From NCBI RefSeq assembly GCF_023701745.1, contig NZ_JAJOZB010000001.1, forward strand, positions 7,797,001 to 7,861,000: a stretch of 64,000 bases of DNA. Direction: 5' to 3'. The translations under genes and the position numbers were made by a program. Source of the DNA: Streptomyces sp. RKAG293 (GTDB lineage: Bacteria > Actinomycetota > Actinomycetes > Streptomycetales > Streptomycetaceae). The notes beneath the pieces were generated by a model that saw only the letters and a program-made list of their open reading frames with translations, had not been told where the DNA came from and did no database searches. Positions 1 through 64,000 of this stretch are shown here, piece after piece; within the stretch, counting starts at the first letter, position 1, and every line of letters begins with the position of its first letter.

Positions 1-1089
1 ACGGCGAGCGGTGCGTACCGGGCGAGCGAGTCGGCCCGGGACTGCGGCGGCTTCGACGTCGCCGTGGTGACCGTGCCGACCCCGTTGCACGAAGGTGTGC
101 CGGACCTGCGCTACATCGAGGAGTCGGCGCGCACGCTGGCCCGCTATCTGCGCCCCGGGGCGACGGTCGTCCTGGAGTCGACCACCTATCCGGGCACCAC
201 CCAGGAGCTGTTCGGACCGCTCCTGGAGGACGGTTCGGGAATGACCGCCGGAGCCGACTTCCATCTCGGCTACAGCCCGGAGCGCATCGACCCCGGAAAC
301 CCCGTCTGGGGCTTCCAGCAGACGCCGAAGGTGGTCTCGGGAGTCGACGCGGCGTCCCTGAAGGCCGTGCAGAGCTTCTATGACGACCTGGTCGACACGA
401 CGGTGCCGGTCGGCTCGCCGAAGGAGGCCGAACTGGCCAAGCTGCTGGAGAACACCTTCCGGCATGTGAACATCGCGCTGGTCAACGAGATAGCGATGTT
501 CGCGCGCCACCTCGACATCGACGTCTGGCAGGCCATCGAAGCGGCGTCCAGCAAGCCGTTCGGCTTCATGAAGTTCACCCCGGGACCCGGCGTCGGCGGC
601 CACTGCCTGCCGATCGACCCCTCGTACCTGTCCTGGCGGGTACAGCGTGAGCTCGGCCAGAGCTTCCGCTTCGTCGAGCTGGCGAACGACATCAACAGCC
701 ACATGCCCGACTACGTGACGCGCCGGATCATCGACGTCCTCAACACCAAGCGCCGCTCGGTGAACGGCTCGCGCGTCCTGCTGCTCGGACTGGCCTACAA
801 GAAGAACACCGGCGACGCCCGTGAGTCGCCGGCGCTGCGGATCTCCCAGCTGCTGCTCAACATGGGCGCCAAGGTCAGGGCGGCGGACCCGCACGTGGTG
901 GAGAGCATGGCGGTCGACACCCGGCTCGTCCGGGTCGAGCCGACCCAGAAGGAGCTGGCGGCGGCCGATGTGGTCGTCCTGCTCACCGACCACGACTCCT
1001 TCGACTACGACCTCGTCACGGAGCACGCCTCCTTCGTCCTGGACTGCCGTCGCAAGCTGTCCGCCGGACCCACGATCGAGGTGCTCTGA
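1..1089 (+). CDS. UDP-sugar 6-dehydrogenase (UDP-GlcNAc/UDP-ManNAc dehydrogenase type), 5' end missing
   Basis: The frame is open from base 1, so the N-terminal NAD-binding GxGxxG strand lies outside the window. The visible part begins just before the VVTVPTPL motif that follows the Rossmann core in this family. It contains the ELAKLLENTFRHVNIAL central helix and the GGHCLPIDP motif with the catalytic cysteine, and ends with the C-terminal UDP-sugar-binding domain (LLGLAYKKNTGDARESP). The family oxidises C6 of a UDP-hexose(amine) to the uronic acid with two NAD+. Motifs and pairing with a UDP-GlcNAc 2-epimerase 4 bases downstream favour a WecC/WbpA-like enzyme over UDP-glucose dehydrogenase, but substrate cannot be fixed by eye. 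It is probably the first step to an acetamido-uronic acid for the surface polysaccharide. Confidence 0.93.
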   Translation, partial: TASGAYRASESARDCGGFDVAVVTVPTPLHEGVPDLRYIEESARTLARYLRPGATVVLESTTYPGTTQELFGPLLEDGSGMTAGADFHLGYSPERIDPGNPVWGFQQTPKVVSGVDAASLKAVQSFYDDLVDTTVPVGSPKEAELAKLLENTFRHVNIALVNEIAMFARHLDIDVWQAIEAASSKPFGFMKFTPGPGVGGHCLPIDPSYLSWRVQRELGQSFRFVELANDINSHMPDYVTRRIIDVLNTKRRSVNGSRVLLLGLAYKKNTGDARESPALRISQLLLNMGAKVRAADPHVVESMAVDTRLVRVEPTQKELAAADVVVLLTDHDSFDYDLVTEHASFVLDCRRKLSAGPTIEVL

Positions 1090-1093
1090 CCCG

Positions 1094-2218
1094 ATGAGGA
1101 TCATCTGCGTCGCCGGAGCGCGACCCAACTACATGAAGATCAAACCGGTGATGGACGCCCTGGAGCGCCGGGGCGCCGAGGTGGTTCTCGTCCACACCGG
1201 ACAGCACTACGACGAGTCCATGAACGAGGTGTTCTTCCGCGACCTCGGGATCCGGCCCCCCGACCGCTTCCTCGGCGTCGGCTCGGGCACGCACGCCGAG
1301 CAGACCGGACGGGTGATGGCGGCCTTCGAGCCGCTGCTCGACGAGGTGGCACCGGACGCGGTGGTGGTGGTCGGGGACATCAACTCCACCCTCGCCTGCG
1401 CCCTGGTGACCGCGAAGGCCGGCCCGCTGCTGGCCCATGTCGAGGCCGGGCTGCGCAGCCGCGACTGGAGCATGCCGGAGGAGGTCAACCGCGTCGCCAC
1501 CGACCGGGTCAGCGACTATCTGCTGGCCCCGTCGCCCGACGCCGCGGTGAACCTGCGCGCCGAGGGGTACCGGGACGACCAGATCCATGTCGTCGGCAAC
1601 GTCATGATCGACACCCTGCTCGCCAACCTGGAACGGGCCAGGAAGTCGGACGTCCTGGAGCGGTACGGGCTCACCCGGGGCGAGTACGGCCTGGTCACCC
1701 TGCACCGGCCGGCCAACGTGGACGACCCGGAGTCGCTCACCGGGCTGCTCAAGGCGCTCGGCGAGATCGCCGGCCGCTGTCCGCTGCTGCTGCCCGTGCA
1801 CCCGCGGGCGGCCGGGCGGCTGGCCGAACTGGGCGTGCCCGGCGGGATCCGGCTGGTGCCGGCGGCCGGGTACCTCGACTTCATCGCCCTGCAGGACTCC
1901 GCCCGTGTCGTCCTGACCGACTCGGGCGGCATCCAGGAGGAGACCACCGCGCTGGGCGTGCCGTGCGTGACCCTGCGGGACAACACGGAACGCCCGATCA
2001 CCGTCGAGCAGGGCACCAACGTGCTGGCGGGCCGGGATCCCGAGCGGATCGTCGCCACGGTGAACCGGGTGCTCGACAACCCGCCCGCGGCCCGCTGCCC
2101 GGAGCTGTGGGACGGGCACGCCAGCGACCGCATCGCCGAGGTCCTGCTGGGAGGGGGCGGCGCGAGCGGCCGGCTGAGACCCACCGACCTGCGGGTGCAG
2201 GACGACCCGGGCAACTAG
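1094..2218 (+). CDS. wecB: UDP-N-acetylglucosamine 2-epimerase (non-hydrolysing)
   Basis: This 374-residue protein interconverts UDP-GlcNAc and UDP-ManNAc, or the corresponding uronic acids in WbpI-type enzymes. Family signatures appear in order: GARPNYMK near the N terminus, HTGQHYD, GDINSTLA, HVEAGLRS, TLHRPANVDDPE and the UDP-binding TDSGGIQEE near residue 285. Length is normal for the family. The ATG lies 4 bases after the dehydrogenase stop, so the two genes are almost certainly cotranscribed. Together they can make a ManNAc-type uronic acid donor. Whether the substrate is UDP-GlcNAc or a 2,3-diacetamido uronate is not visible in the sequence. Confidence 0.95.
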   Translation: MRIICVAGARPNYMKIKPVMDALERRGAEVVLVHTGQHYDESMNEVFFRDLGIRPPDRFLGVGSGTHAEQTGRVMAAFEPLLDEVAPDAVVVVGDINSTLACALVTAKAGPLLAHVEAGLRSRDWSMPEEVNRVATDRVSDYLLAPSPDAAVNLRAEGYRDDQIHVVGNVMIDTLLANLERARKSDVLERYGLTRGEYGLVTLHRPANVDDPESLTGLLKALGEIAGRCPLLLPVHPRAAGRLAELGVPGGIRLVPAAGYLDFIALQDSARVVLTDSGGIQEETTALGVPCVTLRDNTERPITVEQGTNVLAGRDPERIVATVNRVLDNPPAARCPELWDGHASDRIAEVLLGGGGASGRLRPTDLRVQDDPGN

Positions 2219-2238
2219 GTACGGTCCGGACGGGAGTC

Positions 2239-2262
2239 GGGCGGCCGGTGGGACGGCCGCCC
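2239..2262 (+). terminator. GC hairpin after the 2-epimerase
   Basis: GGGCGGCCG (2239-2247) pairs perfectly with CGGCCGCCC (2254-2262) around a 6-base loop, 20 bases after the epimerase stop. No T-tract follows, as is common for actinobacterial terminators. It probably ends or attenuates the two-gene transcript before the Wzz-like gene. Confidence 0.5.
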
Positions 2263-2417
2263 GAAGTGGGGCCGGAACAGGCCGCACCCGGTCCGGATGC
2301 ACCATATGCTCGATCACAGTCGGCACGGGGGCGGGCCGGCGACCGGAACAGATACGACAGTGCCGCGGCCGCCGCGGCGCGCGATACCCACGAACGTGGG
2401 CCGCGAGGGGGAACACC

Positions 2418-3299
2418 ATGGATCTCGCAGAGATCTGCCGGGTCATGCGCAGGCGTTGGTACGTGCTGCTGCCCGGACTGCTGCTCACCGCAGCTCTGAC
2501 GGCCGGTGTGTATCTGATGGTGCCGGTCACGTACCAGTCGCAGAGCACGGTGGCGCTCCTCAACTCGCAGAAGGCCACCGTCGCCTTCGACGGCAACCCC
2601 TTCCTGAGCACGCAGACCTCGCTCACGGGGATGGCGGACAGCCTCGCCCGCAATCTGAACTCCGATGCCTCGATCGTGGACCTCAGGGCGCAGGGCCTCA
2701 CCGGGGTCTACCAGGCGAAGATCGCCGACAACGCGCAGGGCCCGCTCATGTGGCTCACGGTGACGGGTACCGACCCGGCGAGCGTTCTGGAGTCGGACAA
2801 GATCCTGACGACGTACGCCGAGGCCCGGTTGAAGCAGTTCCAGACGGAGCAGTCGGTGGCTCCGAACGCCATGATCCGTATGACGACGGTCGTGCCCCCG
2901 CAGAACCCGGTGGCCGAGACCAAGAAGCGGCTGCAATACCTGATCATGGCCGGCCTGCTGGGGTTCGTGTCCAGCATGGTGGCCGCGTTCTACGTCGAGG
3001 CCCGGCGGCGGCCGCGGCCCGCCTCGCAGCCGGTGGTCGCGAGCGTGCCGGCCGTCGAGGACGGGACGGACGAGCAGCCGGCGGCACCGCCGGTCGCAGG
3101 TCCCGTTCCGCCGGCCGCCGTTCAGCCGGCGGCGCCGCAACCGGCCGCGGTCCAGAAGACGGCGGCGGGGGAGCCGGCCGGACAGCCCGCGGCACCATCC
3201 ACGGCAACACCGACGGTCCGGCCGGCTCCCCGGTGGTCGAAGCCCGTCGAGGAGTCCGACTCCGAAGCAACCGAGACAGAAGCGCATCGGTTTGTGTGA
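2418..3299 (+). CDS. Wzz/capsular polysaccharide chain-length (PCP) membrane protein
   Basis: This 293-residue polysaccharide co-polymerase starts with MDLAEICRVMRRRWY and a first membrane helix around residues 15-35. An extracytoplasmic domain follows, with the YQSQSTVALLNS strand typical of Wzz proteins. A second membrane helix lies near residues 172-192 (YLIMAGLLGFVSSMVAAF). The last 100 residues are a Pro/Ala-rich cytoplasmic tail without a Walker motif, so this is not a Wzc-type tyrosine kinase. A GAGGGGG ribosome-binding site precedes the ATG. Its N-terminal module closely resembles that of the fusion at 9148-11202 (shared EIC.V.RRRWY and VAL..S). Inferred role: control of polymer length or export. 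Confidence 0.85.
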   Translation: MDLAEICRVMRRRWYVLLPGLLLTAALTAGVYLMVPVTYQSQSTVALLNSQKATVAFDGNPFLSTQTSLTGMADSLARNLNSDASIVDLRAQGLTGVYQAKIADNAQGPLMWLTVTGTDPASVLESDKILTTYAEARLKQFQTEQSVAPNAMIRMTTVVPPQNPVAETKKRLQYLIMAGLLGFVSSMVAAFYVEARRRPRPASQPVVASVPAVEDGTDEQPAAPPVAGPVPPAAVQPAAPQPAAVQKTAAGEPAGQPAAPSTATPTVRPAPRWSKPVEESDSEATETEAHRFV

Positions 3300-3338
3300 C
3301 CCGCGCATCCTGCGAGCCGCTCGACAAGGAGTCGTCTC

Positions 3339-4928
3339 ATGGAGAGGGCACGCGTAACGGCCACCACGGCCGGCGAAACGCCCGGTACGACCGGCATATC
3401 CGTCCCCCCGGTGCTCGACGGGGCCGGGCCCGGCACGGAATCCGCCCTCGGGCCGGCAGCCGACCTGGAAACGGCCCCGGCCCCGCCGTCGCTGGGCCAG
3501 AAGGTCAGGTCGGCCGCCCGGTGGAGCCTGATCAACACCGTCGTCATGCGACTGGGCAACTTCGCGACGGGGATCATCCTGGCGCGCTTCGTCCTGGGGC
3601 CGGCGGCGTGGGGCGTGTACGGCATCGCCCAGACGGTGCTGCTGGTCCTGCTGTCCGCGAACGAACTCGGCGTCGGGCTGGCCATCGTGCGCTGGGAGGG
3701 CGACGCCCGCCGGTTCGCGCCGACCGTGCTGACCCTCAGCGCGATCTCCAGCTGTGTGCTGTACGTGGCGCTGTTCACCGCCGCCCCGACCGTGGCGCGG
3801 CTGCTGGGCTCGCCCGAAGCCTCGGGCGTGCTGCGGGTGATGTGCATCTGTGTGGTGCTCGACGGGCTGTCGCAGGTGCCCGCAGGCTTCCTCACCCGTG
3901 AGTTCGCCCAGGGCAAACGGATGGTCATCGACGCGCTCAACTTCGTGCTGAGCACCGCGGTGACCCTGCTGCTGGCCTTCGAGGGCTGGGGCGCGATGAG
4001 CTTCGCCTGGGGAGCGGTGGTGGGGAACGTCGCGGCCCTGATCGGCTGCTGTCTGGCCGCCCCGGGGACGCTGAGGTTCGGCTGGGACCCGGAGCAGGCG
4101 CGGGCGCTGCTCCGGTTCGGGCTGCCGCTCGCCGGGGCCAGCATGCTGGCCCTCGGCGTGGTCAACGTGGACACGATGGTGGTCGGCTCGACCACCGGCA
4201 AGGTGGCGCTGGGCTTCTACGTGCTCGCGTTCAACATGTCGGGCTGGCCCGTGCGGATCATCTCCGAGGCGGCGCGCCGGGTCTCCTTCGCCGGGTTCTC
4301 CCGGCTGGCCGACTCGCCACAGGCGCTCGCCCAGGGGTTCAGCCGCGCGCTGGGCGTCCTGATCACCGGCACGGTCCCGCTGTGCGTGCTGCTGGGGGTC
4401 CTCGCGGGCCCGATCGTCGGACTCGTCTACGGGGACCAGTGGCTTCCCGCCGCGAAGGCACTGCCCTGGCTGATGGTGCTCGGACTGGTGCGCATCGGCT
4501 GCGAGCTCGCGTACGACTGCCTGGTCGCCATCGGACAGCGCCGTTCGCTGATCATGGTGCAGGGCCTGTGGCTGGTCGCCCTCATCCCGGTACTGATCTT
4601 CGCCGGCCGCGCCGAGGGCATCGTCGGGGTCGCGCAGGGCCATGTCCTGGTCGCGGGCGGCCTCGTGGTGCCGGTGTTCCTCTTCGCGCTCAGCCGGGGA
4701 GGCATCAGCCTGCGGTCGATCGGCCGGGCCTGCGCCTGGCCCTTCCTCGGCGGGGGCGTGATGGCCGCGGTCATCCTCGGCCTGGAGCGGGGCATCGGCG
4801 ACAGCAAGCCCGCCCTCTTCGCCATCGGCACCGCCGCGCTGCTCAGCTACATCGTGTGCGTACTGCCCAGCCGCGACTTCCTGCGTGGCACCCGGCCCAG
4901 CGGCGGCCGGCACCGGAAGATCGCGTGA
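3339..4928 (+). CDS. Wzx-like lipid-linked oligosaccharide flippase (MOP superfamily)
   Basis: This 529-residue polytopic membrane protein has about 12-14 hydrophobic helices after a disordered N-terminal stretch of about 60 residues. The start of the membrane domain (ARWSLINTVVMRLGNFATGIILAR) is typical of the polysaccharide-biosynthesis/oligosaccharide-flippase family (RfbX/Wzx). The family moves undecaprenyl-linked repeat units from the inner to the outer face of the membrane. AAGGAG precedes the ATG at 3339. It follows the PCP protein by 39 bases and likely shares its transcript. Flippase plus PCP plus polymerase in this locus indicates a Wzy-dependent route. Confidence 0.87.
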   Translation: MERARVTATTAGETPGTTGISVPPVLDGAGPGTESALGPAADLETAPAPPSLGQKVRSAARWSLINTVVMRLGNFATGIILARFVLGPAAWGVYGIAQTVLLVLLSANELGVGLAIVRWEGDARRFAPTVLTLSAISSCVLYVALFTAAPTVARLLGSPEASGVLRVMCICVVLDGLSQVPAGFLTREFAQGKRMVIDALNFVLSTAVTLLLAFEGWGAMSFAWGAVVGNVAALIGCCLAAPGTLRFGWDPEQARALLRFGLPLAGASMLALGVVNVDTMVVGSTTGKVALGFYVLAFNMSGWPVRIISEAARRVSFAGFSRLADSPQALAQGFSRALGVLITGTVPLCVLLGVLAGPIVGLVYGDQWLPAAKALPWLMVLGLVRIGCELAYDCLVAIGQRRSLIMVQGLWLVALIPVLIFAGRAEGIVGVAQGHVLVAGGLVVPVFLFALSRGGISLRSIGRACAWPFLGGGVMAAVILGLERGIGDSKPALFAIGTAALLSYIVCVLPSRDFLRGTRPSGGRHRKIA

Positions 4929-5008
4929 ACCGATGAACCACCCGACGACATGCACCAGGGCAACTGGCCCGGCACCGTGTACCGACGAGAGACCACGAGG
5001 TGGGCCAC

Positions 5009-6148
5009 ATGCTCCGAAGACGAAGCCGCATAGTGCTCTTTTTACTGGCGGGGGTCCTGCTGGCAGGCGTCCTGACCGTGTTTCTGGCGACCCGCTCCAG
5101 CACCGGTGAGCACTCGGTCGCGGACTGCCCGGACAGTGCGTTGACGTGTCCAGGAGGGTCGCCTCCCCCCGATGACGCCGCCCCGCCCACGCCCACGCCC
5201 GGCAGCAGCACGACCGTGCCCGGAGCCGGCAGCGGCACGCCCGTACCCCTCCCGACGGTGCATCCCCCCACCACCGGGGGCGCGAGCACCGGCACCGGGA
5301 AGTTCCCGGCATCAGGGCCGTGCGCGTCGCCCACCGCCTGTGGCTTCCCCGACGCGACCACCACCGGGCCGCGCATCGCCCTCAAGCCGCACAACACCGG
5401 CGCGCTGAGCATCACCAAGGACGGCACGGTGATCCGCGGCTGGGACATCACCGGCTCGCTCGACATCTACGCCAACAACGTCACGATCATCGACAGCCGG
5501 ATCACCTCCACCAACTGGTGGGGTGTGAACCTCCGCCCGAAGTTCAGCGGCCTGCGGGTGCTGCACTCGACCATCACCGGGATCCCCGGCAAGGGACCGG
5601 ACAACGGCGGCGAGGACTACGGGGTCTCCAACATGGGCGGCAGCTCCATCGAGGTGGGATGGTGCGACATCTCGGTGTTCAGCAACTCGCTGTCCATGGG
5701 GCAGGGAAACCTGCACGACAACTACGTGCACGGCCTCGTCCCGTTCATCAACTCGTCCGGCCAGTGGGCCCACACCGATGCCGTGATCAGCGACGGCGCA
5801 GGCTCCGCCCCGCTGATCGTCCGGCACAACACCCTGCTGAACCCGGTCGGCGTCGAGAAGGGCGGGACCGCGAGCATCGGTCTGTACGACGACACCGGCG
5901 CGGTCCTGAGCACCGTCGTGGACAACAACTGGCTGGCCGGCGGCTCCTACGCGCTGTACGGCGGGGGCGCCGGCGCCAAGGGGATCCAGGTCATCAACAA
6001 CGTCTTCTCGTCGGAGTACCACCCCGGCAGCGGCCACTACGGTGCGGTCGCGCACTGGAACACCGGCGGGTCGGGGAACGTCTGGAGCGGGAACCGGATG
6101 TCGGACGGCACTCCGGTCGTGCCCGCAGCAGGACCTACTGGGGGATGA
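5009..6148 (+). CDS. Secreted right-handed parallel beta-helix protein
   Basis: I place the start at ATG 5009, 5 bases after AGGTGG, rather than GTG 5000, giving 379 residues. A membrane/signal segment (IVLFLLAGVLLAGVLTVFLA) is followed by a Pro/Thr-rich linker of about 70 residues. The rest has the repetitive N-N-V/I-I pattern of a beta-helix (for example YANNVTIIDSRI, VVDNNWLAGG, VINNVFSS). Such folds occur in polysaccharide lyases, glycoside hydrolases and mannuronan epimerases. I see no certain catalytic motif, so the enzymatic role is open. Its position between the flippase and an acyltransferase suggests action on the exported polymer. The stop codon is one base before the next ATG. Confidence 0.75.
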   Translation: MLRRRSRIVLFLLAGVLLAGVLTVFLATRSSTGEHSVADCPDSALTCPGGSPPPDDAAPPTPTPGSSTTVPGAGSGTPVPLPTVHPPTTGGASTGTGKFPASGPCASPTACGFPDATTTGPRIALKPHNTGALSITKDGTVIRGWDITGSLDIYANNVTIIDSRITSTNWWGVNLRPKFSGLRVLHSTITGIPGKGPDNGGEDYGVSNMGGSSIEVGWCDISVFSNSLSMGQGNLHDNYVHGLVPFINSSGQWAHTDAVISDGAGSAPLIVRHNTLLNPVGVEKGGTASIGLYDDTGAVLSTVVDNNWLAGGSYALYGGGAGAKGIQVINNVFSSEYHPGSGHYGAVAHWNTGGSGNVWSGNRMSDGTPVVPAAGPTGG

Positions 6149-6149
6149 C

Positions 6150-7361
6150 ATGACCGAGGCCGTGCCTGACGCCGGCCGGCTGACGCCGCGGTCCATCGCG
6201 GTGCCGCCGACCACGGAACCGACCGCGGCGCCGACCGCGGATACCCCGGAGCGGGGGCGGCTGCCCTCGCTCACCGGGTTGCGGTTCGCCGCGGCGTTCC
6301 TGGTGTTCGGGTTCCATCTGCAGGTCGCCCACCTCTTCCCGGCCGGGTCCAGCGGCGACCTGCTGCTGGGCCGGGTGTTCGGGCACGGCGCGATCGGCGT
6401 GTCCTTCTTCTTCATCCTCAGCGGCTTCGTGCTGACCTGGTCCGCCAGGCCGGGGGAGCGGGCCCGCCGGAGCTGGCGCAAACGTGCCGCGAAGATCTAC
6501 CCGAACCACCTGATCACCGCGCTCGCCGCGCTGGTCGCCGTGGCCGGGGGAGCGGCATCGGCCACCGGCGGCGGCTCCCCGGGCGTCGTCGTCCCGAACC
6601 TGCTGCTCGTCCAGTCCTGGAGCCGCGACCCGGACGTCTACTTCGGGCTCAACACCGTCTCCTGGTCGCTCTCCTGCGAGGCCTTCTTCTACCTGCTCTT
6701 CCCCTGGCTGCTGCGCGGGCTGACCCGGCTGGGCCCGCGGGCGCTGTGGCCGCTGGCGGCCGGGCTGACCGTGCTGACCTGCTGCCTCCCGCTGGTCACG
6801 GCGGGCTGGTCGGAGCCGACCGCGTACTGGTTCCTCTACGTCCTGCCGGCCACCCGGATCAGCGAGTTCTGCCTCGGCATGGTGCTCGCCCGGATCGTCC
6901 GTACCGGGCAGTGGATCCGCTTCCCGATCTGGGCCGCCGGCCTGCTCCTGGTCGCCGCGTATGTGTCGGTCGGCTATCTTCCGGTGCGCTTCGGCTACGT
7001 CGCGGCCACCGTCGTACCGTTGGCGCTGCTGATCCCGGCGCTCGCCACCGCCGACCTCGCGGGGCGGCGCACGCTGTGGTCGACCCGCCGGGCGGTCTGG
7101 CTGGGCGAGGTCTCCTTCGCCTTCTACATGGTGCACCAACTCGTCATCCGCTTCGCGAGCAAGGCCCTGCACGTCCCGGCGGCGGGCGCCCCCGACTGGG
7201 GGGTGGCGCAGGTGATCGCGGTGGAACTGGCCATGCTGGCCGGCTCCCTGTGCGCTGCCGCGCTGCTGTGGCGGATCGTCGAGCGGCCGCTCCACCTGCT
7301 GCTGAGCGGCGGCTCCGGGCGACGCCGCGGACACCACGCACGTCCCGGAACGGCGACATGA
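6150..7361 (+). CDS. Acyltransferase family 3 (OafA/YrhL-like) membrane O-acyltransferase
   Basis: This 403-residue protein has about 10 hydrophobic helices. The family signature opens the domain: LPSLTGLRFAAAFLVFGFH near residue 40, then SFFFILSGFVLTWS and KIYPNHL. The family transfers acetyl or succinyl groups onto exported sugars or lipids. A GGGGG run lies just before ATG 6150, which starts one base after the beta-helix gene stop. The C-terminal stop overlaps the first possible ATG (7358) of the glycosyltransferase. In this locus it probably decorates the surface polysaccharide. Confidence 0.88.
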   Translation: MTEAVPDAGRLTPRSIAVPPTTEPTAAPTADTPERGRLPSLTGLRFAAAFLVFGFHLQVAHLFPAGSSGDLLLGRVFGHGAIGVSFFFILSGFVLTWSARPGERARRSWRKRAAKIYPNHLITALAALVAVAGGAASATGGGSPGVVVPNLLLVQSWSRDPDVYFGLNTVSWSLSCEAFFYLLFPWLLRGLTRLGPRALWPLAAGLTVLTCCLPLVTAGWSEPTAYWFLYVLPATRISEFCLGMVLARIVRTGQWIRFPIWAAGLLLVAAYVSVGYLPVRFGYVAATVVPLALLIPALATADLAGRRTLWSTRRAVWLGEVSFAFYMVHQLVIRFASKALHVPAAGAPDWGVAQVIAVELAMLAGSLCAAALLWRIVERPLHLLLSGGSGRRRGHHARPGTAT

Positions 7362-7372
7362 GAGAGGAAACG

Positions 7373-8179
7373 ATGCGTCGTATCGCCCGCGCCCCCTGGG
7401 AACTGCTCAAGTGGGCCTTCGGCTGGCTGGTGCTCTTCGAGACCAGGAACAAGCTCGTGCTGGCGCCCTCCGCCCTGCGGCTGCGCCGCTTCGAGACCGC
7501 CGAGACGGCTCGGCTGGCGGCTGTCCTGGGTCAGGTCCCCGAAGCGCTGGTCGCGACCGTGATCGCCACCCACCGGCGTCCGGAGGCACTGCTCGAAGCG
7601 GTACGTTCCGCGCTGGACCAGACCGTACGGGACCACGTCGTCATCGTCGTGGACGACTGCGCGGGGCTGCCGGAACTGCCCGACGACCCGCGGCTGTTCG
7701 CGGTGTCGCTGTCCCGGAACACCGCCACCGCGGGTATCGTCCGCAATGTCGGGATCCGGCTGACCCGCTCGCGGTACGTCGCCTTCCTGGACGACGACAA
7801 CCTGTGGGAGCCGGACCACCTGGAGCAGGCGCTGGCGGTGCTGGAGGCGCCCGGCGGACCCGACGGCGTCTACACCGCGCTGCGCCGCGTCCTGCCCGAC
7901 GGGACCGAGATGGACATCCTGTCGGTGCCCTTCGACCGCCGCAGGTCGGCCCGGGAATCCTTCCTGGACACCAACGCCTTCGTGGCCCGCCGCAACGGCT
8001 CGCTGCACTTCAGCCGGCTGCGCCGGACCCCCGAGGTGCTGCCGCGGGAGGACTGGGAGCTCATCCGCCGCTACAGCAGACGGCATGAGGTGCGGCATGT
8101 GCCGTGCCCCACCGTCCGGTACCTGGTGAACCCGGCGAGCTTCTACACGGCGTGGGAGGGCTCGGTGCCGCCTGCCTAG
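7373..8179 (+). CDS. Family 2 glycosyltransferase
   Basis: This 268-residue GT-A fold enzyme has VATVIATHRRPEALLEAV at the nucleotide-binding strand, VVDDC, and the metal-binding FLDDDNLWEPDHLE, followed by a short acceptor domain with REDWELIRRY. ATG 7373 is preferred because AGAGAGGA lies just upstream. ATG 7358, which overlaps the acyltransferase stop, is the alternative and adds five residues. No membrane helices are evident beyond an N-terminal amphipathic stretch. It likely adds one sugar of the repeat unit. The gene ends 12 bases from the convergent glycosyltransferase gene at 8192. Confidence 0.85.
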   Translation: MRRIARAPWELLKWAFGWLVLFETRNKLVLAPSALRLRRFETAETARLAAVLGQVPEALVATVIATHRRPEALLEAVRSALDQTVRDHVVIVVDDCAGLPELPDDPRLFAVSLSRNTATAGIVRNVGIRLTRSRYVAFLDDDNLWEPDHLEQALAVLEAPGGPDGVYTALRRVLPDGTEMDILSVPFDRRRSARESFLDTNAFVARRNGSLHFSRLRRTPEVLPREDWELIRRYSRRHEVRHVPCPTVRYLVNPASFYTAWEGSVPPA

Positions 8180-8191
8180 GGCTGTCCGGCC

Positions 8192-9148
8192 TCAGGGCCC
8201 GGGAGTCGCGCGCAGTGCGGACGAACTGAGCAGGGCGGCCGCGGCGGCCCTGCTCGCGGGCCGGCCGAGCGCTGCCCGCGAGGTCTCCCGCAGCAGGACC
8301 GCCGCCCGGAAGGCGGTGGTCGCCAGCGGTCCGTGCCGGCGCCCGTAGAGCCGGACGCGGTTGAGCGTCAGCAGGGTCCACAGGCGCGGCGAGACCTGGG
8401 AGTCGCCGCCGAGGTGCATCGCACTGGCCGCGGGTTCCAGCCGGGTCGCATAGCCGTGGTCCCCGGCCCGCAGGCAGTACTCGGTCTCCTCGGAGTAGAG
8501 GAAGAACGACTCGTCCCACGCACCGCAGGTGTCCAGGCAGTCCTTCGACAGCGCCATCAGGGCCCCGGTCGCCCAGTCGGCCCGGGTCGGGCCCTCGTAC
8601 GCGGCGGGGTCGGTGACCATTTCGCTCCAGCGCGGGAAGCGGCCGGCCCTGCGGTTGCCCACGACCGCCTCGCCGAGCGCCCGGGTCACGCTCGACTCGC
8701 GGCGCAGCGACTGCAGGGGCGCACCGTCCTCCTCCTCGTACAGCAGGGGCACGCTGATGCCGACGCGGTCGCCGTCGGGCAGCTCGCTGCCGAGCGCGTC
8801 GACCAGCACCTTGGCGCAGCCCGGCCGCATGCGGATGTCGGGGTTGCACACCAGCGCGGCACGGAAGCCGCCGTCCCACTGCGCGGCGGCGCCCAGCGCC
8901 GCGTTCACACCGGCCGCGTATCCGGCGTTGCGGCCGGTCTGGACGACGGTGGCGTCGGGGGCGAGGGCGCTCAGTACGGCCACGGTGTCGTCGGCCGAGT
9001 CGTTGTCGGCGACGACGAGCCGCCAGTCGAGACCGGCCATGCCTGCCGGGAGCGAGGCGATGAACTCCGGGAGCACCGCGGCGCTGTTCCAGGTGACGAC
9101 AAGGACGGCGACAGGGCCGGTGCCCTCGGCCGCGTTCTTGGGGGGCAT
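8192..9148 (-). CDS. Family 2 glycosyltransferase (rhamnosyltransferase-like)
   Basis: This 318-residue enzyme has AVLVVTWNSAAVLPEFI at the N terminus, VVADNDSADDT, the NAGYAAGVN segment seen in WbbL/RfbN-type rhamnosyltransferases, VCNPDIRM with the metal-binding aspartate, and DESFFLYSEETEYCLRA in the acceptor region. Its ATG overlaps the stop of the upstream polymerase gene as TGATG, showing tight translational coupling. A role in adding a deoxyhexose or similar sugar to the polymer is inferred from family and position; the donor is not known. Confidence 0.87.
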   Translation of the reverse strand: MPPKNAAEGTGPVAVLVVTWNSAAVLPEFIASLPAGMAGLDWRLVVADNDSADDTVAVLSALAPDATVVQTGRNAGYAAGVNAALGAAAQWDGGFRAALVCNPDIRMRPGCAKVLVDALGSELPDGDRVGISVPLLYEEEDGAPLQSLRRESSVTRALGEAVVGNRRAGRFPRWSEMVTDPAAYEGPTRADWATGALMALSKDCLDTCGAWDESFFLYSEETEYCLRAGDHGYATRLEPAASAMHLGGDSQVSPRLWTLLTLNRVRLYGRRHGPLATTAFRAAVLLRETSRAALGRPASRAAAAALLSSSALRATPGP

Positions 9149-11202
9149 CAGGACTCCACGAGTTGGGATTCGGCTTCGCGCCGGACGGGCGCGGCGGTCC
9201 TCGGTTCGGTTGCGGACGGGGTCACGGGCGGGGCGGCGGGCACGTCGGCCGCCCGGGCTTCCGCGTCGCGCCGGATGAAGCCCAGGTAGCTGCCGCCGGC
9301 GCCGAGGGTCAGGAAGAAGATTCCGGCGAACATGGGGAAGCCGAGGGCGTCGAACGTCGCACTGATGACGAGGGCGACCACGGCCGAGGCGAAGAACGCC
9401 TGCCCCAGCTCGCGGTCGGACTCGGTACGGGCGAGGCGGCGGATGGCGCCCCCGTTGTGGATCCCGGCGATGAACAGGGTCAGGAGCGCGACCAGCCCCA
9501 GGGCGCCCATCTCGGCCAGGGTCATCATGTACTGGTTGTCCGTGAAGAAGTAGAGGTCGGGCATGAACGTCCCGAAGCCGCGTCCGAACAGCGGACGTTC
9601 GGTGAGATAGGGAACGATCGCGCTGTACTTCACGGTGCGGGCCTGGGTGCTGCTGTCGGAGTTGTTCAGGAACGTCGCGAACAGGGTGGTGATGGTCCCG
9701 ATCAGCCCGGGGATGATCACCTTGAAGCAGGCGACCGACCCGATCAGCAGGCCGATCGCGCTCCAGCGCCGTTGCGGTGTCCAGCGGGGCATCATGATGA
9801 GGGCGACCAGCAGGGCGCCGATGATGGACGTCCTCGACACCGTCAGCGGCAGGGCGCCGCCCATGATCGCGACGGGCCCCCAGCGGCGGAACACGCTGAG
9901 GTGCTTGCGCACCGGATCGAAAGCCTGATGGATGGCGAACGGGACGAGGATGGCCAGCATCCCGCCGAACTCCAGTGGCTGCGCGGTGGTGGAGCGCGGC
10001 CGGGTGAAGGAGCCGCGGTCCATGGCGGTGATCTGGGCGACGCTCGTGTTCAGGCCGGGGACGTTGATGTGGTCGGCGATGTTGGTCGCGGTGAAGAAGT
10101 CGTAGTAGCCGATCGCGGCCACCACGGTTCCCATCACGATGACCCGGCGCATCAGGACGTCGAGGCGGTCGCGGGTCTGGATTCCGGCGGAGACCAGGAC
10201 CACCAGGGACACCCACACCAGGAGCCCGATGAGTCCCCGGTCGGCGGCCAGGATCTCCTTGTGCGAACTGCTGCGGCCCGCGTTCGCGAGGTAGGACATC
10301 AACACCGCGACGGTGAGCAGGCACATCGCCACCCGCGGCAGCCGGGTGCCCGGGGCCGGGCGGATCCGGCCGGTGAGCCAGGCCGCCAGGTACCAGAAGA
10401 GCCCGAGCAGGGCGAAGACGTTGGCGGGGGTGCCGACGCCGCCGAGCGCGGGCAGCGCGAGGTCCGAGGGGATGAAGAGGGCCAGCGCCATGTACCCGGT
10501 GAGGATCGCGGTGGCGTCCAGCCGCCGGCCCCAAAGGCCCCTGGGAACCCGCTTGGCGGGCCAGGGGTCGATGTCCGATCCCGCGATCCTGCGGCGGCGG
10601 GTCAACGCGATGCTCTCGGTCACGAAGGACAGCGCGAACGCGGCGGCGACGCCGATGATGATGACGCCCATGACCTGCTGGTACCGGCTCTTGAGCTGCG
10701 AGACCGGTACCTGCGGCAGTACGACGGGCGTGGTCTGGACGAAGTACGCCGGCGAGACCTTGGCCTCGGTCTGGAGGGCCTTGAGCGCTTCGCCGGCGAA
10801 GTCCGTGATGGTGGTGGTCTCGTTGAGCACCTTCGCCCGGTCGGTGCCCGTGACGGTCAGGGTGATGAGCGGTCCTGAGGTGTTCGCCGCGAAGGCGACC
10901 GTGTACGGGTCCGTGACACCGCGGGTGCTCAGGTCGCGCGCCGAGTCGGACGAGGCCAGGGTGCGGATCAGGACGTCCGCCGTGACGATCAGCGAACCGC
11001 CGGCGTTCGATATGGGGTTGCCGAAGGTCGGAGCCAGTTTGGCGACTCCCCTGGAGTCGAGCAGGGCGACGGAACTCTGCGACTGGTAGGCCACCGGGAC
11101 CGTCCGGTTCAGGTACAGGCCCGCGAAGAGACTGAGCAGGGTGATCGGCACCATGAAGTACCAGCGCCTGCGCAGCACGGCACAGATCTCACTGAGGCTC
11201 AT
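9148..11202 (-). CDS. Fusion of Wzz-like chain-length domain and O-antigen polymerase/ligase-like membrane domain
   Basis: This protein has 684 residues. Residues 1 to about 215 repeat the Wzz-like module (MSLSEICAVLRRRWYF, helix, YQSQSSVALLDSR, second helix near 190-210). From about residue 235 to 645 the protein has roughly ten membrane helices, with a loop carrying LTVSRTSIIGALL and RPLFGRGFGTFMP, typical of Wzy/WaaL O-antigen ligase-polymerase proteins. The tail is Ala/Pro-rich. The start at 11202 is chosen for the conserved MSLSEIC and a GGTGGG site upstream; a longer reading from 11280 adds only low-complexity residues. These two functions are normally separate proteins that interact, so the fusion implies a fixed 1:1 polymerase/length-control unit. 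Confidence 0.88.
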   Translation of the reverse strand: MSLSEICAVLRRRWYFMVPITLLSLFAGLYLNRTVPVAYQSQSSVALLDSRGVAKLAPTFGNPISNAGGSLIVTADVLIRTLASSDSARDLSTRGVTDPYTVAFAANTSGPLITLTVTGTDRAKVLNETTTITDFAGEALKALQTEAKVSPAYFVQTTPVVLPQVPVSQLKSRYQQVMGVIIIGVAAAFALSFVTESIALTRRRRIAGSDIDPWPAKRVPRGLWGRRLDATAILTGYMALALFIPSDLALPALGGVGTPANVFALLGLFWYLAAWLTGRIRPAPGTRLPRVAMCLLTVAVLMSYLANAGRSSSHKEILAADRGLIGLLVWVSLVVLVSAGIQTRDRLDVLMRRVIVMGTVVAAIGYYDFFTATNIADHINVPGLNTSVAQITAMDRGSFTRPRSTTAQPLEFGGMLAILVPFAIHQAFDPVRKHLSVFRRWGPVAIMGGALPLTVSRTSIIGALLVALIMMPRWTPQRRWSAIGLLIGSVACFKVIIPGLIGTITTLFATFLNNSDSSTQARTVKYSAIVPYLTERPLFGRGFGTFMPDLYFFTDNQYMMTLAEMGALGLVALLTLFIAGIHNGGAIRRLARTESDRELGQAFFASAVVALVISATFDALGFPMFAGIFFLTLGAGGSYLGFIRRDAEARAADVPAAPPVTPSATEPRTAAPVRREAESQLVES

Positions 11203-11360
11203 GAACCCACCCCCGGCACCCCTGCGCGGCGCCGGTCGGTCCGGGGCCCCGGCCAGCATAGGTCGTACCGGCGCGGGCACCGTGCCGTCCGCGGGGTGCC
11301 CGATTCGGTGGCGGCTTCCCCGGTGAACTGCGAGTATCGGTCCTGACGGAAGGAAGTCCC

Positions 11361-12044
11361 GTGTCGCCTGGCGAGCTCGTCCGTGCGCTGCTCCGCCGCT
11401 GGTACGTACTCGTACTGGCGGTGCTGCTCACCGCTGCCGGCGCCTATCAGGTACTCCGGCCCGCCCAGTCGTATCTGAGCTCGGCGGTCGTCGTGCTCAA
11501 GCCGCCGGTGACCGACAACCAGCCGAACCAGCTCGCGAATCTGCAGCCGCCGCTCGCCGCCGTCTCCTACGCGATCATCCAGCAGATGGAATCGTCCGCG
11601 GGCGAGGCCGAACTGGCCGCCGCCGGCGTGCACGGCACGTACAAACTGATTCCGCGCAACAGCGGCACCAGTGCCACTCCGCGTTATCTGATCCCCTCGT
11701 TGCAGGTCCAGGCGGAACAGCCGGAGCTGATCGCCGCGGACGCGGCGGTGCGGCAGATCATCGAGGTCTACACCAAGCACCTGCAGGACATGCAGTCGGC
11801 GCAGGGGATCCCGTCCGCGTCGCGGATGAGCGTGGACCTCCTGGTGCCGCCCAGCGCCGCCGCGGAACTCGGCACCAAGAGCCGCGGGCTCGCCGGGGTG
11901 GCGCTGCTGGGCGCCGTCGGCGGGGTGCTGGCCGCCCTGTGGACCGACCAGTTCCTGAACCGCAGGCGGCTGCGCCGCGGCGCGGACACCGCCCGGCCGC
12001 GTCCGGCCGAGGACCGGATCCAGGCGGTTCCGCTGCCCCGCTGA
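11361..12044 (+). CDS. Third Wzz-like membrane protein
   Basis: This 227-residue protein begins at GTG 11361 after GGAAGGAAG. It opens with MSPGELVRALLRRWY and a membrane helix at about 17-35, has an extracytoplasmic domain, and a second helix near 177-197 (GLAGVALLGAVGGVLAALW). A short basic tail follows. It resembles the other two PCP modules in layout, but its extracytoplasmic part is more divergent. It is transcribed away from the fusion gene, with 158 bases between them that probably hold promoters for both. Likely role: assistance in chain-length control or export. Confidence 0.78.
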   Translation: MSPGELVRALLRRWYVLVLAVLLTAAGAYQVLRPAQSYLSSAVVVLKPPVTDNQPNQLANLQPPLAAVSYAIIQQMESSAGEAELAAAGVHGTYKLIPRNSGTSATPRYLIPSLQVQAEQPELIAADAAVRQIIEVYTKHLQDMQSAQGIPSASRMSVDLLVPPSAAAELGTKSRGLAGVALLGAVGGVLAALWTDQFLNRRRLRRGADTARPRPAEDRIQAVPLPR

Positions 12045-12082
12045 GGCAGCCGGGAACCGGCGTCGGCGGACCATCAGGACCA

Positions 12083-13129
12083 TCAGATGCCCCGGCGCTT
12101 CCAGGACTGCCACCAGAGCCACTCACGGCCGCGGTCGGCCACCGCCGACAGCACCAGGGGCTGCAGATACGGCATCGTCCGCGCGCCGATCCGCTGCCGC
12201 CGGCGCAGCGCCCGGTACTCGGGCAGCTTCTCGTAACCCGGCAGGCACTCACCGGCGAACGCCACGAGTTCATCGACGGGAACCACATCGGTACGCCCGC
12301 GGTCGTAGGCCCGGTAGGCGCGGCGCAGCGCGAAGCGGGCGAGCCGGGTGTGCACCGCGGCCGACAGCCGGTCGGCCCGTGGCAGCAGGTCGGCGCACTT
12401 GTCGAGCACCGCGTCGAAGGCGACCAGACGCTGGCGGAGGTCGTCGAGCTGTCCGCCGAAGTCCGTGGTGGACATGTTGTTGCCGTGCACTCGGTAGAAG
12501 GCCTGGTCGGCGCCCTGGATGTAGCCGACGTCGGCGTGCGCCGCGAGCCGCATCCACATCTCGATGTCGCCCGCGTGCGGGAGCGCCGGATCGTAGCCGC
12601 CCACCTTGCGCTGCAGGCTGGTCCTGACGACCACCTCGGGCGAGGTGATGCAGCCGGTGGCCTCCTGGAAGCGCCGCTCCAGCCACCACTGCCCGGGGTA
12701 GACGACGGAACCGGTGCTCCGGGTGCGGGCCTTGGGCAGCGGGCCGCCGTGCTGGAAGCGCAGCGGTCTGCCGTAGCAGAATCCGGCCTCCGGATGGGCG
12801 TCCAGCAGCGCTGCCGCGCGCACCAGCGCCCCGGGGACCAGCCGGTCGTCCGCCGAGAGCAGGACGACGTAGTCGCCGTCGGCCCACTCCAGCAGGCCCT
12901 CGTTGTAGGTGGCGATGTGCCCCTTGTTCTTCTCGTGGACCCGGACCTCGATCCGCGGGTCGGCGGCCGCCAGCGCGTGCGCGGCCTGCGCGGAGTCGTC
13001 GGGCGAGGCATCGTCGATGATCAGCACCCGGACATCGAGGCCCTCCTGCTCGTCCAGCACGCTGCGCACGCAGTCGGCCAGGAAATGGCCGTACTTGTAG
13101 CAGGGGATCACGACGCTGACGGTGCTCAT
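12083..13129 (-). CDS. Family 2 glycosyltransferase
   Basis: This 348-residue protein starts MSTVSVVIPCYKYGHFLADC, has LIIDDASPDDS, GHIATYNEGLLEWADGDYVVLLSADD (metal-binding region) and HAGDIEMWMRLA in the acceptor half. The pattern is that of GT2 enzymes in exopolysaccharide loci. It is the last gene before a convergent junction with the Wzz-like gene at 11361-12044, 38 bases away. A strong hairpin separates it from the upstream secreted-protein gene, so it is probably transcribed from its own promoter around 13130-13156. Confidence 0.86.
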   Translation of the reverse strand: MSTVSVVIPCYKYGHFLADCVRSVLDEQEGLDVRVLIIDDASPDDSAQAAHALAAADPRIEVRVHEKNKGHIATYNEGLLEWADGDYVVLLSADDRLVPGALVRAAALLDAHPEAGFCYGRPLRFQHGGPLPKARTRSTGSVVYPGQWWLERRFQEATGCITSPEVVVRTSLQRKVGGYDPALPHAGDIEMWMRLAAHADVGYIQGADQAFYRVHGNNMSTTDFGGQLDDLRQRLVAFDAVLDKCADLLPRADRLSAAVHTRLARFALRRAYRAYDRGRTDVVPVDELVAFAGECLPGYEKLPEYRALRRRQRIGARTMPYLQPLVLSAVADRGREWLWWQSWKRRGI

Positions 13130-13156
13130 CGTTAGGAAGCCAATCCCCGGTCGGCC

Positions 13157-13197
13157 TCGGGGGAGGCGGCCCGGACCCACCGGGCCGCCTCCCCCGA
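13157..13197 (-). terminator. Strong 18-bp hairpin terminator
   Basis: Bases 13157-13174 and 13180-13197 are perfect inverted repeats of 18 bases around the loop ACCCA. The hairpin follows the stop of the secreted DUF4082 gene in its direction of transcription, so it should end that transcript. No T-tract is present. Confidence 0.8.
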
Positions 13198-13272
13198 CCC
13201 GGACCGGTGGGTACGGGTGGAAACGTTGGTCGAACGGACCGGTCCGGGGCGCCGCCCCGGACCGGCTCGGGA

Positions 13273-16200
13273 CTACTTGGCCGGTACCACCTCCGTGGAA
13301 CTGTCCGTCTGGGCCAGGGCCGGCGGCGTCGTGGTGAAGATCGGGCCGACCCAGTAGTTCGCGGACCCGTAGGAGCCGTTCGGGAACGACGAGGTGGTCC
13401 CGTAGGCGTAGAGCCCGTTGGAGCCACCGCTGCCGTCGGCCGGTGCGACCAGCGGATAGGACTGGTGCGCCCCGCTGAAGTAGCCGCCGTCGACCGCGTA
13501 GTTGCCGTTCGGTGCGTGGTAGGAGGCCACGTAGCCGGTACCCGCGGTGATGGGCACCGGGGTGGCGAAGAGCAGCTGCTGCCACCCGGACGTGGTCTCA
13601 CTGCCGAAGGTTCCGGTCGCGAGCAGCGTGCCGGTGGAGGACCACAGGGTGCCGGTGTGCGTGCCGGTGTTTCCCGGACCCTTGTAGAAGGTGATGCCGG
13701 TGATGTAGCCGTTCACCGCCGACTGGAACCGGGTCCCCAGTTCGAGGGAGTTGGTGTCTCCGGTCGTGTTGGCCGTGGTCGGTACGGCGCTGCCGGGCCA
13801 CAGGGTGCAGGGGCAGTTGACGACCGGTGGTGTCGGACTGGTGGTGAAGTTCCACGTCGTCGGCGCCGCCATCGCGTTGCCCCACAGGTCCTCGGCCTGC
13901 ACGGACGCCGTGTACGTGGTGTTCAGCGCCAGTTCGGTGGAGGGTGTGAACGTCGCGCTGTTCGCGGCGGTCAGCACCTTGGTCCCGGGAACGGAGGCGC
14001 CGCCCGCGTCCTTCAGCGTGAACGTCAGGGTGTCGCCGTCGATACCCTCGCTGAAGATGGCCTTCACCGGTGAGGTGATCGGCACGCCGGTCGCCGCGGA
14101 CTGCGGTGTGGTCGTGCTGACCGCGGGCGGGACGGTGCTCGCGCCGGAGGTGTCCAGGACCGCGTCCACCCAGTAGTTGCTGCCCGTCGAGGCCGTCGAC
14201 GGGAAGGCGCTCGTCGCACCGTAGTGGTACACGCCGTTGCCGCCGTCGGTGCCGTTCTGCAGCGCCGTGAGCGGTGCCAGCCCCGCGGAGTTCCCGGTGA
14301 AGGTGCTGTCGTAGGAGTATCCGCCGTTCGGGGCGAAGTACGACGCGACGTACGTGGTGTTCGCCTTCACGGGCACCGGTGAGGCGAAGTTCAGCTGCTG
14401 CCAGCCGGACGCCGTCTCGTTGGTGAAGGTGCCGGTGGCCAGCCGCTGGCCGGTGGCGCTCCACAGGCTGCCGGTGTGGGTCCCGGTGTTGGCCGGGGAC
14501 TTGTAGAACCGGACACCGGTGATCGATCCGGTCACCGAGGAACGGATCTTCACACCGAGCTCCAGCGAGCTCCCGTCACCGGCGTTGACGGTGCCGGGAA
14601 CGGCCGCCGCCGGCCACACGGTGCAGGGGCACTGCTGCGGGCCGACCGTCAGCGGAACCGTGGTGGTGGCGCCGATGTTGACGCTGTCGTCCACGGCCCG
14701 CACCTTGATCTGCGCCGCGCCCGGGCTCGTCGGGGTCCAGCTGTAGCTCCAGGACGTCAGTCCCGTGGTCGGGTTCCAGGTGGTTCCACCGTCGGTGGAG
14801 ACCTCCACCCGGGCCACCACGCCGCCGGAGTCGGCCGCGGTCCCGCTGATGGTGAGCGGCTTGAGCGCGGGCACGGTGACATTGGCCGCCGGGCTGGTCA
14901 CGCTGATGGTCGGACCGACGGTGTCGGTGGAGGCCGACGCCAGGACCAGACCGCTCTGCAGGGTCTTCGGCTGCAGACCCATGTCGGCCAGGATGTTCAC
15001 GGTGGCCTGCTGCATCCGCTTGTCCGCGGTCACCACCGCGTCGTCCGGGTTGCTCGTCGGGATGTTGGTCAGGCCCCACGACCACTGCACGGTGCCGGCC
15101 CCGAACACCAGGGCGTGCGACGTCTGGTCACGGAAGGCGACGAGGTTGTGCGTCGCGGTGCCGTTGCCGTACGTGTTGCCGTAGTCGAGTCGGAGCTTGC
15201 CGTCGTTGATGTCCACCGTGGTGGACGACATGTCGATCTGACCGGCGGGTCTGGTGCTGTTGGACAGATCGCTGTCCCATTCGTAGCCGAGCGTTCCGGT
15301 CGGGAAGGTGGCGGTCTGGGACGGGGTCAGGCTCGCGACCGTGGTGTTGCGCCAGAGCCGTTGCTTGCTGTAGGTGCCCGGCACGGTGATCGCGTCACTG
15401 CGGTAGCCGTTCACGGTGAACATCGAGCCGGTGAGGATGTTCTCCGGCTGGAACGGCTGCCCGTTGGCGGTGCTGTTGGGGTCCATCCAGGTCCCGGTCC
15501 AGATGCCGCTGGGGTCGGGGATGCCGTCGGGCTGGGCGAGGAACCGTTTGGTCTCCTTGTAGCAGACCAGCGTGCGGTTGGCGACGTTGGCCCCGTCGAT
15601 GCTCGGTGCGAACCGGGTCTTCCAGAACACCTCGTTGCCGCTGAAGTACGTCTGGTGGACCCCGGCGTGCCGCGCGTTCAGCACATTCGTGAACTGGTCC
15701 TGGGTCCAGTACTCGTCATGGCCCGACGACATGAACATCTTGTGGTTCAGCAGTTGCGGGCCCCGGGTCGACACGTCGAGCCCGGTCATGTAGCTGACGT
15801 CGTAGCCGTTCTGCTCCAGCCACGAGATCATCTCGTACTCGGAACCGTAGATCCCGTTGTCACCGCCGACGCTCAGCGGCCGGTTGTAACTGACCTCGTA
15901 GGCGCGCCCGTCGGGGGCGGGACCGCCGCCGTCGTAGAGGCTCTGGCCACCCCACGTGTTGTACGCCTGCCAGGTCTCGTCGTCGGTCTGCACGACGATG
16001 TCGGAGTGGCTGGAGTCGTTGCGCACGATGAACGGGTACGGCATCACGCCTTCGCCGTCGGCCTGGTCGAAGTTGGCGATGTACAGACCGGAGACGGCGT
16101 CACTCGGCACCGTCCAGCTCGCCGTGACGGGCCAGTTGCCGCAGTCCACCAGCCCGGTGGTGGGCTTCTTGGTGCAGTTGCGCGGCTTGCCGTCCGGCAC

Positions 16201-16620
16201 TCCGTCGACCACCGTGGTGTCGATCGGGGTGTTGGCGGTGCCGTCCTTGGTGAAGTTGGCGGGATAGGTCACCGCGGCCTGGGCCGCGGTCGACAACGTG
16301 CGGGCGCCGTCGCCCCCGTAGTAGCCGAGCCGGAGAACCGAGACATGGTAGGGCGTCGGCGACTGGATCTTGAACTGGACGGTCTCACCGGCCTGGACGC
16401 TCTGGCTGGTGGAGAACCCCTGGACGTTGCCGTACGCGTTGGGTGAGAACCAGTCGGACATCGGAGTGCCCGGCTTCGAGTTCTCGCACGCGACGGGGTT
16501 GCCACCCGATCCGCAGGGATCAGCCGCGCTGGCGACCACGGCCAGCGGCAGTACGGCTGTTATCAAGGCTGTGGCCAGGGCGAAAAGTCCGCCCCGGAGC
16601 AATCTGCTCCTTCTGTACAT
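13273..16620 (-). CDS. Large secreted protein: N,N-dimethylformamidase-like domain plus Ig-like and two DUF4082 domains
   Basis: This 1115-residue protein has a clear signal peptide (LLRGGLFALATALITAVLPLAVV, then cleavage near SAADP). Residues about 50-560 resemble the C-terminal region of N,N-dimethylformamidase large subunits (LRLGYYGGDGART, TWQAYNTWGG, SSGHDEYWT). A bacterial Ig-like domain follows (about 570-655). Two DUF4082 domains, each opening CPCT.WP and carrying GTHTG.LWS and the TGWQQL-like core, lie near 660-810 and 930-1100, separated by an SbsA-type Ig-like domain (about 815-925). Function is unknown. The repeated adhesive-type modules and its place inside a polysaccharide locus suggest a wall- or glycan-associated exported protein. 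Formamidase activity should not be assumed. Confidence 0.82.
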   Translation of the reverse strand: MYRRSRLLRGGLFALATALITAVLPLAVVASAADPCGSGGNPVACENSKPGTPMSDWFSPNAYGNVQGFSTSQSVQAGETVQFKIQSPTPYHVSVLRLGYYGGDGARTLSTAAQAAVTYPANFTKDGTANTPIDTTVVDGVPDGKPRNCTKKPTTGLVDCGNWPVTASWTVPSDAVSGLYIANFDQADGEGVMPYPFIVRNDSSHSDIVVQTDDETWQAYNTWGGQSLYDGGGPAPDGRAYEVSYNRPLSVGGDNGIYGSEYEMISWLEQNGYDVSYMTGLDVSTRGPQLLNHKMFMSSGHDEYWTQDQFTNVLNARHAGVHQTYFSGNEVFWKTRFAPSIDGANVANRTLVCYKETKRFLAQPDGIPDPSGIWTGTWMDPNSTANGQPFQPENILTGSMFTVNGYRSDAITVPGTYSKQRLWRNTTVASLTPSQTATFPTGTLGYEWDSDLSNSTRPAGQIDMSSTTVDINDGKLRLDYGNTYGNGTATHNLVAFRDQTSHALVFGAGTVQWSWGLTNIPTSNPDDAVVTADKRMQQATVNILADMGLQPKTLQSGLVLASASTDTVGPTISVTSPAANVTVPALKPLTISGTAADSGGVVARVEVSTDGGTTWNPTTGLTSWSYSWTPTSPGAAQIKVRAVDDSVNIGATTTVPLTVGPQQCPCTVWPAAAVPGTVNAGDGSSLELGVKIRSSVTGSITGVRFYKSPANTGTHTGSLWSATGQRLATGTFTNETASGWQQLNFASPVPVKANTTYVASYFAPNGGYSYDSTFTGNSAGLAPLTALQNGTDGGNGVYHYGATSAFPSTASTGSNYWVDAVLDTSGASTVPPAVSTTTPQSAATGVPITSPVKAIFSEGIDGDTLTFTLKDAGGASVPGTKVLTAANSATFTPSTELALNTTYTASVQAEDLWGNAMAAPTTWNFTTSPTPPVVNCPCTLWPGSAVPTTANTTGDTNSLELGTRFQSAVNGYITGITFYKGPGNTGTHTGTLWSSTGTLLATGTFGSETTSGWQQLLFATPVPITAGTGYVASYHAPNGNYAVDGGYFSGAHQSYPLVAPADGSGGSNGLYAYGTTSSFPNGSYGSANYWVGPIFTTTPPALAQTDSSTEVVPAK

Positions 16621-16751
16621 CTGTACCTCTCAGCGGCAGTGCAGTGACCCGGCTCGGTGAGGCGGGACGAGGCTAGAGCGGGTGAGACGGGAAACGGTGT
16701 CTGATCACACGGCGGTGACAGGCGACAGCGAACTGCGAGTGCGGAAGAACG

Positions 16752-17867
16752 TCAGCGCAGGGCGTCGGTGAGAGTGTCCACGACCCGTTGCTGTTGATCG
16801 GCGGTGATCTGCGGGAAGAGCGGCAGCGAGAGGATCCGGTCCGCCGCCTCCTCGGCGTTCGGGAAGTCGCCGCGACGGTGGCCGAGATGGCCGAAGGCCG
16901 GGGTGAGATGGACCGCGGCCGGGTAGTGCACCCCCGCGCCGATGCCCTCCGCGTTGAGCTTGCCCACGACGTCGTCGCGGTCCGCTCCGGCGACCCGTAC
17001 GACGTACAGGTGCCACACGTGCACATTGCCGTCGACCGTCGTCGGCAGCACCACGCGCCCGGCGGCCGCCAGATCGCCGAGCAGCGCGTCGTACCGGGCC
17101 GCCGCGGCCCGCCGGGCCGCGTTCCCGTCGGCGAGCCGGGCCAGCTTGGCCCGCAGGACGACGGCCTGCAGCCCGTCCAGCCGGCTGTTGAAACCGGCCA
17201 CGTCATGGCGGTACTTGGCGACACCGCCGTGGTTCGCGAGCGCCCGCACCAGGTCGGCCCGCTCCGCGTCGTCGGTCAGCACCGCGCCCGCGTCACCGTA
17301 GGCGCCGAGGTTCTTGCCCGGGTAGAAGCTGGTGGCGGCGATGCCACCGCTGCCCGGGGCCCTGCCGTCCCGGGTGGCGCCCTGGCTCTGTGCCGCGTCC
17401 TCGACGATCCGGACGTGCGCTGGCACGGCCGCGGCCAGTTCGGCCACCTCGGCGGACTGCCCGTACAGATGGACCGGGACCACCGCGCGGGTGGCCGCCC
17501 CGACCGCGTCCAGGGCGGCTTGGCCGTCCATCAGGAAGCTCTCGGGAAGGCAGTCGACCAGCACCGGCTTCGCACCGATCCTGGCGATCGCGCCGGCCGT
17601 GGCGATGAAGGTGTTCGCGGGCAGCACCACCTCGTCACCGACGCCGACCCCGCTCGCGCGCAGGGCCAGTTCGAGGGCGTCGGTGCCGTTGGCGACACCG
17701 ACACAGTGCGCGACGCCGGCGAATTCGGCGTACTCGCGCTCGAACTCCCTGACCTCGTCACCGCCGATGAAGGCGGTGTTGGCCAGGACCCGTTCGAATC
17801 CCTGGCGCACTTCGTCGGCGACTTCGGCATGCGCCGCCTTGAGGTCGACAAGCGGTATCTGGTTCAT
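16752..17867 (-). CDS. DegT/DnrJ/EryC1 family sugar aminotransferase
   Basis: This 371-residue PLP enzyme starts MNQIPLVDLKAAHAEV, has GVANGTDALELALRASG, EDAAQSQGA and the lysine-bearing SFYPGKNLGAYGDAGA motif at about residue 185. The closest recognised pattern is that of WbpE/FdtB/QdtB-type enzymes, which transaminate C3 keto sugars on nucleotide carriers. Its ATG overlaps the stop of the acetyltransferase frame (ATGA at 17867-17864). With the Gfo/Idh dehydrogenase at the start of the operon it fits a 3-oxo to 3-amino step, then N-acetylation. Nucleotide and sugar are inferred. Confidence 0.9.
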   Translation of the reverse strand: MNQIPLVDLKAAHAEVADEVRQGFERVLANTAFIGGDEVREFEREYAEFAGVAHCVGVANGTDALELALRASGVGVGDEVVLPANTFIATAGAIARIGAKPVLVDCLPESFLMDGQAALDAVGAATRAVVPVHLYGQSAEVAELAAAVPAHVRIVEDAAQSQGATRDGRAPGSGGIAATSFYPGKNLGAYGDAGAVLTDDAERADLVRALANHGGVAKYRHDVAGFNSRLDGLQAVVLRAKLARLADGNAARRAAAARYDALLGDLAAAGRVVLPTTVDGNVHVWHLYVVRVAGADRDDVVGKLNAEGIGAGVHYPAAVHLTPAFGHLGHRRGDFPNAEEAADRILSLPLFPQITADQQQRVVDTLTDALR

Positions 17868-18666
17868 GTGACTGGACTCCCCATCCGTGGCGCCGGCCCC
17901 GAGCCGGCGTCCTTACCCTCGGCACCCTCGGCCCGTAGCTCGTCGAGCGCCGGGACCACCGCCTCGCGCAGCCGGCGTGCCGGGCTGCCGATCCAGACCT
18001 CGCCCGGCGGTACATCGCCGAGCACCGTGCTTCCCATCCCGATCAGCGACCACGCGCCGACCGTCGTGTACTCGCGGACCAGGGCCCCCGAGCCCACATA
18101 GGCCCCCGCTCCAGCCGCGTACCCCCGCCGAGCCGGACCCCCGAGGCGATCGTCACGAAGTCCCCGACGACGTCGTCATGGGTGAGGACCGCGTGCGGCA
18201 TCACCGCCACATGCGCGCCGACCAGCACGGCGGCCGTCAGGACACTGTGCGCCAGGAGGACCGAGCCCGGTCCGACGACCGAGGAGCCCGACACCGCCGC
18301 GGTGGGGTGCACCACGGTGGCGTAGCGGTCCGCGGGCAGCCCGAGCCGCCGCACCAGGCGTGCCCGTACGGCGTAGTCCCGCGGACTGCCGACGCAGATC
18401 ACCACCAGCGCGCCGGGCAGTTCGTGCACCAGCTCGCACCCGCCCAGCACCGGCACGCCGTCCACGTCCCGGCCGTGCAGCGCGGGATCGTCGTCCAGGT
18501 GGCCGGTCAGCCGCCAGCGCGGGGCGCGGCCCCGGGCCACGTCGTCCGCGCTGACGTCCCGTACCGCCTGCGCCGTCTCACGGGCGAAGCCGCCCGCGCC
18601 GACGATCACGAGATCCGGGGTGCCGGACCCGGATCTGACGGGGTCGGGTCTCGCGGGGCCGCTCAT
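17864..18666 (-). pseudogene. NeuD/PglD-type sugar N- or O-acetyltransferase, split by a frameshift
   Basis: The upstream frame (18666 to about 18108) encodes an N-terminal sugar-nucleotide-binding fold (PDLVIVGAGGFARE) and the first left-handed beta-helix turns (VVHPTAAVSGSSVVGPGS, VVGDFVTIASGVRLGGGTRLE). It then runs into nonsense and stops at 18043. The rest of the beta-helix and tail (ALVREYTTVGAWSLIGMGS, GEVWIGSPARRLRE) continues in another frame down to 17864. Adding one base to the C5 run at 18103-18107 (plus strand) joins them smoothly through GAYVGSGAL. The start overlaps the previous gene and the stop overlaps the next gene, both as ATGA. The gene was therefore one translationally coupled unit. 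It is either a recent pseudogene or a sequencing indel. Confidence 0.85.
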
Positions 18667-19850
18667 CCGCCCGCCTGCTCACGGAGCACGGCCACCACCC
18701 GGTCCTGCTGGGCCTCGGTCATGGTGTGGAACAGCGGCAGGATGAGCGAGTCACGGCTGATCCGCTCGGTGACCGGCAGCGGCGCCGACGGATGCCCCTC
18801 GTACGCGGGTTCCAGATGCGAGGCCATGATGCCGCGCCGGGCCGAGACCCCCGCGTCGGAGAGCGCGGCGAGCAACGCGTCCCGGCCCACCGGGAAGTCC
18901 TCGGCCGGCAGCACCCAGTAGGACTGGAAGTTGCCCTGCCCGTACGCGGGGTCGCGCACCGCGGACAGCCCGGGAACGTCCTGCAGCAGCGCCTCGTAGC
19001 GGGCCGCCAGGGCGCGCCGACGGGCGACGATCTCGTCCAGTTTGCCGAGCTGGACCAGGCCGACCGCGGCCTGGATGTCGGTCATCCGGTAGTTGTAGCC
19101 GACCTCGAGATAGCTCTCCAGGATCGGTTTGCTGCTCGCGTGCCGCTGCGCGGCCGACGCGTTCATCCCGTGCTCGCGCAACCGGCGCAGCCGCTCGGCC
19201 CACTGGGCGTCGTCCGTGGTCAGCATGCCGCCCTCGCCGGTGGTGATCACCTTGCGGGGGTGGAAGGACCAGGCCGCGAGCAGCGCGCCGTCGCCGACGG
19301 ACTTGCCGCCCACGGTCGAGCCGATCGCGCAGGCCGCGTCCTCGACCAGCGCGACGTCCCAGCCGGCGCAGGCGGACCGCAGGGCGTGCACATCCGCCGG
19401 CACGCCGCCCTGGTGGACGGCGAGGACCGCCTTGGTGCGCGGGGTCCTGACCGCGTCGACGGTGGCCGCCGTCAGATTGCCGGTGGCCTCCTCGACATCC
19501 GCGAAGACCGGCTCGGCACCGACGTAGCGCACGGCGTTGGCCGTGGCGATGAAGGACAGCGAGGGAACGACGACCTCGTCACCGGGGCCCAGGCCGAGCG
19601 CGACCAGCGCCAGGTGCAGGGCAGCGGTGCAGGAGCTCACCGCGATGGCGTGCCCGGCGCCCACCCGCTCCGCGAAGGCGCGCTCGAACTCCGCGACCCG
19701 GGGTCCCTGGGCGACCCAGCCGGACAGGACCGCGTCGGCGGCCGCCTGGGCCTCCTCCTCGCCCAGCCACGGCATCATCACCGGGATACGGGCGAGTGCG
19801 GGATCCACCGGCGCGGCATCCACCGGGGCGGCACCCACCGGGGCGCTCAT
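18663..19850 (-). CDS. DegT/DnrJ/EryC1 family aminotransferase (second copy)
   Basis: This 395-residue PLP enzyme has IPVMMPWLGEEEAQAAADAV near the start, AVSSCTAALHLALVALG, VEDAACAIGS and the lysine motif SFHPRKVITTGEGGML. The last is the form found in PglE/ArnB/PseC-type C4 aminotransferases and differs from the FYPGKNLG form of the other copy. Length is normal. The ATG at 19850 overlaps the SDR gene stop (ATGA), and its own stop overlaps the acetyltransferase start. Together with the SDR and the NeuD/PglD-type acetyltransferase it could form a dehydratase/epimerase-aminotransferase-acetyltransferase set. Which of the two aminotransferases feeds the acetyltransferase is unclear. Confidence 0.9.
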   Translation of the reverse strand: MSAPVGAAPVDAAPVDPALARIPVMMPWLGEEEAQAAADAVLSGWVAQGPRVAEFERAFAERVGAGHAIAVSSCTAALHLALVALGLGPGDEVVVPSLSFIATANAVRYVGAEPVFADVEEATGNLTAATVDAVRTPRTKAVLAVHQGGVPADVHALRSACAGWDVALVEDAACAIGSTVGGKSVGDGALLAAWSFHPRKVITTGEGGMLTTDDAQWAERLRRLREHGMNASAAQRHASSKPILESYLEVGYNYRMTDIQAAVGLVQLGKLDEIVARRRALAARYEALLQDVPGLSAVRDPAYGQGNFQSYWVLPAEDFPVGRDALLAALSDAGVSARRGIMASHLEPAYEGHPSAPLPVTERISRDSLILPLFHTMTEAQQDRVVAVLREQAGG

Positions 19851-20863
19851 CGCGCGACCTGGGCGGCGGCCGCGGTGCCGGCGGCCGCGGCCTTGGCGTC
19901 GGCGGCGCGCTCCGACTGCCACCAGTCGACCAGGTCCCGCAGCCCCGAGCGCAGATCGATCTGCGCCGTGAAGCCGAGCCGCTCCGCGGCCTGGGTGGTG
20001 TCCGCGAGGCGGCGGGTGACCCCGTTCACCGAGCGGGCGGGACCGTGTTCGGGTTCCAGATCGGCGCCCATCGCGTCGAGCAGGGCCAGCGCGAGGTCGC
20101 GCAGGCTCGTCTCGGTACCGCTCGCGACGTTGAACACCTCGTCGGTGATGTCCGACTCGGCGGCCAGCAGGTTGGCCCTGGCGATGTCCCGGACGTGGAC
20201 GAAGTCCATGGTCTGGGTGCCGTCGCCGAGGATCAGCGGCGGCTCGCCGCCGACGATCCGCTCCATCCAGCGGATGAGCACCTCGGTGTACAGGCCGTGG
20301 ATGTCCATCCGGGGCCCGTACACGTTGAAGTAGCGCAGCGCGACGTAGTCCAGCCCGTACATCGCGTGGAAGCTGCGCAGCACGCCCTCGTTGAAGGCCT
20401 TCGCCGCGCCGTAGAACGTGTCGTTGTTGTACGCGTGGTGGCGCTCGGTGGTCGGGAAGGCCTCGGCCAGGCCGTAGACCGAGGCCGAGGAGGAGGCGAT
20501 CACCTTGCCCACCCCCGCCGCGGCCGCCGACTCCAGCACGTTGAACGTGCCGTCGACCATGACCTCGTTCGCCAGCCGGGGTTCCTCCGCGCACTGGGTG
20601 ATGCGGATCGCCGCCAGATGGAACACCAGATCGGCGCCCTCGGTGACCTTGCGTACGGTCGCCACGTCGCGGATGTCGCCCTCGACGACCTGCACGACAC
20701 CGCTCGGCAGGGCCTGGGCCAGGTTGGCCATCCGCCCGCGCACGAAGTTGTCGAGCACCACGATCTCGCGTGCCCCGTTGTCGACCAGCAGGTCGACCAG
20801 GTTGGAACCGATGGTCCCCGCCCCACCGGTGACCAGAATCTTCTTGCCTCGTACGGTGCTCAA
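19847..20863 (-). CDS. NAD-dependent epimerase/dehydratase (extended SDR) acting on a nucleotide sugar
   Basis: This 338-residue protein begins at TTG 20863, preceded by GGGGGAAGAG. A longer reading to 20947 has no better site and adds non-conserved residues. It has the NAD-binding VTGGAGTIGSNLVD, the SSSASVYG serine strand and the YGAAK catalytic Tyr/Lys pair, followed by ALRYFNVYGPRMD. The pattern resembles UDP-glucose/UDP-GlcNAc 4-epimerase relatives. It does not look like the multi-helix PglF-type 4,6-dehydratase. It is the second gene of a five-gene leftward operon, with ATGA coupling to the next aminotransferase. Confidence 0.9.
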   Translation of the reverse strand: MSTVRGKKILVTGGAGTIGSNLVDLLVDNGAREIVVLDNFVRGRMANLAQALPSGVVQVVEGDIRDVATVRKVTEGADLVFHLAAIRITQCAEEPRLANEVMVDGTFNVLESAAAAGVGKVIASSSASVYGLAEAFPTTERHHAYNNDTFYGAAKAFNEGVLRSFHAMYGLDYVALRYFNVYGPRMDIHGLYTEVLIRWMERIVGGEPPLILGDGTQTMDFVHVRDIARANLLAAESDITDEVFNVASGTETSLRDLALALLDAMGADLEPEHGPARSVNGVTRRLADTTQAAERLGFTAQIDLRSGLRDLVDWWQSERAADAKAAAAGTAAAAQVAR

Positions 20864-20915
20864 CGCTCTTCCCCCACTGAATCGGTCATCGTGTGCCGTG
20901 GAACTGCCCGAACTC

Positions 20916-22040
20916 TCACCGGCCGGCGCGCAGCCCGACGACCGCACCGCGGAACTCCAGGCTCCGGGAGGCCGCCTCGAGGATGTCCAGCACGCGGAGG
21001 CCGGCCCGGCCGTCGGTCAGCGGGGCCCGGCGCTCGCGGATCGACGCGGCGAACTCGTCGACCATGCTGCGCAGCGCCTCCTTCTCACCGATCGCGGGCG
21101 CCACCATGTCACCGGACCGGTAGGAGATCAGCATGTCCCGGCGCTCGTCCGCGCCGATCTCCTGGGGAGTGGACAGCTCGACACCGCGGTCGAAGATCGC
21201 CACGCGCTGCGCGGGGTTGAGGTCGTCCCAGATCAGGGTGCGCTTCGAGCCGCCGACCATGGTGGTCCGCACCTTGGTGGGGGAGAGCCAGTTGACGTGC
21301 ACGTGCGCGATGGCGCCCGTGTTGAGCTGCAGCGTCAGATAGGCGACACAGGCCTGGCCGGCGCCTATCGGGTCGGCTCCGTGCGCGGCGACCGCGACCG
21401 GCTCGACATGGTCGGGGAGGATGAAGTCGAGGATCGACAGGTCGTGGGGAGCGAGGTCCCACATCACGTCGATGTCCTTCTGGACGAGCCCGAGGTTGAT
21501 CCGGACCGAGTCGACGAAGTGGATCTCACCGAGTTCCCCGGAGCGGACCTGGTCCCGTATGTGACCCACCGCGGGCGTGTAGCAGTAGGTGTGGTCGCAC
21601 ATCAGGGTCAGACCGCGTTCCTCGGCCTCGTTCACCAGCCGCAGGCCGTCCGCGTACGTGGCGGCCAGCGGCTTCTCGACGAGCACGTGCTTGCCCGCCC
21701 GCAGCGCCGCCAGCGCGACCTCCAGGTGCGTGCCGGCGGGCGTGGCCACGGCGACGGCGTCCACGGCCGGGTCGGCGAGGACCGCCGCGTAGTCCGCGGT
21801 CGCCTGGACCGTGGAGTACCCGCCGAGCACCCGCTGGGCCCGCTCCACGTCGAGGTCGCAGAGCCAGCGCAGCCGGAACTGCGGGCTGGACTGGAAGTTG
21901 CGGACCAGGTTGGGCCCCCAGTAGCCGGCACCGACCACGGCGACACCCAGTGGTTCGGCCGGTCCCCGCCCCGGAGCGCCGGTGTCCTTCACAGCGCCCT
22001 TCACAGTGTCCGTCACAGTGTTCGTCGTCCCTTCGTGCAC
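20916..22040 (-). CDS. Gfo/Idh/MocA family nucleotide-sugar dehydrogenase (WlbA/WbpB-like)
   Basis: This 374-residue protein has the dinucleotide-binding VAVVGAGYWGPNLVRNF at about residue 33, the catalytic EKP motif (HVLVEKPLA) and WDLAPHDLSILDF, typical of UDP-GlcNAcA 3-dehydrogenases such as WlbA and WbpB. The GTG at 22040 starts the longest frame. A second GTG (about 22019), 11 bases after GAAGGGA, is also possible. The first 30 residues are low-complexity with short GTG-repeats, so the true start is uncertain. As first gene of the leftward operon it would make the 3-oxo sugar used by the aminotransferase at 16752-17867. Confidence 0.88.
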   Translation of the reverse strand: MHEGTTNTVTDTVKGAVKDTGAPGRGPAEPLGVAVVGAGYWGPNLVRNFQSSPQFRLRWLCDLDVERAQRVLGGYSTVQATADYAAVLADPAVDAVAVATPAGTHLEVALAALRAGKHVLVEKPLAATYADGLRLVNEAEERGLTLMCDHTYCYTPAVGHIRDQVRSGELGEIHFVDSVRINLGLVQKDIDVMWDLAPHDLSILDFILPDHVEPVAVAAHGADPIGAGQACVAYLTLQLNTGAIAHVHVNWLSPTKVRTTMVGGSKRTLIWDDLNPAQRVAIFDRGVELSTPQEIGADERRDMLISYRSGDMVAPAIGEKEALRSMVDEFAASIRERRAPLTDGRAGLRVLDILEAASRSLEFRGAVVGLRAGR

Positions 22041-22820
22041 GTTGGCTGACGCATCGACAGTTCGAGGGTGTGGGTGGGGTGCGTGGGATCCGCGGACACA
22101 TCGCCGGCGCCGGGCGGCGGTCCGGCGCGGAGCGGTCTGCTCCCGGCGCGGCCCGGTGCCCGGCGTGCTGTCAGCCGATAGCGGGGCATACGCCCGCCCG
22201 GCGCGGCGACCGCGGCGGCGAGGCCGTCCGCGACCAGCGGGATGTCCCGGTGCTTCCGTGCCGAACAGCGTCGGCGGATTTCCGGACTCCCGCGTTCCAC
22301 AACCTGCGACTCATGCGTGACCTGCTCAACGGTCATGCTCCCCCCACCACGGTGCTCTACGTACTCCGCACGGCCGCCCGCACGCCGCGGCCGTCCCCGC
22401 CACGAACCCGAGTGGCGGGAGAGCGGTGCGGGCACCGGTGGTCGAGCATGAGTACGTGGGTCTTACACCTGACCGGACGATGACGGACGGCCCGCTGCAA
22501 TGTGTCCCCCCGCAGCCGGAGTCCGTGCTGATCTGTTGTGACGAGCGCCGCCGTGTCGTCCCCACGACGAAACCCTGACGCGCGTGCGGTGCTGACGAGC
22601 CCGGTGATGCACATCCGAGCCCGGTGGAGCCTCTGCTGCACCCAATCTCCCCCAAGTTTCCCTGGATTGGCCACAGCCTTGCCGGAACCTGTCCGTCCGG
22701 GGTCACTTTCCCCGCCCAAACCGGTCCGCCGACGCTCAATCTAGACCACCGGACTCAGCCGGGGGGACAGTTGGACGAAACACTCAGCAACGGTCTCGTT
22801 ATGGGGGTCATACTGCCCGG
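22041..22820. other. 780-base intergenic region between divergent genes
   Basis: I find no frame here with a plausible protein, ribosome-binding site or family motif; the short open frames on both strands look like GC artefacts. It must contain the promoter of the leftward sugar-nucleotide operon and of the glycosyltransferase at 22821. On the plus strand CATACT (22808-22813) lies 7 bases before GTG 22821, compatible with a leaderless transcript, but no convincing -35 is paired with it. Confidence 0.5.
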
Positions 22821-23738
22821 GTGACGAGCATCGTGATCCCGGCCCACAACGAGAGCCGGGTCATCGGCCGGCTCCTCGACTCCCTTCTCGCCGAGTCCTC
22901 CGCCGACGAGATCGACATCGTGGTGGTCTGCAACGGCTGTACGGACGACACCGCGCAGGTCGCGGGCCGCAGGGGCGCCGGCGTCCGGGTGGTCGAGATA
23001 CCCGAGCCCTCCAAACACGAGGCGCTGCGGGTCGGCGACGAGCACGCCCGCGGCTTCCCCCGGCTCTATGTGGACGCCGATGTGGTGATCGCGACCTCGG
23101 ACGTCCGGGCGCTGACCCACCCGCTGGACGGCTCCTCGGCGATCCTGGCCACCGCTCCCGAGCGCGAGGTGCCGCTGGCCGGCTGCGCGTGGCGGGTCCG
23201 GGCGTACTACCAGGTGTGGCAGCGGCTGCCCGCGGTGCGCGAGGGGCTGTTCGGCCGGGGCGTCATCGCGGTGTCCGAGGCAGGGCACGCCCGGATCGCG
23301 GCGCTGCCGCCGCTGATGGCCGACGATCTGGCCGCCTCGCTCGCCTTCGCCCCGGACGAACGGCTCGTGGTCGGCACCGCCCGGGTCGTCGTCCACCCGC
23401 CGCGTACCTGGTCCGACCTGATCAAGCGGCGGATCCGGGCGGCGACTTCGTCCGCCCAACTGGAGCACTACCAGCGGCAGGAGCGGAACGGGCTGGAACC
23501 GGGCGGCCAGGACCATCCAGGCCAGGACGGGGAGACGGCGGCCGGGACGGCGGGCCAACCGTCGGCGCGGACGAGCAAGGCGGATCTGCGGGCGATCCTC
23601 CGGGCCGAGCCGAAGCTGGTCCTCGGCGTCGTGGTCTTCGTCGCGGCCGCCGTCGTGGCCCGTCGGGGATCACGGAAGGCCATCAGGTCGCAGGACTTCG
23701 GGACCTGGCTGCGGGACGAGAGCAGCCGACAGGGCTGA
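22821..23738 (+). CDS. Family 2 glycosyltransferase with C-terminal membrane segment
   Basis: This 305-residue protein starts at GTG with MTSIVIPAHNESRVIGRLLD, has VVVCNGCTDDTAQVA and the metal-binding RLYVDADVVI, then LMADDLAASLAF in the acceptor half. A Gly/Gln-rich linker (about 225-255) leads to a hydrophobic segment (LVLGVVVFVAAAVVA, about 272-288) near the C terminus, unusual for a simple GT2 and suggesting a membrane anchor. No ribosome-binding site is evident before the GTG. It lies opposite the sugar-nucleotide operon and probably belongs to the same polysaccharide system. Confidence 0.8.
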   Translation: MTSIVIPAHNESRVIGRLLDSLLAESSADEIDIVVVCNGCTDDTAQVAGRRGAGVRVVEIPEPSKHEALRVGDEHARGFPRLYVDADVVIATSDVRALTHPLDGSSAILATAPEREVPLAGCAWRVRAYYQVWQRLPAVREGLFGRGVIAVSEAGHARIAALPPLMADDLAASLAFAPDERLVVGTARVVVHPPRTWSDLIKRRIRAATSSAQLEHYQRQERNGLEPGGQDHPGQDGETAAGTAGQPSARTSKADLRAILRAEPKLVLGVVVFVAAAVVARRGSRKAIRSQDFGTWLRDESSRQG

Positions 23739-23831
23739 CCTGCCGTTAACGCCGGTTCAATACCTCGTTCTCCGGGAAGCACCTCCGCCATCACATACAG
23801 CCATTAAGGTGTCATTCGCACGTTCGAGTCC

Positions 23832-23900
23832 ATGGACGGCCTCGGCTGCGCCGCCAACTCCTCCGCCGATTCCGCCACCACCGGCAACTGGAGCTCCTGA
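23832..23900 (+). CDS. Candidate 22-residue peptide upstream of the MFS gene
   Basis: A short frame begins MDGLGCAANSSA and ends TTGNWSS, stopping 2 bases before the ATG of the MFS gene. It is rich in Ser, Ala, Thr and Gly with one Cys and one Trp. The ATG has no good ribosome-binding site. The same frame is open back to an ATT codon at 23814, just after AAGG (23806-23809), which would lengthen it by six residues. It may be a coupling leader or a small processed peptide whose exporter is the MFS protein. I do not recognise a family. Confidence 0.4.
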   Translation: MDGLGCAANSSADSATTGNWSS

Positions 23901-23902
23901 GC

Positions 23903-25210
23903 ATGTATCTCGCGGACCGCGCAGCCCCCAGCGAGGGAACCACCGCGCCGGGTCGGACGCGTGGACGCCGGCTCCCGGGGGTCTCCTCGGTGGTGTTCGC
24001 GCTGGGCGCGGTCAGCCTCATCACCGACATCTCCTCGGAGATGGTCACCGCCGTCCTGCCGCTGTACCTCGTCGTGGGGCTCGGCCTCAGCCCGCTGGGA
24101 TTCGGCACGCTCGACGGCGTCTACAACGGTGTGAGCGCGCTGGTCCAGCTGGCCGGCGGCCACCTCGCCGACCGGGTGCGCAACCACAAACTCATAGCCG
24201 GGCTCGGCTACGGACTGTCCGCGGTGTGCAAACCGCTGCTGCTCCTGGTCCACAGCCTGGGGCCGCTGGGCATCGTGCTCGCGCTGGAACGCACCGGCAA
24301 GGGACTGCGCACCGCACCGCGCGACGCGATGATCTCCCTGTCCACGCCGGCGGAGTTCCAGGGCCGGGCCTTCGGGGTGCACCGGGCGATGGACACCACC
24401 GGCGCGGTACTCGGACCCGTCGCCGCGTTCCTGATCCTGCGCGCGGCGACCGACGGGTACGACGCGGTCTTCGGCGTCAGCGCCTGTGTGGCCGTACTCG
24501 GCGTGCTGGTGCTGGTGCTGTTCGTCCCGGGGAAGGTGCGCGCCGGGCGGGCCGCGCCCGGCGCACCGGACGAGGCCGCGAGCGGAGACCCAGGGGCCGA
24601 GGTCGCGGAGAAGCGGCCCGTCGACCTTCGTGAGGCGCTGCGACTCCTGCGCCTGCCGCGGCTGCGCGGGCTCGCCGCCTGCGCGGCCCTGCTCGGACTC
24701 ACCACCGTCAGCGACGCCTTCGTCTATCTGCTGCTGCAGCGCCGTACCGGCATCAGCGAGCAGTGGTTCCCGCTGATGCCGCTCGGCACCGCGGCGGTGT
24801 TCCTCCTGCTGGCGGTGCCCGTCGGCACCCTGGCCGACCGGGTCGGGCGGCGTGTCGTGTTCCTCGTGGGGCACGCGCTGCTGCTCGTCGCGTACACGCT
24901 GCTGCTCTGGGCCCCCGACCTGCCGGCGCTGCCCTATCTCGTGCTCACGCTGCACGGCATGTTCTACGCCGCGACCGACGGTGTGCTGCCTGCCGCGGTC
25001 TCCGCCATCGTCCCCGAGCAACTGCGGGCCAGCGGCCTCGCGCTGGTCGGCACCGGCCAGGCACTGGCCCGGTTCTGCTGCTCGATCGTCTTCGGCGCGG
25101 CCTGGACCGTCTGGGGGGACGGTCCAGCGCTGGCCGGATCCGCGGTGGGTCTGCTGTGCTGCGCCGTCGTCGCGGGTGTGGTGCTGCGGCCGTCCGGTGG
25201 CCGATCATGA
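23903..25210 (+). CDS. MFS transporter
   Basis: This 435-residue protein has twelve predicted helices. Family motifs include DISSEMVTAVLPLYL in helix 1, GGHLADRVRNHK (motif A, loop 2-3), ERTGKGLRTAPRDAMIS in loop 4-5 and GTLADRVGRR in loop 8-9. The ERTGKG..R.AP segment is typical of the bacterial MFS branch with NreB/fosmidomycin-type relatives. Substrate is unknown. The ATG follows the short peptide frame by 2 bases. Its stop overlaps, as ATGA, a 31-codon frame that links to the next gene, so all are likely one transcript. Confidence 0.88.
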   Translation: MYLADRAAPSEGTTAPGRTRGRRLPGVSSVVFALGAVSLITDISSEMVTAVLPLYLVVGLGLSPLGFGTLDGVYNGVSALVQLAGGHLADRVRNHKLIAGLGYGLSAVCKPLLLLVHSLGPLGIVLALERTGKGLRTAPRDAMISLSTPAEFQGRAFGVHRAMDTTGAVLGPVAAFLILRAATDGYDAVFGVSACVAVLGVLVLVLFVPGKVRAGRAAPGAPDEAASGDPGAEVAEKRPVDLREALRLLRLPRLRGLAACAALLGLTTVSDAFVYLLLQRRTGISEQWFPLMPLGTAAVFLLLAVPVGTLADRVGRRVVFLVGHALLLVAYTLLLWAPDLPALPYLVLTLHGMFYAATDGVLPAAVSAIVPEQLRASGLALVGTGQALARFCCSIVFGAAWTVWGDGPALAGSAVGLLCCAVVAGVVLRPSGGRS

Positions 25211-25302
25211 CGTCGGAGCCCGTACCGGCGCCGTCCGCCGCCGTGAGCCCCGCTGTTGCTCCGCCGCCCCTCCTGTCCCGACACCCGCAAGGATCCCGAT
25301 GA
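25207..25302 (+). CDS. 31-residue linking frame between MFS and propeller genes
   Basis: ATG 25207 overlaps the MFS stop as ATGA, and its own stop (25300-25302) overlaps the next ATG (25299) as ATGA. The product is Pro/Ala/Ser-rich (starts MTSEPVPAPSAAVSP, ends SRHPQGSR) and has no recognisable family. It may be a true coupling peptide that carries ribosomes to the downstream start, or simply chance. Confidence 0.3.
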   Translation: MTSEPVPAPSAAVSPAVAPPPLLSRHPQGSR

Positions 25303-26318
25303 CGCCGAAGCGCCGCCTGCTCATACTCGTCACGGCGGTGCTGCTCCTCGCGGGCCTGGGAATCGGGTTCGTGCTGCACGCCGCCTCCCGGGCGGACGAG
25401 AAGAACAAGCCCCAGGCGGGCGGCCCGTCGGTCAGTGCGGGCAAGGTGGCGCTGACGCAGTCGGGCAAGCTCGCGTTCCTCAACGGCGCCCGGGGTCCGC
25501 ACCTCACCGATCTCGCCACGGTGCCGGCCACCGATCCCGCGGCGGGACGGACCGCCTCCGGCGTCAAGTGCCAGCGCTTCTACGCCGCCGCGGGCACCGG
25601 CGTCTGCCTCCAGTCCACTCCCGGCGCGCTCGCGCAGAACAACCGGGCGCTGATCCTGGACGCGGACCTGAAGACGGTGCGCAGCATCCCGCTCGCGGGC
25701 ACTCCCAGCCGCGCGCGGGTCTCGCCCAGCGGTCATCTGGCCGCCTGGACCGTCTTCGTCGGCGGTGAGTCCTACGGCGCCGCGTTCTTCTCCACCCGCA
25801 CCGCGATCCTGGACACCCGGACCTGGCAGCTCACGCCCAACCTGGAGGAGTTCACCATCCTGCTGGACGGCAGGAACTACCACGCCGTGGACGTGAACTT
25901 CTGGGGAGTCACCTTCGCGGCGGACGACGAGACGTTCTACGCCACGCTCGGTACCGGCGGCCGCACCTATCTCGTCAAGGGATCCGTGTCCCGGCGCACG
26001 GTCACCACCGTGACGCAGAACGTCGAGTGCCCTTCGCTCTCCCCGGACGGCACCCGCATCGCCTACAAGAAGCGCGCGCTGCGCGGTGCCGCGCTCTGGC
26101 GCGAGTACGTCCTCGATCTGAAGACGCTCCGCGAGACGCCGCTCGCCGAGCACCACAGCGTGGACGACCAGGCGACCTGGCTCGACGACAGGACGGTCGC
26201 CTACGCCCTTCCCACCGATGGCGCGGTCGGCAGCACCGACCTGTGGAGCGTTCCCGCCGACGGCACCGGGAAGCCCCGCCTGCTGATCCCCGGCGCTTCC
26301 TCCCCGGCACCTCTGTAA
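25299..26318 (+). CDS. Membrane-anchored TolB/WD40-like beta-propeller protein
   Basis: This 339-residue protein starts at ATG 25299 after CAAGGAT. A single N-terminal signal/anchor helix (LLILVTAVLLLAGLGIGFVL) is followed by repeated blades with the S-P-D/S-G-T motif of TolB-type propellers (ARVSPSGHLAAWTVF, CPSLSPDGTRIAYKK, ATWLDDRTVAYAL). The domain faces the outside. Such proteins bind ligands or partners rather than acting as enzymes. It is cotranscribed with the MFS gene, so it may assist transport or act as an envelope sensor. Confidence 0.78.
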   Translation: MTPKRRLLILVTAVLLLAGLGIGFVLHAASRADEKNKPQAGGPSVSAGKVALTQSGKLAFLNGARGPHLTDLATVPATDPAAGRTASGVKCQRFYAAAGTGVCLQSTPGALAQNNRALILDADLKTVRSIPLAGTPSRARVSPSGHLAAWTVFVGGESYGAAFFSTRTAILDTRTWQLTPNLEEFTILLDGRNYHAVDVNFWGVTFAADDETFYATLGTGGRTYLVKGSVSRRTVTTVTQNVECPSLSPDGTRIAYKKRALRGAALWREYVLDLKTLRETPLAEHHSVDDQATWLDDRTVAYALPTDGAVGSTDLWSVPADGTGKPRLLIPGASSPAPL

Positions 26319-26361
26319 CCACGGCGGAGCACCGCGGCGCCCCTCACGATATGCAGGATGG

Positions 26362-26391
26362 TTGACGATCGTCGAAATGGCGGCATAGCCT
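26362..26391 (+). promoter_or_regulatory. Promoter with embedded palindrome, upstream of esterase 1
   Basis: TTGACG (26362-26367) and TAGCCT (26386-26391) are spaced by 18 bases. GACGATCGTC overlapping the -35 is a perfect 10-base palindrome. The block TTGACGATCG plus the spacer GAAA.TG.CGGCATA recurs at 34329-34358 before the salicylyl-CoA hydroxylase gene, implying a common regulator. Confidence 0.65.
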
Positions 26392-26436
26392 CAGGGGAGC
26401 AGATCGGCCGGGTGTGCGGCGCCTTCGCGGCGTAAA

Positions 26437-26450
26437 GTGACACGTGTCTC
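26437..26450. promoter_or_regulatory. CACGTG-type operator copy before esterase 1
   Basis: GTGACACGTGTCTC matches 11 of 14 positions of the perfect palindrome GTTACACGTGTAAC seen at 31262-31275. It lies about 46 bases downstream of the promoter -10 and 70 bases before the esterase start, where a bound LacI-family protein would block transcription. Confidence 0.5.
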
Positions 26451-26519
26451 TTCGCGTCCCGGGCCACGGCTGCGGAGCCTCGGCCGGCGATCGCCGGCCG
26501 CCAGGGAAGGAAGCCTCTG

Positions 26520-28052
26520 ATGGTTGGTGCCGGAGACCAGGATTCGCCCGTGGTGGAGCTGCCCGCGGGCACGCTGCGCGGCCGTACGGAGGGCGGGGTC
26601 GCGGTGTTCAAGGGGGTGCCGTACGCCGAGCCGCCCGTCGGCGACCTGCGGTGGCGCCCGGCACGGCCGCACCCGGGCTGGAGCGGGACGCGGGACGCCA
26701 CGGCCCACGGACCCAGCGCCCCGCAGATGTTCCTGGAGGGCGGCGACCCGGTCCTCGGCGGCCATGGCTTCCCGCCCTTCGACGAGGACTGTCTGACGCT
26801 CAACGTCTGGACCCCGTCCGCCGACACGGCGGGCCGGCCGGTGCTGGTCTGGATCCACGGTGGCGGCTTCGTCTCGGGATCCGGCTCGATGCCCCACTAC
26901 TCCGGTGAGACGTTCGCGCGCAACGGCGACCTCGTCGTGGTGACCATCAACTACCGGATCGGCCCGCTGGGCTACCTCGCCTTCGGCGCGGACGCCGACG
27001 CGGAGCCCGCCAACTTCTGGCTCACCGACCAGGTCGCCGCGCTGCGCTGGGTCCACGAGAACATCGCCGGGTTCGGCGGCGACCCCGGCAACATCACCGT
27101 CGCGGGCCAGTCCGGCGGCGCCGTCTCCACGGCGGCGCTCGCCGGCCACCCGGAGGCCCGGACGCTGTTCCGGCGCGCCATCCTGCAGAGTCCGCCGTTC
27201 GGGCTGCACATCCCCACCCGCGCGGAATCCGCCGAGCGCACCGCCGTCTACCAGGAGATCCTCGGCGCCAAGGAGATCGACGAGCTGCGGGCCGTGCCCT
27301 GGCCGCGGCTCATCGAGGCGGGCGGGGAACTGTTCGGGCGCACCATGCGCTGGGGCTACTGGCCCACACCGTTCCTGCCCGTCATCGACGAGGCGACGCT
27401 GGCCCGGCATCCGGTCGAGACGCTGCTCGAGGGCGCCGGGTCCGACATCGACGTGCTGATCGGCTGGACCAGGGAAGAGGCCAACTTCGGGTTCGGGCTC
27501 GACGAGCGGTACGCCGCCGCCACCCGGGACCAGGTCGTCGAGAGGGCCGCGGACACCTTCGGTGACCGGGCGGCGGAGGCGTACGCGGCCTACGAGTCGG
27601 TACGGCCGGGCGCACGGCCCGTGGACGTGCTGATGGATCTGATCTCCGACGAGCTGTTCCGCGTACCGAGTGTGGAACTGGCCGAGCGCCGGGCCGCCCA
27701 GGGCCGTCCGGTCTGGGTCTACCAGTTCGACTTCCCGACGCCCGCGCACGACGGCCGGCTCGGCGCCGCCCACTGCCTGGAACTGCCCTTCACGTTCAAC
27801 AACTTCGACCAGTGGTCGCACGCGCCCTTCCTGGAGGGGATCCGGCCGGGGGTCCGGGACGGCCTCGCCTCGGCCATGCACCAGGCGTGGATCTCCTTCA
27901 TCCGCACCGGCGACCCGAACCACCCGGCACTGCCGGCCTGGGAGCGCTACGACGGGCAGTCCCGTACGACGATGCGGTTCGACTCGGTGACCAAGGCCAC
28001 CGAAGACCTCGCGGGGGACTCGCGCAGACTGCACAGCTCCGCGCGCGACTGA
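26520..28052 (+). CDS. Type B carboxylesterase
   Basis: This 510-residue alpha/beta-hydrolase of the carboxylesterase/para-nitrobenzyl esterase family has the N-terminal FKGVPYAEPPVGDLRW, the oxyanion motif WIHGGGFVSG, and the nucleophile elbow GQSGGAVS (in place of the usual GESAGA) at about residue 197. The acid appears in a later strand, and the catalytic His in the GAAHCLELPFTF region at about residue 420. GGAAGGAAG precedes ATG 26520. It hydrolyses carboxylic esters in the cytoplasm (no signal peptide). Location beside aromatic-acid catabolic genes and a shared promoter block suggest it releases an aromatic acid from an ester. Confidence 0.92.
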   Translation: MVGAGDQDSPVVELPAGTLRGRTEGGVAVFKGVPYAEPPVGDLRWRPARPHPGWSGTRDATAHGPSAPQMFLEGGDPVLGGHGFPPFDEDCLTLNVWTPSADTAGRPVLVWIHGGGFVSGSGSMPHYSGETFARNGDLVVVTINYRIGPLGYLAFGADADAEPANFWLTDQVAALRWVHENIAGFGGDPGNITVAGQSGGAVSTAALAGHPEARTLFRRAILQSPPFGLHIPTRAESAERTAVYQEILGAKEIDELRAVPWPRLIEAGGELFGRTMRWGYWPTPFLPVIDEATLARHPVETLLEGAGSDIDVLIGWTREEANFGFGLDERYAAATRDQVVERAADTFGDRAAEAYAAYESVRPGARPVDVLMDLISDELFRVPSVELAERRAAQGRPVWVYQFDFPTPAHDGRLGAAHCLELPFTFNNFDQWSHAPFLEGIRPGVRDGLASAMHQAWISFIRTGDPNHPALPAWERYDGQSRTTMRFDSVTKATEDLAGDSRRLHSSARD

Positions 28053-28065
28053 TAACGCGTGTAAC
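28052..28065. promoter_or_regulatory. CACGTG-type operator variant before the LacI-family gene
   Basis: ATAACGCGTGTAAC matches 11 of 14 positions of GTTACACGTGTAAC. It begins at the last base of the esterase stop and lies 75 bases before the regulator start, a position suited to autoregulation. Confidence 0.5.
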
Positions 28066-28139
28066 CTGATCTCTGAACCAGTGTGCTCATGGGCCGGTGT
28101 GCCCATGAGCGCCCCACCGGTGAATTGATCAAGGAAGTC

Positions 28140-29153
28140 ATGGCCAAGGACGCTCCCGCTCAGCCGCCACGGACGATCACCAGCGCGGATGTGGCGCGCC
28201 TTGCCGGGGTGTCCCGGGCCACGGTGTCCTTCGTGCTCAACGACACGCAGGCGCACCGGGTCAGCGAGAGCACCCGCGCCCGGGTGCTGACGGCCGCCGA
28301 TCAGCTGGGCTACGTCGCGCACGCCGCCGCGCGTTCGCTGCGTGCCGGACGCAGCAACCTGGTGCTGATGCCGTCATCGGTCTCCGCGATCGGCCGGCTG
28401 GTCAGCGACTGGGTGGACGATCTGCACAGCGAACTCGACCGGCGCGGCTACACCGTCGTGCTCCACGCCGGCCGGTTCCCGGACGCCGTCACCGCCGCCC
28501 GTGCCTGGGCCGAGCTGCGGCCGGCGGCGGTCTTCGCGCTCTCCGAGGACTCCTTCACCCCGGAAGCGGCCGATCTTCTGCAACGGGCCGGAATCCGCGG
28601 GCTGCTGGCGTTCGCCGCCCGCCCGCTGGCCGGCGCGCACACCATCGCGTTCGACCACGCGGACATCGGCGCCGCCGCCGCCGAACACCTCGTCGCGCGG
28701 GGGCGGCGCAGGATCGCCGTGCTGATGCCGCAGGAGCGCGGGCTCAGCGCCTTCTCCGAACCCAGGCTGGCCGGAGCGCAGCGGATCGCGGCGTCGAGCA
28801 CGGCGACGGTGACCGCGGTGGAGGTGGCGTACACCCAGGACTCCGTAGCGCGGCTGGCGGAACGCTGGCCGGGGCTGGGTCTGGACGCGGTCTTCACGTA
28901 CAACGACGAGTACGCGGCGCTGCTGATGCACGCCTTCCAGAACGCGGGCATCAGCGTCCCGGACGACGTGGCGGTGGTCGGCGCCGACGATCTGGTGCTG
29001 GCCTCGCTGCAGCGCCCGCCGCTCACTTCCATCCGCCTCAACCTGCCGGGGCCGGGCGTCATCGCCGAGACCCTGCAGCAGCTGATCGAGCACGGAACGG
29101 CGGAGCCCGTCGACCCGGTGGACGTCACCCTCATCCACCGGGCGTCCTCGTAG
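28140..29153 (+). CDS. LacI-family transcriptional regulator
   Basis: This 337-residue protein starts at ATG 28140, just after AAGGAAG; the longer reading from 28083 lacks a good site. The N-terminal helix-turn-helix ITSADVARLAGVSRATVSFVLN (about 12-33) and hinge are followed by a periplasmic-binding-protein-like effector domain ending with VPDDVAVVGADDLVLAS. It should act as a dimeric repressor released by a small molecule. Copies of a CACGTG-centred palindrome near its own gene, both esterases and the importer make it the natural candidate to bind them. Effector unknown. Confidence 0.93.
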   Translation: MAKDAPAQPPRTITSADVARLAGVSRATVSFVLNDTQAHRVSESTRARVLTAADQLGYVAHAAARSLRAGRSNLVLMPSSVSAIGRLVSDWVDDLHSELDRRGYTVVLHAGRFPDAVTAARAWAELRPAAVFALSEDSFTPEAADLLQRAGIRGLLAFAARPLAGAHTIAFDHADIGAAAAEHLVARGRRRIAVLMPQERGLSAFSEPRLAGAQRIAASSTATVTAVEVAYTQDSVARLAERWPGLGLDAVFTYNDEYAALLMHAFQNAGISVPDDVAVVGADDLVLASLQRPPLTSIRLNLPGPGVIAETLQQLIEHGTAEPVDPVDVTLIHRASS

Positions 29154-29166
29154 CGTCACGCCCGGT

Positions 29167-29865
29167 TCAGCCGTCGCGCCGCTCCCGGGCGAGCAGCGGG
29201 GCGAAGGCCCACCAGAGCAGCAGCGACGTACCCGCACCGGCCAGCGCGCCCGCGACCGTGTCGCTGAGCCAGTGCGCGTGCAGCCAGGTGCGGCTCCACA
29301 TCATCAGCGCGACGAACACCCCGCCGCCCAGCCACCAGGCACGGCGCCGGGCGAGCGGGATCAGCACGACGCCGACGATCACCACGAGGGTCGCGGCGCC
29401 GGCGGCGTGGCCGGACGGGAACGAGCCGTGGTCGACCCTGACCAGCGGGTGGGCGGGCCGCGGCCGGTCCACCACGTGCTTGAGGACCTGGACGACGAGC
29501 ATGTTCGCCGCGAGGTAGGTGGTGAGCAGATACAGCACGGACCACCAGCGCCTCAGGACGAGCAGCGCCACCAGGAGCGCCAGCGGGACCACCACGCCGA
29601 GCGGTCCGCCGAACCAGTTCAGAACCGTGGCGACCGCCTCGTAGAGACCTCGGTGCGGTCCTCCCATCCAGCCCAGCCACCGCTCGTCCAGCCCCTGGAA
29701 GAAGGGGTGCCGGACGTCGGCGCGTGTCGCGAACCCGATCAGCGCGGTGGCCAGCACGCAGACCAGCGCGAGGGGCAGCACGCGTGGTCGCGGGGGAGCG
29801 GCGGAAGGCCGGCGGTCCCCGGCGGCGGTCGGGAGCTCGGGAACGGCGGTCGATGTGTCGGTCAC
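29167..29865 (-). CDS. PAP2-family membrane phosphatase
   Basis: This 232-residue protein has about six hydrophobic helices and all three phosphatase motifs: KHVVDRPRP (about 127), PSGHA (about 150) and SRTWLHAHWLSD (about 191-202). The family dephosphorylates lipid phosphates such as undecaprenyl pyrophosphate or phosphatidate at the outer membrane face. GTG 29865 is the start. It ends 13 bases from the convergent LacI gene. No link to the neighbouring catabolic genes is evident. Confidence 0.9.
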   Translation of the reverse strand: MTDTSTAVPELPTAAGDRRPSAAPPRPRVLPLALVCVLATALIGFATRADVRHPFFQGLDERWLGWMGGPHRGLYEAVATVLNWFGGPLGVVVPLALLVALLVLRRWWSVLYLLTTYLAANMLVVQVLKHVVDRPRPAHPLVRVDHGSFPSGHAAGAATLVVIVGVVLIPLARRRAWWLGGGVFVALMMWSRTWLHAHWLSDTVAGALAGAGTSLLLWWAFAPLLARERRDG

Positions 29866-29912
29866 GTGGTGCCTCTCGCGGCCCGGTCCGCGGGGGCGGA
29901 CGGACGGGGAAA

Positions 29913-29960
29913 CGGATGAACGGATACGGATGAACGGATACGGATGAACGGATACGGATG
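29913..29960. repeat. 14-bp tandem repeat, 3.4 copies
   Basis: The unit CGGATGAACGGATA occurs three times without mismatch (29913-29926, 29927-29940, 29941-29954), followed by CGGATG. It lies upstream of the PAP2 gene start and downstream of the esterase 2 terminator, so it may overlap the PAP2 promoter region. Confidence 0.9.
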
Positions 29961-29989
29961 CGCTGTGGACGAAGGACCGGGGAGGCGTG

Positions 29990-30027
29990 CCGCGAGCGGC
30001 GGCCGGAGGTCCGGCCGCCGCTCGCGG
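29990..30027 (-). terminator. 18-bp hairpin terminator of esterase 2
   Basis: Bases 29990-30007 and 30010-30027 form a perfect 18-base inverted repeat with only GG between the arms. It sits 17 bases past the esterase stop in the leftward direction. It is also near-symmetrical enough to act in both directions. Confidence 0.8.
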
Positions 30028-30043
30028 AAGCGTTCTTCCCGGG

Positions 30044-30994
30044 TCAGGGCTGGGACGGGCCGTTCAACCGGCCGGCGATGAAGGCGACGCTGTCGCCGAC
30101 GATCGAGACGATGTCCGGGGAGCCCAGGAAGATGTGGTCGGCGCCGTCCACCGGCGTGAGGGTGACCTCGCAGCCCGCGGTGCGCAGTTCCGCGGCGAGG
30201 AGCTCGCTCTGGCTGTAAGGCACCAGGCCGTCCTTGGTCCCGTGGATCAGCAGGAAGGGCGGGGCGCCCGCGCCGACATAGGTGACGGGGCTGGCGGCCC
30301 GCGCCAGGTCGGTCCGCTCGTCCTCGGTGCCGCCGAGCAGCGCCGCGAACGGGTTGGGGTACTCGGCCGCGCCGGGCGGTGACGGCGGCATCGGGTGGGC
30401 GAGCAGCGAGGCGATCTCGTGGACCCCGTACCAGTCGACGACGGCCTGTACCGCCGTCGGCTCACCGAGGACGCCCTCGGTGCCCTCCATCGCGGCACCA
30501 CCGGGCCCGTCGGCGGTGGTGAGCCCGGCCAGGGCCGCCAGATGACCGCCGGCCGACTCGCCCCACACGGCGATCCGGTCGGTGTCGATGCCGAAGCTGC
30601 CGGCGAAGCGGCGGATGTAGCGGATCGCCGCCTTGACGTCGTGCAGCTGCGCCGGGAACGGCGCCTCCAGGCTGTGCCGGTAGTCGATGGAGACGAGGGC
30701 GAAGCCGGCGCCGAGGACCGAGCCGTGCAGCAGCTCGACGGGCACGGTGGGCGGCGGGTAGCGCCGGTCGCCCTCCATCCAGCCTCCGCCGTGGATCCAG
30801 AGGACGACGGGCGGGGGCGTCGCACTCGCGGGCACCTGGACGTCGAGCAGCCGCGGCCGGTACCCCGGCGAGGTCGCGTAGGTGACGCCCTCGAACCGGG
30901 TCACGCCGTCGTCGCCCACCACGGGCGGAACGGGGGCCAGGAAGGGCGGCGGGGGCCACCCCAGGTCGAGTTGGGCTGGCGGTGACTGCGTCAT
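30044..30994 (-). CDS. Alpha/beta-hydrolase esterase (HSL/BD-FAE-like)
   Basis: This 316-residue esterase has the oxyanion motif [14 protein letters not shown] (about residue 70), [14 protein letters not shown], the nucleophile elbow [13 protein letters not shown] with the catalytic Ser (about 150), the acid in HGTKDGLVP and the His in DGADHIF. ATG 30994 follows AAGGGACCGG. The frame stays open far upstream but codes repeats there, not protein-like sequence. A perfect CACGTG palindrome 267 bases upstream suggests LacI-type control. It probably hydrolyses small acyl or aromatic esters feeding the nearby pathway. Confidence 0.9.
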
Positions 30995-31094
30995 TCCGGT
31001 CCCTTTCCATCCAGGTCGATCGACATGTGTCCGCGGCGGCGCACGGCCGTGTGCTCGGCGGAGACCACCGCGGACGGCCGCGCACGGCGGTGAG

Positions 31095-31157
31095 GTCCAC
31101 GACGTCCACGACGTCCACGACGTCCACGTCCACGACGTCCACGAAGTCCATGAGGGC
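31095..31157. repeat. 9-bp tandem repeat
   Basis: The unit GTCCACGAC is repeated about seven times with one 6-base partial unit and a few changes near the right end. It lies in the leader between the palindrome at 31261 and the esterase 2 start, so it would be transcribed in a long 5' untranslated region. Confidence 0.85.
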
Positions 31158-31260
31158 GCGGCGCACGGGAGTGCGCGGCGGTTCACGGCGCCGGTGAAAT
31201 CCAACATCCTGCAACTTTTGCCCGAAATGCCTTGCGCTCGGCGCGGAGGGCTGCCTAGCA

Positions 31261-31276
31261 TGTTACACGTGTAACA
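31261..31276. promoter_or_regulatory. Perfect 16-bp palindromic operator TGTTACACGTGTAACA
   Basis: The sequence is fully self-complementary. It lies between the divergent esterase 2 (minus) and ATPase (plus) genes. On the plus strand a possible promoter TTGCGC with TAGCAT after 18 bases ends immediately before it. It is the best copy of the motif also seen at 26437, 28052, 42011 and 42054. Confidence 0.75.
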
Positions 31277-31412
31277 CCGATCCGTACGGGCGCTGCCCCC
31301 AGAATTTCGGTCCAGTTGAATCCGAGAGGCGGCGCAGGAGCCGGCGGAGGTTGCACGAGCGACACAGGCGTCCGTCCCCCCTCGCCTCGCATCCCGCCCC
31401 GGGAGTCCCGCG

Positions 31413-32012
31413 ATGCTCACCGTCACCGCGTTCACCGTCTCCGCTCCGTCCATCCCGCCGACGGAGCCCATTCCGCCGATGCGGCCCACTTCGTCGGCGC
31501 CGTCCGCGTCGTCCGCGCCCCCGGTCCCGCCGGCGCCCGCCGGCGCCGGGCGGTCGCGGCGCCCGCCGTCCGCGCCGCCTCCTCCGGGCCGCGCGCTCGT
31601 CCACTGGGTGCTGGCGCCCGAGGTGGCGGCCGTCCCGCGGATCCGCCGGCGGCTGCACCGCGTCCTGCTGGACTGGCGCATCCATTCCGACGTCATCGAC
31701 GCCCTTCTGCTGGTCGTCACCGAACTGGCCGCCAACTCCGTGCAGCACGCCGGGCCGTCCACCGAGCGGCTGCGCGTCACCGCGGCCGTCGGCGGTGGTC
31801 AGCTGTGGCTGGACGTGAGTGACGGGGACCCGTGCCCGCCCCGCGTCGGGGCGGACGTCGATCCGGACGCGGAGTGCGGGCGCGGTCTGCTGATGGTGAA
31901 CCTGCTGGTCGACGAGGCGAGCGGCTGGGTGGAGGTGCTCCCGTACGGCGGGCGGGGCGCGGGCGGTGGCGCCGGGAAAACCGTCCGGGTGCGGGTGCCC
32001 GTCGCGCGGTGA
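31413..32012 (+). CDS. Small HATPase-domain protein (anti-sigma factor/serine kinase-like)
   Basis: This 199-residue protein has a Pro/Ser/Ala-rich N-terminal stretch of about 60 residues and then a GHKL ATPase domain with the N-box [10 protein letters not shown] (about 104) and the G-box GRGLLMVN (about 158). Streptomycetes have many such RsbW/SpoIIAB-like proteins that phosphorylate or hold anti-sigma antagonists. No partner gene adjoins it. A candidate promoter and the palindrome at 31261 lie about 140 bases upstream. Start is uncertain because the N-terminal part is low-complexity. Confidence 0.82.
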
Positions 32013-32090
32013 CGGTCACCCCGGCCGCTCCAGGTGGTCGCCCTGGCCCGTCGCGAGGTACCGCTTCCGTCACCGTCCGTGACGAAACCT

Positions 32091-32105
32091 GTTCTTAACG
32101 AGAAC
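32091..32105. promoter_or_regulatory. Inverted repeat GTTCT-n5-AGAAC
   Basis: The 5-base arms GTTCT and AGAAC are perfect and separated by TAACG. It sits 15 bases before the -35 of the CoA-ligase promoter, a place for an activator or repressor such as PaaX. The binding protein is not known. Confidence 0.4.
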
Positions 32106-32120
32106 CTTTATAGCGAATCA

Positions 32121-32148
32121 TTGACTGTCGTTATTTTGGCGAGATACT
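32121..32148 (+). promoter_or_regulatory. Promoter of the CoA ligase gene
   Basis: TTGACT (32121-32126) and GATACT (32143-32148) are 16 bases apart, in an AT-rich pocket within very GC-rich DNA, 43 bases before the ATG. This is the clearest sigma-70-type promoter for the catabolic operon start. Confidence 0.6.
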
Positions 32149-32190
32149 GGCTCCACTCTCCCCGCTGCCCCGAGATTGAGGTGCCGCCCC

Positions 32191-34263
32191 ATGGAGCTCT
32201 CTCCGTCCGCGCATGCCGATACCTTCTGTCGCGACCGGCTGCCACCGTTCGCCCAGTGGCCCGAACTCAGCTTCGACCTACCGGAGTTGGCGTACCCGAC
32301 CCGGCTCAACTGCGCGCAGTCGCTGCTCGACGACGCCGTCGCCCGCTGGGGTCCCGACCGGCCGTGCCTGCTCACTCCGACCGGGCGATGGACGTACGGG
32401 GACCTCCTGCGGCGCGCCAACCAGGTGGCGCAGGTGCTCACCGAAGACCTGGGCCTCCAGCCCGGGAACCGCGTGCTGCTGCGCGGCCCGAACAATCCGT
32501 GGCTGGTCGCGTCCTGGTTCGGCGTCCTGAAGGCCGGCGGCGTCGCCGTCACCACCATGCCGCTGCTGCGCGCCGCGGAACTCGCCGAACTGCACGACAT
32601 CAGCCGCCCGGTCGCCGCCCTGTGCGATCACCGCTATCTCGAAGAGCTCGACGCGGCCGCCGCCGCAGGCCTGACCGTCGTCCCCTACGGGGGTACCGGG
32701 CCGGACGACCTGGCGGCCCGCAGCGAGACGAAGAGCGGCTCGTTCGTGAACGTCGACACCGCCGCGGACGATGTGGCGCTGATCGCCTTCACCTCCGGCA
32801 CGACGGGGCGCCCCAAGGCGACCATGCACTTCCACCGGGACGTGCTGGCCAACGCCGACACGTTCTCCCGGCATGTCCTCCAGCCCCGGCGGGACGACGT
32901 GTTCACCGGAACGCCCCCGCTGGCGTTCACCTTCGGGCTGGGCGGACTGGTGGTGTTCCCGCTGCACGTCGGTGCGGCGACCCTGCTGATCGAGCAGGCC
33001 ACACCGACCCAACTGGCCGACCTGGTGGCCGAACACGGCGTCACGGTGCTCTTCACCGCACCCACCGCCTACCGCGCGATCATGGCGGCAGGCGTCGCGG
33101 ACCGGCTGGCCGGCGTCCGCAGATGCGTCTCCGCGGGCGAGGCGCTGCCCGCGAGCGTCTGGGAGGAGTTCCGCGCCACCACCGGACTGCACATCATCGA
33201 CGGCATCGGCGCGACCGAGATGCTGCACGTGTTCATCTCCGCCGCCGACGGCGACATACGCCCCGGCGCGACGGGCAAGCCGGTCCCGGGCTACCGGGCG
33301 GCCGTCGTCGACGAGACGGGGGCGGCGGTCCCCGACGGGCAGCCCGGTCTGCTCGCCGTCAAGGGCCCCACCGGCTGCCGTTACCTGTCGGACCCACGGC
33401 AGTCGGAGTACGTCAGGGACGGCTGGAACATCACCGGCGACACGTACATCCGGGACGCCGACGGCTACTTCTGGTACGTGGCCCGCAGCGACGACATGAT
33501 CGTCTCGTCCGGCTACAACATCGCGGGTCCCGAGGTGGAGAAGGCGCTCGTCGTCCATCCCGACGTCGAGGAGTGCGGCGTGGTGGGCGCCCCGGACGGC
33601 AGACGGGGCATGGTCGTCACGGCCTATGTCGTCCTGCGGCCCGGGGTCGAGGCCGGCGCGGACACCGTCAAGGCGCTGCAGGACCACGTCAAGCGGACCA
33701 TCGCGCCCTACAAGTACCCCCGCGCCATCGAGTTCGTCACCGCGCTGCCGCGCACCAGCAACGGGAAGCTGCGCCGCGGTGAACTGCGCAGGATGGCGGT
33801 GGACGGTGCGGCGGGCGGTGAGCCGGCCCTGCCCAGCGTGACCGTCGAACGGCGGGTCGAGTGGCCGGACACGGACGCGGCCGGGCACTACCACCACTCC
33901 ACGGTGGTGCGCTGGGTCGAGGCGGCCGAAGCGGTCCTGCTGCGCAGGCTCGGCCTCGGCCATCTCTTCGGCAGCATCCCCCGGGTCCACTTCGAGGCGG
34001 ACTACCGGGAGCGGCTGTGGTTCGGCCAGGCCGTCCGCACCGAGCTGCGGATCACCAAGGTGGGTACCAGTTCGCTGCATTACGCCTTCACCGTCCGCGG
34101 TGAGAGCGAGGGCGGGACGGCGGACGGGGACGGGGTCGCCGCCACCGGGCGTATGACGATCGTCCACTCCGCCGCGCGCGCCAAGGGCTCCGAGCCCTGG
34201 CCCGACGACGTCCGCCGGCTGCTGTCGACGGCGGGCGCACAGGCTCCCGAGCTCTTCGCCTGA
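32191..34263 (+). CDS. Benzoate-CoA-ligase-type acyl-CoA synthetase fused to a 4HBT thioesterase domain
   Basis: This protein has 690 residues. The ligase part (1 to about 535) has the AMP-binding loop FTSGTTGRPK near residue 200, the GATEML motif near 343, and the C-terminal catalytic lysine in RTSNGKLRRGEL near 525. From about 550 to 685 there is a hotdog-fold thioesterase of the YbgC/4HBT type (VEWPDTDAAGHYHHSTVVRW). ATG 32191 is chosen for GAGGTG 7 bases upstream. Adding CoA and later removing it in one protein makes sense if the hydroxylase acts on the CoA ester and the ring-cleaving dioxygenase needs the free acid. Likely substrate is salicylate or a related 2-substituted benzoate. Confidence 0.88.
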   Translation: MELSPSAHADTFCRDRLPPFAQWPELSFDLPELAYPTRLNCAQSLLDDAVARWGPDRPCLLTPTGRWTYGDLLRRANQVAQVLTEDLGLQPGNRVLLRGPNNPWLVASWFGVLKAGGVAVTTMPLLRAAELAELHDISRPVAALCDHRYLEELDAAAAAGLTVVPYGGTGPDDLAARSETKSGSFVNVDTAADDVALIAFTSGTTGRPKATMHFHRDVLANADTFSRHVLQPRRDDVFTGTPPLAFTFGLGGLVVFPLHVGAATLLIEQATPTQLADLVAEHGVTVLFTAPTAYRAIMAAGVADRLAGVRRCVSAGEALPASVWEEFRATTGLHIIDGIGATEMLHVFISAADGDIRPGATGKPVPGYRAAVVDETGAAVPDGQPGLLAVKGPTGCRYLSDPRQSEYVRDGWNITGDTYIRDADGYFWYVARSDDMIVSSGYNIAGPEVEKALVVHPDVEECGVVGAPDGRRGMVVTAYVVLRPGVEAGADTVKALQDHVKRTIAPYKYPRAIEFVTALPRTSNGKLRRGELRRMAVDGAAGGEPALPSVTVERRVEWPDTDAAGHYHHSTVVRWVEAAEAVLLRRLGLGHLFGSIPRVHFEADYRERLWFGQAVRTELRITKVGTSSLHYAFTVRGESEGGTADGDGVAATGRMTIVHSAARAKGSEPWPDDVRRLLSTAGAQAPELFA

Positions 34264-34328
34264 CCGGCGCGAGCGGGGCGGGACCGCACCGGTCACGGCC
34301 CTGGCGGCGCCCCCGCCATGTTGCAATA

Positions 34329-34358
34329 TTGACGATCGCAGAAAATGCGGCATATCTT
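34329..34358 (+). promoter_or_regulatory. Promoter of the salicylyl-CoA hydroxylase operon
   Basis: TTGACG (34329-34334) and TATCTT (34353-34358) are separated by 18 bases. The -35 and spacer match the esterase 1 promoter at 26362 over most positions (TTGACGATCG, GAAAATG, CGGCATA), beyond what two unrelated promoters would share. Confidence 0.7.
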
Positions 34359-34384
34359 ATGTCGCAGAACCACGAGGAGGACCC

Positions 34385-36805
34385 GTGCGCGTAGCAGTCA
34401 TCGGAGGAGGGCCCGGCGGGCTGTACTTCGCAGCCCTGGCCAAGCAGCTCTCACCGCGATGGGACGTCACCGTCTGGGAGCGCAACGCCGCTGACGACAC
34501 GTTCGGCTTCGGCGTCGTGTTCTCGGACGAGACGCTCGACGGCATCGCGCAGGCCGACCCCGAGATCTTCGCCGCCATGTCGGAGGAGTTCGCCCGCTGG
34601 AGCGACATCGACGTCTGTTACGGCGGCCAGGTCCTCACCTCCGGCGGCCACGGCTTCGCCGCCCTGGGGCGCAAGCGCCTGCTGCAGATCCTGCAGCAGC
34701 GCTGCGCCGCACTCGGCGTCGACGTCCGCTACAGCACCCAGGCGCCGCCGGCGGCCGAACTCGCCGCGGAGTACGACCTCGTGGTGGCCTCCGACGGGGT
34801 GCGGTCGGCGACCCGGGAGCACTTCGCCGACCGCTTCGGGCCTGATCTCGACGAGCGCGGGTCCCGCTACATGTGGCTGGGCACCGACCGGGTCTTCGAG
34901 GCGTTCACCTTCATCGTCGCCGAGGCGGACTTCGGCACCCTGCAGGTCCATGCCTATCCGTTCGACGGGAAGCGCAGCACCTTCATCGTCGAGATCGACG
35001 AGGCGGCCTGGCGGCGCGCGGGCTTCGACACGTTCGCGGCCCGTGACCTGCCGCCCGGCACCAGCGACGAGGAGAGCATCCGGCTCTGCGAGGAGCTCCT
35101 CGCGGACCACCTCGACGGGCACCGGCTCCTGCCCAACAACTCCAAGTGGCTGCGGTTCACCACCGTGCGCAACCGCTCCTGGCAGCACGGCAACGTCGTC
35201 CTGCTGGGCGACGCGGCGCACACCGCGCACTTCTCGATCGGCTCCGGCACCAAGCTGGCGATGGAGGACGCGCTCGCCCTCGCCGCCTGCCTCCATGAGC
35301 ACCCGGACGTCCCCGCGGCGCTGAGCGCCTACGAGGCGGAGCGCCGGCCGGTGGTCGAATCCACCCAGCGCGCGGCCCAGGCCAGCCTGGAGTGGTTCGA
35401 GAACGTCGGCCGGTACACCGGCCAGGACCCGCACCAGTTCGCGTTCAACCTGCTCACCCGCAGCCGCCGCGTCACTTACGACAACCTCCGGGTGCGCGAC
35501 GGGGAGTTCACCGCGGCGGTCGACTCCTGGCTCGCCGAGACGGAGGAACCGCTGACCGCGGCGGTGCGGCCGGGAGCGGTGTCCGTGCCGCCGATGTTCC
35601 GGCCGTTCCAACTCGGCGGACTGCACCTGCGCAACCGGGTGGTCGTGCCGCCCACGGCGCTGTACACCGCACGCGACGGTGTGCCGGGGGACTTCGACCT
35701 CGTGCACCTGAGCACCCGGGCACTCGGCGGCTCGGCCCTGGTCTTCGCGGGGATGACGGCCGTCAACCCGCAGGGGCGCGCCACCCCCGGCTGCCCGGGG
35801 CTGTACACCGACGGGCAGGAGGCCGCCTGGCGGCGGATCACCGACTTCGTCCACCAGCAGTCGGACACCTGCCTGGGCATCCAGCTCACCCACGCCGGAC
35901 GCCGTGCCGCGACCACCACGCCCCGCCCCGACGGCGGTTCGGGACCCCTCGGCGACGACGGCTGGCCGACCATCGCCGCCTCGGCCCTGCCCTGGAACGA
36001 GGCGGGCCCGGTGCCGCGCGAGGCCACCCGTACGGACATGGACGAGATCGCCCGGGACTTCACCGCCGCCGCGGAACGCGCCCACCGGGCCGGATTCGAC
36101 GTCCTGGAGCTGCAGTACGGACACGGCCATCTGATGTCCGGCTTCCTCTCCCCGCTGACCAACCTCCGCACCGACGCCTACGGCGGCACGCTGGAAGGAC
36201 GGCTGCGCTTCCCCCTGGAGGTGCTGCGGGCGGTGCGCGCCGTATGGCCCGCGGGGAAGGCGCTGGTCATCCGGATCTCCGCGGCGGACTGGGCCGAGGG
36301 CGGCACCAGCGAAGCCGACGTGGTGGAGATCTGCCGGGCTCTCGCGGACGCCGGGGCGGACGCGCTCGATGTCTCCACCGGTGAGGTCGTCGCCCATGAG
36401 CGGCCGCGCTACGGGCGCAGCTACCAGACGCCGTTCGCCGACCTGGTGCGCAACGCCACCGGGATCCCGACCATCGCCGTGGGCGCCATCTCCACCTACG
36501 ACGACGTCAACTCGATCATCCTGGCGGGCCGCGCCGACCTGTGCGCCGTCGGCCGGGCCCAGCTCCACGACCCGCTGTGGACCCTGCACGCCGCCGCGGC
36601 CCAGGACTACACCGGGCCGGGGGCGACGTGGCCGCACTCGTGGAAGGCGGGCAGCGGCAAGCCGCCCGGCGCCCGCACCGACCGGGTGCCGCCCCGGCTC
36701 CAGCTGCTGCGCGAAGCGCCCGTGCCCGTGCACCAGCGCTGGCTCCCGCGCCCGGCGGCCGGACTGCCGGACGCGGACCTGTCCGGCGCGACGAGCGGCC
36801 GCTGA
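34385..36805 (+). CDS. Bifunctional salicylyl-CoA 5-hydroxylase / old-yellow-enzyme-type oxidoreductase
   Basis: This 806-residue protein starts at GTG 34385 after GAGGAGG. Residues 1 to about 390 form an FAD monooxygenase (VIGGGPGGLYFA at the N terminus; LLGDAAHTAHFSIGSGTKLAMED near 275). Residues about 400-790 are an OYE-type FMN domain (MFRPFQLGGLHLRNRVV, HAGRRAATT, GHLMSGFLSPLTN). This two-domain order is known from 2-aminobenzoyl-CoA monooxygenase/reductase and salicylyl-CoA 5-hydroxylase (SdgC of Streptomyces WA46). The gentisate-type dioxygenase downstream favours the salicylyl-CoA role. The C-terminal 25 residues are Pro/Ala-rich. It shares its transcript with the nitrilase and dioxygenase. 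Confidence 0.87.
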   Translation: MRVAVIGGGPGGLYFAALAKQLSPRWDVTVWERNAADDTFGFGVVFSDETLDGIAQADPEIFAAMSEEFARWSDIDVCYGGQVLTSGGHGFAALGRKRLLQILQQRCAALGVDVRYSTQAPPAAELAAEYDLVVASDGVRSATREHFADRFGPDLDERGSRYMWLGTDRVFEAFTFIVAEADFGTLQVHAYPFDGKRSTFIVEIDEAAWRRAGFDTFAARDLPPGTSDEESIRLCEELLADHLDGHRLLPNNSKWLRFTTVRNRSWQHGNVVLLGDAAHTAHFSIGSGTKLAMEDALALAACLHEHPDVPAALSAYEAERRPVVESTQRAAQASLEWFENVGRYTGQDPHQFAFNLLTRSRRVTYDNLRVRDGEFTAAVDSWLAETEEPLTAAVRPGAVSVPPMFRPFQLGGLHLRNRVVVPPTALYTARDGVPGDFDLVHLSTRALGGSALVFAGMTAVNPQGRATPGCPGLYTDGQEAAWRRITDFVHQQSDTCLGIQLTHAGRRAATTTPRPDGGSGPLGDDGWPTIAASALPWNEAGPVPREATRTDMDEIARDFTAAAERAHRAGFDVLELQYGHGHLMSGFLSPLTNLRTDAYGGTLEGRLRFPLEVLRAVRAVWPAGKALVIRISAADWAEGGTSEADVVEICRALADAGADALDVSTGEVVAHERPRYGRSYQTPFADLVRNATGIPTIAVGAISTYDDVNSIILAGRADLCAVGRAQLHDPLWTLHAAAAQDYTGPGATWPHSWKAGSGKPPGARTDRVPPRLQLLREAPVPVHQRWLPRPAAGLPDADLSGATSGR

Positions 36806-36869
36806 CCGTGCCGACCACCAACCGGGCGCCGCTGACCGGGCCCACCACCGCAGAAGCAAGGAGGACCGG

Positions 36870-37913
36870 ATGCTGAACCTGCCCCGTTTCACCGCCGCCG
36901 CGGTCCAGGCGTCCCCGGTGTACCTGGACGCCGCCGCGACCGTCGACAAAGCGATCGCCCTCATCGGGGAGGCGGCCGGCAACGGCGCCTCGCTGATCGT
37001 CTTCCCCGAGGTGTTCCTTCCCGGATATCCGTACTGGAACTGGACGATGAACCCGGTCCAGGGCTCCCCGTGGTTCGAGCGCCTCTACCGTTCGTCGGTC
37101 GACATCCCGGGACCGGAGGTGGACGCGCTGCGCGCCGCGGCCCGCCAGTACGGCGTCGTCCTCGTCATCGGCGTCAACGAGCGCGGGGCGCACAGCCTCG
37201 GCGTCCTCTACAACACGATGCTGACCATCGGCACCGAGGGCGAACTGCTCGGCGTGCACCGCAAGCTGGTGCCGACCTGGGCGGAGAAGCTGACCTGGAC
37301 CGGCGGCGACGGCAGCTCCCTGCAGGTGCACCGGACTCCGATCGGCCCGCTCGGCGTCCTGGCCTGCGGCGAGAACACCAACACGCTGGCCCGCTTCACG
37401 CTGCTGGCGCAGGGCGAACTCGTCCACGCCTCCAGCTACATCGCCCTGCCGGTGGCCCCCGAGGACTACGACATGGCGGACGCCATCGCGGTCCGCACCG
37501 CCGCGCACTCCTTCGAGGGCAAGGTCTTCTCCGTCGTGGCCTGTTCCACGATCTCCCCGGAGATCGTGGACACCATCGCCGGCGACGACCAGGAGGTGCG
37601 CCGGATGCTCGCCCGCCCGCGCAGCGCGCTGTCCGGGATCTTCGGCCCCGACGGCCGCCCGGTCACCGAACCGCTGATCGACGACGAGGGCATCGTCTAC
37701 GCCGAGATCGACCTCGGCAAGTGCATCCAGCCCAAGCAGATGCACGACATCACCGGCCACTACAACCGCTTCGACGTCTTCCAGCTCCACGTCGACAACC
37801 GTCCACGCCGGCCGGTGACCTTCGCGACCGACCCCGCACCGGCGGCTCCCGGCCCGGACGCCATGGACATCGCGGAACTCAAGGGACTCAAGGACCTCAA
37901 GGAGGAGATATGA
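36870..37913 (+). CDS. Nitrilase
   Basis: This 347-residue nitrilase-superfamily enzyme carries the complete catalytic triad: Glu47 in FPEVFLPGYPYW, Lys132 in HRKLVPTWAEK and Cys166 in LACGENTNTLARF. The CGEN context and the length are those of true nitrilases (branch 1), which turn R-CN into R-COOH plus ammonia, rather than amidases. AAGGAGG precedes ATG 36870, and the stop overlaps the next ATG as ATGA. Within an aromatic-acid operon it likely supplies the acid from an aromatic nitrile, for example 2-hydroxybenzonitrile; this substrate is an inference only. Confidence 0.9.
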   Translation: MLNLPRFTAAAVQASPVYLDAAATVDKAIALIGEAAGNGASLIVFPEVFLPGYPYWNWTMNPVQGSPWFERLYRSSVDIPGPEVDALRAAARQYGVVLVIGVNERGAHSLGVLYNTMLTIGTEGELLGVHRKLVPTWAEKLTWTGGDGSSLQVHRTPIGPLGVLACGENTNTLARFTLLAQGELVHASSYIALPVAPEDYDMADAIAVRTAAHSFEGKVFSVVACSTISPEIVDTIAGDDQEVRRMLARPRSALSGIFGPDGRPVTEPLIDDEGIVYAEIDLGKCIQPKQMHDITGHYNRFDVFQLHVDNRPRRPVTFATDPAPAAPGPDAMDIAELKGLKDLKEEI

Positions 37914-39022
37914 CCGCCGAGAACGACGACACCATGCTGGGGCGCGCCCGCGTGTCCGACACCCCCGAGCTGACGGCGTACTACGGCGAGCTCGCCGGCC
38001 TCGAGGCCGGCGCCCTGTGGACCGTCGCCAACGAGATCGAGCCGTGGTTCCCGCAGCCGAAGTCCGTGCCCGTGTTGTGGCGTTACGAGGAACTGCGGCC
38101 GCTGGTCCACAAGGCGCTCGACCTCGTCAAGGCCGACGACGCCGGGCGGCGGGTCGTCATGCTCGTCAATCCCGGCCGCAGGGACGTCAGCGCCGCCGCG
38201 GGACTGCTCTACACCGGGCTGCAGATCATGGGACCCGGCGAGGCGATGACCGCCCACCGGCACCAGGCCGCCGCGCTGCGCTTCGTCCAGGAGGGCACCG
38301 GCGCCTGGACGATCGTGGACGGGCAGAAGCTGAAGGTCGGCGCACGCGACTTCGCCATCACTCCCAACGGCACCTGGCACGAGCACGGCAACGACTCCGA
38401 CGACGCGCCCGTCATCTGGCAGGACGGCCTGGACATCCCCCTGGTCAACGCCCTGGACGCGGGCTTCTACGAGGTCCACCCCGACCTCTACCAGACGCCG
38501 GGAAAGGTGATCAACTCCTCCGTTCTCACCTACGGCGGCAACCTTCTGCCCTACGGCGTGGAGAAGTGGACGAGGCCGTACTCGCCGCTGCTGGCCTACC
38601 CCTGGGAGCCGACCTACGCGGCGCTGCGCGACCTGGCGAAGGCCACGGCGGGCTCCCCGTACGACGGCGTGATCATGGAGTACACCGACCCGCTCACCGG
38701 CGGATCCGTGATGCCCACCATGAGCGCCCATATGCAGCTGCTGCGCCCCGGCCAGGCGACCCGGGCCCACCGGCACACCGGATCCGTCATCTACACGGCC
38801 GCCAAGGGCCACGGAGTCTCGGTGATCGCCGGGCAGCGGTTCGCGTGGAAGCAGGGCGACATCTTCTGCGTGCCGTCCTGGGCCTGGCACGAGCACGAGA
38901 ACCTCGACCAGTCCGAGGACGCCTGCCTGTTCTCGTTCAACGACTTCCCGGTGATGCGCTCGCTCGGCTTCTACCGCGAAGAGGCGTACACCGCGAACGA
39001 CGGCCACCAGCCCGTCACTTAG
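37910..39022 (+). CDS. Gentisate 1,2-dioxygenase-like bicupin
   Basis: This 370-residue protein has two cupin domains. The first carries the iron ligands in MTAHRHQAAALRF (about 113) and WHEHGN, the second the related RAHRHTGSVIY and WHEHEN. Length and arrangement match gentisate and 1-hydroxy-2-naphthoate 1,2-dioxygenases, which open the ring between C1 and C2 to give maleylpyruvate. GGAGGAG precedes the ATG, which overlaps the nitrilase stop. Gentisate is the likely substrate given the hydroxylase upstream and the FAH hydrolase and maleate isomerase downstream. Confidence 0.88.
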   Translation: MTAENDDTMLGRARVSDTPELTAYYGELAGLEAGALWTVANEIEPWFPQPKSVPVLWRYEELRPLVHKALDLVKADDAGRRVVMLVNPGRRDVSAAAGLLYTGLQIMGPGEAMTAHRHQAAALRFVQEGTGAWTIVDGQKLKVGARDFAITPNGTWHEHGNDSDDAPVIWQDGLDIPLVNALDAGFYEVHPDLYQTPGKVINSSVLTYGGNLLPYGVEKWTRPYSPLLAYPWEPTYAALRDLAKATAGSPYDGVIMEYTDPLTGGSVMPTMSAHMQLLRPGQATRAHRHTGSVIYTAAKGHGVSVIAGQRFAWKQGDIFCVPSWAWHEHENLDQSEDACLFSFNDFPVMRSLGFYREEAYTANDGHQPVT

Positions 39023-39043
39023 GCCTACTCGGCACTCAGGCCC

Positions 39044-39204
39044 GCCCGTCACCCGACGGGCCCGCCACCCAGAACGGCCCGCGCCGCCGGATCCGCCGGC
39101 CCTGACACCGGCTCCGGCGCCGGAGCCTCCGGGGACACTCCTGTCGCGCCGACACCGTCCCCGGCCAGGACCGGCGGTGTCCTCCTGATGGGGACACCGC
39201 CGGT
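39044..39204 (+). terminator. Two hairpins after the dioxygenase gene
   Basis: The first is GCCCGTC (39044-39050) with GACGGGC (39055-39061). The second is ACCGGCGGTGTCC (39170-39182) with its exact complement at 39192-39204 and a 9-base loop. No T-tract follows either. They lie in the 239-base gap between the dioxygenase and hydrolase genes, so they may terminate, attenuate or protect the upstream message. No other element is seen in this gap. Confidence 0.55.
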
Positions 39205-39261
39205 TCACCCCCGGCCCGCCCGACCCCGACGTACCCCGTCCCACCCTCGCAAGGAGCAGCC

Positions 39262-40167
39262 ATGCGCCTGATCACGTACACCCACAACGACGCGCCCGAC
39301 CGGCTGGGCGCCCAGCTCGACGACCGGGTGGTCGACCTCGCCGCACTGGCCGGGCACGCCGGGACCGAGCTCCCCGCAGACCTGCTCTCCTTCATCCGGT
39401 CGGGATCCGCCGCCCTGGACGCGGCCCGGGAGCTGCTGAGCGGCGACCCGGCCGGCTGGCCGGCCGGCGCGGTGCACCCCCTCGCCGACGTCGAACTCCG
39501 CGCACCGCTGCGGCCGGGCAAGGTCGTCGGCGTCGGACTGAACTACGTCGAGCACGTCGCGGAGTCCAGCCGCACGCTGGACACGGCGAAGGAACTGCCC
39601 GACCGGCCCGTGCTGTTCGGGAAGCCCGCCACCGCGATCACCGGCCCCGGCCGGCCGATCCTGCACAACGCGGACCTGACGACCCAGCTGGACTGGGAGT
39701 GCGAACTCGCCGTCGTCATCGGCCGCACCGCCTTCCGCGTCTCGGAGGCGGACGCCTGGGACCACATCTTCGGCTACAGCATCATCAACGACATCAGCGC
39801 CCGCGACCAGCGCCGCTCCGGCCAGTGGTTCTTCTCCAAGGGCCAGGACTCCTACGCGCCGTTCGGCCCGGCCGTGGTCACCGCCGACGCGGTGGGGGAC
39901 CCGATGGCGCTGGACCTGTCGCTGCGGGTCAACGACGTGATCAAGCAGAAGTCGAACACCCGGCACATGCTCTTCCCGATCGCCCGGCTCATCGCGGACA
40001 TCACCTCGGGCATGACCCTGGAACCCGGCGACGTCATCGCGACCGGCTCCCCGTCGGGCGTCGGCGCCGGCATGGTCCCGCCGGAGTTCCTCCAGCCCGG
40101 TGACCTGGTCGAGGCCACGATCGAGGGCATCGGCACGCTCTCGAACCCGGTGATCGACGCCCGCTGA
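39262..40167 (+). CDS. Fumarylacetoacetate hydrolase-family enzyme (maleyl/fumarylpyruvate hydrolase)
   Basis: This 301-residue protein has the FAH fold with KVVGVGLNYVEHVAE near residue 90, metal ligands in DWECELAVVIG (about 142) and GYSIINDISARDQ, and ATGSPSGVGAG near the C terminus. ATG 39262 follows AAGGAG. The family cleaves C-C bonds in acylpyruvates. Here it probably hydrolyses maleylpyruvate directly to maleate and pyruvate, because a maleate isomerase follows and no glutathione- or mycothiol-dependent maleylpyruvate isomerase is present in the window. Fumarylpyruvate as substrate remains possible if such an isomerase is encoded elsewhere. Confidence 0.88.
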   Translation: MRLITYTHNDAPDRLGAQLDDRVVDLAALAGHAGTELPADLLSFIRSGSAALDAARELLSGDPAGWPAGAVHPLADVELRAPLRPGKVVGVGLNYVEHVAESSRTLDTAKELPDRPVLFGKPATAITGPGRPILHNADLTTQLDWECELAVVIGRTAFRVSEADAWDHIFGYSIINDISARDQRRSGQWFFSKGQDSYAPFGPAVVTADAVGDPMALDLSLRVNDVIKQKSNTRHMLFPIARLIADITSGMTLEPGDVIATGSPSGVGAGMVPPEFLQPGDLVEATIEGIGTLSNPVIDAR

Positions 40168-40211
40168 CCCACCCTCACCAGCCAACCCCCGCACCGAAGG
40201 AGCGCACCGCC

Positions 40212-41006
40212 TTGTCCCACCGCAGCTACCGGATCGGCCAGATCGTGCCGAGTTCGAACGTCACGATGGAAACCGAAGTGCCCGCCATCCTGCGCGCCCG
40301 GGAGACCGTCGCACCGGAACGGTTCACCTTCCACTCCAGCCGGATGCGGATGACCCACGTCACGCCGGAACAGCTCAGGGCCATGGACGCCGACTCCGAC
40401 CGGTGCGCCCTGGAGCTCTCCGACGCCCGGGTGGACGTGCTCGGTTATGCCTGTCTGGTGGCCATCATGAGCATGGGCCTGGGCTACCACCGCGTCTCCG
40501 AGAGCCGGCTGCACGCGCGCACCGCCGAGAACGGCGGAGCGGCCCCGGTGGTCACCAGCGCCGGCGCCCTCGTGCACGGGCTGCGCACCCTCGGCGCCAA
40601 GAAGATCGCGCTCGTCGCCCCCTATATGCGCCCGCTCACGCAGACCGTCGTCGAGTACCTGACCCACGAGGGCTTCGAGGTGCTCGACTACGAGGCGCTG
40701 GAGATCCCCGACAACCTCGACGTCGCGGCCCACGACCCGGCCCTGCTGCCGGACATCGCGCGGGCGCTGGACTACGAGGAGGCCGACGCCGTCGTGCTCT
40801 CCGCGTGCGTGCAGATGCCCTCGCTGGGCGCCATCGACCAGGCCGAGCAGCTGCTCGGCAAGCCCGTGGTGTCCGCGGCGGTGTGCACCGCCCACCAGCT
40901 GCTCCGCGCGCTGGACCTGCCGGCGGTCGCGCCGGGAGCGGGACATCTGCTGTCCGGCGGCTATGCCGAGGTGCCCATCCTCGGGCAGGAGGTGGCCGCC
41001 GGGTGA
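40212..41006 (+). CDS. Maleate cis-trans isomerase (Asp/Glu racemase superfamily)
   Basis: This 264-residue protein begins at TTG 40212; AAGGAG lies about 10 bases before. The N-terminal RIGQIVPSSNVTMETEVP is the family signature. Two cysteines at the expected places, in GYACLVAIM (about 80) and LSACVQMPS (about 198), match the catalytic pair of maleate isomerases, which convert maleate to fumarate without cofactor. It closes the route from ring cleavage to the TCA cycle. Arylmalonate decarboxylase is the nearest alternative family but has a single catalytic Cys. Confidence 0.9.
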   Translation: MSHRSYRIGQIVPSSNVTMETEVPAILRARETVAPERFTFHSSRMRMTHVTPEQLRAMDADSDRCALELSDARVDVLGYACLVAIMSMGLGYHRVSESRLHARTAENGGAAPVVTSAGALVHGLRTLGAKKIALVAPYMRPLTQTVVEYLTHEGFEVLDYEALEIPDNLDVAAHDPALLPDIARALDYEEADAVVLSACVQMPSLGAIDQAEQLLGKPVVSAAVCTAHQLLRALDLPAVAPGAGHLLSGGYAEVPILGQEVAAG

Positions 41007-41137
41007 CCGCCGGGGGATGCCGCAGGGTGCCCGCCGGCCCGCTTCCCGGACCGGCCGGGCCGGCCCGACGTGCCCTGGGGACGGGCCGAGGGCGTACGGC
41101 TCGGTAGGATCGCCTCCGCACACGACGGAAGGCGATC

Positions 41138-41965
41138 ATGTCGGACAGCTCGACCCGGCCCAGCTCCCTGATCAACACGGTCTACGGGGCCTTCGTCCGG
41201 CATCTCGGCGGATGGATCTCCATCGCCGACCTGATCGTCCTGATGGCGGAACTGGACGTGGACGGCCCCGCGGTGCGGTCGGCGATCTCCCGGCTCAAGA
41301 AGCGCGGCATTCTCGAACCCGAGCGGCAGGGGGCGACCGGATACCGGCTCAGCCCCGCCGTGCACGCGATCTTCGACGAGGGCGACCGGCGGATCTTCGG
41401 CAGCCTGGAACCGGCGAACCTCAGCGACGGCTGGGTGATGGCCGTCTTCTCCGTTCCCGAGTCCGAGCGCGCCCACCGCTACCAGCTGCGCACCCGGCTG
41501 ACCTGGCTGGGCTTCGGGAACACCGCGGCCGGCGTGTGGCTGGCGCCCGGCCGGCTGCTGGAGGACGCGCGCAACACGCTCGAACGCCTCGGGCTGAGCG
41601 ACTACGTCCATCTCTTCACGGCCGACTACGCCGCGTTCAGCGATCTGCGGACCGCCGTCAGCTCCTGGTGGGACTTCCCGGCCATCGAGGCGCAGTACGA
41701 GGCGTTCACCGGCACGTACGCGCCCATCGCGGCCCGGCTGGCGGAGCAGTCCGCCATCGATTCCACCGAGGCCTTCCGCGCCTATGTGCCGATGCTGACG
41801 CAGTGGCGCCGGCTTCCGTATCTCGACCCAGGCCTGCCCGCCGAGCTGCTTCCCGGTGACTGGAACGCGGTGGAGGCCCGCCGGGTCTTCCAGCAGCTGC
41901 ACGAGCTGCTCGCCGAACCGAGCCTTCGCCATGTGCGCAAGGTGACGGGTTCCGAAGCGCCGTAG
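41138..41965 (+). CDS. PaaX-family transcriptional regulator
   Basis: This 275-residue protein has an N-terminal winged helix (SSLINTVYGAFVRHLGGWIS, then VRSAISRLKKRGILEPERQG), the central PaaX domain (WVMAVFSVPESERAHRYQLR) and the C-terminal PaaX_C region. PaaX proteins repress aromatic catabolic genes and are released by an aryl-CoA, classically phenylacetyl-CoA. In this operon the effector may be salicylyl-CoA, an inference. ATG 41138 follows GGAAGGCG. TAGGAT (41104-41109) could be its -10, without a clear -35. Confidence 0.9.
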   Translation: MSDSSTRPSSLINTVYGAFVRHLGGWISIADLIVLMAELDVDGPAVRSAISRLKKRGILEPERQGATGYRLSPAVHAIFDEGDRRIFGSLEPANLSDGWVMAVFSVPESERAHRYQLRTRLTWLGFGNTAAGVWLAPGRLLEDARNTLERLGLSDYVHLFTADYAAFSDLRTAVSSWWDFPAIEAQYEAFTGTYAPIAARLAEQSAIDSTEAFRAYVPMLTQWRRLPYLDPGLPAELLPGDWNAVEARRVFQQLHELLAEPSLRHVRKVTGSEAP

Positions 41966-42010
41966 ACCGGGCTTCCCGCGGGGCGAAATCCCCGTTAATC
42001 CACCCTGTGG

Positions 42011-42024
42011 TATCACGTGTAACC
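42011..42024. promoter_or_regulatory. CACGTG operator copy 1 before the importer
   Basis: GTATCACGTGTAAC matches 12 of 14 positions of GTTACACGTGTAAC. It is centred 43 bases upstream of the second copy, about four helical turns, a spacing that would allow cooperative binding on one face of the DNA. Confidence 0.6.
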
Positions 42025-42053
42025 CGCCATCTTCAGTAGTGCGGTGCACTCTA

Positions 42054-42067
42054 TTGACACGTGTAAA
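42054..42067. promoter_or_regulatory. CACGTG operator copy 2 overlapping a -35 TTGACA
   Basis: TTGACACGTGTAAA matches 11 of 14 positions, and its first six bases are the consensus -35 TTGACA. A protein bound here would directly block RNA polymerase. The matching -10 is unclear; TATGTT at 42073 is only 13 bases away. Confidence 0.55.
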
Positions 42068-42312
42068 TTTCGTATGTTCTTCTTCTGGCTGTAGCTAAAT
42101 CAGCTCGATAATCTTCGCTGGAGCCGCGCAAGCGGCCATGCCCGCCGTGTAGTCGCACCGCCTGTGGCGGTGGCCCGGCCGGGGGATTCGGCGCAACCCG
42201 CCACCGCCCTCCGTTCCGCGACCCGGCATCCAGGATCTCTCTCGCCATCGCCGCCGAGGCGCCCTCAGCGCTCCCCAGATCCTCCCTTCGTACAACTTCC
42301 GATGAGGTGAGC

Positions 42313-43260
42313 ATGGCAATATTCCGGCTGGTGATCCGGCGGCTGCTGTCGTCGACTCCGCTGCTGTTCATGGTCTCGGCCCTGACGTTCGTGCTGGTGT
42401 CACTGGTGCCGGGGGACCCGGCGCGGACGATCGTCGGGCAGCACGCGACCGAGGAGCAGTACCGGACCGTCCGCGGCCAACTGGGCCTGGACGAACCGCT
42501 GCCGGTGCAGTACTGGCACTGGCTGGTGCGGGTGTTCCACGGCGACCTCGGCTCCTCGCTGTTCAGCGGCGAGCCGGTCACGTCGGTGCTGAACAACCGG
42601 CTGCCGGTATCGCTCTCCCTGATCGTCGCGGGAACCGTGGTGTCCGGGATCCTGGGCGTGGCGCTGGGCCTGCTGAGCGCGCGGCGCGGCGGCTTCCTGG
42701 TCAGGATCGTGGACGGGCTGTCGCTCATCGGCCTGGCCGTCCCGGCGTTCTGGCTCGCGCTGGTCCTGATCGCGGTGCTGGCGGTGCAGCTGCGCTGGTT
42801 CCCGGTGACGGGCTACGTACCGTTCGCCGACGACCCGGCGCAGTGGGCGCGCTCGCTGGTACTTCCGGTGATGTCGCTGTCGGTGGGCGCGGTGGCGATC
42901 ATCGCCAAGCAGACCCGTGACTCGGTGCTGGACACCTCCACCCGCGACTTCATCCGGGTGATGCAGGCCAACGGCTTCTCACCGCGCTCGATCCTCTACC
43001 GGCACGTGCTGCGCAACGCGGCGCTGCCGGTGGTGACCGTCCTGGGCGTGGTGCTGGTCAGCCTGCTCTCCGCCGCCGTCTTCGTTGAGACGGTGTTCGC
43101 CATGCCGGGCCTCGGCAGCCTGACGCAACAGGCCACCATCCAGCACGACATCCCCCTCATCCAAGGAGCCGTCTTGTACATCACGGTGCTGGTGGTCCTG
43201 GTCAACCTGCTGGTGGACCTGGCCTACGGCCGCCTCGACCCGCGGGTGCGTGCCGCATGA
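42313..43260 (+). CDS. ABC importer permease 1 (DppB/OppB type)
   Basis: This 315-residue permease of the peptide/nickel family has six helices, the typical N-terminal start (RLVIRRLLSSTPLLFMVSALTFV), VPGDPARTIVG and the cytoplasmic EAA-like loop RDFIRVMQANGFSPRSILYRHVLRNA. ATG 42313 is used, 5 bases after GAGG; GTG 42307 is a less likely start. Its stop overlaps the next ATG (ATGA). It forms the membrane channel with the permease half of the following fusion protein. Confidence 0.92.
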   Translation: MAIFRLVIRRLLSSTPLLFMVSALTFVLVSLVPGDPARTIVGQHATEEQYRTVRGQLGLDEPLPVQYWHWLVRVFHGDLGSSLFSGEPVTSVLNNRLPVSLSLIVAGTVVSGILGVALGLLSARRGGFLVRIVDGLSLIGLAVPAFWLALVLIAVLAVQLRWFPVTGYVPFADDPAQWARSLVLPVMSLSVGAVAIIAKQTRDSVLDTSTRDFIRVMQANGFSPRSILYRHVLRNAALPVVTVLGVVLVSLLSAAVFVETVFAMPGLGSLTQQATIQHDIPLIQGAVLYITVLVVLVNLLVDLAYGRLDPRVRAA

Positions 43261-45182
43261 ACACCGCCGCGAAGAGACCGGGCCTGCTGGCCCGGGTCGT
43301 GCGCCGCCCGTCGGGCGCGGCCGCCATCGGCTGGCTGGTGCTGCTGACCGTGGCCACCGCCGGGGCCTCGTTCACCGCCCCGCGCGGGCCGCTGGACCAG
43401 GATCTCGGCCATGTACTGGCCGGCCCGTCGGGCGGCCATCTGCTCGGCACCGACAACCTGGGCCGAGACCTGCTGAGCCGGCTGCTGTTCGGCGGCCGCT
43501 CCACGCTGCTGGCGGTGGCCGAGTCGCTGCTGGTCTACCTGGTGATCGGCACCGTCCTGGGGCTGGCCTCGGGGTATCTCGGCGGCTGGGTGGACTGGCT
43601 GGTCACCCGTACCGCGGACCTGATGTTCGCGCTCCCGGGCATCATCATCGTGCTGGTCGTCCTGTCGGTGTTCCCCGGCAATCTGCACGCGGCGATGATC
43701 ACTTTCGGGGTGCTCGGCAGTCCGGGCCTGATCCGGATCCTCCGATCGCAGACCCTCGGCATCCGCGAGGAGTTGTACGTCGCCGCCGCGAAGGTCGCGG
43801 GGCTGACGCGCTCCCAGATCCTGCGCCGGCACGTGCTGCCGCGGATGACCAGCATGGTCATCGTCCAGGCGGCGCTGTTCTCCGCGATCGTCGTCACCAT
43901 CCAGGCGGGGCTGGGCTTTCTGGGCCTCGGGGCACAGCCGCCCAACCCGTCCTGGGGCGGCCTCGTCGCCGACGCCTCGCAGGCCATCGACCGTGATCCC
44001 TGGATGCTGGTCCCCGCGGGCATTCCGCTGGTCATCACCGTGATCGCGCTGGGTCTGCTGGGGGACGCGATCCGCGACGCGGCCATCGAGGGCTGGTCGG
44101 TCTCCAAGATGGCGGCGCCGCAGGGCCGCACGGTGCCGGCGGCGAGGGCCCCCGAGGCCACCGGGCCCCCGGTGGAGGGCGGCGGCGAACCGGACGCGCG
44201 GGCGCTGCTGTCGGTCCGGAACCTGTCCGTCGAGATCGGCGGCATCCCCGTCGTCCAGGGAGTGTCCTTCGACGTCATGGCGGGGGAGACGCTCGGCGTC
44301 GTCGGTGAGTCCGGGTGCGGTAAGTCGGTGACGGCGCTGGGCGTCCTGGGCCTGGTGCCCGGCGGCGGCCGGGTCGCCGCCGGCCAGGTGGTGTTCGACG
44401 GGGTCGACCTGGCCGGATCCCCGGCCGAGCTGGCCCGGGTCCGTGGCTCCGGGATCGCCTATGTGTCCCAGGAACCGATGGTGGCCCTCGACCCGACCTT
44501 CCCGGTCGGCCGTCAACTCGCCGAGGCCGTACGGCGGCACAGCCGCACGGACCGGCGGACGACCCGCGCCGCGGCCCACCGCCGGGTGATCGAGCTGCTC
44601 ACCATGGTGAACATCCCCGACCCGGAGGCGGTGGCCGGCCGCTATCCGCACCAGCTGTCCGGCGGGATGGCCCAGCGCGTCGCCATCGCGCTCGCCCTGG
44701 CGGGCGACCCGAAGCTGCTGATCGCCGACGAGCCGACCACCGCGCTGGACGTGACCGTCCAGGCCGAGATCCTGACGCTGCTGCGCGGGCTGCAGGCCGG
44801 GACGGGGATGGCCGTGCTCATCGTCACCCACGACTGGGGGGTGGTGGCGGACCTCTGCCACCGGTCGGTCGTGATGTACGCGGGGCAGGTCGTGGAGCAG
44901 GCGGACGTCGAGTCGATGTTCACCCTGCCGCTCCATCCGTACACCGCGGGCCTGCTGGCGGCCAACCCGCACCTGGCCGGCGGCGGAGAGCCGCTGCCGA
45001 CGATCCCCGGCACGGTGCCGGCCCCCCGCGACTGGCCGCAGGGCTGCCGGTTCGCGGCCCGGTGCTCGCTCGTCACCGACGCGTGCGCGGCGGCGCCGGT
45101 CGCCCTCACCCGGCCCGTACCCGACCGCCTCACGCGGTGCGTCCATTCCCAGCAGCTCCTCGTGGAGGGCACCCCCAGATGA
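43257..45182 (+). CDS. ABC importer permease 2 fused to ATPase (DppC-DppD type)
   Basis: This protein has 641 residues. Residues 1 to about 285 form a six-helix DppC/OppC permease ([47 protein letters not shown]). After a Gly/Pro/Ala linker the rest (about 320-641) is an OppD-type ATPase with Walker A GESGCGKS, signature [15 protein letters not shown], Walker [13 protein letters not shown], the H-loop and the C-terminal oligopeptide-transport domain with [14 protein letters not shown], a likely iron-sulfur cysteine set. Permease and ATPase are separate proteins in the classical systems. ATGA coupling on both sides. Confidence 0.92.
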
Positions 45183-46240
45183 CTCCGCAGACCATCCTCG
45201 ACATCCAGGACCTGACCGTCGAGTTCCGCCAGGGCCGGCGTACCCCGCCGTTCCGTGCCGTGGACTCGGTGTCCCTGAGCATCGCGGCGGGAGAGACCGT
45301 CGGCCTGGTCGGCGAGTCCGGCTCGGGCAAGTCGACCATCGGCCGGGCCGTGCTCGGGCTCAACCCGGTCCGCTCGGGCCGGATCCACTTCGAGGGCACC
45401 GACATCACCAGCGCCCGGCCCGGAGTCCGGCGGGAGCTCAGCGCCCGGCTGCAAGTGGTCTTCCAGGACCCGTACTCGTCGCTCAATCCGGCCCGCACCA
45501 TCGGCCGGACACTCGCCGAACCGCTGCTGGTGCACCGGAAGATCGGCGCGGCGGAGACCGCGGAGCGGGTCACGGAGATGCTGGCGCGGGTCGGGATGCC
45601 CGCCGACACCGCGAGCCGGTACCCCGGGCAGTTCTCCGGCGGGCAGCGGCAGCGGATCGCCATCGCCCGCGCGCTGATGCTCTCGCCGCGCCTGGTGATC
45701 TGCGACGAACCGGTCAGCGCACTCGACCTGTCCATCCAGGCCCAGGTGATGAACCTGCTGGCCGATCTGCAGAGCGAACTCTCCCTCAGCTATCTGTTCA
45801 TCGCCCACGACCTCCCCGTCGTCCGGCACCTCTCACACCGCATCGTCGTCCTCTACCGAGGCCAGGTCATGGAGTCCGGGCCCGCCGACGCCGTCTACGC
45901 CGATCCCGTGCACCCCTACACCCAGGCGCTGCTCGCGGCGGTCCCCGAACCCGATCCCCGGGTGCAACGGGCCCGCAGGGCCGACAAGGAGGCGGCCGGC
46001 GCCACCGTCCTGTCCACCCAGCCGCCCGCGGCCACCGGCTGTGCCTTCGCGCACCGCTGCCCGCACGCGATCGACATCTGCCACAGCCTGCGCCCCGAGC
46101 TGCTGCCCGTCCCCGGCGGCGAAGCGTCGGGCGGCGGGCGGACCGCCGCCTGCCATCGCGCCGCGGACCTGCATCCGCTGACCGTTCCAGCACATTCAGG
46201 AATCACAGGAGAGGAAGTGCCGTGTTCAGGCAACGAATGA
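45179..46240 (+). CDS. ABC importer ATPase (DppF/OppF type)
   Basis: This 353-residue ATPase has Walker [10 protein letters not shown] (about 45), signature [15 protein letters not shown], Walker [14 protein letters not shown]-loop FIAHDLPVV and a C-terminal oligopeptide-transport domain with conserved cysteines ([14 protein letters not shown]). ATG 45179 overlaps the fusion stop as ATGA. Its last 19 bases overlap the start of the binding-protein gene. It supplies the second nucleotide-binding site of the importer. Confidence 0.93.
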
Positions 46241-47766
46241 TCAGCGGGCTGGCGACCTTGGTGGTGCTCGCCGCCGCGGCCACCGCGTGTGGCGGGTCGT
46301 CGAAGGACTCCGGCGGCCAGGGCGACACCCTGACCGTCATCTCCCCGAGCGCCCCGGCGAGCCTCGACCCGGCGAAGGCCAACGTCGGTTCCGACAACTG
46401 GTTCGTCAACCTGGCCTACGACACCGTTCTGCGGCAGGGGCAGGACGGGAAGACCGGTCCCGCGCTCGCCACCAAGTGGGGGTATGTCGGCACCGGCAAC
46501 CGGGAGTTCGACTTCACCCTGCGCGACGGGGTGAAGTTCGCCGACGGCACGGCCATGACCGCCCAGACCGTCGCGGCATCACTGAACTACACCCGTAAGA
46601 ACGGGCTCAACGTCTCCTGGACCTCGGCGATCGACTCCGTCACCGCCACCGGCCCGCTCACCGTGCGGATCCACTGCTCCAGCCCGCACCCCAACGTGCC
46701 CCAGCTGCTCAACCAGATCCTGCTCGTCGGCTCGGTGATCAGCCCCGCGGGCCTGGCGAACGCCGGGAAGATGGGCACCCAGTCCTTCGGCGCGGGCCCG
46801 TATGTCCTGGACACCGCCCACACGGCCACCGGCGACCACTACACGTACACCCCCAACCCCAACTACTGGGACAAGACGAAGATCCACTGGAAGAAGGTGA
46901 TCATCAAGATCGTCGCCAACCCCAACTCGGCCCTCCAGGCCGTGAAGACCGGGCAGGCCGACGTCCTGGGCATCACCGCCAACCAGGTCGACACCGCCAC
47001 CTCGGGCGGCCTCAGCGTGATCCGTTCGCCCAACGCCTTCCTCGGCATCGACCTCGTCGACCGTGACGGAGTCCTCTCCAAGCCCCTCAAGGACGTCCGG
47101 GTCCGGCAGGCCCTCAACTACGCGGTGGACCGCGAGAGCATCACCAAGGCCCTCTTCCAGCAGTACGGTCACGCCACCGACCAGATATCCCTCCCCGGCC
47201 TGGACGGTTTCGCCGCCGACTACGACAACCACTACTCCTACGACCCGGCGAAGGCCAAGCAGCTGCTCGCCGCCGCGGGGTACCCGAACGGGTTCCCGCT
47301 GCACATGGAGACGCAGAACTTCTTCGGCATCGACCTGGTCACCCAGGCCGTCGTCCAGCAGTGGAAGCAGATCGGCGTCACCGCCACCGTCACCACGGAC
47401 ACCAGCATCGGCCAGTGGCTGGGCAACGCCACCTCCAAGAAGTTCCCCGCGCTCGGGTTCGGCTACGGCGGCGCCTCCACCTACACGCTGTTGCTGGACT
47501 GGATGCTGCCGCACCCCACCGCGTTCAATCCGTTCGCCTCGCAGGATCCCGCACTGACCGCCATGCTGGCCACCGCCGCGGCCGCCCCCCAGGAGCAGCA
47601 GCCGGCGCTCTACCAGAACGTCATGCGCAGGGTCGTCGACCAGGCGTGGTTCGTCTCGGTGCTGCGGACCGACGGGATCTACGCCTTCAACAGCAAGAAG
47701 CTGAAGGGGTTCGCGGTGGCGCCCAGCTACCTTCCCGACCTCGCCTGGGCCACCGCGCCGAAGTAG
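46222..47766 (+). CDS. Solute-binding lipoprotein of the importer (SBP_bac_5)
   Basis: This 514-residue protein begins at GTG 46222 inside the end of the ATPase gene, after GGAGAGGAAG. The signal peptide ends in a lipobox (VVLAAAATAC) with Cys at about residue 23. The mature part is a family 5 binding protein (SLDPAKANVGSDNW; EFDFTLRDGVKFADGTAM; VRQALNYAVDRESI). Members bind peptides, nickel, opines or various glycosides, so the ligand cannot be named. Position next to the catabolic genes and CACGTG operators before the operon suggest it imports a substrate of that pathway. Confidence 0.92.
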   Translation: MFRQRMISGLATLVVLAAAATACGGSSKDSGGQGDTLTVISPSAPASLDPAKANVGSDNWFVNLAYDTVLRQGQDGKTGPALATKWGYVGTGNREFDFTLRDGVKFADGTAMTAQTVAASLNYTRKNGLNVSWTSAIDSVTATGPLTVRIHCSSPHPNVPQLLNQILLVGSVISPAGLANAGKMGTQSFGAGPYVLDTAHTATGDHYTYTPNPNYWDKTKIHWKKVIIKIVANPNSALQAVKTGQADVLGITANQVDTATSGGLSVIRSPNAFLGIDLVDRDGVLSKPLKDVRVRQALNYAVDRESITKALFQQYGHATDQISLPGLDGFAADYDNHYSYDPAKAKQLLAAAGYPNGFPLHMETQNFFGIDLVTQAVVQQWKQIGVTATVTTDTSIGQWLGNATSKKFPALGFGYGGASTYTLLLDWMLPHPTAFNPFASQDPALTAMLATAAAAPQEQQPALYQNVMRRVVDQAWFVSVLRTDGIYAFNSKKLKGFAVAPSYLPDLAWATAPK

Positions 47767-47799
47767 TACCCGCCCCGGCCTCCTCGCCCTTTCCGCCCC

Positions 47800-47851
47800 G
47801 CGCCTCCCGTCTCCCGCCTGCCCGTTCCGGCCGGCGGGAGACGGGAGGCGC
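47800..47851 (+). terminator. 19-bp hairpin terminator of the importer operon
   Basis: The arms 47800-47818 and 47833-47851 are perfectly complementary (19 bases) around a 14-base loop, 34 bases after the stop. No T-tract follows. This is the longest hairpin in the window. Confidence 0.85.
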
Positions 47852-47968
47852 GCTTCGCCGTGGGGCCCGGCGGGCGGCGCACACCTGATCGTCTCTGATC
47901 AGTTCGCGCTCCCGTGCGCAGGTCGGCGCAGCGTGGCGGTCCGGTGACCGAGAGGTAGGCGACAACCC

Positions 47969-47997
47969 TTGCCAGCAACGGCCAACTGTGCTGATAT
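47969..47997 (+). promoter_or_regulatory. Possible promoter of the gene at 48138
   Basis: TTGCCA (47969-47974) and TGATAT (47992-47997) are spaced by 17 bases in a locally AT-richer stretch, about 140 bases before the start. The rest of the 370-base gap 47767-48137 shows only the importer terminator. Confidence 0.4.
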
Positions 47998-48137
47998 TCG
48001 AACCTGCTTGCAGTGACAGCAGGTGCCCTCCCGAACACGCCGGGGCGAACTGGCGGCGCACGTACGGCGCCCAACGGAACAGCCGTCGGATCAGCTCTGC
48101 GGTAGCCAGCCCGGCCGCCCTCCCTCAAACGAGTGCC

Positions 48138-49328
48138 ATGCCACAGGACTTCTTCGAACCGCGTCGGCCGGCCGGGCGGGCGCGGCCACCGGGCACGGCT
48201 CCGGGGTCCGAACCGGCACGCCGTGACAACGGCGCCTCCGCGTGGCCCGACGAAGTGATCCTGGCGGCCCCGCCGCCCGCCTCGCCCACACCGGTACGGA
48301 TGCCCGGCGAGGACGAAGGGCGGTGCGGACGGGCCCGCCGGCCGGGTCTTCGATCCGCCCTGCGGAAACGATTACGGCTGCCGGGGCAACGTCCCTTCAC
48401 CTCGGATTCCGGGGACAGTTCGGCGGGCCGCCGGTTCCTCGTCGGGGCCGCGATGACGACCGCCGTCGCGCTGATCGCCGCAGGCGTCGTGCTCGCCACG
48501 GTGAACCGCCAGCCGGACCATGCGCGGCCGCTCTCGGTACCCGTCGCGGGCAAGCCGTCCGGCCCCGCCGACACCGGACCGTCGTCCGGCGTCCGGGCCG
48601 AGACGGCCCGGTGGATCATCCGGAACGTCGGCCCCGGCCATGTGGTCGCCTGCGACGCCGCCATGTGCGGATCGCTCGCCGCGCTCGGCTTCCCCGCCTC
48701 CTCGACGGTGTGGGTGAAGGACAGCGCGCTGGAGCTGCAGAGCGCGGACGTCGCGGTCCTCACCTCGACGCTGCAGACCCGGCTGGGTCCCGCCGTCGGG
48801 GCGCTGACCGCCGCTCAGCCGCTCGCCGCGTTCGGCTCGGGCGCCCAGACGGTCACGATCCAGCCGGTGGCCCACGCCGGACGGGCCTCCTACGAACGGG
48901 CGATGGCCGCCGACCTCGCCGACCGCGGACTCGCGGGCCGGGCGCTCGCGGCGAACAGCCGCATCACCTTCGCCGCCGCGGCCCGCGTCCCGCTGGAGCA
49001 GGGACTGGTGGACATGCGGATCTGCGCGCTGCTCGCGACGCTGAGCAGCGGACACACCCTGACCGTCGAGTCCTTCGGGCCGGCCGCGCCCGGAGCCGGC
49101 GCCGGCGTCCCCCGCAACGGGGTGGAGATCTCCACCATCGACACGGTCTCCGCCATGGGGTCCGCCGAACCGGCGACCACCCTGCGGGCCCTCGTCGCGG
49201 CCCAACAGCCGCCGTACCGCCCGCTGCGGACCGCGAGCCGCGCGGCGCAGGCGGGGTCACCGGCGGTGCTCACCCTGCTCTACTCCCAGCCGGCGCCGGT
49301 CAATCCGCGGAACGGCGCGGCTCCGTGA
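48138..49328 (+). CDS. Membrane-anchored extracytoplasmic protein of unknown function
   Basis: This 396-residue protein has a disordered, basic cytoplasmic part (1-97), a single membrane helix (about 100-122: GAAMTTAVALIAAGVVLATV) and an outer domain of about 270 residues. The outer domain opens ARWIIRNVGPGHVVACDAAMCGSLAALG, with two close cysteines, and later has VDMRICALLATLSSGHTL. I do not recognise a named family. The gene precedes the DUF4397 protein and sortase in the same direction, so a role in cell-surface display is plausible but unproven. Confidence 0.7.
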   Translation: MPQDFFEPRRPAGRARPPGTAPGSEPARRDNGASAWPDEVILAAPPPASPTPVRMPGEDEGRCGRARRPGLRSALRKRLRLPGQRPFTSDSGDSSAGRRFLVGAAMTTAVALIAAGVVLATVNRQPDHARPLSVPVAGKPSGPADTGPSSGVRAETARWIIRNVGPGHVVACDAAMCGSLAALGFPASSTVWVKDSALELQSADVAVLTSTLQTRLGPAVGALTAAQPLAAFGSGAQTVTIQPVAHAGRASYERAMAADLADRGLAGRALAANSRITFAAAARVPLEQGLVDMRICALLATLSSGHTLTVESFGPAAPGAGAGVPRNGVEISTIDTVSAMGSAEPATTLRALVAAQQPPYRPLRTASRAAQAGSPAVLTLLYSQPAPVNPRNGAAP

Positions 49329-49436
49329 ACCTCATCCGGCGACGCGTACTCGACGACTCGCCTCCGACGACGCGTCTTCGACGACGCGCGTCCGACCACC
49401 ACATCCGACCGTCGTATGCCAGAAGGGCCCCCTCGT

Positions 49437-50312
49437 ATGACGCTTCCCGTCCGCAGACCCGCGGCCGTCCTGCTCTCGGCCGCACTGTGCACTGCCGTGC
49501 TGGCCGGTCCCGCCGCCGCGACCGCGAACGCGGCCCCCGCCCAGCCGGGCGGCTGGCTGCGGCTCGCCCACTTCTCGCCGGGCGCTCCGGCCGTGGACGT
49601 CTATCTGTATCCGTTCGGCGGCTCGAAGGCCGCGCTGGTGCTGAAGAACGTCGCGTACGGTGACGCCTCGCCGTACGAGACCGTGGCCGGCGGGCAGTAC
49701 ACGGTCGCGATGCGGGTGGCGGGTGCGGCGGCGTCCGTCGCTCCGGTCATCTCCGCCACCGTGCGGGTCGAGCAGGGGAAGGCCTACACGGTGGCCGGCC
49801 TCGGCCCGGGTAGCGCACTCGAACTGCGGACTCTCGACGACCAGCTCTCCGCGCCGCAGGACCGGGCCGGGATACGGGTGATCCAGGCGTCGCTGAGCCA
49901 GCCCTCCGTCGCCGTCCAGGTCGCGGACAACGGACCGAGCCGGCTGCGCTTCCCCACCTCGACCCCGTACAGCACGGTGCGCGCCGGAGCCACCGCCGTG
50001 AAGGTCACCGCGGGTTCGGCCAGCACCAGCCGGACGCTGCAGCTCGCGGGCCGCAGCACCCACACCCTGGTGGTGCTCTCCTCGTCGGGCGCCGCACCGA
50101 AGCTGCTCGACCTGACCGACTCCAGCGGGCCCGCCACCCAGCCGGGCGGCGGCGTCGAAGCGGGGCTCGGCGGTCTCAGCAAGCCAGCCGCCACGGCGAC
50201 GGGCGCGGGCGGTTCGTCCTCCGGCCTGCCCGCGGTGGCCGGCTGGGCCGCCGCCCTGGTCCTGGGCCTCGGCGCGCTCCTCTTCGCCGCGCGGCGCCTG
50301 CGGCGGTCCTGA
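49437..50312 (+). CDS. Secreted DUF4397 protein with C-terminal sorting-like signal
   Basis: ATG 49437 is chosen, 10 bases after AGAAGG, giving 291 residues with a signal peptide cleaved near ANAAPA. The main domain is DUF4397 (WLRLAHFSPGAPAVDVYLYP; GGQYTVAMRVAG). After a Gly/Ser-rich linker the C terminus has LPAVAG, a hydrophobic helix and the basic tail RRLRRS. That layout is a cell-wall sorting signal, though LPAVAG departs from LPxTG or LAxTG. The class F sortase gene follows after 6 bases and is the likely partner. The 108 bases upstream contain imperfect CGACGACGCG repeats. Confidence 0.85.
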   Translation: MTLPVRRPAAVLLSAALCTAVLAGPAAATANAAPAQPGGWLRLAHFSPGAPAVDVYLYPFGGSKAALVLKNVAYGDASPYETVAGGQYTVAMRVAGAAASVAPVISATVRVEQGKAYTVAGLGPGSALELRTLDDQLSAPQDRAGIRVIQASLSQPSVAVQVADNGPSRLRFPTSTPYSTVRAGATAVKVTAGSASTSRTLQLAGRSTHTLVVLSSSGAAPKLLDLTDSSGPATQPGGGVEAGLGGLSKPAATATGAGGSSSGLPAVAGWAAALVLGLGALLFAARRLRRS

Positions 50313-50318
50313 GCCCTG

Positions 50319-50981
50319 ATGGGACGCCATGCCAGGCCCCGCCCGCCGCACCGGATCGCGCTCGGTTCGCTGGCGCTGCTCGGAGCGGCGTCGGCGGTCG
50401 GCGGCGCGGTGGGCCTCGGCCCGCACCTGATGCGCGCCGACGCGCCGGCCGGCGGTGACCGGGCGGTCCGGATGGCTGTCCCGGCGCCCGGTCCCGACCC
50501 GGTCGGCACGACGCCGCCGGGACCGTCGCCGGCCGTCGCGCCGCACCCCAGCTCGCTGTCCATCCCGGCCATCCAGCTGCGCACCGCCCTGGAGACCCTC
50601 GGACTGTCGCCCACCGGAACGCTCCAGGTTCCGGTGCGGCCGGAGCGGGCGGGCTGGTTCGACGGCGGCCCCGTCCCCGGCCAGGTGGGCCCCGCGGTCG
50701 TGGTGGGCCATGTCGACTCCGTCGACGGGCCCGCCGTGTTCGCCCGGCTGTCGTCGCTGCGGCCGGGCGACGTGATCACCGTGGGTCTCGGCGACGGCGG
50801 CAGCGTCCGCTTCCGGGTGACCGCGGTCCGGCGGTTCGCGAAGGACCGGTTCCCCACCGCCGAGGTGTACGGGCCGCAGCCGGATGCGCAGCTCCGGCTC
50901 ATCACCTGCGGCGGGGCCTTCGACGGCCATCACTATCCCGACGACATCGTGGTCTTCGCCCGCCTCGCCGGCACCCCGTAG
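50319..50981 (+). CDS. Class F sortase
   Basis: This 220-residue protein has an N-terminal membrane anchor (about 12-35), a Pro-rich stalk, then the sortase barrel with catalytic His131 in VVGHVDS and Cys197 in LITCGG, and an Arg near 216 in VVFARLAG. The family cuts sorting signals and joins proteins to the wall or acts as a housekeeping transpeptidase in actinobacteria. ATG 50319 lies 6 bases after the DUF4397 stop. Enzyme and candidate substrate are thus coexpressed. Confidence 0.92.
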   Translation: MGRHARPRPPHRIALGSLALLGAASAVGGAVGLGPHLMRADAPAGGDRAVRMAVPAPGPDPVGTTPPGPSPAVAPHPSSLSIPAIQLRTALETLGLSPTGTLQVPVRPERAGWFDGGPVPGQVGPAVVVGHVDSVDGPAVFARLSSLRPGDVITVGLGDGGSVRFRVTAVRRFAKDRFPTAEVYGPQPDAQLRLITCGGAFDGHHYPDDIVVFARLAGTP

Positions 50982-50998
50982 CCACGCCCTCTGGAAAA

Positions 50999-51017
50999 TA
51001 GCTCTGACTACGAGCTA
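50999..51017. promoter_or_regulatory. Inverted repeat at the MarR promoter
   Basis: TAGCTC and GAGCTA are perfect 6-base arms separated by 7 bases. The right arm runs into TAAAAT (51016-51021), a good -10 lying 6 bases before the MarR ATG. This suggests a leaderless message repressed by its own product. Confidence 0.65.
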
Positions 51018-51027
51018 AAATTGCGCT

Positions 51028-51483
51028 ATGACCGCAGCGGAGTTCCCCGACGCCCTCGCGGACGCGCTGGCCGGTGTGCAGCGGCTGATCCGGCGCCGGC
51101 TGCGCGGCGGGCTGACCGTCCCACGGCTGCGCGGCGCGCAGGTCGAACTCCTGCAACTGGTCGCGGCCCGTCCCGGCATCCGGGTGTCGGCCGCGGCCAA
51201 GGAGCTCTACCTCGCGGGCAATTCGGTCTCCACACTCGTCAACCAGCTGGTCCGGGACGGCTATCTGCTGCGCGAGACCGACCCGGACGACCGCCGCTCG
51301 GCACTGCTGCAGATCACTCCCGCGGCCAGAACGCGGCTGCGCGACTGGAAGTCCCGGCGCGACGCGCTGGTGCGCGAGCAGGTGGCGCGGCTCGACGCGG
51401 CCGACCGGGCGGCACTGGAGGCGGCGCTGCCGGCGCTGCGCAGACTCGCCCAGAACCTGCACGAGGAAGCGGAGGGGACATGA
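51028..51483 (+). CDS. MarR-family transcriptional regulator
   Basis: This 151-residue winged-helix protein has the DNA-recognition helix in AAKELYLAGNSVSTLVNQLVRDGYL (about 52-76) and the wing RETDPDDRRSALLQIT. It has the usual MarR dimerisation helices at both ends. There is no ribosome-binding site before ATG 51028, matching a leaderless start. Its stop overlaps the ATPase ATG (ATGA), so it likely represses the exporter operon and itself through the inverted repeat at 50999-51017. Confidence 0.92.
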   Translation: MTAAEFPDALADALAGVQRLIRRRLRGGLTVPRLRGAQVELLQLVAARPGIRVSAAAKELYLAGNSVSTLVNQLVRDGYLLRETDPDDRRSALLQITPAARTRLRDWKSRRDALVREQVARLDAADRAALEAALPALRRLAQNLHEEAEGT

Positions 51484-52409
51484 CCGTCGATTCCGGAACC
51501 GCCGGCCAGGGGGCCATGGATCAGGAGGCCGTGGATCGGGCGGTCGTGGATCGGGCGGCGCACGCTCCCGGTCCCGCCGAACCCGACGCCGTCACCTGTA
51601 GCGGGCTGGAGTACGCCTTCGGCGAGACGAAGGCCGTCGACGGCCTCGACCTGTCGGTCCGCGCCGGTGAGGTCTTCGGGCTGCTCGGCCCGAACGGGGC
51701 CGGCAAGACCACCGCCATCCGCTGCATCACCACCCTGCTGCCGGTACCGGGCGGCATGGTGCGGGTCTTCGGGCACGACGTCGCCAAGGAGCGGATGGCG
51801 GTGCGTCGGCTGCTGGGCTACGTACCCCAACAGCTGTCCGCCGACTCCGGGCTGACGGGCCGTGAGAACGTGGCGCTCTTCGCCCGGGTCTTCGACGTGT
51901 CCCGCCGCGAACGGGCCGCCCGCGTCGGGCAGGCGCTGGAGGCGGTCGACCTCACCGACGCGGCCGACCGGCTGGCCAAGACGTACTCCGGTGGCATGAT
52001 CCGCCGCCTCGAACTCGCCCAGGCGCTGGTCAGCGCGCCGCGGCTGCTGATGCTCGACGAGCCGACGATCGGCCTCGACCCGATCGCCCGCACCAGCGTG
52101 TGGGAGCACATCAACGCGGTACGGGCCGCCACGGGCATGACCGTCCTGGTGACCACGCACTACATGGACGAGGCCGACCAGTACTGCGACCGCGTCGCTC
52201 TCATGCACCGCGGCCGGATCCGCGCGCTCGGCACGGCCGACGAGCTCAGGTCCGATCTGAGGGACCGCCGCCGGGCATCCGGCGACGACGACGCGGCGCC
52301 GACGCTGGAGGACGTCTTCCGGGACGTCGCCGGCAGCGGCCTCGACGAGCAGGGAGGAGACTTCCGCGATGTCCGCAGCACCCGCCGCACCGCGTCCCGT
52401 GTCGGCTGA
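51480..52409 (+). CDS. ABC-2 exporter ATPase (DrrA type)
   Basis: This 309-residue ATPase has Walker A GPNGAGKTT (about 70), Q-loop YVPQQLSADSGLTGRENV, signature YSGGMIRRLELAQAL and Walker B LLMLDEPTIGLD, with the DrrA-like TTHYMDEADQYCDR. An N-terminal stretch of about 38 residues is low-complexity. It couples to the MarR gene through ATGA. With the permease it should export a drug or lipid under MarR control. Confidence 0.93.
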   Translation: MTVDSGTAGQGAMDQEAVDRAVVDRAAHAPGPAEPDAVTCSGLEYAFGETKAVDGLDLSVRAGEVFGLLGPNGAGKTTAIRCITTLLPVPGGMVRVFGHDVAKERMAVRRLLGYVPQQLSADSGLTGRENVALFARVFDVSRRERAARVGQALEAVDLTDAADRLAKTYSGGMIRRLELAQALVSAPRLLMLDEPTIGLDPIARTSVWEHINAVRAATGMTVLVTTHYMDEADQYCDRVALMHRGRIRALGTADELRSDLRDRRRASGDDDAAPTLEDVFRDVAGSGLDEQGGDFRDVRSTRRTASRVG

Positions 52410-53229
52410 GAGCGCGCTCCCCGGCCGGCTGGACCTGCTGCTGGTCCCACCGCGCGCCCGCACCGGCTGGCGGGTGCTGCCCGCCAGGGTCGGCGCGATG
52501 TGCGTGGTCGAACTGCAGAAGCTGCGCCACGACCGCACCGAGCTGTACACCCGGGCCATCCAGCCCGCCCTGTGGCTGCTGATCTTCGGTGAGACGTTCA
52601 CCCGGATCAAGGCCATCCCGACCGGCGGCATCCCGTACATCGACTACCTGGCGCCCGGCATCATCGCGCAGTCCGCGATGTTCATCGCCATCTTCTACGG
52701 GATCATGATCATCTGGGAACGCGACGCCGGGATCCTCACCAAACTGCTCGTCACCCCGACCCCGCGATCCGCCCTCATCACCGGCAAGGCGTTCGCGGCC
52801 GGGGTGAAGGCGCTGATCCAGGCGGTCGTGGTGATCGTCATCGCCGCCCTGCTCGGGGTGGCGATGACCTGGAACCCGCTGCGCCTGCTCGGGGTGGCCG
52901 TGGCGGTGGTCCTCGGCTCGGCCTTCTTCTCCTGCCTGTCGATGACCATCGCGGGCATCGTGCTCACCCGCGACCGGCTGATGGGCATCGGCCAGGCCAT
53001 CACGATGCCGCTCTTCTTCGGCTCCAGCGCCCTCTACCCGGTGGCGATCATGCCGGGCTGGCTCCAGGTGATCAGCAAGGTCAACCCCCTCAGCTACCAG
53101 GTCGACGCGCTCCGCGGGCTCCTCCTCGGCACCCCGTCCCACCTGCTCCTCGACTACGGCGTCCTGATCGTCGCCGCGGCCCTGGGCATCGCGGCGGCCT
53201 CGTCCCTCCTGGGCCGCCTCGCCCGTTGA
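52369..53229 (+). CDS. ABC-2 type permease (DrrB type)
   Basis: This 286-residue protein with six helices is typical of ABC-2 exporters: ELQKLRHDRTELYTRAIQP before helix 1, YIDYLAPGIIAQSAMF in helix 2, TKLLVTPTPRSALITGK, and a C-terminal AIMPGWLQVISKVNPLSYQVDALR. GGGAGGAG lies about 11 bases before the ATG. The gene overlaps the ATPase by 41 bases. Export substrate unknown. Confidence 0.92.
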   Translation: MSAAPAAPRPVSAESALPGRLDLLLVPPRARTGWRVLPARVGAMCVVELQKLRHDRTELYTRAIQPALWLLIFGETFTRIKAIPTGGIPYIDYLAPGIIAQSAMFIAIFYGIMIIWERDAGILTKLLVTPTPRSALITGKAFAAGVKALIQAVVVIVIAALLGVAMTWNPLRLLGVAVAVVLGSAFFSCLSMTIAGIVLTRDRLMGIGQAITMPLFFGSSALYPVAIMPGWLQVISKVNPLSYQVDALRGLLLGTPSHLLLDYGVLIVAAALGIAAASSLLGRLAR

Positions 53230-53277
53230 CCCGGACGACTGAAGCGGCGCGTTCAGCGCCCGGGCGGCAGCGAGGGG

Positions 53278-54036
53278 TCAGGAGCCCACGGGGTTCACGA
53301 ACGTGCCCGGGTGGGTGGCGCCGTCCTGGCGGACGATCGAGCCGCCCCAGGGCCACTTCAGCGCGAACTGGGTCTTCTCGTCCGGTGGCGTGATGCGGAC
53401 CAGGGCCGGCTGGAAGGACTCGGCGGCGGGGGCGGTCGTGGGGAGGATGGTGATGGAGAAGTTCGTGGTGTCCGAGGGCTTGAGCAGGATCTTGGTGGGC
53501 GTCGTCGAGGAGCGGGTCAGCGACCAGGTGCCGTCGGTCGCGCGGTCGCCGACGATGTCGACGCCGGGGAAGCCGATGAGCGAACAGGTGTGGCGGCTGA
53601 TGTTGGTGAAATAGACGGAGGCCCGGGTCTGGGCGGTCGAGTTCATGTCCGGGGCCGCACCGCCGCCGGCGGCGAAGCCCGCCTTGAGGTCACCGGTGTG
53701 ACACCGGACGATGGACGCGAGATCGACGACCGTGGACGTACCGGAGGTGGACGTATCGGCGTTCGACGGGCCGTCGTCGGACGACGAGGATCCGCTGGCC
53801 GTCTCGTTGCCGCCGCTCTTGGCGCTGTCGGTCGCGCCGCCGCTGCCGGCCGAGGGCGTCGCCTTCGGGGCGCCCTTGGTGGGGGCGGGGGCCGGGGTGC
53901 TCGGGGCGTGGTTGGGGCGTCCGCTGGATCGCGCGCCGTCCGCCGAGCTCTGGCACGCGACGGCGCCGGTGCTCAGGGCGGCGATGGCGAGTATCGCGGC
54001 CCCGTGGCGGGGCAGGCGATTCAGCATGGCGGTCAT
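53278..54036 (-). CDS. DUF4232 lipoprotein
   Basis: This 252-residue protein starts at ATG 54036, with a signal peptide ending ALSTGAVAC, so Cys at about residue 25 may be lipidated. A Ser/Thr/Pro/Gly-rich linker of about 95 residues leads to the DUF4232 domain (CHTGDLKAGF; YFTNISRHTCSLIGFPGVDIVG). The two cysteines probably form a disulfide. Such proteins are common in streptomycete envelopes; function unknown. It converges with the exporter permease, 48 bases apart. Confidence 0.82.
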   Translation of the reverse strand: MTAMLNRLPRHGAAILAIAALSTGAVACQSSADGARSSGRPNHAPSTPAPAPTKGAPKATPSAGSGGATDSAKSGGNETASGSSSSDDGPSNADTSTSGTSTVVDLASIVRCHTGDLKAGFAAGGGAAPDMNSTAQTRASVYFTNISRHTCSLIGFPGVDIVGDRATDGTWSLTRSSTTPTKILLKPSDTTNFSITILPTTAPAAESFQPALVRITPPDEKTQFALKWPWGGSIVRQDGATHPGTFVNPVGS

Positions 54037-54205
54037 GGGTACCCGACTCTCTGCGTGCGGTGGCGCGACGATCTCTGTGCGTTCACGCGCGGAACCCGGG
54101 CCGCGGTTCCAGCGGACCGCCACCGGCCGCGGGATCGCCGTACCGGGTCGAGCCGCAGGTCAGCCGGAAGCGGCTGTTCCGCACCGGACCGGCGACGCGG
54201 AACGC

Positions 54206-55396
54206 TCAGCGCAGCTGCTGCACGCGCAGGGCCAGTTCCATCTCGAAGCGGGCGTCGGGGTCCTGGAGCCGGTCGCCGAAGAGTTCGTCGAGCTGGCGCA
54301 GCCGGTAGCGGACGGTCTGCGGGTGGATGCCGAGCCGGGCGGCCACCTCGTTGGCGTTGCGGCTGCACTGCAGCCAGCAGAGCAGGGTGTCGGCGAGGCG
54401 GGCCCGGTACGGCGGGCGCATCCGTTCCAGCGGGCCGAGATGGCGTTCGGCGAGGGCGTCCACCAGGGCCTCGTCCTGGAAGAGCAGCATGGTGGCGAGG
54501 TTCTCGGAGCAGCGCACGACCTCGTCGCCCGGCAGGACGTCGCGCCGTGCCAGGGTCAGCGCGTCCATCGCCCAGCGCAGCGACCGGGCGCCCTCGGTCA
54601 GTTGGACGGTGGGGCCGAGTGCGGCGCGGTGGCCGTGCAGCGCGGAGTCGACGGCGCGGGTGCGCCCGGGACCGCCCGGGTCGGGGACGACGATGCAGCC
54701 GGGCCGCTGGTCGAAGCGGGCCAGGAAGTCCGGCGGCAGGATCGGGTAGAGGGTGTCGCGTTCCCAGTGGTGGTCCACGACGACCACGGCGAGGGAGGTG
54801 GGGACCGGCCAGTGGGCGGCGTGGGCGAGATCGCGGATGGCCTCCTCGGTGGGGGGCTGTTCGGCGATCAGCATGTCGAACAGCCGCAGCCGGCGGCGTT
54901 GCAGCTCACCCGCCAGATGTAACTGGGCCTCGGCGTACCCGGCGGAGGTGGCCGTGGCGATCTCGTCGATATGGACCAGCGCGGCCTCGCCCAGCAGGCC
55001 GAGGACCTCACGCGGCAGGATGTCGGCGTCGGCGAGGCTGACGATGCGGCGCCAGGAGATCCGGGCGCCGATGCGGAGCGCGCCCTGGAAGGAGTCGAGG
55101 CTGCGGCCCTCCCTGGCCTCCCCGCGGCCGATACCGCGGTAGATGTTGATGACTTCCTGCGCGCTGATGCCCGGGGTGGAGAGGCGGTCCAGCAGGAGGT
55201 TCAGACCTAATTCCACGCCGGTGTGGATGGTTTTCGTGTAGGTGTCGTTCGTCGGGCGGTCGTACTCGGGAATCTCGGCCTGGATGGCTGCGACCACCTC
55301 CTTCCGGATCGCGTCGAGGAAGGGCCGGAGATGGTGGGCGAGCTCCGGGGGGATCCGGCTGAACGGCTCATCTGCCAGTTCTTGGGTCTGTCGCAC
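54206..55396 (-). CDS. PucR/CdaR-family transcriptional regulator
   Basis: This 396-residue protein starts at GTG 55396, 11 bases after GGAAGGA; GTG 55468 is a weaker alternative. It has an N-terminal helical RsbRD-like sensor (about 20-160), a GGDEF-like middle region and the C-terminal PucR helix-turn-helix (RNANEVAARLGIHPQTVRYRLRQL, about 355-378). The family activates metabolic operons. A perfect inverted repeat lies 104 bases upstream, and a close copy lies between the MFS exporter and carboxylase genes, making those likely targets. Confidence 0.88.
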   Translation of the reverse strand: MRQTQELADEPFSRIPPELAHHLRPFLDAIRKEVVAAIQAEIPEYDRPTNDTYTKTIHTGVELGLNLLLDRLSTPGISAQEVINIYRGIGRGEAREGRSLDSFQGALRIGARISWRRIVSLADADILPREVLGLLGEAALVHIDEIATATSAGYAEAQLHLAGELQRRRLRLFDMLIAEQPPTEEAIRDLAHAAHWPVPTSLAVVVVDHHWERDTLYPILPPDFLARFDQRPGCIVVPDPGGPGRTRAVDSALHGHRAALGPTVQLTEGARSLRWAMDALTLARRDVLPGDEVVRCSENLATMLLFQDEALVDALAERHLGPLERMRPPYRARLADTLLCWLQCSRNANEVAARLGIHPQTVRYRLRQLDELFGDRLQDPDARFEMELALRVQQLR

Positions 55397-55499
55397 CGTG
55401 GCGGAGTTCCTTCCGCTTATTGGTTCGATTGCTTGCGACGGTACTCCCCGGACGTCGCTGCCCGCCACGGTGCCTGACGGAGCATCAGATTATGATGTC

Positions 55500-55517
55500 T
55501 TGTCACTTGAGTGACAA
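55500..55517. promoter_or_regulatory. Perfect inverted repeat TTGTCACTTGAGTGACAA
   Basis: Eight-base arms flank TG. The site covers the last codons and stop of the MFS exporter gene, upstream of the PucR-family gene. A 14-of-18 copy is found at 57033-57050. It looks like an operator shared by the regulator and its targets. Confidence 0.7.
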
Positions 55518-56939
55518 CGAGTCCCCGTTGAGGTGGCCTTCCGGCACAGCCGGTGTCCGCCGGCGGAGGGCGAGGAACGTCACCAGGGCGCCGCACAGCA
55601 CACAGCCGGCCGCGAGTCGCAGGCCCGACGCGTAGCCGTGGAGGAACGCGGTACGCGGATCGGAACCGGCGGCGAGTTCCGCGCTCCGGGTGTGCGTCAG
55701 GACGACGCCGACCAGGGCGATGCCGAAGACCCCGGAGATCTCCCGGGCCGCGCTGACCACCCCGGACGCCATGCCGTTGTGGGAGGCCGGCACCGAGGCG
55801 AGGGAGCGGACCGTCAGTGGCGTGGTGAGGGCGGAGCCCGCGCCGATCAGCAAAAGCCCCGGCTGCAGGCCGAGCCAGCTCGTCCGCAGACCGGTCGCGG
55901 ACACCTGCACCAGCCCCCACGCCACCAGCACCAGACCGGCCGCGATCACCCGGTGCGCGCCCCAGGCCGCGCAGAGCCGTTCCGCGAACGGCGTCAGGGC
56001 CAGCAGCGCGAGCGCGAGCGGCAGGAAGGCGAGACCGGCCCTGGTCGCGGAGAACCCGAGCACCTGCTGCAGATACAGCGTGGTGAAGAAGAACACGCCG
56101 TTGACGCCGATGCCCCAGAGCACCTGCGCGGCCGTGCCGCCGCTGAGGAGACGGTCACGGAAGAGGCCCAGTTCGAGCAGCGGCGCCGCCCTGCGGATCT
56201 CCAGGGCCACGAACAGCCGGCCCGTCAGCGCCGCTGCGAACAGACACTGGGGCACCGGCCACCGGGTGAAGCCGTGCGCCCCGCCCTCCAGCAGTCCGTA
56301 GGCCAGCAGATACAGCGCCGCACTCGACAACACGACCCCGGGCCCGTCGAGTCGGCGCAGCGCGGACGGGCCCGGGCGGCGTACGGCCGCCGGTACCGCG
56401 CCGGCCAGCAGCAGGCCCAGGACGCCGAAGGGCACGTTCAGGAAGAACACCCAACGCCAGCCCCAGCGCTCGGTGATGAAACCGCCGAGCACCGGCCCCA
56501 GGGCCAGTGCGACCGCCAGCGCCGCGGTCCACAGCCCGACCGCGAGCGAACGGCGCGCCGCGGGCAGGTGGCCGGTGATCACCGCCAGCGTCGCGGGGAT
56601 CACCAGCGCGGCCCCGGCGCCCTGCACGGTCCTGGCCGCGATCAGTGTCGGGCCGTTCGCCGCGAGGCCGCCCGCCACCGAGGCGGCCGTGAAGACCGTC
56701 AGCCCCGTGATCAGCACCGGGCGGCAGGACAGCAGGTCGGCGAGCCGGCCGCCCGCCAGCAGCAGCGCGCCGAAGCTCAGAACGTAACTGGTGCCCACCC
56801 ACTCCAGATCCGGCAGATCGAGGCCCAACGCCCGCTGTACGGAGGGCAGCGCGACGTTGACGACGGTGTTGTCCAGCGTCGTGATGAACCCGGTCACCGC
56901 GATCCCCAGCATGATCGGCAGCGTCCTGCCCCGGTCCAC
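55503..56939 (-). CDS. MFS exporter (DHA2/EmrB-QacA type)
   Basis: This 478-residue protein has about 14 helices. Motifs include TLDNTVVNVALPSVQRALG in helix 1, GRLADLLSCRPVL (motif A), RTVQGAGAALVIPATLAVI and LGPVLGGFITERWGWRWVF (motif C). GTG 56939 is preferred because GGAGAGGAG lies 6 bases upstream; GTG 57020 is possible and adds 27 non-conserved residues. It is divergent from the carboxylase-FAAL-PKS operon and may export its product or a toxic lipid. Confidence 0.88.
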   Translation of the reverse strand: MDRGRTLPIMLGIAVTGFITTLDNTVVNVALPSVQRALGLDLPDLEWVGTSYVLSFGALLLAGGRLADLLSCRPVLITGLTVFTAASVAGGLAANGPTLIAARTVQGAGAALVIPATLAVITGHLPAARRSLAVGLWTAALAVALALGPVLGGFITERWGWRWVFFLNVPFGVLGLLLAGAVPAAVRRPGPSALRRLDGPGVVLSSAALYLLAYGLLEGGAHGFTRWPVPQCLFAAALTGRLFVALEIRRAAPLLELGLFRDRLLSGGTAAQVLWGIGVNGVFFFTTLYLQQVLGFSATRAGLAFLPLALALLALTPFAERLCAAWGAHRVIAAGLVLVAWGLVQVSATGLRTSWLGLQPGLLLIGAGSALTTPLTVRSLASVPASHNGMASGVVSAAREISGVFGIALVGVVLTHTRSAELAAGSDPRTAFLHGYASGLRLAAGCVLCGALVTFLALRRRTPAVPEGHLNGDSLSLK

Positions 56940-57032
56940 CGGCGGCTCCTCTCCCGGGGTCAGGGGCAACCGGACCTGGCGGGTCCTGTGCTCGGGGCCG
57001 TCCGACCCTAACCACCGCACCCGCCGTTCGGC

Positions 57033-57050
57033 TTGTCATCGGAGTGACAG
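57033..57050. promoter_or_regulatory. Operator-like repeat between the MFS and carboxylase genes
   Basis: TTGTCATCGGAGTGACAG matches the perfect repeat at 55500-55517 at 14 of 18 positions. A further CTGTCAC (57066-57072) pairs with its right arm GTGACAG. The cluster lies in the 228-base divergent region, where it could control both directions. Confidence 0.6.
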
Positions 57051-57167
57051 AAGGCGGACGGGTGGCTGTCACCCCCCGCTCTAGTGGCCCGGCAGCCGGA
57101 AGCGGAACCTGTTGCCCCCATGACGCTCCAGAATTCCGGATCCCCCCTCCGGGAAGGAGAGCCGCGC

Positions 57168-58715
57168 ATGACCCGTTTCGCCGAGTTCGAGTCCCGTCGC
57201 GCCCAGGTTCTGCGAGGAGGCTCACCAGCGGCCGTGGAGCGCCAGCACAGCCGCGGCCGGCTCACCGCACGGGAGCGCATCGACCTGCTGCTCGACCCCG
57301 GCTCCTTCACCGAGACCGACGCCTTCGTCCGGCACCGCTGCACCGCCTACGGCATGGACGCCTCCCGCCCCGACGGCGACGGGGTCGTCACCGGCCACGG
57401 CACCGTCGACGACCGACCGGTCGCGGTGTTCGCGCAGGACGCCACCGTGTTCGGCGGAAGCATGGGGGAGGCCTTCGGCGAGAAGGTCCTCAAGATCATG
57501 GACCACGCGCTGAAGGTCGGCTGCCCCGTGATCGGCCTCAACGACTCGGGCGGCGCGCGCATCCAGGAGGGGGTCGTCGCCCTCGCCCACTACGCGGAAC
57601 TCGTCCACCGCAACGTCATGGTCTCCGGGGTGATCCCCCAACTGTCCATGATCCTCGGCCCGTGCGCGGGCGGCGCCGCGTACTCACCGGCGCTCACCGA
57701 CTTCACCGTCATGGTGCAGGACATCTCCCACATGTTCGTCACCGGCCCCGACGTCATCCACTCGGTGACGGGGGAGGAGACCACGGCCGAGGAACTGGGC
57801 GGCGCCCGCACCAGCTCCGCCGTCAACGGCACCGCCCACTACCTCGCCCACGACGAGGCCGACGCCTTCGACTTCGTGCGCGGGCTGCTCTCCTACCTGC
57901 CCGCCAACAACCGTGAGGCACCACCGCGCTACCGGCAGCACTCCGACCCCGGCATCACCGCGACGGACCGGGAACTCGACGAGATCGTCCCCGCCAACCC
58001 CGGGCACGCCTACGACATGCGGGAGATCCTGCGGCGCGTCGTGGACGACGGCGAACTGCTGGAGATCCAGGAACTGTTCGCACCGAACATCATCTGCGCC
58101 TTCGGCCGGGTCGAGGGCTCATCGGTGGGCCTCGTCGCCAACCAGCCGCTGCACTCCGCCGGCGCCCTGGACATCAACGCCTCCGAGAAGGCCGCCAGGT
58201 TCGTGCGGTTCTGCGACGCCTTCGGCATCCCGATCCTCTCCTTCGTCGACGTCCCCGGCTACCTCTCCGGCGTGCGGCTGGAGCACGAGGGCATCGTCCG
58301 CCGGGGCGCCAAGCTGCTGTACGCGTACGCCGAGGCCACCGTGCCCGCCATCACCGTCGTCGTCCGCAAGGCCTACGGCGGCGGCTACGCCGTCATGGGG
58401 TCCAAGCACCTCGGCGCCGATCTCAACCTGGCGTGGCCGACCGCGCAGATCGCCGTCATGGGAGCGCAGGGCGCGGTCGCCGTCCTGCACCGCAAGGAAC
58501 TGCGCGACGCCGAGGACCCGGAACTGCTGCGCAAGCAGCTCACCGCCGAGTACGAGAACGAGTACGCCACCCCGTACCTGGCCGCGGAGCGCGGCTACCT
58601 CGACGCCGTCATCCTCCCGCACGAGACCCGCGGCCGAATCGTCCGCGGACTGCGGTCGCTGCACGGAAAACACCGGCCCGCACCGCAGCGCCAGCACGGC
58701 AACATCCCCCTCTGA
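57168..58715 (+). CDS. Acyl-CoA carboxylase beta subunit (carboxyltransferase, AccD/PccB type)
   Basis: This 515-residue protein starts at ATG 57168 after GGGAAGGAGAG. It has the two-domain crotonase-like carboxyltransferase fold: GLNDSGGARIQEGV and GPCAGGAAYSPALTDF in the N-terminal half, GFVDVPGYLSG-like SFVDVPGYLSGVRLEHEG and GGGYAVMGSKHLGADL in the C-terminal half. It transfers CO2 from biotin to an acyl-CoA, with a separate alpha subunit not in this window. Beside a fatty acyl-AMP ligase and a Pks13-like PKS it resembles AccD4 in role, carboxylating the acyl chain that becomes the alpha branch. Propionyl- or acetyl-CoA specificity cannot be excluded. Confidence 0.92.
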   Translation: MTRFAEFESRRAQVLRGGSPAAVERQHSRGRLTARERIDLLLDPGSFTETDAFVRHRCTAYGMDASRPDGDGVVTGHGTVDDRPVAVFAQDATVFGGSMGEAFGEKVLKIMDHALKVGCPVIGLNDSGGARIQEGVVALAHYAELVHRNVMVSGVIPQLSMILGPCAGGAAYSPALTDFTVMVQDISHMFVTGPDVIHSVTGEETTAEELGGARTSSAVNGTAHYLAHDEADAFDFVRGLLSYLPANNREAPPRYRQHSDPGITATDRELDEIVPANPGHAYDMREILRRVVDDGELLEIQELFAPNIICAFGRVEGSSVGLVANQPLHSAGALDINASEKAARFVRFCDAFGIPILSFVDVPGYLSGVRLEHEGIVRRGAKLLYAYAEATVPAITVVVRKAYGGGYAVMGSKHLGADLNLAWPTAQIAVMGAQGAVAVLHRKELRDAEDPELLRKQLTAEYENEYATPYLAAERGYLDAVILPHETRGRIVRGLRSLHGKHRPAPQRQHGNIPL

Positions 58716-58813
58716 ACGACCCGTCCCCCGGTACCGCGGATCCCCCCACCGGTCCCACGGAACCACCTCCTCCGAGAGCGGCCCCCCTCGCGCCGCCACC
58801 CCTCTGGAGTCCC

Positions 58814-60589
58814 ATGCCCCCCGCGCGCCCTCTCCCGCCGACCGAGTCCCCGCTGACCGAGTCCCTGCGCCGCTGGTCCACCGAGCGCGGCGCCCAGCGG
58901 GCCTTCACCTTCGTCGACTTCCCCACCCCGGACTCACCGGGCCGGCACCGCAGCCTGACCTGGAAACGGCTCGACCAGCAGGCCCGCACGATCGCCTGGC
59001 GGCTGCGGGCCGACGTGGGCCCCGGCGAGCGGGCCGCGCTGATGCTGCCCCAGGGCCTGGGCTACGTGGCGGCCTTCCTCGGCTGCCTCTACGCGGGAGT
59101 GATCGCCGTCCCGCTGTTCAGCCCCGACCTGCCGGGGCACGCGGGCCGGCTCGCCGCCGTGCTCGACGACTGTGAACCCTCCTGCATCCTGACCGACACC
59201 CCGACCGCCCCCGCCATCGCGGCGTTCGCCGCCGAGCACGGGATCCCGCACCTCCCGGTCGTCCGCATCGACCGGCCGGCCGGTGCGGGCCCGCTCACCG
59301 ACCCGTCCGCCGATCCGGACCGGCCGTTGCCGGTACCCGAGCTGGACGACATCGCCTACCTCCAGTACACCTCGGGCTCCACCCGGGTCCCCGCCGGCGT
59401 GATGATCAGCCACGGCAACGTCGTCGCCAACGCCCGGCAGGCCGTCGTCGCGTTCGGCGTGACGGCGGACGGCAGCACCAGCGTCGGCTGGCTGCCGCTC
59501 TTCCACGACATGGGCCTGGTGCTGAGCATCGCCGCACCCGTACTGGCCGGCATGTCCTCGGTCCTGATGGACCCGGCCTCCTTCCTGGAACGGCCCGTGC
59601 GCTGGCTGCGGCTGCTCGGCGCTTACCCCGGCACCATCAGCGCCGCCCCCAACTTCGCCTACGACTACTGCGCCACCCGCATCGACGAGGAACAGGCCGC
59701 GCCCCTGCGGCTCGACCGCATCCGCGTCATGATCAACGGCAGCGAACCCGTACGGCAGGGCACCGTGGAACGCTTCCAGCGCGCCTTCGCCCACACCGGA
59801 CTGGCGCCGGAGGCGCACTGCCCCTCGTACGGCCTGGCCGAGGCCACCGTCTTCGTCACCACCGAACCGCCCGCCGACCTGCCCCGGACGCTGGTCTGCG
59901 ACCGCGAGGCACTGGCGGCGGGGCACATCCGGCCGTGCGCGGACGACGACGCCCTGGCGACCGTACTCGTCGGCTGCGGAACCCCGGTGGGGCAGGAGCT
60001 GCGCATCACGGACCCGGTGACGGGGCTGGTGCTGCCCGAGGACCGGATCGGTGAGATCCGGCTGCGCGGCCCCAACATCGGCCTGGGCTACTGGAAGCGG
60101 ACCGGCCGCTCGCAGGCGTCCTTCGCCTCCCGGATCCCCGGCGAACGGGGCGACTGGCTGCGTACCGGCGACCTCGGGGCGCTGCACGAGGGCCGGCTCC
60201 AGGTCACCGGACGGCTGAAGGACCTGCTGATCGTGGACGGCCGCAACCACTACCCGCAGGACCTGGAGGAGACCGTCCAGTCCTCGCTGGACTGCGTACG
60301 CCGCGACCGGCTCGCCCTGTTCACCGTGACCGGCGACGGCCGGCCCGACGAGGTGGTCGCCGTCGCCGAGCACGCCCGTGACCTCGACGTCACCGCCGAG
60401 TTGTGCGCGGCGGCGGAGCGCGCCGCCCGCGCCCGGATCTCCGCCCGGCACGGGGTACGGCTGGCCCGGCTGCTCCTCGTACCGCCCGGCGCGGTGCCGC
60501 GCACCTCCAGCGGGAAGGTCTCCCGCTCCGCCTGCCGCGAGCGGTATCTGGCGGGCGAGTACGAGGGGGAGGCGGCGGCAGGTGAGTGA
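58814..60589 (+). CDS. Fatty acyl-AMP ligase (FadD32-like FAAL)
   Basis: This 591-residue adenylate-forming enzyme has YTSGSTRVPAGVMISHGN near 184, GWLPLFHDMGLVLSI, INGSEPVRQGTVERF, SYGLAEATVFV near 337 and the C-terminal RTSSGKVSR lysine. The FHDMGL and INGSEPV forms are those of FAALs, which make acyl-AMP and load an ACP, rather than acyl-CoA ligases. The start at ATG 58814 follows TGGAG. Its stop lies inside the PKS start region (the PKS GTG is at 60582), so they are coupled. It should load a long acyl chain onto the first ACP of the PKS. Confidence 0.92.
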   Translation: MPPARPLPPTESPLTESLRRWSTERGAQRAFTFVDFPTPDSPGRHRSLTWKRLDQQARTIAWRLRADVGPGERAALMLPQGLGYVAAFLGCLYAGVIAVPLFSPDLPGHAGRLAAVLDDCEPSCILTDTPTAPAIAAFAAEHGIPHLPVVRIDRPAGAGPLTDPSADPDRPLPVPELDDIAYLQYTSGSTRVPAGVMISHGNVVANARQAVVAFGVTADGSTSVGWLPLFHDMGLVLSIAAPVLAGMSSVLMDPASFLERPVRWLRLLGAYPGTISAAPNFAYDYCATRIDEEQAAPLRLDRIRVMINGSEPVRQGTVERFQRAFAHTGLAPEAHCPSYGLAEATVFVTTEPPADLPRTLVCDREALAAGHIRPCADDDALATVLVGCGTPVGQELRITDPVTGLVLPEDRIGEIRLRGPNIGLGYWKRTGRSQASFASRIPGERGDWLRTGDLGALHEGRLQVTGRLKDLLIVDGRNHYPQDLEETVQSSLDCVRRDRLALFTVTGDGRPDEVVAVAEHARDLDVTAELCAAAERAARARISARHGVRLARLLLVPPGAVPRTSSGKVSRSACRERYLAGEYEGEAAAGE

Positions 60590-63500
60590 CGGCGCCGGTG
60601 GCGCGGGGGAGTCCGGCATCGCCGGGGAACTCCGCCGCGCGATCGTCTCGCGGCTCTCCGAGTGGTACGGGCTCGACCCGGCCGACATAGACGACGACCG
60701 GCCGTTCGCGGAACTCGGCATCACGTCACGGGACGCCATCGCCCTCACCGCCGAACTGCGCGCGCTCACCGCCGTTCACCTGCCCGCGACCCTGCTGTGG
60801 GAGGCGCCGACGCTGGGTCGGCTGCTGTCGGTGGTCGAAGCCGCGGTAGGGGACTCGGTCGGAGACTCGGTCGGAGACGAGGAGAAGGCCGGTTTCCCGG
60901 CGCCGAGTCCGCGTGCCGCCCCGGCGCAGCCGACGGGCGGCGCGCCGAGCGCGGTCGCCGTCGCCGTCGCTGTCGTCGGTATCGGCTGCCGGCTCCCGGG
61001 CGGCATCACCTCCCCGGCCGGCTTCTGGGAGCTGCTCAGCGGCGGCGGCAACGCCGTGGGCACGCTTCCCGACGGGCGGTGGGCCCCGTTCGTCCCCGAC
61101 GGCGCGCCGCCCGAGGGCATCAGCCGGCATGGCGCGTTCCTGTCCGACGTCGCGGGGTTCGACGCCGAGTTCTTCGGCATCTCGCCGCACGAGGCCACCC
61201 TCATGGACCCCCAGCAGCGGCTGCTGCTGGAAGTGACCCGGGAGAGCCTCGACCACGCCGCCGTCCCCGCGCCGGGCCTGGCCGGGACCCGCACCGGCGT
61301 GTTCATCGGGATCAGCGGCAACGAGTACGCCCAGCTCACCACCGCCGACCTGGACGCGGTCGACGCGTGGACCCCGCCGGGCGCCGCCCTGAGCATCGCC
61401 GCGAACCGCCTCTCGTACGCGCTGGACCTGCGCGGTCCCAGCCTCGCCCTGGACACCGCCTGCTCCTCGTCGCTGGTCGCCGTGCACCACGCCGTCCGCA
61501 GCCTGGTGTCCGGTGAGACCGACACGGCCCTCGCCGGCGGTGTGAACCTGCTGCTGTCGCCCGCGCTGACCCTGGCCTTCCAGCGCGCGGGGGCGCTCGC
61601 GCCCGACGGACGGTGCAAGACCTTCGACGCCGCGGCCGACGGCATGGTGCGCGGCGAGGGCTGCGCGGTCGTCGTCCTCCGGCGGCTGGCGGACGCCGAG
61701 CGGGACGGGAACCGCGTCCTCGCCGTCATCCGGTCGACCGCCGTCAACTCCGACGGCCGCTCCAACGGGCTGCTGGCCCCCAACCCCGAGGCCCAGCGAG
61801 CCCTGCTGGAGCAGGCCCACGCCGGTGCGGGCACCGAACTCGACTACGTCGAGGCGCACGGCACCGGCACCGTGCTCGGCGACCCGATCGAGGCGCACGC
61901 CCTGGGGGCGGTGCTGGGCCGTGGCCGCGAACCCGACCAACCGCTGCTCATCGGCTCGGCGAAGACCAACGTCGGCCATCTGGAGGCCGCGGCCGGCATC
62001 ACCGGGCTGGTCAAGACGGTGCTGGCGCTGCACCACGACGAACTCCCGCCGCACCTCAACTTCGGCACCCCCAACCCGCTCATCGACTTCGACGCGCTGG
62101 GTCTGCGGGTCGTCGACTCCCCGGAGCCCTGGCCGCGTTACTCGGGCCGGGCCACCGCGGGCGTCTCCGCCTTCGGGTTCGGCGGCACCAACGCGCACGT
62201 CGTGCTGGAGGAGTACCGGCCCGCGCTGAGGAAGGCGCCGGCGCCCGGGGGAGCGCCGGCCATCACCGTCCTGGACGCCCTTTCCGCCGCGCGGCTGCGC
62301 GAGGACGCGGCGGGGCTGAGCCGCTGGCTCGCGTCGCCCGCGGCCCGTGGGGTCAGGATCGAGGACGTCGCCCGAACGCTGCACGGCCGCACCGGCCGCG
62401 GCCGGTACCGCGCGGCCGTGGTCGCGGGCAGCCGTGAGGACGCCGCGGCGGCGTTCGCCTGCCTCGCCGAGGGCCGGCCCCATCCGGCGGTCGTCACCGG
62501 CGGCCCGGCCACCGAAACCGCCCGCCCCGTCTGGGTGTTCTCCGGCTACGGCTCCCAGTGGCCGGGCATGGCCCGCCGGCTGCTCACGGCGGAACCCGCG
62601 TTCGCCGAGGCGGTGGACCGGCTGGAACCCCTGCTGCTCGAGCACGCGGGCCTCTCGCTGCGCGCGCGACTGGAACCGGATGCGGAGCTGTCGTCCCCGT
62701 CGGTCGTGCAACCGGTGCTGTACGGGCTCCAGGTCGCCCTGGCCTGGCTCTGGCGCGCCTACGGAATCGAACCGGCTGCCGTCATCGGCCACTCGATGGG
62801 CGAGGTCGCCGCCGCCGTGGTCGCCGGTGCGCTCGACGCCGGGACCGGGGCCCGCGTCATCGCGGCCCGCTCCCGACTGCTGGACGGGCTGTCGGGCGGG
62901 GCGATGGCCGTGGTGGAACTCTCCGCCGCGCAGGTACGGACGCACACCGGAACGTGGCCCAGTCTGCTGGTCGCCGTCCACTCCTCGCCCGGCCAGAGCG
63001 TCGTCACCGGCACGGCGGACGACATCGGCGGGCTGATCCGACGGGTGGAGCGGGACGGCGGGCTCGCCCGATCGCTGGGGGTCGCCGCGGCCGGCCACTC
63101 CCCGCAGGTCGACCCGCTGCTCGGCCCGCTGGCCGGAGAACTCGGCGAGGTGACGCACCTGCCGCCCGGCGTTCCCTTCTACAGCACCGTCCTGGACTCG
63201 CCCCGCGAACTGCCGGTCTTCGACACCGGGTACTGGGTGGCCGGACTGCGCCGACCCGTGCGCTTCGCGCAGGCGGTCGCCGCCGCGGCGGCGGACGGGC
63301 ACCGGCTGTTCGTCGAGGTCTCCCCACACCCCACGCAACTGCATCCGCTCGCCGAGACGCTGAGCGCCTCGAATATCGCTTCGGGTGCCACTCCGGATGC
63401 CGCCTCGGGTGCCGTTTCGGGTGCCGGGAACGCCGCGCTGTTCCCGACCCTGCGCCGGAACACCGACGACGCCTTCTCGTTCCGGCACAGCCTGGCGGCG

Positions 63501-64000
63501 CAGCTGGTCCGCGGCATGGCCGTCGACCCCGGGGCGCTGCACGGGGGCGGCCGGATCGTCGACGTACCGAGCGTGGGCTGGCGGCACCGTCCCTACTGGG
63601 TGAAGGGGCGGCTGGCGGCACAGCGGCAGGAGCCCGATCCGGTACCGCTGCCGACGCCCGGCACCGCCCAGCCGGCGGACCGGCCCCGGACCGTCATCGA
63701 CCGGCTGCGGGAGCATGTCGCCCAGGTCATGGGATACGCGCCGGAACACATCGACCCCGGCACGCCGCTCACCGACCTCGGCCTCGACTCCCTCATGGCC
63801 ACCCGCATCCTGGCCGCCGTCCAGCGCGACTTCGGCACGGTCGTCGAACCGCGTGTGCTGCTGCGCAACGGCACCGTCGCCGAGCTCGCCGCGTGGCTGG
63901 AGCCGTCGGGCCCGGAGGACGGTACGGAGCAGGCGTCCGAGGATGCGTTCACGGGTGTGCTTCCCCGGGACGCCGCCGAGCGGCTGGTCTCCCGGGCCTG
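60582..64000 (+). CDS. Type I polyketide synthase ACP-KS-AT-ACP (Pks13-like), 3' end missing
   Basis: The frame starts at GTG 60582 and is open to the window end (1139 codons). The N-terminal ACP has Ser49 in ELGITSRDAIAL. The KS (about 125-540) has Cys294 in DTACSSSLVAV, EAHGTGTVLGDP and KTNVGHLEAAAG. The AT (about 640-960) has Ser738 in GHSMGE. The second ACP has Ser1070 in LGLDSLMATRI. Linkers contain short repeats (SVGDSVGD; SGATPDAASGAVSGA). An N-terminal ACP before the KS, the TSRDA form of its serine motif, and PRDAAERL after the second ACP match my memory of mycobacterial Pks13, which ends in a thioesterase. There is no KR, DH or ER in the visible part, so the product would be a beta-keto alpha-branched acid. 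Confidence 0.92.
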   Translation, partial: MSDGAGGAGESGIAGELRRAIVSRLSEWYGLDPADIDDDRPFAELGITSRDAIALTAELRALTAVHLPATLLWEAPTLGRLLSVVEAAVGDSVGDSVGDEEKAGFPAPSPRAAPAQPTGGAPSAVAVAVAVVGIGCRLPGGITSPAGFWELLSGGGNAVGTLPDGRWAPFVPDGAPPEGISRHGAFLSDVAGFDAEFFGISPHEATLMDPQQRLLLEVTRESLDHAAVPAPGLAGTRTGVFIGISGNEYAQLTTADLDAVDAWTPPGAALSIAANRLSYALDLRGPSLALDTACSSSLVAVHHAVRSLVSGETDTALAGGVNLLLSPALTLAFQRAGALAPDGRCKTFDAAADGMVRGEGCAVVVLRRLADAERDGNRVLAVIRSTAVNSDGRSNGLLAPNPEAQRALLEQAHAGAGTELDYVEAHGTGTVLGDPIEAHALGAVLGRGREPDQPLLIGSAKTNVGHLEAAAGITGLVKTVLALHHDELPPHLNFGTPNPLIDFDALGLRVVDSPEPWPRYSGRATAGVSAFGFGGTNAHVVLEEYRPALRKAPAPGGAPAITVLDALSAARLREDAAGLSRWLASPAARGVRIEDVARTLHGRTGRGRYRAAVVAGSREDAAAAFACLAEGRPHPAVVTGGPATETARPVWVFSGYGSQWPGMARRLLTAEPAFAEAVDRLEPLLLEHAGLSLRARLEPDAELSSPSVVQPVLYGLQVALAWLWRAYGIEPAAVIGHSMGEVAAAVVAGALDAGTGARVIAARSRLLDGLSGGAMAVVELSAAQVRTHTGTWPSLLVAVHSSPGQSVVTGTADDIGGLIRRVERDGGLARSLGVAAAGHSPQVDPLLGPLAGELGEVTHLPPGVPFYSTVLDSPRELPVFDTGYWVAGLRRPVRFAQAVAAAAADGHRLFVEVSPHPTQLHPLAETLSASNIASGATPDAASGAVSGAGNAALFPTLRRNTDDAFSFRHSLAAQLVRGMAVDPGALHGGGRIVDVPSVGWRHRPYWVKGRLAAQRQEPDPVPLPTPGTAQPADRPRTVIDRLREHVAQVMGYAPEHIDPGTPLTDLGLDSLMATRILAAVQRDFGTVVEPRVLLRNGTVAELAAWLEPSGPEDGTEQASEDAFTGVLPRDAAERLVSRA

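Follow-up and report, generated by a model that had tools for sequence, protein, structure and literature searches.

A natural single-chain PCP-Wzy fusion in Streptomyces sp. RKAG293 and its relatives, with a possible role as the polymerase of a mixed PCP ring

The window analyzed here, a 64,000-nucleotide stretch of the Streptomyces sp. RKAG293 genome whose first letter is position 1, harbors a polysaccharide locus (Table 1) that encodes, of the components expected for a Wzx/Wzy-type pathway, a flippase, glycosyltransferases, a Wzy protein, and PCP proteins but no initiating transferase: PF02397 has no match in the cluster and matches only elsewhere in the genome. The amino-sugar nucleotide genes of the locus also specify a NeuD-like acetyltransferase, an SDR, and a UDP-GlcNAc 3-dehydrogenase-like Gfo/Idh protein, and the gene content indicates that the product of the cluster is probably an acidic amino-sugar polymer, which is likely to be decorated by the encoded acyltransferase-3. 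Beside the cluster, positions 13273-16620 (minus strand) encode a protein of ~1115 amino acids that combines a DMFA2_C domain with several DUF4082 and bacterial Ig domains. A secreted-looking protein of 382 amino acids, with no Pfam match, is encoded between the flippase and the acyltransferase (5000-6148, plus strand); its sequence has the look of a right-handed beta-helix, and it is perhaps a polysaccharide lyase.

Table 1. Features of the RKAG293 locus (window positions) and reverse-order fusions of other actinobacteria (positions within the named locus)
Feature	Position	Strand	Basis or remark
Nucleotide-sugar dehydrogenase, 5' part left of the window	64..1089	+	PF00984/PF03720/PF03721, TIGR03026
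UDP-GlcNAc 2-epimerase (WecB type)	1094..2218	+	PF02350, TIGR00236 above cut-off
Free class A2 PCP (paralogue of the PCP in the fusion)	2418..3299	+	45% identity; tree
Wzx-type flippase (MOP family)	3339..4928	+	PF13440, E 1.5e-54
Acyltransferase-3, start not fixed	6042..7361	+	PF01757
GT2 glycosyltransferase, start not fixed	7376..8179	+	PF00535
GT2 glycosyltransferase	8192..9145	-	PF00535; start 2 nt beyond the fusion's stop codon
PCP-Wzy fusion gene, 684 aa	9148..11202	-	one uninterrupted frame; Pfam Wzy_C and Wzz; model of the full chain
Wzy/WaaL-type membrane domain, residues 230-653	9244..10515	-	Pfam, residue conservation, model, fold matches
Cytoplasmic linker, residues 208-229	10516..10581	-	length and sequence variable among relatives
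PCP module (class A1), residues 1-207	10582..11202	-	model and Foldseek; all nine near-invariant PCP residues present
Free class B PCP, divergent from the fusion	11361..12044	+	sequence comparison
GT2 glycosyltransferase	12083..13585	-	PF00535, E 8.6e-28
Amino-sugar nucleotide genes	16752..22040	-	DegT aminotransferases at 16752-17867 and 18663-19850
Reverse fusion	L089:5996-8065		same genus as L102 and L108 (three genomes; 689-698 aa)
Reverse fusion	L102:5964-8033		same genus as L089 and L108
Reverse fusion	L108:5345-7441		same genus as L089 and L102
Reverse fusion	L082:859-2841		660 aa; different family from L089, L102, and L108

The fused gene starts at an ATG at position 11202, ahead of which lies GGGGGTGGG, plausibly a ribosome site, and its stop codon ends at 9148; the initial annotation had given these same limits, and the gene is located on the minus strand. 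Pfam Wzy_C matches residues 444-574 of the product (E 3e-12; 47 bits, above the curated cut-off of 31.7), and Pfam Wzz matches residues 2-62 (E 0.001) with 19.7 bits, below the curated cut-off of 25.5. Both free PCPs of the locus are likewise under the cut-off of this profile, which is tuned to proteobacterial members, and the filing of the N-terminal module as a PCP was based on fold comparison. An AlphaFold2 model of the whole chain, built from 125 relatives (mean pLDDT 89.9, pTM 0.83), comprises TM1 (residues 14-34), an external alpha/beta domain, and TM2 (residues 170-207), followed by a lower-confidence linker and a polytopic helical domain (residues 230-653).

When compared with solved structures using Foldseek, the C-terminal part matched the WaaL ligase (7tpg; E 1e-7, probability 1.00) and the SEDS protein FtsW (8p1u; E 2e-4), which share its fold but carry no PCP, while the N-terminal part matched KpsE (PCP-3), WzzB, WzzE, and Wzc (PCP-2a) with probabilities of ~1 and E-values above 0.001. 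Unlike the fusion, neither KpsE, which belongs to an ABC exporter, nor the kinase-bearing Wzc is joined to a polymerase. Fold comparison was needed because a profile-based sequence search of solved structures with family profiles returned no relevant match; a model for the fusion was also not found in NCBIfam. Both folds being present in the modeled chain, the proposal of the initial annotation that a Wzz-like module is followed by an O-antigen ligase/polymerase-like domain is borne out: a Wzy/WaaL-type domain shares one chain with a complete PCP module, although the two are normally encoded by separate genes. The external PCP domain is small (approximately residues 35-170, or ~135 residues, with the longest modeled helix at 122-146), and the module was not filed as PCP-1 since it lacks a large external domain and a long helix. 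Nor was it assigned to PCP-2a or PCP-2b, as no TIGR01007 match over the cut-off, indicative of a CpsD/Wzc-type tyrosine kinase, was found in the genome; a tyrosine-kinase partner for the fusion was rejected on the same ground.

Mean pairwise identity among the fused proteins amounts to 68% for the PCP module, 31% for the linker (with 23% gaps), and 79% for the Wzy domain. The PCP module is gap-free among 35 fused proteins and retains all of the near-invariant PCP residues, and the Wzy domain harbors the invariant residues R396, R401, E411, R457, R522, D555, and D618, which suggest that it is an active enzyme. Judged by this pattern of conservation, the fusion consists of two constrained domains on a free tether.

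Among 298 sampled Streptomycetaceae genomes, 43 yielded a match, of which 39 encode the fused protein (with a frameshift in one, G020) and four, all belonging to genus g14, possess two adjacent genes. Species in which the fusion is present are, among others, Streptomyces katrae, S. flavotricini, S. roseus, S. avidinii, Streptacidiphilus carbonis, and Actinacidiphila soli. The g14 loci, which open-frame lengths had suggested to be long-linker fusions, and the genomes G596, G424, G523, G442, and G420, which had also been considered as fusions, were resolved by a domain scan as adjacent, separate genes. Of 70 loci from other actinobacterial families, 66 have the Wzy gene immediately preceded by a PCP gene on the same strand (58 with up to 600 nt between the domains and 8 more with 611-764 nt); the PCP gene is downstream in two of the four exceptions, and contig ends cut the other two. 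The same order is frequent in more distant classes of the phylum. The modules of such split pairs are homologous to those of the fusion and likewise ordered on a single strand, but they are separate genes; clusters of the Wzx/Wzy/Wzz type have been described for Actinoplanes missouriensis (PMC13390465). In the Wzy tree all fusions form one clade with g14 as its sister (100 at both nodes), and this topology accordingly points to one fusion event, in Streptomycetaceae.

The closest relative of the fused PCP module in the genome is the stand-alone class A2 protein, which is 45% identical over residues 1-196 (E 1.8e-37). The initial annotation had recognized this kinship from a common RRRWY start and a YQSQS.VALL strand, and both are indeed shared, reading RRRWY and YQSQSSVALL in the fusion and RRRWY and YQSQSTVALL in the free protein. 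The class B PCP, which that annotation did not mention, is located beside the fusion and is 31% identical to the A2 protein. In a tree of 53 PCP domains, the fused A1, the free A2, the split g14 PCP, and class B each form a clade, and the best tree places the A1/A2 duplication on the fused branch (support 92/82), with alternatives unrejected at p-AU 0.21 and 0.14. A second, free A-type PCP (A2) is present in 39 of 39 fused genomes and, at that level, in none of the four split g14 sisters, which suggests that the fusion may need a free PCP partner, the co-occurrence representing a single evolutionary event. Duplicates of the A-type PCP are also present, without a fusion, in two other families.

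Class B is an old class, recurrent across families on the opposite strand next to a PCP-Wzy pair, and many PCP-Wzy loci carry two unlike PCPs, namely, class B and that of the pair itself. In deep actinobacterial lineages, tandem double-PCP proteins are encoded beside a Wzy gene (L196:134-1411, L197:2808-4127, L198:2796-4001, and L199:2911-4212); these PCP-PCP fusions are perhaps another way of setting ring composition.

Single chains with the modules in reverse order, Wzy then PCP, are encoded at four loci from two other actinobacterial lineages. The C-terminal part of the L089 protein matches the PCP profile with an E-value of 5e-17; it starts with RRWY, and its helices and strands follow each other as in a PCP. 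In the structure model of the reverse fusion, the Wzy part is good and the PCP part weak, and the claim is, therefore, carried by the sequence profile. A separate free PCP gene is located upstream of the reverse fusions wherever the contig extends far enough. PCP and Wzy have, on this evidence, been joined independently at least twice, and probably three times.

The known system closest in kind is that of the enterobacterial common antigen, in which a PCP and a Wzy polymerase are in direct contact, with ~8 WzzE to 1 WzyE; Wzy lies inside the ring, in its membrane lumen, and the adjacent TM2 of the PCP points toward that lumen (PMC10030265). That complex consists of two separate proteins, and the external domain of WzzE is large and includes a long helix (PMC10030265), whereas the fusion is one chain with a small external domain and is accompanied by free PCP paralogues. 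The suggestion of the initial annotation that a covalent unit would by itself fix stoichiometry is not supported in that form, as a 1:1 chain conflicts with the measured ratio of ~8:1 (PMC10030265) and a free paralogue of this PCP is retained in every fused genome. We instead propose, with slightly more confidence than doubt, that the single-chain PCP-Wzy unit is the fused polymerase of a mixed ring completed by free PCPs.

According to this proposal, neighboring genes, PCP then Wzy, would have merged in the ancestor of part of the Streptomycetaceae, and the product would act in a Wzx/Wzy-type exopolysaccharide pathway as its PCP-Wzy unit. Two helices of the PCP module would hold the chain in the membrane, and from the fusion point, which immediately follows TM2 at the cytoplasmic face, a flexible cytoplasmic linker would lead into the Wzy domain, predicted to join lipid-linked repeat units at the outer face of the membrane. 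One fused chain would be the sole polymerase of its ring, in place of a ring of identical fused subunits, and the free A2 protein, perhaps together with class B, would complete the mixed ring around it at a ratio close to that of WzzE and WzyE.

The mixed ring is favored because it fits the geometry, the 8:1 ratio, and the constant presence of A2. The case for it draws on both folds, the 39-genome clade and its split sister genus, the upstream PCP in 66 of 70 loci, the independent reverse fusions, A2 in all 39 fused genomes, the variable linker, and the retained PCP residues. Against the proposal may be set the small external domain of the PCP relative to WzzE, such that ring size may differ, as well as the single evolutionary event behind the co-occurrence of fusion and A2, the A-type duplicates that occur without a fusion, the unrejected alternative placements of the A1/A2 duplication, and the absence of an initiating transferase from the cluster. 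We infer polymerase activity, the mixed ring, and an effect on polymer length alike, and the fused PCP is at present a putative chain-length regulator. With an external domain of only ~135 residues and no long helix of the WzzE kind, it is unlikely to act as a physical ruler, and activation or processivity is the more plausible function.

Among the alternatives, it appears unlikely that the fusion forms a PCP ring by itself, in which each PCP would bring one Wzy and the polymerases would be arranged around the ring, the free PCPs serving another step. All near-invariant PCP residues are present in the fused module, as is consistent with such a homo-oligomer, and an older proposal held that PCPs scaffold several Wzy proteins; that proposal was, however, discussed and rejected for WzzE, for which the measured ratio is 8:1 and the lumen has room for one Wzy (PMC10030265). 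By our reckoning, the eight polymerases of eight fused chains could not fit a lumen of ~57 Angstrom, and the free paralogue is always retained in fused genomes.

We also regard as unlikely a WaaL-like ligase that would transfer the completed polymer to an acceptor (wall or protein), the PCP tether bringing it to the chain end. The best match among solved structures is a ligase, and Wzy_C covers both polymerase and ligase activities, but the fusion is the only Wzy_C protein of the locus, the other two of the genome lying elsewhere, and its neighbors encode a flippase, glycosyltransferases, and PCPs. In addition, the invariant D555 and N556 stand at what we take to be the site of the catalytic HN motif of WaaL. 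From the genomic context, the C-terminal domain is likely to be a polymerase. Comparable PCP-Wzy pairs of Actinoplanes have been interpreted as polymerase and Wzz (PMC13390465).

That the fused PCP is a membrane tether or expression aid, with chain control left to the free PCPs alone, seems improbable. Free PCPs are always present and the fused A1 module evolves faster than the Wzy part, as the identities given above illustrate; its gap-free alignment and complete set of near-invariant residues nevertheless argue against so passive a role.

The linker of 36 fused proteins ranges from 23 to 47 residues in length. The missed internal start giving two proteins, which the initial annotation had named as a refutation, was looked for in the same 36 proteins: a Shine-Dalgarno-preceded start codon close to the Wzy domain was not found, and the few such internal starts detected lie within TM2 and are unconserved. 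An annotation artefact, through such a start or a sequencing error joining two genes, is given almost no credence, for although one genome (G020, corresponding to L186) carries a frameshift, it lies within the Wzy domain, away from the junction, over which the frame is open in all fused genomes (independent assemblies) and, in a second collection, at 25 loci. The frameshift belongs to one assembly, that of Streptomyces sp. SPB162 (L153 and L186), and reflects either a pseudogene or a sequencing error.

A PCP-Wzy fusion, its repeated origin in both orders, and a retained free paralogue were not found in the open papers searched, and the architecture may already be on record, uncommented, in domain databases. 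Both families, and a complex of separate proteins, were known. It is tentatively suggested, with some reservation, that there exists a natural fusion family, in both orders, which places one fused subunit in each ring of free PCPs in Gram-positives without the usual tyrosine kinase. One low-resolution complex is the main source of what is known about the contact between PCP and Wzy, their ratio, and the side of the ring involved. A natural fusion sets contact and topology genetically, Wzy beginning just after TM2 of the PCP on the cytoplasmic side, and thus offers a handle for structural work and for counting polymerases per ring, rendering the PCP-Wzy arrangement directly testable. Repeated fusion in both orders represents independent evolutionary evidence for direct contact between PCP and Wzy, and it comes from bacteria in which the pathway is little studied. 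If the mixed ring is correct, the fusion would be a natural version of the in-lumen Wzz-Wzy complex, with exactly one polymerase per ring.
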